The notes under the pieces: model-generated
What the model was told of the DNA's origin: nothing
The model's input: the letters and a program-made list of their open reading frames with translations, nothing else
The model's database searches: none
In this document: positions 1-20,716 of the stretch, piece by piece
Numbering within the stretch: the stretch's first letter is position 1
How the letters are laid out: every line of letters starts with the position of its first letter
From: a virus
Virus record (IMG/VR): IMGVR_UViG_3300017709_000049
Coordinates: 1-20,716 of that record
Strand: one strand, 5' to 3'
DNA length: 20,716 nucleotides
Program-made: the position numbers and the translations under genes

Positions 1-188
1 ATTTTAAATTTAGGTGGACGACCTTTACCCTCGTGGAGAGCAAGTTCTTTTTTACCTAATTTTTTCTTTAAATTATATATCAGTGATTTTTTACCGACAT
101 ATTTCTTTCCAGTAGGGATATGGGTCGTTTGATAAATGTAACCATATGTGCCCTCCGGAAAGTGTTCGTAACTTTCTGGTATTATCAT
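1..188 (-). CDS. GIY-YIG family nuclease, partial (N-terminus only)
   Basis: An open frame starts with ATG at 188 and runs off the left edge, giving 62 residues without a stop. It carries a recognisable GIY-YIG core: G-Y-I-Y at residues 16-19, an 11-residue step, then Y-V-G at 30-32 followed by K-K, with a very basic stretch at about 41-60. GIY-YIG proteins cut DNA one strand at a time and in phages are often free-standing homing or repair-type endonucleases. The start overlaps the stop of the giant fibre gene by ATGA, so it is probably co-transcribed and translationally coupled. The catalytic arginine that I-TevI has eight residues after YIG is not evident; lysines lie nearby. Codons include CCG, GAG, GGC, ACG and CTC and look more GC-rich than the fibre gene, which hints at separate origin. 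The family call is fairly sure; homing activity is inference because the C-terminal domain is missing. Confidence 0.72.
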   Translation of the reverse strand, partial: MIIPESYEHFPEGTYGYIYQTTHIPTGKKYVGKKSLIYNLKKKLGKKELALHEGKGRPPKFK

Positions 189-3100
189 GTATCGTATCTT
201 ACAACAAACGTTGTATCTATTTCTTCTGATATTTTAATTGGTTGAGCTAATTTACCAATTACAAGTAATTCATTATCCTCATTATATAAACCAATTGTTG
301 TTACATAAGGTTTAAAAATAGATGATGTGGCAAAATTAGCTAAGTCTCCTTTAGTAATATCTTTATTTTTACGTGCTGTAGGGTTTAATGTAAAATTAAA
401 TTCATTTTCTTCTACAGTACAGTGGAATTCATTTTCGAATATTAAGTGAGTATTTTTGAATTGTAAATTAAAATCACTATTATCAGCGGGTGTTAAATAA
501 TTAATTGTTATATCTTCAAAACTAGGAGTAATAAGAATTTGGTCATCTTGGCCCGTTGCGGGAACTGTTTGGCTAGATAGTACTAATGATCCAGGAGATC
601 CTGCTTCGTCTGCCCCCACTCCTCCTATAACTTGTTGAATAGTATATAAGGTAGTAGCACCTGCTTGATCAGTAAACGTAAATGTAGATCCTACAATATT
701 GTCCCCAATAGCAGTACCTGCGGGGGAAATACTATTTATAGTAACTGCGTTTGCAGTTGATTCTCCTACATAATCAAATCCTTCTATTTGATCTATAGAT
801 GCAGTTGCTGGAGAAGAAGCAGTAATAAATAATTCATTACCTATTCTAATTTTAAATGTACTATCTCCTTGAGGGATTATTTCTAATATATTTTGTAAAC
901 TTTTACCCATAGTAAAAAACCCTTGATCACCACTATTTACATGGGAGGAGGTTATTGATATGGTAAGTGGTTCCCCACTAGGAGCGTTCGGTAATCTAGC
1001 AAAAGATTCATTAGTAGTATCACTACCTTTTGATTCTGTAATAGAGATATCAATATTTCCTAATTGGTAAGCCCATGGGATATTATCTTCGTTAGATATT
1101 GGGCCTTCTCCTATATAAGACGCTGTAACATTTCCATCAGAGAATAGGCTAGATATAGCACCACTGCTAAAAATTTGAATTTTACCCGTACCCGTATTTC
1201 CAAAAGTTGTAGAGAAACTATTAGGCCAATAATTTACAGGATCACTATCAGAATATTTTTGGGCTTTTATTATACCATTACTATCAATAACCCTTACTCC
1301 TAATCCCCCTCCATTAAACCCAGGAATTCCACTTAATATAGAATCCATTTCTGTATCACCAGGACCTATTCCCCCTTCTGAATTTACTAATGCGTACCAG
1401 CTATCTAGCGTTCCTCCATTAAAATTAAAATGATATAATCGATTTTGGGCATAATTAAAGGGAATTTCTGTTTTTACTGCTCCCCCCTGTCCTATAAAAG
1501 GATTGGCTTCAAATCCAGACATAGTAATAAAGAAATCATCTTTTAAGATAATTTTATTAGGACCATCATAATTAGCAATACTAGCAGTTATACGTTCAAT
1601 CGCTCCCGGACCATCAAAAGGAAATTCGGATATTCCACTATTTACATGGGGAGATCTAAATCTAATTGCGCTACCTTCTATTTGTTGTTCGGTAAAAGGA
1701 TCAGTACCTGTGCATGAACCCCCATCTACACGAGTTACTTCTCGCGAACTAGTAAGGCGTACATTTTGGAAGTTTCTTGATATAATACCTTGGTGGGGGA
1801 AAGATGTGGTTTCAACATCATCTTCATCTAATAAAGTTAATTGTATAGACATAGTAGCTCCTTCGGCCATAAAACCTTGGTATCCTATATTTGATATAGA
1901 GTTAAAAGGTCTAGCTGTACTGTTTACTCCGTTAGGGAATTCTACTGTTTTAGTGACATTTTCTAAAAGAACACCAGAAGCACCAGGAGCAAGGCCTGGT
2001 TCTTTATAATAAAATTCGACTTTTACTTTATTATTTTCGTGTACCTCTGGACCTAAACCATAAATAGGATTAGCATAAACATTATTTCTATTATGGTATA
2101 ATCCTAAATCTAATAGTCTTGCCTCATATAATCCCGATTGAGATATTTCAAAACTAGCAGATGCTTTAGTGTGACTACCTTGTGTAAAAGAACCCGTGAT
2201 TTCAAAAGTATGGTCGGCCCCCTCAAATTCTCTATCAGGTAATATAGCAAATTCATTATCAAGTATTATATTACTAGCTAAAAGATTTCGGGTTTCATCT
2301 CCTGCAATAGTATAATTATTAATATATCCTAAAAAGTAAGACTGTCCAGATACCTCTTTTATACTCATACTAGTTATTTGAGTTGGAAGTTCACCTATAA
2401 ATTTATCATTTAGATCTGCTGTAGTAATAATATCCCCTGCAGTAGTCCCACCATCAACTATATTCCCAATTATAGATGTAAGTACAGAACCTGTAGCTGA
2501 TTCAGGGGATAATAATTGGTTATTATTAAGGGGAAAACCATCCATATCCGGATAATAGAAGCTTTGAGTATTTGTAGGTTTTATTTCAGCTAAATGAATA
2601 CACCCTACAGCAAAACCTTCAGCACCATTTGTAGGAGCTAAACGAAAGTCTAATAAATTATTTTCATCAGGGTATGCATTGTTAAAATCTACTACTCCTA
2701 TCCTATAGGCTAAAAACATATTTCTTTCTTCAGACGCAGTAAGAAAATGTTCAAAATCTAAATCACGAGGGAATATATGTGGGTCTTCTATCCAATTGTT
2801 ATATCTACTTAAATTAGAAGGACTATATGCGCCTATAAAGTCAAGGGTGGAAATGTCTGATGTGGTATTGTTTACTGTAGTTCCTGCTTCAAATAAAGAT
2901 GAAGTTAATAGGTGGGCTCTATTATAAAATCCACTTGTACCCTCTAACACTCTAGGCATTTGCATGTCATATAGATCATCAGGATTTAAATCCATTTCAT
3001 ATAAATCTACCCTTATGCCTAAATTAGTTTCATGTTCAGCCTTTCCTATAGTTTTATTAAGGCTTGTCCTCATATGGACATTATCTACTGTCCCACCATG

Positions 3101-6100
3101 GTAATCTACAGCGCCATTTATATCTGATATTTTAGATGATATTCCATTTATAGTAAATCGTTTTGGTGTGCCTGATTTAATAGGTGTAATCATATCACTG
3201 CTAAAACCTAAATAATCTGAAGGACCAAATTCGGGGTTTTGATCTGTGATTTTAAAACCGTTATAAGATATACCTGTGCCACTGCCTATTATAACGCCTG
3301 ATTCTTTTTCTGAATCATCAGCTATACTACGTACTAATACTCTTATTTGGTCTTCTTCATCTTCAAAAGCAGTAAAATCTGCCGGAGTTCCCTCTAAGCC
3401 CTCAAACATATCTGTAGCTACTTTTAAATCCATAGCTAAAGGATTAATGGTTTTAGTAATAGATTTAGCATTAAAACCTACTCCCTGACTAAGTAAACTT
3501 GGGTCGGTTTCAAGTTTGTCTCCATCCTCATCAAAAATATCATAATGGGTATTTGTACTCTTATGATAATATGCAAATTTAAATTGAATATTTTGATCGC
3601 CATATTTAGTAGGATCAGAATCTGGTTCATATACTTTAAATCGTAAGTTACATTGGAGTTGGAGTCTAGTTATAGAACCATATAATACGTTATTTTCATA
3701 CTCACCAAATAATCTTTTTTTATGGAAATTAAATCCCATATATCTTCCGTCCGCTGTTGGTATAGTGTCTGGTTCTATTACACCTGGTTCTACCCTACTA
3801 TCAAGGGTAGAATTACCATCAACTTGTTGAGTGGACGCAGTTAGTGCGGGGTAAATATTACCACCATTAATGCCCCCGGGATATGCAAAAGGTACTGAAA
3901 AGATATCAGGGCCTCCTCCTCCTAGGAAAGCAGTAGATGCATATCTACCGTTATCACTATCTAAAAATAAATCTTCATTAGAAAGGTTACCAGCAGGATT
4001 ACCTCCACTTCCTGATTCATGTTTTAATGTAGCACCTTCGAATGCAGTAATGTTGCCTCTACTCCCTGTGCATACTAATAGATTTAAAAGTGCCTTATTG
4101 CTATTGTTATTATAAGCTTTAGCTTCTAAAGATATAGCAGGAGAAAGGGGGAAGGATTGGGGTTGAGCACCTGATGTAGAGGTAATTTCATCCCCTTCAT
4201 CATCTAGATAAGTAAATAAATCTGATTGCAATTCAGCAGTAAACGGACCCCCACCTTGGTCTAAGAAATTATCAACAGGTGATCCTTTAAACTGGTTGAA
4301 ACCATGGCTAAGAGAAGTATCAGGATTTAAACTTGCTACATTATTATTACTAGTCCATCTATTTTGAAACGGCCTAAAATTGATTGTATTTTCAACAAGA
4401 TTTGGAACATTTGTGCCTAAACTTGCATTATAAACAGATGCTGTAAAATATGGCTGGTAATCTGTGGGGATTATACTCATCCATGTAGGGGTGCTTTCTC
4501 TAGTTTGTGCCAGGGAGAAAGATGATGTTAAGGTAAATACTGGGGGGAGTATAGCTGTCCAAAAACCTTCACTATATTCGTCATTAGTTTCAAAACCAGC
4601 ACCAAGCCGAATAACTTCTAGGGAAGCACTATATGGTTTATCTTCATTATCAGGTGTAAAGAACGATACACCTTCAAGTTTTTCAGCAAAACGAGTAGCA
4701 GGTACACTGTCGGTTAGGGGGTTAAGGTTAATGAAATTAAAAAGAAATTCAGTTCTAACAATAGGATTAATTAAAAATCCTCCAAAATCTATAGCGGGGC
4801 GAGGAGCTAAAAATACAACGTCTGAACTACCTTCAACAACTTGAGTTGTTGCATTGCGGTTAGCATTTAATACATTAGTATAACTAGTTTTATCATCTAT
4901 ATCAAGTATTACAGAAGAAGTAAAGAATGTAGCTGAGCCCGAATATACAGGACCAGGGATAGTTGCAGATATAAATTCAGGATCTACATTATTAGGAGTT
5001 TGAGCTAATGTAAGTGTTACAGTAGCTGTTTCTGAACTTATAAGTGTATTAGCAGCAATATTAGGTTTAGTTATAGTAGCAATTCCATTTTCATAAAAAA
5101 TATTACCTACTACAGGTGTACCTGTAATTGATGATTTTACTTTATTTATCTCGTTTTGGCTAAGGGCTTTACTAAATATCATTATTTGTGATATTTCACC
5201 CCCAGCAGGTTCGATACCAAATGCTTCAGTACTTCTTGATCCTCCTTTATTTCCTATATATAAATTTCCTTGGTTTCCACAATTAGTTGTAGTATCTACA
5301 ACATCATTAGATGTTACTGTTATTCCGTTAGCATAACTTCTTAAAGTATTTCCATCTTTTACAAAGATATAATTGACTAATCCAGTTCCAAATAGGGGTG
5401 CTTGAACTCTACAGGTTGAATTTTCATCAGATCTTTCTAAATAAAGATTACTACCATCAGCATATATTGCAAATGGGTAACTATTTCCAGCATCTATATC
5501 TTGAGGGCCAAAGCTTCCTGAATTGTCACTTAATGGTGGGGTCGTTGGGCTACTAGCATCAGTTTTGGTAAAACCTTTAGATATTAAATATTTTACACCT
5601 GAAAGGTCCTTAGGATTATACCAAAAACTAATAGTAAAATCTTCATCGTTATAATTAAAGGTATTATTATGAGGTATTTCAATATAACCTTGATCTAAAT
5701 TTACTCCAGTATAACCATCTAAATCGCCGTCCATATATTTAAAAGAGCAACTTACATATTTTACACTATTATTGAATAAAGAATCATCATATTCTACAGC
5801 ATTGTGGGTAGAAGAATGATTAACTATAGGTCGACCTGTAATAGTTTCTCTTGTTAAATCTACTTTTTTAAACCCTTTAGTAGGTGCTAAATAAAACACC
5901 CTATCAGTATCTAAAGGATAATCAACAAAAAGACCATTAAGTAATGTATCAGTGCTACCATTATATATGTTGCCTTTAGAATCGTCTTTATAAGTATTAT
6001 TTAAATTAAATGTACCTTTCTGAATACCATTTCCCGTGTTATCTTGGGATATTCCTAATATATTAGCAATATCATATAAGCGTTTTTCTTGTTCAGTATA

Positions 6101-6358
6101 TTCAAAACCCCCTAATAAATTACCATAATTTCTATTTCCTTTATTGTAAAATAAGTGGTCTATTTGTCTATATCTTTTTGAATTAAACAAATCATTACCC
6201 CCCGCTGAGTAAGTATCTAAACTTTCTGAGCTATATTTAGTATTATCAAAACTTACACCAAATGAAGATGTTGTTGCACTAGTTACATTATAGTGTTTGT
6301 GGGCTTCAAATGCTATTATACCCCTATCAGATGATTTTAATTTTTTATATGTGAACAT
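185..6358 (-). CDS. Giant tail fibre / adhesin with laminin-G-like domain (2057 aa)
   Basis: By far the largest gene, probably a host-recognition fibre or other peripheral virion protein. Residues about 215-408 form a laminin-G/concanavalin-A-like lectin domain: a Y-I-E-I-P strand, then F-T-I-S-F-W-Y-N-P, a late L-Y-I-G-N strand and the closing I-M-I-F-S-K-A-L segment typical of Laminin_G_3 proteins. The rest is rich in Ser, Thr, Asn and Gly, predicted beta-rich, with few cysteines and no signal peptide or membrane segment. Two degenerate repeats centred on H-V-N-S-G lie near residues 1570 and 1810. The last 80 or so residues match the C-termini of the two genes just upstream, and the N-terminus (M-F-T-Y-K-K-L-K-S-S-D) resembles theirs. 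The start is fixed by a TAATG overlap with the 391-residue gene. A role in host binding is inference from the lectin fold, the size and the position after the baseplate genes. Confidence 0.8.
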   Translation of the reverse strand: MFTYKKLKSSDRGIIAFEAHKHYNVTSATTSSFGVSFDNTKYSSESLDTYSAGGNDLFNSKRYRQIDHLFYNKGNRNYGNLLGGFEYTEQEKRLYDIANILGISQDNTGNGIQKGTFNLNNTYKDDSKGNIYNGSTDTLLNGLFVDYPLDTDRVFYLAPTKGFKKVDLTRETITGRPIVNHSSTHNAVEYDDSLFNNSVKYVSCSFKYMDGDLDGYTGVNLDQGYIEIPHNNTFNYNDEDFTISFWYNPKDLSGVKYLISKGFTKTDASSPTTPPLSDNSGSFGPQDIDAGNSYPFAIYADGSNLYLERSDENSTCRVQAPLFGTGLVNYIFVKDGNTLRSYANGITVTSNDVVDTTTNCGNQGNLYIGNKGGSRSTEAFGIEPAGGEISQIMIFSKALSQNEINKVKSSITGTPVVGNIFYENGIATITKPNIAANTLISSETATVTLTLAQTPNNVDPEFISATIPGPVYSGSATFFTSSVILDIDDKTSYTNVLNANRNATTQVVEGSSDVVFLAPRPAIDFGGFLINPIVRTEFLFNFINLNPLTDSVPATRFAEKLEGVSFFTPDNEDKPYSASLEVIRLGAGFETNDEYSEGFWTAILPPVFTLTSSFSLAQTRESTPTWMSIIPTDYQPYFTASVYNASLGTNVPNLVENTINFRPFQNRWTSNNNVASLNPDTSLSHGFNQFKGSPVDNFLDQGGGPFTAELQSDLFTYLDDEGDEITSTSGAQPQSFPLSPAISLEAKAYNNNSNKALLNLLVCTGSRGNITAFEGATLKHESGSGGNPAGNLSNEDLFLDSDNGRYASTAFLGGGGPDIFSVPFAYPGGINGGNIYPALTASTQQVDGNSTLDSRVEPGVIEPDTIPTADGRYMGFNFHKKRLFGEYENNVLYGSITRLQLQCNLRFKVYEPDSDPTKYGDQNIQFKFAYYHKSTNTHYDIFDEDGDKLETDPSLLSQGVGFNAKSITKTINPLAMDLKVATDMFEGLEGTPADFTAFEDEEDQIRVLVRSIADDSEKESGVIIGSGTGISYNGFKITDQNPEFGPSDYLGFSSDMITPIKSGTPKRFTINGISSKISDINGAVDYHGGTVDNVHMRTSLNKTIGKAEHETNLGIRVDLYEMDLNPDDLYDMQMPRVLEGTSGFYNRAHLLTSSLFEAGTTVNNTTSDISTLDFIGAYSPSNLSRYNNWIEDPHIFPRDLDFEHFLTASEERNMFLAYRIGVVDFNNAYPDENNLLDFRLAPTNGAEGFAVGCIHLAEIKPTNTQSFYYPDMDGFPLNNNQLLSPESATGSVLTSIIGNIVDGGTTAGDIITTADLNDKFIGELPTQITSMSIKEVSGQSYFLGYINNYTIAGDETRNLLASNIILDNEFAILPDREFEGADHTFEITGSFTQGSHTKASASFEISQSGLYEARLLDLGLYHNRNNVYANPIYGLGPEVHENNKVKVEFYYKEPGLAPGASGVLLENVTKTVEFPNGVNSTARPFNSISNIGYQGFMAEGATMSIQLTLLDEDDVETTSFPHQGIISRNFQNVRLTSSREVTRVDGGSCTGTDPFTEQQIEGSAIRFRSPHVNSGISEFPFDGPGAIERITASIANYDGPNKIILKDDFFITMSGFEANPFIGQGGAVKTEIPFNYAQNRLYHFNFNGGTLDSWYALVNSEGGIGPGDTEMDSILSGIPGFNGGGLGVRVIDSNGIIKAQKYSDSDPVNYWPNSFSTTFGNTGTGKIQIFSSGAISSLFSDGNVTASYIGEGPISNEDNIPWAYQLGNIDISITESKGSDTTNESFARLPNAPSGEPLTISITSSHVNSGDQGFFTMGKSLQNILEIIPQGDSTFKIRIGNELFITASSPATASIDQIEGFDYVGESTANAVTINSISPAGTAIGDNIVGSTFTFTDQAGATTLYTIQQVIGGVGADEAGSPGSLVLSSQTVPATGQDDQILITPSFEDITINYLTPADNSDFNLQFKNTHLIFENEFHCTVEENEFNFTLNPTARKNKDITKGDLANFATSSIFKPYVTTIGLYNEDNELLVIGKLAQPIKISEEIDTTFVVRYDT
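188..436 (-). repeat. Shared C-terminal module, copy in giant fibre
   Basis: Encodes about residues 1975-2057 of the fibre. Landmarks are N-E-F-N-F-T-L-N-P, then T-T-I-G-L-Y-N-E-D-N-E-L-L, then K-L-A-Q-P-I and a terminal beta-strand. It is the most divergent of the three copies; the others end the two genes immediately upstream. Parts remain similar as DNA, for example the stretch coding for G-L-Y-N near 265-300. Confidence 0.85.
811..955 (-). repeat. Internal fibre repeat, distal copy
   Basis: Encodes fibre residues about 1802-1850: S-S-H-V-N-S-G, a hydrophobic stretch, then E-L-F-I-T-A-S-S. It shares 16 identical bases (930-945) with the copy at 1635-1650. The two are in the same frame, 705 bases (235 codons) apart. 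Outside the H-V-N-S-G core the match is weak but follows the same order of features. Confidence 0.55.
1514..1660 (-). repeat. Internal fibre repeat, proximal copy
   Basis: Encodes fibre residues about 1567-1615: S-P-H-V-N-S-G, a spacer, then D-D-F-F-I-T-M-S-G. The 16-base core at 1635-1650 is identical to 930-945. It is probably a duplicated beta-structural unit in the distal shaft, and each copy may be part of a longer unit too diverged to see by eye. Confidence 0.55.
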
Positions 6359-7533
6359 TAAAAGGTAAGTTTTACTTTAAATAAAAGACTTTTTGTAAAA
6401 TCTTTAGCTATGGGTTTACTTAATTTAGCAACTGCTAACAGTTCATTACGGTCATTGTACAATCCTATTGTTGTAATATAAACTCTGGGGTTATCCACCA
6501 TAGAATTAATCCTTACATTGTTGTTTTTATCCTGAAAAGTTTTACTATTAGAATAGTTAAAATCTTTATTAGGGATATCAACATTATAATAAACAACATT
6601 TAATTCTTCTTCGGCTTTTAGCTGTATTCCTCCCCCAAATTTTATACCATTATTAAATCGTCCGATATTAGCAATATGGGAAAGAAGACCCCCAGTTAAA
6701 TTAGGGGTAGTAGTTGTTTCCCCATTGAGAAATGAAAATTCAGTAATAATTGAGTCGGTTGGAAAAGCACTTGAGTCTATTAAGGCATCTGTGTTAAATA
6801 TTAATATACCTGCATCTGGGTAGAATAAACCATATGATCCCACTGGGCTGCTTCCTAATGGATTATGGGCTTTTTGGGATTGGGCAGCTATCCTACTATC
6901 AAAAGATACTCCATTTGAACCAGATACTATATTATATTCTCTTCCTATAAGGGAAGTTCTAAAAATGGGATTAGTTAATGAATCATCAGTTAGTGTTATA
7001 GAATCAGAGCTATTTTCGACATCTTTAAAAGATATTTGCAAAGATCCTGTTGCTAATGACTGTTTATAATTACGTCGATTAAAGTTTATAATAAAAATAC
7101 TATCAGGTACATGCCCACTAAAACTAAAATCTTTGGTTTCATCTCCATATACTAAAGAACGATATTGGCTATATAAAGATTTAGCCGGGCTATCATAATC
7201 AAATATTCCTTCTTCAAAAGATGCTGAAGCATTATCTATATTATAAGGTGCACTACCTAATCCTTTGCGGTGAGCGTAAATAACCTGAAATGCAGGATCT
7301 GGATCTATATAGTCAGGGTAAAAATCTCCTGTAGATTCATCGAATGAATATCCAATAAGATTAGTAGCTAAAGAAGTTATATCACCACTTTGAATTACAC
7401 TGGTTCCTATAAATCGGGGATCCGATAAATCACTAACAGGGATAGAGGGTAGTCCACTATTCCAAATATTAGATTTTACAAGTTCTTTAGTAATAAAAAC
7501 ATTATCAGAAGTAAATCTATTGTATACAGACAT
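6358..7533 (-). CDS. Virion protein, paralogue B of tandem pair (391 aa)
   Basis: A homologue of the 337-residue protein encoded just upstream. Shared landmarks in order are an N-terminal Y-x-R-F-x-S-D-[ND], Y-[AG]-H-R-[KE]-G-x-G-S near 90, Y-S-Q-Y-R-S-L-[VI]-Y-G-D-E-T near 125, a Y-K-Q-[SA]-L-x-[AT]-G-S-L segment, N-I-V-S-G-S-N-G-V and G-L-F-Y-P-D-A-G-I. The final 75 residues are the module also found in the giant fibre. Proteins of this type occur in large marine phages as structural proteins; the exact role is unknown to me. It has no membrane segment or signal peptide. It is about 54 residues longer than its paralogue, mostly through insertions before Y-S-Q-Y-R and in the middle. Its stop overlaps the fibre start as TAATG; 18 bases separate it from the upstream gene. 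A fibre-attachment or short-fibre role is inference. Confidence 0.78.
   Translation of the reverse strand: MSVYNRFTSDNVFITKELVKSNIWNSGLPSIPVSDLSDPRFIGTSVIQSGDITSLATNLIGYSFDESTGDFYPDYIDPDPAFQVIYAHRKGLGSAPYNIDNASASFEEGIFDYDSPAKSLYSQYRSLVYGDETKDFSFSGHVPDSIFIINFNRRNYKQSLATGSLQISFKDVENSSDSITLTDDSLTNPIFRTSLIGREYNIVSGSNGVSFDSRIAAQSQKAHNPLGSSPVGSYGLFYPDAGILIFNTDALIDSSAFPTDSIITEFSFLNGETTTTPNLTGGLLSHIANIGRFNNGIKFGGGIQLKAEEELNVVYYNVDIPNKDFNYSNSKTFQDKNNNVRINSMVDNPRVYITTIGLYNDRNELLAVAKLSKPIAKDFTKSLLFKVKLTF
6361..6588 (-). repeat. Shared C-terminal module, copy in 391-aa protein
   Basis: Encodes about residues 316-391, with N-K-D-F-N-Y near the start, then I-T-T-I-G-L-Y-N-D, N-E-L-L-A-V-A-K-L-S-K-P-I and a closing basic F-K-V-K-L strand. 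It is very close to the copy at 7555-7790. Confidence 0.9.
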
Positions 7534-7551
7534 AAGGTTTAATTGATAACA

Positions 7552-8565
7552 TTAGTAGTCAAGCTTAACTTTTATTAATGCTTCTTTAGTAAAATCTTTA
7601 ACTACAGGTTGACTTAATTTAGCAACCGCTAGTAATTCATTAGCATCGTTATATAAACCAACAGTTGTTATGTAGGCAACTGGATTATCTACCATAGATG
7701 TTTTATTAATATTACCATTAGCATCTATAAATGACGGATTAGTTGTATAATTAAATTCTTTGTTTTTAGCTCTTACAAAATAAAATTGAGACGATATTTT
7801 TTCTTCAGTATCTAATATAAATGATGCTCCATTATCTAAGGCCGTTTCAAATAAACCCTGAATGAGATTTAAACCAGATAAAGTATTAGCTGCTCTATTA
7901 GTTACTAAAGTAGCATGAGTAATACTATTACCGTCCCCCAAAGCATCTGGGTTAAATATTGCTATACCTGCATCTGGATAGAATAAACCAAAACTACCAC
8001 TGTCTGTTTGTGATAAATTAGAACCTGACATTACCCCATTTGAACCTGATACTATATTAAATTGTCTACCTATATTAGTTAATATAGCACTACCTGAACG
8101 TGAAACTGAGTCATCTGTGTATACTTTATCTGCGCCTAATGTTATGTTTAGGGATCCTGCTCTTAATGCTTGCTTATATCTAGAACGAGCAATATTTACT
8201 ACGTAAATATCTTGTGGTTCATATCCATTAAAAGTAAAATTACGAGTTTCATCTCCATATATTAACGAACGGTATTGTGAATACACTGATCTAGTTGAAC
8301 TAAATCCAGGATCATTAGCATTATAAGGCTGTGAGCCACTTCCTTCCCTGTGACCATAACTAACAGTAAAGTTAACATCGGTTCCCCCATCAACGTGGGC
8401 ATATTGGACTCTAAAGGCATTAGAACCCGTTGGGCTTCCTGCGGCTCCTCCCCCTACGGGAAAACCACCTTGGATAGCATTAGTATTACCTGTCCAAGTT
8501 GAACTAAAAACTTTTTCAGTTGTGATTACAATGTCGTCGGATGAAAATCGTGTATATGTTGCCAT
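7552..8565 (-). CDS. Virion protein, paralogue A of tandem pair (337 aa)
   Basis: The shorter member of the tandem pair, with the same order of landmarks as the 391-residue protein: Y-T-R-F-S-S-D-D at the N-terminus, Y-G-H-R-E-G-S-G-S, Y-S-Q-Y-R-S-L-I-Y-G-D-E-T, Y-K-Q-A-L-R-A-G-S-L, N-I-V-S-G-S-N-G-V and G-L-F-Y-P-D-A-G-I. It ends with the C-terminal module shared with the giant fibre. It is a soluble, mixed-composition protein with no signal peptide, most likely a structural component of the tail tip or fibre attachment. Ten bases separate it from the 229-residue gene upstream. The region before its ATG is A/T-rich (TTAATATAAC) with no Shine-Dalgarno. The family resemblance is sure; the function is not known to me. 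Confidence 0.78.
   Translation of the reverse strand: MATYTRFSSDDIVITTEKVFSSTWTGNTNAIQGGFPVGGGAAGSPTGSNAFRVQYAHVDGGTDVNFTVSYGHREGSGSQPYNANDPGFSSTRSVYSQYRSLIYGDETRNFTFNGYEPQDIYVVNIARSRYKQALRAGSLNITLGADKVYTDDSVSRSGSAILTNIGRQFNIVSGSNGVMSGSNLSQTDSGSFGLFYPDAGIAIFNPDALGDGNSITHATLVTNRAANTLSGLNLIQGLFETALDNGASFILDTEEKISSQFYFVRAKNKEFNYTTNPSFIDANGNINKTSMVDNPVAYITTVGLYNDANELLAVAKLSQPVVKDFTKEALIKVKLDY
7555..7790 (-). repeat. Shared C-terminal module, copy in 337-aa protein
   Basis: Encodes about residues 259-337: N-K-E-F-N-Y-T-T-N-P-S-F, then Y-I-T-T-V-G-L-Y-N-D-A-N-E-L-L-A-V-A-K-L, S-Q-P-V and a final I-K-V-K-L strand. It looks like the least elaborated copy. Confidence 0.9.
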
Positions 8566-8575
8566 GTTATATTAA

Positions 8576-9265
8576 TTATCTTACTACACCGTCTACATCT
8601 TGTGTAGCTGTTACGGCGAGTACTTCTTTTGAAATTTCAACGGGAATAGTTGCTCTAGCACCGCTGTCTCTACCTTCAATTACTAAGCTAGTTAATAAAG
8701 TAGTTGCAGTACCAAATAATGTTTGAGCATTTATTGCAGTTAAGCTTAAGGATTGACCAATTGCGGTTTCAGCAATTGCTGAATTAGAATACGGACGTAC
8801 TCTAGATGATTTACCTGCTTGACTTGTTGCTGTAAATCTAGATAATAATCTTCTGTCTGCAATAGTAAATATATATCCTCCTGGTTCTTTAAGGTTTGAT
8901 TGACCACTAAAATTAAGTGTAGTTGGGTTAACTACTGTGGTTGAACCTAAAGAAAGGGTAATTTTTGCTGTATTAGCCGTTACAACAGGCATAGCTGAAG
9001 TACCTCTAGGTAGAGTTACTAGTTTGCTTTTTAAAATCGCCTGATCATCGGGAATAGCTTCCAACATAGGAAGATTTTCAATTGCTTCACCTGCAAATGC
9101 CGAACCAGCTGAATGATTTTCATTATATAAGGTATAATCTATTTCATCGTCGCCTAAGGCAAATTGTGTGATTTTAAAAGAACCATCTTGTCTAGCAAGA
9201 GCTTCGCGGCCTTTTTTAGTAAGAACGGCGTCTACTATAATGTTTGTATTATCTAAATATCCCAT
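8576..9265 (-). CDS. Conserved phage structural protein (229 aa)
   Basis: The N-terminus is the conserved part: G-Y-L-D-N, then I-I-V-D-A-V-L-T-K-K-G-R-E-A-L-A, then G-S-F-K-I-T-Q-F-A-L-G-D-D-E-I-D-Y (residues 2-45). I recognise this pattern from structural proteins of large marine phages, where it precedes fibre-like genes; it has no established mechanism that I know of. The remainder is Ala/Thr/Ser-rich and beta-like (V-T-A-N-T-A-K-I-T-L, then a Ser/Ala-rich C-terminal half). It is the first gene after the longest gap in the window and lies 24 bases downstream of a candidate promoter motif, so it probably opens the fibre transcription unit with the 337-, 391- and 2057-residue genes. No Shine-Dalgarno; the ATG follows AAAACAAAATTA. 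Confidence 0.72.
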   Translation of the reverse strand: MGYLDNTNIIVDAVLTKKGREALARQDGSFKITQFALGDDEIDYTLYNENHSAGSAFAGEAIENLPMLEAIPDDQAILKSKLVTLPRGTSAMPVVTANTAKITLSLGSTTVVNPTTLNFSGQSNLKEPGGYIFTIADRRLLSRFTATSQAGKSSRVRPYSNSAIAETAIGQSLSLTAINAQTLFGTATTLLTSLVIEGRDSGARATIPVEISKEVLAVTATQDVDGVVR

Positions 9266-9280
9266 TAATTTTGTTTTTTT

Positions 9281-9289
9281 ATAAATATA
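9281..9289 (-). promoter_or_regulatory. Candidate phage promoter motif TATATTTAT (fibre unit)
   Basis: Read on the minus strand, TATATTTAT starts exactly 24 bases before the ATG of the 229-residue gene, followed by A-rich sequence. The same nine bases sit at the same distance before the 120-residue gene at 19360. This is the longest intergenic gap in the window (41 bases). The motif fits the TAnnTTT part of the Bacteroidota -7 element, but no matching TTG -33 box is visible. Here it lies within an AT-only 7-base inverted repeat with a 2-base loop. It could instead be part of an A-rich translation-start leader. Confidence 0.45.
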
Positions 9290-9306
9290 AAAGTTTTATG
9301 AAAATG

Positions 9307-10881
9307 TTATTTTAATTTTTTTCTAGAGTCATTTCTTACAGGTATAGTATCAACTCCTAATGGAATACCTGCTTTAGCAAGAAAATATATTAAGTTATCC
9401 TTTATATAGGGGTGTAAATTTTCGGGTATAACTACAAATCCTTTATCACCAACCCCATTTGGCAAATCTATATTTTTATTCATTTTTATAAGAACACTAG
9501 GTTTTGAATTATCATTTCTTGAAAACATTACAGATCCGGCATCTGCAAAGACAGAAGGCTTTTTAGATAAAAAGAGATCAGATGATATATAGTCCTGGGC
9601 TAAAGGATTTTTAAGAGTAATTGATATACCTGCTACGCTACTCATTTCACTTCCGGGAAATCTACTACGATCAATAACCCCAAATGTTGTGCTACCATTA
9701 TCAGCTATAGCACTACTAGGTATTATTTCTGCTGTAGACATTAGGGTAAAATCTTTTAATATAGGGACTGCTTGGTTGGGTGTATTTCCGGAAAAACTAC
9801 TAGATTCTTCTACTATAATAGCAGGTTGGGGAATATTAATAGGATATGTTGAAGTTGGCGTTCCTTGTGAAGTAGGATCTCCATCTGTAGTAGAACCAGT
9901 CATAGCTATGTTATCTATGGATCCACTTTTGATCATAGTAGCAAAATATTTATCTAATCCTCTATAATTTGGATTAGAGATCATGCTGCCTTCTCCTATA
10001 GTAAAAAATGTAAGTTCATTTGGAGCACCAGGACTACTACCTCCTCCTACTCCCCCTATTGAAGAAGGAATAGTTGGGTTAGCAGCGGGAGTTGGTGGGA
10101 AAATATTATTAAAAAAACCAAAATTTAACCCAATTTCGCTAATGTCATTATTAAGCAAAGAAGAAGGGTCAAAAGAACCCCAAATATCTCTCATTACATC
10201 AGATTTAAAAGCAAATATTTGAAATGGATAATTAAATTTGGTAAATTTTTTAGCGTTTCTGTTAAAAATTAATTCGTTGCTTGAAGAAACATGGGTTATA
10301 TTTGAACGATGTGTACCAAATTGATCACCATTTATACCAGAAGGAATTATGTGTGCTACCTTAACTAATTGTCCTTCGTTCCAAAATATGTTATACCTAT
10401 CCCTTAAATTATTCCTAACGGAAAAATCATTTAATACAAGTTTACAACTAGTACCTATATCAAAATCTTCCGTAAATGTGCGATAATATGCTTTTCTAGA
10501 ATCGAAGTTATCTTCAGTATCTTCTAATGATATTTTATCAAATGTATCGTCGTCATTTATAGTAAGGTAACTATTTAAACCTATATATGTAAAATTAGGA
10601 AAATGAGTTAAACTATTATCTTCAGTACCCTCATCAGTCATCCCAACTACAAAGTTACCTAAATAAATATTTCTAGAGTATTTTTGTGCTGCTGCTGTTT
10701 TACCACTAGTTATATCATTGGGTGATATCTTATTAAGAGTAATGGTTTGAGTTTTAACTCCTTCATATCTTGAACTTTTCCAAGCATCTGCACTATAATT
10801 AGAGTCATTTATTTCTACAGAATACTCATCACCCCCAACAGTAGTTGGATTAAATGTAGGTTTATTTGGTACGTTAGGCAT
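9307..10881 (-). CDS. Virion-associated protein of unknown function (524 aa)
   Basis: Not assigned to a family. The first 45 residues hold a segment W-K-S-S-R-Y-E-G-V-K that I associate with phage structural proteins. Residues about 60-230 are mixed and probably folded. Around 255-290 there is a Pro/Gly-rich linker (P-P-T-P-A-A-N-P, then G-G-V-G-G-G), and a Ser/Thr/Pro-rich stretch at about 330-370 suggests a second flexible region. The C-terminus (P-E-N-L-H-P-Y-I-K-D-N-L-I-Y-F-L-A-K-A-G) looks helical and ends basic. No signal peptide or membrane helix. It is the last gene of the baseplate block, six bases after the 1080-residue gene and before the fibre unit, so a role at the junction of baseplate and fibres is plausible but inferred. 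Confidence 0.65.
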   Translation of the reverse strand: MPNVPNKPTFNPTTVGGDEYSVEINDSNYSADAWKSSRYEGVKTQTITLNKISPNDITSGKTAAAQKYSRNIYLGNFVVGMTDEGTEDNSLTHFPNFTYIGLNSYLTINDDDTFDKISLEDTEDNFDSRKAYYRTFTEDFDIGTSCKLVLNDFSVRNNLRDRYNIFWNEGQLVKVAHIIPSGINGDQFGTHRSNITHVSSSNELIFNRNAKKFTKFNYPFQIFAFKSDVMRDIWGSFDPSSLLNNDISEIGLNFGFFNNIFPPTPAANPTIPSSIGGVGGGSSPGAPNELTFFTIGEGSMISNPNYRGLDKYFATMIKSGSIDNIAMTGSTTDGDPTSQGTPTSTYPINIPQPAIIVEESSSFSGNTPNQAVPILKDFTLMSTAEIIPSSAIADNGSTTFGVIDRSRFPGSEMSSVAGISITLKNPLAQDYISSDLFLSKKPSVFADAGSVMFSRNDNSKPSVLIKMNKNIDLPNGVGDKGFVVIPENLHPYIKDNLIYFLAKAGIPLGVDTIPVRNDSRKKLK

Positions 10882-10887
10882 ATTTTA

Positions 10888-13800
10888 TTAATTAAATGCT
10901 TTTCTAAAGTATTTTTTACTTAAAGCCCCATAAACAAGATTATTTTCAAATGACCCCTGGCTACCACTTAAAACTTCTTCAACATCAATTGTGGCTTCAT
11001 GTAATATATATTCACTACTCATTGTAGGAAAGGTTTCTGGTATCTGGAAATCTGGAAATGATACATTTGAAAAATCTGTATCTGTATAGTTGAATTTATT
11101 TCTTTCTAAATAATGGGGTTCTATTACTAATCCGGTTTTTAAATTTGCTTTAGCAGGGGCAAATTCTTCTATTATTTTAAATATAGTATGGTCAAAATAT
11201 TGTATAGTTTTTAAATAATCAAAGAAATTATATTTACTTTTAACTTTTTGGGTATATAAGTCTCTAGCTGATTTTAAATCAGGATAATCATTACTTGTTA
11301 AATGGCGGGGGTCTCCTATATAATCATCTAATCTGAACCCTCCTAAAGTATATATTATATCTTCATTAATTTCAAAAGTAGGTGAAAAGAATATTCCTAA
11401 ATTCGAAAGATCTTGGGGTTGACGATCTAAGGTAGAAGTTTCTGCCCTCACTTGTGGGGAAAGAATTTTATATCCTGGTACACTTCCACTATCGTATCTA
11501 ACTTTTTCGGAAACCATAGAAGAACCTACAGTATCAGGGGTAGAAATATGGTGATTATATGTAACTTCTTTATATTTGGTACCCTGAATCTGAGCTGTTA
11601 GTAATGTATTACTACCGTTGTTAGAATAATCAGAAAAATTATAGGGAGTTGAAGAAATACTTTCTGTTGCTATATTAGCACCTAACGGGTTATAATAATA
11701 TAATTCGTTATCGAAATATGAACTAGTAGTATTACCTGCAAATATGTTAGGATCTTTAGTGTGGAATTCTTTAGTTTGTGCGTTTAAAGTAGTAGTAAAT
11801 CCTTTAACATTATGGAGAATAAAATTAGATTTTTTATCTGCTAATGTAGTAGTAGATCTTCCTATAGACCAATTATAATTTGAAATGGTAGTTCTAGAGG
11901 ATGACGGTGCACTTTTAAAGGCTGGGTTAGTATTAAATGATGTTTCAAAAAATTCATTATCTACATACATGCCTGCGGTTATATCTAAACCACTTCCACC
12001 AGATTCCCTTAAGAAAAAGGTAATTGGGTTACCACTATATACGGGGAAGAAGGAACTTTCTTGGGTTATACTAGTACCATCATTAAATACTAATCTACCG
12101 GATTGTTCATATATAGAACTTGTTTGGATAGCAATAAATTCAGCACTATTAGAAGTTGAATCACCAAATATTACATTAAATTCATCTGTTTTATAGGGGT
12201 ATACCGTAAGAACAATAGTATCTACATTAGCAGGAAAGCCAAAACTAACTTGGGTTAATGATGAACCTGATATATTTAAGCCTCTAGATAATTTAGGGTA
12301 GTTAAATGTTCTAAATCCAGATTTATCAGATGAGGGCCCACCATATTCTTTTACATGGAGTATACTTTCAGGAATACCATAACAAGCTAATAAAGCTTTA
12401 ATACCACGTTCAGTACCTTTAGTCTTTAAAAGATAAGGAGCATTATGGTATAAACGTTTCCAAACTTCTTTTGTAATGTCACTTTTAGTAGAAACGGTAG
12501 CCGTTGGAGTACTTAAAACTAATACATTTCCGGTTTCTGTAATTATTACTTGGCCTGCTTCTGTAAGGATGGCTTCTACGCCTGTTAATAAATCATCTAA
12601 ATTATCTTCTCCAGTTCCATCGAATCCTATTAAATAATCAAATAGGTTAGTATTTTCAAATTGATCAAAAGCTGGAATACCTCTTTCTTTTAAAGCATTA
12701 AATACAAGATCTTTAGAAATACCCTCAGTTAAACTATTGTGAGCTATATTTTTATCTGTAATATTTTCAATATAAAGCCAAATATTATCAAAATATTGGC
12801 CTATCATATCAGTAAATGTTATAAATTGCTCATTCTCATTATTATCAATGATATATTGAGGGAGTGCATTTCTTAAAATATAAGGATTTTCATCATCAAA
12901 ATTAGAAGCACTTAATAATTGACCACCATAATAATCGCTTCCATCATTTGCAGACCCAAACCATGATAGTGCTTCAGAAGAAGTAGATGGGGCTATTATA
13001 TAGGGGACTTCATTATTTGATTTAGGCCAAGCATAATCATTTTTATCAAAATATAAAAATCTTTCATAATTATCAAAATTACTAACTACTTTTTTAATTA
13101 AAGATTGGTTATTTTCTTTTTCAATTTTTACTGCTTGAGAAGACTGGTTTAAAGAATCTAAGTATATACTTTTAGAAGCATATAGTTCAATTAATTCTAA
13201 TTTATATTTAAAATTTTCTAATCTTTCTTTAGCTGAACCAAAATGTATAAATTTTTCAAACGTGTATCCCGTATCTGTATTAGGATTGTCATATTCTACT
13301 GATACTGGAACACTAGCAGATAGGGCATTTAGTACATTTTGTAAGGAAGAGGTTTGTTCATATGATAATATATCATTAAAAGCTTTATAATTAGTTGGAA
13401 TACTTGAATTTAGACGTGTATCTATTCTTAAATTAGGACCTTTTAATTCAGTAGAAGAAATTGTAATTTCAGATGTCCCTAAGCTAATATTATAACTTAT
13501 AGGATTTGTAAGTTCTTCAATTATTCTAAATTGAGATTTTTCACTAAAAGTATTAGGTAAGGGTTCATAAAGTTTAATTAAAAAACTATTATTTTGGTCC
13601 TGTTCAGCTATAAAATTAACCCCAGTTAATACGGTATCATCGCCTAAATTTAGCGCAAAATCCTTGAAATACGCAATTCCCTCTTCAGTATCACCGAGTT
13701 CGGCGATAAATTGATTTGTCGCGGATATAAGCGGGGAAAGATTTTCATCGTCTATAATTTTAACTCTTAATTCAGTTCTACTAGGTGAAATAGTATTAAT

Positions 13801-14130
13801 ATAGAATAAATTTTCAAGAGTATTTGCAATTTTTTTTCTATGAAAGTTAACCCTTAATTCATATTCTCCTGTAGAATAGCCTAAATCTCTTAATGCTTTA
13901 TCAGGGTTAAAAGTAATTTCATTAAAAAATCCTTCATTATCATCTACATCAGGAATTTCATATTCTTCAAAATTATAAACAGTATCTAGTAAATTGCCAT
14001 TAAGGTCATAAATGTGCAATTCAACACAGTCCTCTGGTCTACCAAACTTGCGGACTAATTTTTTTTCGCTAAGAAGATTTTTATCTTCTGGGCGAATTTG
14101 TTCTAATATTTTTTTAGATTTTATAGCCAT
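10888..14130 (-). CDS. Large baseplate wedge protein, candidate gp7 equivalent (1080 aa)
   Basis: Probably a large wedge or baseplate subunit. Residues about 430-600 resemble the tail protein I (P2 gpI) family: a helical F-D-N-I-W-L-Y-I-E-N-I segment, L-F-D-Y-L-I-G-F, then V-W-K-R-L-Y-H-N-A-P-Y-L-L and K-G-T-E-R-G-I-K-A-L-L-A-C-Y-G-I-P, the characteristic turn into a Gly-Thr-Arg-Gly helix. Residues about 625-795 read as a concanavalin-A/laminin-G-like beta domain. Near 960-1005 is a conserved F-D-H-T-I-F-K-I-I-E-E-F-A-P-A segment followed by P-H-Y-L-E-R-N-K, which I recall from large-phage structural proteins. Length is close to T4 gp7 (1032 residues), and the gene lies downstream of the gp25- and gp6-like genes, as expected for a wedge component. 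The start is set by TAATG with the 188-residue gene. The gp7 equivalence is inference from size, place and the gpI-like segment. Confidence 0.68.
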   Translation of the reverse strand: MAIKSKKILEQIRPEDKNLLSEKKLVRKFGRPEDCVELHIYDLNGNLLDTVYNFEEYEIPDVDDNEGFFNEITFNPDKALRDLGYSTGEYELRVNFHRKKIANTLENLFYINTISPSRTELRVKIIDDENLSPLISATNQFIAELGDTEEGIAYFKDFALNLGDDTVLTGVNFIAEQDQNNSFLIKLYEPLPNTFSEKSQFRIIEELTNPISYNISLGTSEITISSTELKGPNLRIDTRLNSSIPTNYKAFNDILSYEQTSSLQNVLNALSASVPVSVEYDNPNTDTGYTFEKFIHFGSAKERLENFKYKLELIELYASKSIYLDSLNQSSQAVKIEKENNQSLIKKVVSNFDNYERFLYFDKNDYAWPKSNNEVPYIIAPSTSSEALSWFGSANDGSDYYGGQLLSASNFDDENPYILRNALPQYIIDNNENEQFITFTDMIGQYFDNIWLYIENITDKNIAHNSLTEGISKDLVFNALKERGIPAFDQFENTNLFDYLIGFDGTGEDNLDDLLTGVEAILTEAGQVIITETGNVLVLSTPTATVSTKSDITKEVWKRLYHNAPYLLKTKGTERGIKALLACYGIPESILHVKEYGGPSSDKSGFRTFNYPKLSRGLNISGSSLTQVSFGFPANVDTIVLTVYPYKTDEFNVIFGDSTSNSAEFIAIQTSSIYEQSGRLVFNDGTSITQESSFFPVYSGNPITFFLRESGGSGLDITAGMYVDNEFFETSFNTNPAFKSAPSSSRTTISNYNWSIGRSTTTLADKKSNFILHNVKGFTTTLNAQTKEFHTKDPNIFAGNTTSSYFDNELYYYNPLGANIATESISSTPYNFSDYSNNGSNTLLTAQIQGTKYKEVTYNHHISTPDTVGSSMVSEKVRYDSGSVPGYKILSPQVRAETSTLDRQPQDLSNLGIFFSPTFEINEDIIYTLGGFRLDDYIGDPRHLTSNDYPDLKSARDLYTQKVKSKYNFFDYLKTIQYFDHTIFKIIEEFAPAKANLKTGLVIEPHYLERNKFNYTDTDFSNVSFPDFQIPETFPTMSSEYILHEATIDVEEVLSGSQGSFENNLVYGALSKKYFRKAFN

Positions 14131-14696
14131 TATTCGTCAGATTCAATTTCATCAAGGACATCTTCAATTTTTTCTCGGGCACGTCTAATTTGATTATTAG
14201 TACCACTGATTGTTGTGGTATATATTACATCTCTTATAATAGTGGCATATAATTCATCCTCATTTAATTCGCTAGATTGGTCTATTAATTCTTTTACTAG
14301 CTCTAACTTAAATACTTTAGTTATAATTTTACCTGCTCTAGCTTTTCGGCTATTATTATTTATATCGTCCTCAGAAATGTTTAATTTTTCAAATATTTCA
14401 GTTTTAGATACTATTTTAGAATTTTTAATTTCGTCAGAATTTTCATCAGGTAAAATATCAACTAATAAATTACCTACAGCAATTTGTTCAAAGTTATCAA
14501 GAATATCTTCTACTTGATCTTTTCGCCTCCTAACACGATTAATTTCATTTTTAAATTCTTGTATTTCTACATTAATAGCATCAATCTCTGTTTGTTGTTC
14601 GGCAGTTAGTGCAATAGAAGTAGCTCCTGAATTAAGACCATTATTAGAACCTCTAGTGCTTTTAGAATCTGTATTTTTACCTGAATATCTAGCCAT
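14130..14696 (-). CDS. Coiled-coil baseplate-region protein, unknown (188 aa)
   Basis: A highly charged helical protein. An N-terminal disordered Ser/Asn/Gly tail (residues 1-30) precedes a strong heptad-like helix at 32-75 containing I-N-V-E-I-Q-E-F-K-N-E-I-N-R-V-R-R-R-K. Two more helical regions follow, at 95-150 and at 163-188, which ends very acidic. No enzyme motif, signal peptide or membrane segment. It overlaps its neighbours on both sides by TAATG (one shared base), so expression is tied to the 268- and 1080-residue proteins and it probably assembles with one of them. It may be a small wedge linker or an assembly chaperone; nothing in the sequence decides between these. Confidence 0.65.
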   Translation of the reverse strand: MARYSGKNTDSKSTRGSNNGLNSGATSIALTAEQQTEIDAINVEIQEFKNEINRVRRRKDQVEDILDNFEQIAVGNLLVDILPDENSDEIKNSKIVSKTEIFEKLNISEDDINNNSRKARAGKIITKVFKLELVKELIDQSSELNEDELYATIIRDVIYTTTISGTNNQIRRAREKIEDVLDEIESDE

Positions 14697-15502
14697 TATG
14701 CACTTGTTATTTGTTGTTTTCGTTTTCTAAGATCTTCTAATTTTTCTTGTAAAGTTCTAAGGTAATTTTCCTTTTCTATAAAATCTTTTTCTAATTCACT
14801 TCTGAATAAATCAAAATCACCATTATAATTATCCGGATTTAATGAAGTGTTAGAAGGATCTAAAGTTAATCTTAATTCAGATATTTCTGCTTCTGCCTCT
14901 GTTGGGTTCCAGGGATCATTAAAATTATTTGGAGTTAATGGTGGTCCAGAAGGAATATCATCTATTATAATATCTGGAAAAGCTGGAACTTTATATTTAT
15001 CAGCTTCACCATTATTATTTTTATATTCAAGTAGTCTTAAGAATGAATCTCTAATTTCGGGATCATTAAAACTAAAGATCCTTTTATATGCCTGATCCAT
15101 TAAAAATATTTGACCCCCCGATAATGAAGTATCAAAACGACGAATTAATGTTCCATTTCTAAATCGTGGGTGTTCTTTTACAGTTTCTACTTCGGCCGTT
15201 GGTTGAGAAGCGTCTAATAATTGTTTTTGAAGTTCTTCTATTGTAGACTGTAAATTTTCTATTTCATTGTCTTTTACATCATTACCAGGTGTAATGAGTT
15301 GGTTACTTTGTTGAACTAAAGATGAATGGCTAAATTCCCCGTTCTCTGGGATTTCTAAAAATAATTCGTTATATAGATTAAAAAAATCTTCTATAGTAAA
15401 GGTTTCCCTTGCACTAAATAGTTCAGAAAAATCTGTGTCGATTACTTCTTTATACTTATTGCTACTGTATATGTTTTTTCTTATAGAAATATTTTCTTTC
15501 AT
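14696..15502 (-). CDS. Helical baseplate-region protein with surface-type motif (268 aa)
   Basis: Three parts are visible. Residues 1-60 are mixed, with I-E-D-F-F-N-L-Y-N-E-L-F. Residues 75-100 form a short coiled coil. At about 112-155 a compact motif reads F-R-N-G-T-L-I-R-R, a gap, I-F-L-M-D-Q-A-Y-K-R-I-F-S-F; it resembles the G-x-L-[IV]-R..V-Y-L-I..G-x-K-R-x-I units in some bacterial surface and wall-associated proteins. A Pro/Asn-rich linker (about 165-200) leads to a C-terminal coiled coil (225-268) ending in L-R-K-R-K. It sits between the DNRLRE-like and 188-residue genes, overlapping both by TAATG. A baseplate component is the simplest reading, but the family is not known to me. Confidence 0.62.
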   Translation of the reverse strand: MKENISIRKNIYSSNKYKEVIDTDFSELFSARETFTIEDFFNLYNELFLEIPENGEFSHSSLVQQSNQLITPGNDVKDNEIENLQSTIEELQKQLLDASQPTAEVETVKEHPRFRNGTLIRRFDTSLSGGQIFLMDQAYKRIFSFNDPEIRDSFLRLLEYKNNNGEADKYKVPAFPDIIIDDIPSGPPLTPNNFNDPWNPTEAEAEISELRLTLDPSNTSLNPDNYNGDFDLFRSELEKDFIEKENYLRTLQEKLEDLRKRKQQITSA

Positions 15503-16656
15503 TATCTAGTGACTTTAAAATAACAATCGTCATCATATATATTTATACCATCATTGTTATCATGTCTAATTAATAAACGATAATACCTTTCGGGTTGCAA
15601 ACCTTGCATGTTTAATTTAAAATACATACCATCAGTATCTGCACTTAATTTTGTAAATTCTGTATCAAAAGGTATGATAACTTCTTTTGAAGTATAATCT
15701 TCAATACTGTAATATGATGTTGGGTTTAAATAATTTACTTTAAGAAAATCTGAAGAAGTTGTAAATGTTCTGTTAGGATATTGTTCCCTAACATTTAATC
15801 TTAAAATAGGCTCTTCTGATTGTTTGTATTCAGGTTTTAAATTATTAAAATTTAATTGAATCTTTCCACTATTTAATATATCATTACTACTAGTAACAGC
15901 ATCAGCATAGTCCGAATCATCCCATTTTATTGCTAATGTGGGTGAAAATATAGTATGAGTATCTACAGAAAAATATTTAATAGTTCCTTGATTAGAACCC
16001 GTTAAGGTAGTATCGTGTTCTCTTTTTATAATAAATCCATTATTAGGTATACCATCGGGGAGGGGGGCATGTAAAAACATACTTTTAGATACTTTTTGTA
16101 TTTGGTCAGTAATATTAAAATTTAAATCAAAGTTATTTACAATAGAAATTGATTGTGTAGATTCAAATCCTGATCCATAATACCAAGTTCCTCCCCCAAG
16201 TGTACTATCTATGTAACTTGCTGTGTTTGCTCCTGTAGAAATGTCAGACCAACTAGTTTTTATTGTCCCGTTGTCCTTATATAACCAAGAAGCACCATCA
16301 CTTACTACACCACTAAAATATGGGTGATCAATGTATCTTTGGCTACCATTATTCCATTCATCTACTAAAGGATATAATTCTATGTTTTGAGAAATGGGTA
16401 AGTTTTGAGTAAAATCCGTAGCATATAATTTTAAAGAAGCACTAAACTCGGTGGTATTTATTTTTTCAGAAAGGACATGTTTTATTTCTGAGTCTTTAAA
16501 TTTTAAAAGGATTCTAGAAGGGTAATAGTTACTATCATTATTTCCTTTTTCGGATAGTAATGATAGTGTTTCCATTTTACCCGTATTTAGATCTTTTCTA
16601 AGAGGGTGAGAATATATAGTTGTGTCCTTTTCAGGAAATAAAAAATGATATGCCAT
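15502..16656 (-). CDS. Structural protein with DNRLRE/CBM96-like features (384 aa)
   Basis: The layout follows DNRLRE/CBM96-type beta proteins. There is an opening D-T-T-I-Y-S segment, S-R-I-L-L-K-F near 47, A-S-L-K-L-Y-A-T-D, V-D-E-W in the middle, a G-G-G-T-W-Y-Y element near 150, then N-I-T-D-Q-I before N-G-F-I-I-K-R-E and a late P-T-L-A-I-K-W-D-D strand near 243. In bacteria such domains bind polysaccharide or decorate secreted enzymes. The remaining C-terminal 130 residues form a second beta-rich region ending in Y-Y-R-L-L-I-R-H-D-N. It lies two bases after the gp6-like gene. Position between gp6 and the putative gp7 suggests a wedge-attached protein, occupying the place where other T4-like phages carry further wedge subunits. 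The fold assignment rests on motif order and is moderately confident; glycan binding is inference. Confidence 0.66.
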   Translation of the reverse strand: MAYHFLFPEKDTTIYSHPLRKDLNTGKMETLSLLSEKGNNDSNYYPSRILLKFKDSEIKHVLSEKINTTEFSASLKLYATDFTQNLPISQNIELYPLVDEWNNGSQRYIDHPYFSGVVSDGASWLYKDNGTIKTSWSDISTGANTASYIDSTLGGGTWYYGSGFESTQSISIVNNFDLNFNITDQIQKVSKSMFLHAPLPDGIPNNGFIIKREHDTTLTGSNQGTIKYFSVDTHTIFSPTLAIKWDDSDYADAVTSSNDILNSGKIQLNFNNLKPEYKQSEEPILRLNVREQYPNRTFTTSSDFLKVNYLNPTSYYSIEDYTSKEVIIPFDTEFTKLSADTDGMYFKLNMQGLQPERYYRLLIRHDNNDGINIYDDDCYFKVTR

Positions 16657-16658
16657 GG

Positions 16659-18581
16659 TTAATATTTAATTATTCTACCTTTTACGTCTATATTAGGATA
16701 TTTTAATTCAAAAATGCTAGTATCCATAGAAGGGTATAAAACATTATTTATAGTTGCTGAATCAAAATCATAAGAATATTGAGAATATCCTAATGCTATT
16801 CCAGATTTATTAACTAATTTTACGTGTTCTACATTTTGAACATTTTTTACTGCTCCTATTACATTATATACTTCATTTATAATAATAGGTTGGTTAATTT
16901 GCCAGTTATCTACACTAAAATAATTTTTTAAAGCTTGAATACAATTTAATATAACTTCATTATTATTAGCTTCCTTAAAGGAAACTATATCAAATTCAAC
17001 ACCAAAATTAATAACAAATGCATCTTTAATATTAATAGCATCCGTTAACATTCTATATTCCTCTAAATAAGAAGATAAATTAGCTCTAGTAGCACTATTA
17101 AGTTGAGTAAGGTTTTTATTACCATCATATGCTAAAGTATATAAATTTAAAGCATTAGGATTTGATATTCTAGCACTACTATCTATACTAATTTGATCGT
17201 CTTTTATAATATATGCTTTAGCTATTTTACCAAATTTAGCAGGCATAGATAAAGTACGAATAATATAATCTTCTTTTGAAACTGTTCTAAGTTGGGCTGA
17301 TGATTGAGCTATACTATTTTGTTTTATATCTTCAAGTGTATCTCCAGGTCCTCCTCCAGTAGCGGGGAATGGGTTATTGACTGATAAAGATTCTTTTACA
17401 GTGGTAAAAATACCTTCACTGCTAATACTATTATTCTTAGCTATATTAACGGCAGATAATTTATTAATTACACTTGATTCCACATTTGATTCTATTCCTC
17501 CACCTACTAAATAATTAACACTAATAGTAGTATTAGAAGGCACCTCACCATATGCTTTTGAAGCTAAGAAATTTGATGGGTCAAATGATTTATCTAAATT
17601 AGATCTACTATCTTTAATTCCTATTCCTATATTTTCTGGTGTAGGTAATACTTCTGAATCATTGCCTTCACTAATACCTGCACCAAATTGTAATTGTAGT
17701 ATATCGTTTGAAGTAAATCTTGTTGTAAATCTTTTAGGTACTTTTTTAAGTCTTAAAAGATAAGGAGTATCATTAGAATATTGTTGTAAATTAGGGTTAT
17801 TAGCAGCTACATTTGCTACTTCCTCAAATATAGTTTCTTGGGCTAAATAAGGAACTTCATAATAAGTATTATTATCAGCATCTACTACGTTTTCTATTCC
17901 TATAATTTTTGAATCAGGAATTTCTAATGTAAGATATTTTTCAGGTTCACCAATAGTAAAAGAAGTTGTTTTTACTTCAGCGCTAATAACATTACCTTGT
18001 TTTTTTATTAAATAATATAAAGGAGTGGGATTAGTACCCTCCTGTACAGATAGGGGGTTTCCTTCTTCTGAATATATAGATACTTCTGTAGGGTCTAATG
18101 AGTTACTAACTTGGAAATTAACATCTTCAGTAAGAGTAAATCTTGTAGGTGAGGCTTCAGATGTAGTAAATACAGAATTTCTTTTTACAGTAGGAGCATA
18201 ATTCCAATCTGGACCTGTTCCCGATCCATTAGCGGGTAATGTTATAAATAAATCTAAACTAGTAGTTGATGGATTAGAAATAACAGGTTTATAACCTAAA
18301 TTATATGCTAGGGCTAAAAGATTGGTCTTTTCCCTAGCGGATTCTATAAAGGTTTCTTGAAGTTGTGTATCGGTGTAATAAGAAAGTATATCTCCTACAT
18401 AGGCTGCTAATTCTAAAAATACCATGCCAGGATTGCTTTCTGAAAAGTCATTGAAATTATCTGGGAAATAATTTTTAGTAAAATTAATTAAATCTTGTTT
18501 TAATAGATTATAATTTCTATTTAAGTACTTAATATCTTTTTTATTAGTACCAGATGTATTATTTATTTTAGAATAGGCCAT
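16659..18581 (-). CDS. Baseplate wedge protein, gp6 / baseplate J family (640 aa)
   Basis: This protein forms the inner ring of the baseplate wedge, dimerising around the hub and holding sheath initiation until contraction. Length is close to T4 gp6 (660 residues). The N-terminus has the family pattern: a helical start with L-L-K-Q-D-L-I-N-F near 26, then D-F-S-E-S-N-P-G-M-V-F-L-E-L-A-A-Y-V-G-D near 45-64 and the Y-Y-T-D-T-Q-L-Q-E-T-F helix near 68-80. The baseplate-J core follows at about 414-455, where S-A-Q-L-R-T-V-S-K-E-D-Y leads into a K-A-Y-I-I strand. The C-terminal third has the beta/alpha repeat expected for the clamp that contacts gp25 and gp7. It starts three bases after the gp25-like stop, the same gp25-gp6 adjacency seen in other contractile-tail phages. 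No Shine-Dalgarno. The family call is firm. Confidence 0.9.
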   Translation of the reverse strand: MAYSKINNTSGTNKKDIKYLNRNYNLLKQDLINFTKNYFPDNFNDFSESNPGMVFLELAAYVGDILSYYTDTQLQETFIESAREKTNLLALAYNLGYKPVISNPSTTSLDLFITLPANGSGTGPDWNYAPTVKRNSVFTTSEASPTRFTLTEDVNFQVSNSLDPTEVSIYSEEGNPLSVQEGTNPTPLYYLIKKQGNVISAEVKTTSFTIGEPEKYLTLEIPDSKIIGIENVVDADNNTYYEVPYLAQETIFEEVANVAANNPNLQQYSNDTPYLLRLKKVPKRFTTRFTSNDILQLQFGAGISEGNDSEVLPTPENIGIGIKDSRSNLDKSFDPSNFLASKAYGEVPSNTTISVNYLVGGGIESNVESSVINKLSAVNIAKNNSISSEGIFTTVKESLSVNNPFPATGGGPGDTLEDIKQNSIAQSSAQLRTVSKEDYIIRTLSMPAKFGKIAKAYIIKDDQISIDSSARISNPNALNLYTLAYDGNKNLTQLNSATRANLSSYLEEYRMLTDAINIKDAFVINFGVEFDIVSFKEANNNEVILNCIQALKNYFSVDNWQINQPIIINEVYNVIGAVKNVQNVEHVKLVNKSGIALGYSQYSYDFDSATINNVLYPSMDTSIFELKYPNIDVKGRIIKY

Positions 18582-18584
18582 TTA

Positions 18585-18998
18585 TTATAAGGTTATTGAA
18601 ATCTCACTTGTATCATTATCTAATAAAATTGTATAACCTATTTTTATATTTAATAATTTATCCTCAGGGGTAACTTGGAGATTATTTAATTCTATTTGTG
18701 GGATATGGAATTGTATGTTTTGATCTATTCGAGCTTTAAGAGTAGATATTCTTTCACTAGATTCAACATTTTGGTCAAAAAGTATTTCTCTTAAACCTAC
18801 ACCATAAGAGGGTTCATGGTAACGTTCACCAGGAGATGTTAAAAGAAGATTAATAAGATTAGATTTTATTTGGTCCTTTGTTGTATAATTAAATTGAAAT
18901 ACTCCTTTTTTATTAAAAGGTACCCTAACCCCAATAGCTTTACGCTTATCAAGATCAAGAGGATCAATTCTATATCCTATTTTTTTCCTTATAGCCAT
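18585..18998 (-). CDS. Baseplate wedge protein, gp25 / GPW family (137 aa)
   Basis: gp25 is a small lysozyme-like-fold subunit that joins wedge to sheath and is nearly universal in contractile tails. Length matches the family (T4 gp25 is 132 residues). The key family signature is at about 50-75: N-L-L-L-T-S-P-G-E-R-Y-H-E-P-S-Y-G-V-G-L followed by R-E-I-L-F-D, in which the G-E-R..P-x-Y-G-x-x-L core is diagnostic. Helix I-S-T-L-K-A-R-I follows, then the C-terminal strands. The start is fixed by TAATG with the 120-residue gene. It lies directly ahead of the gp6-like gene, a standard pair. The family call is firm. Confidence 0.93.
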   Translation of the reverse strand: MAIRKKIGYRIDPLDLDKRKAIGVRVPFNKKGVFQFNYTTKDQIKSNLINLLLTSPGERYHEPSYGVGLREILFDQNVESSERISTLKARIDQNIQFHIPQIELNNLQVTPEDKLLNIKIGYTILLDNDTSEISITL

Positions 18999-19360
18999 TA
19001 TGGTCTAAAATCTTTTTTCTTAGAAATTGCATTCATTATGGGGCCCCAATCTTTATTTACAAATTGATTTACAGGGTCATTAGATGCAAATGTTTCTTCT
19101 GATGTGGGTGTTATAGCTGTTTCAGATAGAAGTGAATTAAGAGTATCATTGCCCGTATTAAAGTTAGGTGGGGGCATTTGGGATCTTAATTTAGCTCTAA
19201 AATCTTCGGCTTCTTGAGTATTACTTTTAGTTTCTACTACACGCTGTTGTGGTTGGCTGACTAATTCTTCTTTTAGTAATGCTATTTCACGCCTTAAGGC
19301 ATGATCTATTTCTTCCCGCACAACTTTTCTAATAATTTTTTCGAATGCACTTAATTTCAT
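18998..19360 (-). CDS. Small coiled-coil protein ahead of gp25 (120 aa)
   Basis: Residues 1-36 form an amphipathic, strongly charged helix (F-E-K-I-I-R-K-V-V-R-E-E-I, then L-R-R-E-I-A-L-L-K-E-E-L). A low-complexity Gln/Ser/Thr/Pro linker follows, then a C-terminal part with V-N-K-D-W-G-P-I-M-N-A-I-S-K-K near 100-115. Similar short proteins sit ahead of gp25 in large marine phages; no function is established to my knowledge. It follows a 24-base gap and a candidate promoter motif, and its stop overlaps the gp25 start as TAATG, so it probably opens the baseplate transcription unit. An assembly or scaffolding role is possible but only inferred. Confidence 0.7.
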   Translation of the reverse strand: MKLSAFEKIIRKVVREEIDHALRREIALLKEELVSQPQQRVVETKSNTQEAEDFRAKLRSQMPPPNFNTGNDTLNSLLSETAITPTSEETFASNDPVNQFVNKDWGPIMNAISKKKDFRP

Positions 19361-19375
19361 TAATATTAGTTTTTA

Positions 19376-19384
19376 ATAAATATA
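19376..19384 (-). promoter_or_regulatory. Candidate phage promoter motif TATATTTAT (baseplate unit)
   Basis: On the minus strand TATATTTAT begins 24 bases before the ATG of the 120-residue gene, identical in sequence and spacing to the motif at 9281-9289. It occupies the second-longest gap, directly after the stop of the 295-residue gene. Downstream is again A-rich (TAAAAACTAATATTA). No clear -35 or -33 box is visible. Repetition at two unrelated gene starts is the main support. Confidence 0.45.
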
Positions 19385-20272
19385 TCACTTTTTAACAATT
19401 TGATACCCTGTGGCACCATTTTCTACTAAATATTCAATAAACCGTTGTTTATTTGAATTTTCTAAGTTATCTAAAATATCTTCGGGATCTACTTGTGAAG
19501 ATAATAAATTAATTATATCTTCATTACTTTGTAAAACCCCAGTACCTTGGGGACCTGTTAATCCTCCCCCTTCTAATCCATCTCCTGATGGTGGGTTTTG
19601 TGATAATGATAATTCTAGATCTCTTTTAAGCTTATCTATAAATAAATTATCCATAAGGTCACATCGAGCACTAATTTGGGCTCTAATTTCTATTAGTTTC
19701 CTTCTAACAGGGTATAATATATCTCTGATTTCCCCTATTTCGTTATCTATAAATTCCGATATTGGAGTTACTATTCTAGCTAAAGCATCTATTTCTTTAA
19801 GTTTAGATTTTGCAAATTTAATGGCATCGCCTAATTTAATAGTTATAACACCCGACGCTAAAAACCCTACTTGAGCTATTAATCCAACTTGGGCAGTACT
19901 GATTAATACTCTTAATAAAGGAATAAAATCTGCTAAAAAGTTAATAAAACCATCTATTGTAGTAAATATTCTTTCTATACGACTTAGTTGACCTAAGATT
20001 TTATCTATTTGATTTACTAATCTATCAATTAAAGTTTTAAGTTTATCACACTTTTCTTTTAATTTTTTAAATTTTTCTAAAATATTGTTTATTTCATCCG
20101 GTGATGAACTTACAGGAGGAATAGCAAGGGCAATCTGCTGAAGGTTTGGGATATCAAGAAGAATTTTAGTTTCAACAAAGGGAATTTGATTTTCTATATT
20201 AAGTACTCTTCTTTTAGCTCCTGTAAGAGTATTCATTATAGTAGGGGCTTGTCCTGCAAATAAGGTAATCAT
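19385..20272 (-). CDS. Coiled-coil protein with hydrophobic centre, unknown (295 aa)
   Basis: Residues 58-105 form a strong coiled coil, beginning I-N-N-I-L-E-K-F-K-K-L-K-E-K and running on with leucine/isoleucine heptads. Residues about 105-147 are markedly hydrophobic and small-residue-rich (F-L-A-D-F-I-P-L-L, then G-L-I-A-Q-V-G-F-L-A-S-G-V), long enough for one or two membrane passes or a buried helical hairpin. More helix follows to about 220, then a Pro/Gly linker (226-245) and a short C-terminal domain with R-F-I-E-Y-L-V-E-N-G-A-T-G-Y. There is no cleavable signal peptide. The start overlaps the upstream spike-like gene by ATGA. Coupling to the spike gene and the hydrophobic centre make a hub-lumen or membrane-contacting tail component conceivable, but this is inference; at 295 residues it is short for a tape measure. 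Confidence 0.66.
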   Translation of the reverse strand: MITLFAGQAPTIMNTLTGAKRRVLNIENQIPFVETKILLDIPNLQQIALAIPPVSSSPDEINNILEKFKKLKEKCDKLKTLIDRLVNQIDKILGQLSRIERIFTTIDGFINFLADFIPLLRVLISTAQVGLIAQVGFLASGVITIKLGDAIKFAKSKLKEIDALARIVTPISEFIDNEIGEIRDILYPVRRKLIEIRAQISARCDLMDNLFIDKLKRDLELSLSQNPPSGDGLEGGGLTGPQGTGVLQSNEDIINLLSSQVDPEDILDNLENSNKQRFIEYLVENGATGYQIVKK

Positions 20273-20716
20273 TTGATATAAACGTTTTTGCTTTTGATTT
20301 CTTTAAGTCTACTTTTAAAAATATTTAGTTCCGATACTAAGGGAGATACTAAACCTGCATTAGCTGGACTAGGTATTGTAGGTAAGCCCGGTAAAGTAGT
20401 AATTTGATGGAGTGTAGGGAGTACAATATTATATAATCGATTTAGGTGGTCTAACATATCATTTAGTAATTTTTCTAATTCATGGCCTTTAACCGCGGGG
20501 TTATTAGCTATTGCATTATCATTTTTAATTACACCTAAATGTATTTTAGGACTATTTAACACAAACATTCCCTTAGACCCATCACTAGTATTGATGTGAA
20601 AGTCTTTATTAGTAGAAAATGCAATAGTACTATCGGAAGAAAATACAGAATCTTCTCGTGCATTAAATACTAATCGATCAGAGGTAATTATTACCTGTTT
20701 TCCTTGATATGTTTCA
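20269..20716 (-). CDS. Tail spike / hub-like protein, C-terminal part (5' end outside window)
   Basis: The frame is open to the right edge, so the ATG at 20568 is internal and the true start lies beyond the window; 148 residues are visible. The first 60 form short alternating strands (Q-V-I-I-T-S-D-R-L-V-F-N-A, then I-A-F-S-T-N, D-F-H-I-N-T, V-L-N-S-P-K-I-H-L-G), a repeating pattern like the beta-prism or beta-helix tips of gp5/VgrG-type spikes. The rest is a helix with L-E-K-L-L-N-D-M-L-D-H-L, a Pro-rich loop and a final K-S-K-N-V-Y-I-K. Placement shortly upstream of gp25 and gp6 fits a hub/spike gene. The stop overlaps the next start by ATGA. The spike reading is inference from repeat style and position; the N-terminal OB-fold or lysozyme parts cannot be checked here. 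Confidence 0.6.
   Translation of the reverse strand, partial: ETYQGKQVIITSDRLVFNAREDSVFSSDSTIAFSTNKDFHINTSDGSKGMFVLNSPKIHLGVIKNDNAIANNPAVKGHELEKLLNDMLDHLNRLYNIVLPTLHQITTLPGLPTIPSPANAGLVSPLVSELNIFKSRLKEIKSKNVYIK

Follow-up and report, generated by a model that had tools for sequence, protein, structure and literature searches.

A conserved AT-rich box upstream of virion gene units in T4-like phages related to Flavobacterium phage vB_FspM_immuto: probable late promoters and a candidate gp55-like sigma factor

Comparative analysis of the window (the whole stretch of DNA that was analysed, 20.7 kb, which is the entire virus record) and of related phage genomes suggests that the two copies of the 9-mer TATATTTAT preceding its gene units serve a T4-like phage as late promoters. 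A divergent sigma factor resembling gp55, acting on the host RNA polymerase, probably reads them. The proposed promoters have the following features: (i) the element would be a single AT-rich box with the consensus (T)ATATTTATA and the core TATTTATA, occupying the -10 position and lacking an upstream -33/-35 element, (ii) transcription, predicted to occur late, would start a few bases past the box and produce a short A-rich leader followed by the ATG, (iii) the transcripts would run through a baseplate unit (from 19360) and a fibre unit (from 9265), and (iv) the box would most likely be read by the host RNA polymerase together with a phage-encoded gp55-like sigma of about 233 aa. The conservation of the box, its strand and position, its association with structural modules and its distinctness from host-type promoters were computed and are described below.

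The genes of both units are located on the minus strand, as are the two elements. Past the element at 19376..19384, the baseplate-side unit starts with a gene for a 120-aa protein without Pfam or PHROG matches (18998..19360), and includes genes for a gp25-like baseplate wedge protein (18585..18998; PHROG 261/43), a gp6-like baseplate wedge protein (16659..18581; PHROG 219/10646; 42.5% identity to the baseplate wedge protein of vB_FspM_immuto, hereafter immuto), and a 1080-aa structural-module protein (10888..14130) that matches the product of immuto positions 85576-89373; the end gene of the unit is an open reading frame for a 524-aa protein (9307..10881). Past the element at 9281..9289, the fibre-side unit starts with a gene for a conserved 229-aa protein (8576..9265; orthologue immuto35A_163), and includes genes for a 337-aa protein (7552..8565) and a 391-aa protein (6358..7533), both without Pfam matches, and for a 2057-aa protein with a Laminin_G_3/concanavalin-like domain (185..6358; PF13385, E 9.6e-14) that is likely a fibre or adhesin. 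A fragment of a GIY-YIG SegE-like endonuclease is found at the window end (3-188).

Comparison of the window with public phages by megablast revealed no match. Matches of its structural module, namely the gp25- and gp6-like genes and the 1080-aa protein, were found in immuto (160 kb); the same baseplate genes and the 1080-aa protein also have matches in an uncultured phage of 484 kb and in Mel-JY01 (190 kb; listed host Microcystis elabens). The host of the window phage likely belongs to Flavobacteriia, and the source of the window is probably a T4-like phage infecting a marine flavobacterium.

Both minus-strand copies of TATATTTAT start exactly 24 nt upstream of an ATG (at 9265 and 19360, respectively) and lie in the only two window gaps longer than 20 bases (9266-9306 and 19361-19384), as the preliminary description of this DNA had stated. 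The fibre-side copy is part of the extended core TATATTTATA at 9280-9289, and the baseplate-side copy runs on as TATATTTATT. The same description had seen no third exact copy; in fact, a third and a fourth are present on the plus strand (14992..15000 and 15538..15546), both antisense inside genes and judged to be chance occurrences. The intragenic 8-of-9 matches that it mentioned do exist, but their positions are 8865-8873 and 10663-10671. Sense copies of TATATTTAT occupy two of the four window gaps of at least 12 bases; when these gaps were shuffled 200 times, the average was 0.04, and the number never exceeded 1. The total number of occurrences with at most one mismatch is not raised in the window (38 versus 55.4 in dinucleotide shuffles), which is what one would expect if the box words were a chance product of AT-rich DNA. 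Since the raw count is not over-represented, the case for TATATTTAT rests on position and conservation.

To assess conservation, the upstream regions were compared for relatives of the 229-aa gene and of gp25. Relatives of the 229-aa gene were found in 53 stretches of viral contigs representing 52 distinct loci. The exact 9-mer is present upstream of this gene in 38 of 41 distinct relatives, and the core ATATTTATA in all 41. The distance to the ATG ranges from 21 to 28 nt and is 26 nt in most cases. Thus, the spacing of exactly 24 bases proposed initially holds in the window but is not fixed among the relatives. The A directly 3' of the 9-mer is invariant across the 38 exact copies, and their flanks are mostly variable, except for A-rich leader stretches and a small number of A residues immediately 5' of the 9-mer. 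Before the 120-aa gene, 15 of the 17 loci with enough sequence have the exact 9-mer and the other two have the core only, so that the core is found in 17/17. In immuto, TATATTTATAA is located 29 nt upstream of the ATG of the 229-aa orthologue, and CTATTTATTA is found upstream of the 120-aa orthologue.

For the genome-wide analysis, we fetched the long relatives G001-G005, two cultured phages, and the contigs G020-G023 (124-169 kb), which were located via the sigma-like gene described below. Open reading frames were called mechanically by a simple rule, and the gaps between them were used as upstream regions. Gaps with the 9-mer are strongly biased to the sense strand: 17 sense and 0 antisense in G020 (shuffle mean 0.57), 22 and 2 in G021 (1.84), 14 and 0 in G022 (0.60), 16 and 1 in G023 (1.10), and 8 and 1 in immuto (0.89). 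With no motif preset, the top gap 8-mer is ATATTTAT in G020-G023, G003, G004 and Mel-JY01, and TATTTATA in immuto; in G001, ATATTTAT ranks first or second depending on the measure used. In all these genomes ATATTTAT/TATTTATA occupy ranks 1-2, with p-values from 1e-10 to 1e-51 in a binomial test that assumes independent sites, the related contigs being non-independent samples. The close relatives of the window are only distantly related to immuto, Mel-JY01 and the G020 group, whose sigma-like proteins are 40-56% identical to the G002 query. Across the related genomes, the motif is found in gaps and in the sense direction, its usual distance to the gene start is 20-45 nt, and few copies lie inside genes. 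Given this strong gap enrichment and the conservation in orthologous gaps, the chance explanation is already refuted by the comparative counts, and its probability is practically negligible. The most distant marine contig, G005, is dominated by a different word with TTG 23 nt upstream. A second promoter-like repeat of this contig, CTTATCTTTAC, has TTG at this distance in 8/8 cases, and the late box is weaker here. In G001, a repeated GAAAATTCGATCGTATATTAAAC immediately before ATGs is possibly a further promoter class.

The same script applied to 50 kb of T4 as a control yields ATAAATAT/TATAAATA. Three bacteroidete phages outside the group did not show the late box in the gap-word analysis: the result was a host-type box, ATATTTGT/TATTTGTG, for Flavobacterium phage FCL-2, and other words for phi38:1 and phi14:2. 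A search of the phage collection detected no homologue of the sigma-like gene in these three phages. LR756508, which encodes a sigma homologue (40% identity), served as an out-of-sample prediction, and the prediction failed: there is neither box enrichment in this genome nor a box before its 229-aa orthologue. Thus, the sigma-like gene and the box do not always travel together. The word CTATTTAA, observed at 85-185 kb of LR756508 with 3/4 copies in gaps, may be an altered box. With respect to upstream terminators, gaps with the box did not differ clearly from the others.

The position of the box close to gene starts could also reflect a signal in the mRNA leader that assists translation initiation, i.e. 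an AU-rich, unstructured start region used where no Shine-Dalgarno sequence is present. The fairly constant spacing before the 229-aa gene (21-28 nt) and the A-rich leaders, which are favoured in Flavobacterium translation (PMC6847099), would fit such a role. However, only some gene starts have the box, with an excess in structural modules, and it is the exact 8-9 bases that are conserved rather than composition. Moreover, Mel-JY01 retains the box ahead of Shine-Dalgarno-like GGAG leaders: its median distance to the ATG is 44 nt, and most copies are at 41-48 nt. A box that is kept but moved farther from the ATG argues for a promoter and not a translation signal, and we regard the translational role as quite improbable.

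The promoter interpretation is consistent with the distribution of the box among functional modules. In immuto, the late box is found in 19/33 structural gaps versus 10/73 other gaps (p 8.5e-6). When modules were assigned via immuto orthologues, enrichment in structural modules was also observed in G020-G023 (p 1e-4 to 2e-3) and in Mel-JY01 (p 0.02), with some box sites located outside these modules. A second class of sites in immuto has the opposite distribution. It is characterized by TATATTTAGG, preceded in 24/24 cases by TTG at a distance of exactly 23 nt, is found in 0/33 structural gaps versus 25/73 others, and sits mostly before small genes at 22-77 kb. Immuto-like phages have, in addition to the box, genuine host-type promoters, which precede early-looking genes. 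In the same 22-77 kb region of immuto (MW353176), TTG-N20-TATATTTAGGTATC together with a repeated leader AATAATTAAAA precedes many small genes, as a repeated promoter cassette for early genes would.

The two classes bear on whether the box simply represents a modified host -7 element (TAnnTTTG) recognized by the bacteroidete primary sigma, in which case the sites would be host-type promoters. The Bacteroidota promoter (-33 TTG / -7 TAnnTTTG) overlaps with the late box in TATATTTA, which agrees with TAnnTTTG at 5/6 specified positions and also occurs in the immuto host-type promoters. The primary sigma of Flavobacterium requires T-12, A-11, T-8, T-7, T-6 and G-5 (PMC6847099; PMC9723704), and the TA of TAnnTTTG is near-invariant in this genus (PMC6847099). 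In contrast, the late box keeps this TA in only 8/37, 17/36, 22/50, 14/32 and 16/39 sites (22-47%), has A in place of G-5, and lacks the -33 element: no TTG offset reaches 8% among 149 motif sites of G020-G023, whereas the immuto host-type promoters invariably have this TTG. In addition, the structural modules contain no host-type sites, Flavobacterium phage FCL-2 has TATTTGTG instead of the box, and the box persists in Mel-JY01, whose listed host is a cyanobacterium. We thus consider a host-type promoter unlikely. Taken at the level of sequence comparison, the conservation, the gap enrichment, the tie to structural modules and the absence from three outgroup phages support the initial suggestion that the motif may be a phage-specific late promoter.

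A candidate for the cognate sigma factor is a conserved protein of about 233 aa, annotated as hypothetical in GenBank, for which a scan confirmed at least 597 relatives. In relatives of the window phage, its gene (immuto35A_152 in immuto) is located approximately 3.4-3.5 kb upstream of the gene for the 120-aa protein that opens the baseplate unit, i.e. just past the window end, and all fetched genomes with sequence at this place have it. From these relatives we infer that the window's own phage carries it as well. A weak Sigma70_r2 match falls on one gene in each of five records, and it is the same conserved gene wherever orthology could be checked; within the family, Sigma70_r2 was found in 14/40 members (best E 2.4e-5). 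The T4 gp55 profile phrog_234 has a single match in the whole immuto genome, on this gene (E 0.008), and phrog_1740 lands on this gene alone in three genomes. The initial hhalign comparison of the family alignment with T4 gp55 alone was not significant; after both sides had been widened, profile-profile comparison with seven gp55 sequences gave an alignment collinear over region 2 (E 0.0033, hhalign probability 9.8%). An HMM search of PDB with the family alignment yielded no sigma match.

Structural comparison gave a similar picture. Using AlphaFold models of the protein (pLDDT 76 and 81), Foldseek gave top PDB matches and named top viral matches that are, in their large majority, sigma factors; the best PDB probability was 0.99, and no PDB match reached E 0.001. 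Superposition of the model with the SigE N-terminal domain has a TM score of 0.64 and an rmsd of 2.6. Region 4 was not detected in the protein, PF08281 giving no match and PF04545 one weak match to another open reading frame. The T4 gp55 protein likewise has no region 4, and the missing region 4 agrees both with this resemblance and with a promoter lacking a -33 element. Individually weak matches from Pfam, PHROG, profile-profile comparison and Foldseek thus converge on, and lend weak support to, a sigma factor with similarity to region 2. That this protein reads the box is suggested by their co-occurrence and by analogy with T4.

A short single-element box would also suit a phage-encoded RNA polymerase, which could replace the host enzyme and its phage sigma at these sites. 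However, no Rpb2 domain was found in immuto, Mel-JY01 or four long contigs, while positive controls matched; a search for T7-type polymerases, run without a positive control, was also empty, and the sigma-like gene is present instead. We therefore see a phage polymerase as very improbable.

In T4, the late promoter TATAAATA is recognized by sigma gp55 with the co-activator gp33 and the clamp gp45. Similarly to T4, the immuto-like group has a single AT-rich element without a -35 box before virion genes, both boxes fit TATWWATA, and the putative sigma, like gp55, is a small divergent protein without a detectable region 4, its own region 2 being tentative. Unlike T4, TATTTATA/ATATTTAT and not TATAAATA is the leading box of the group. 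The preliminary description rightly distinguished the motif from the T4 box; the better core, TATTTATA, corresponds to TATAAATA with the middle AA replaced by TT. Because reverse-complementing the T4 box also yields TATTTATA, antisense promoters were considered; this reading was rejected, since almost every gene is positioned downstream of the box in its sense orientation and since TATAAATA does not rank first among the sense words. The candidate sigma is only marginally similar to gp55 and has an extra C-terminal helical domain. The gp45 clamp domain PF02916 matched in T4 only; this test is insensitive, because Mel-JY01 has annotated clamp-loader genes. The comparison supports a box system that works like the T4 late system, and we do not assign it to the T4 type, given that its leading box differs from that of T4, that the similarity of the candidate sigma to gp55 is weak, and that the clamp test is insensitive. 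A tentative and rather doubtful extension is that this large group of T4-like bacteroidete phages, most of them uncultured, may have a late system of its own, with the box TATTTATA and a two-domain sigma (region 2 and the C-terminal helical domain) that may unite the roles divided between gp55 and gp33 in T4 and may function without a T4-type sliding clamp. The conservation of gp33 is limited (PMC2988020).

Another large T4-like phage for comparison is the cyanophage Ma-LMM01, which infects the freshwater cyanobacterium Microcystis; Mel-JY01 is likewise listed with a host of this genus. Ma-LMM01 has no gp55 and uses host-type motifs throughout (PMC5780444), whereas a phage-type box and a gene for a sigma-like protein are present in the immuto-like group. 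Mel-JY01 (PP395634) has the baseplate module and the sigma-like gene in common with the flavobacterial phages; it encodes a family B polymerase and clamp-loader genes, and immuto encodes a family A polymerase. At 18.6-37 kb, immuto has queuosine-type genes with DpdA, suggesting that its DNA may carry a 7-deazaguanine modification.

Among the open-access papers covered, we found none that reports the box or the candidate sigma of about 233 aa. If true, the proposed system would provide a regulatory code for a common marine phage group, with at least 597 relatives of the sigma-like gene and few cultured members, and a name for a gene that is now hypothetical. The box would allow late operons to be marked in metagenomic contigs. 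It would also allow one to test in what way a T4-type late system is adapted to a host whose primary sigma recognizes unusual promoters, and whether a single protein may suffice as late sigma where T4 uses the gp55/gp33 pair; the latter point has been raised for T4 (PMC2988020).
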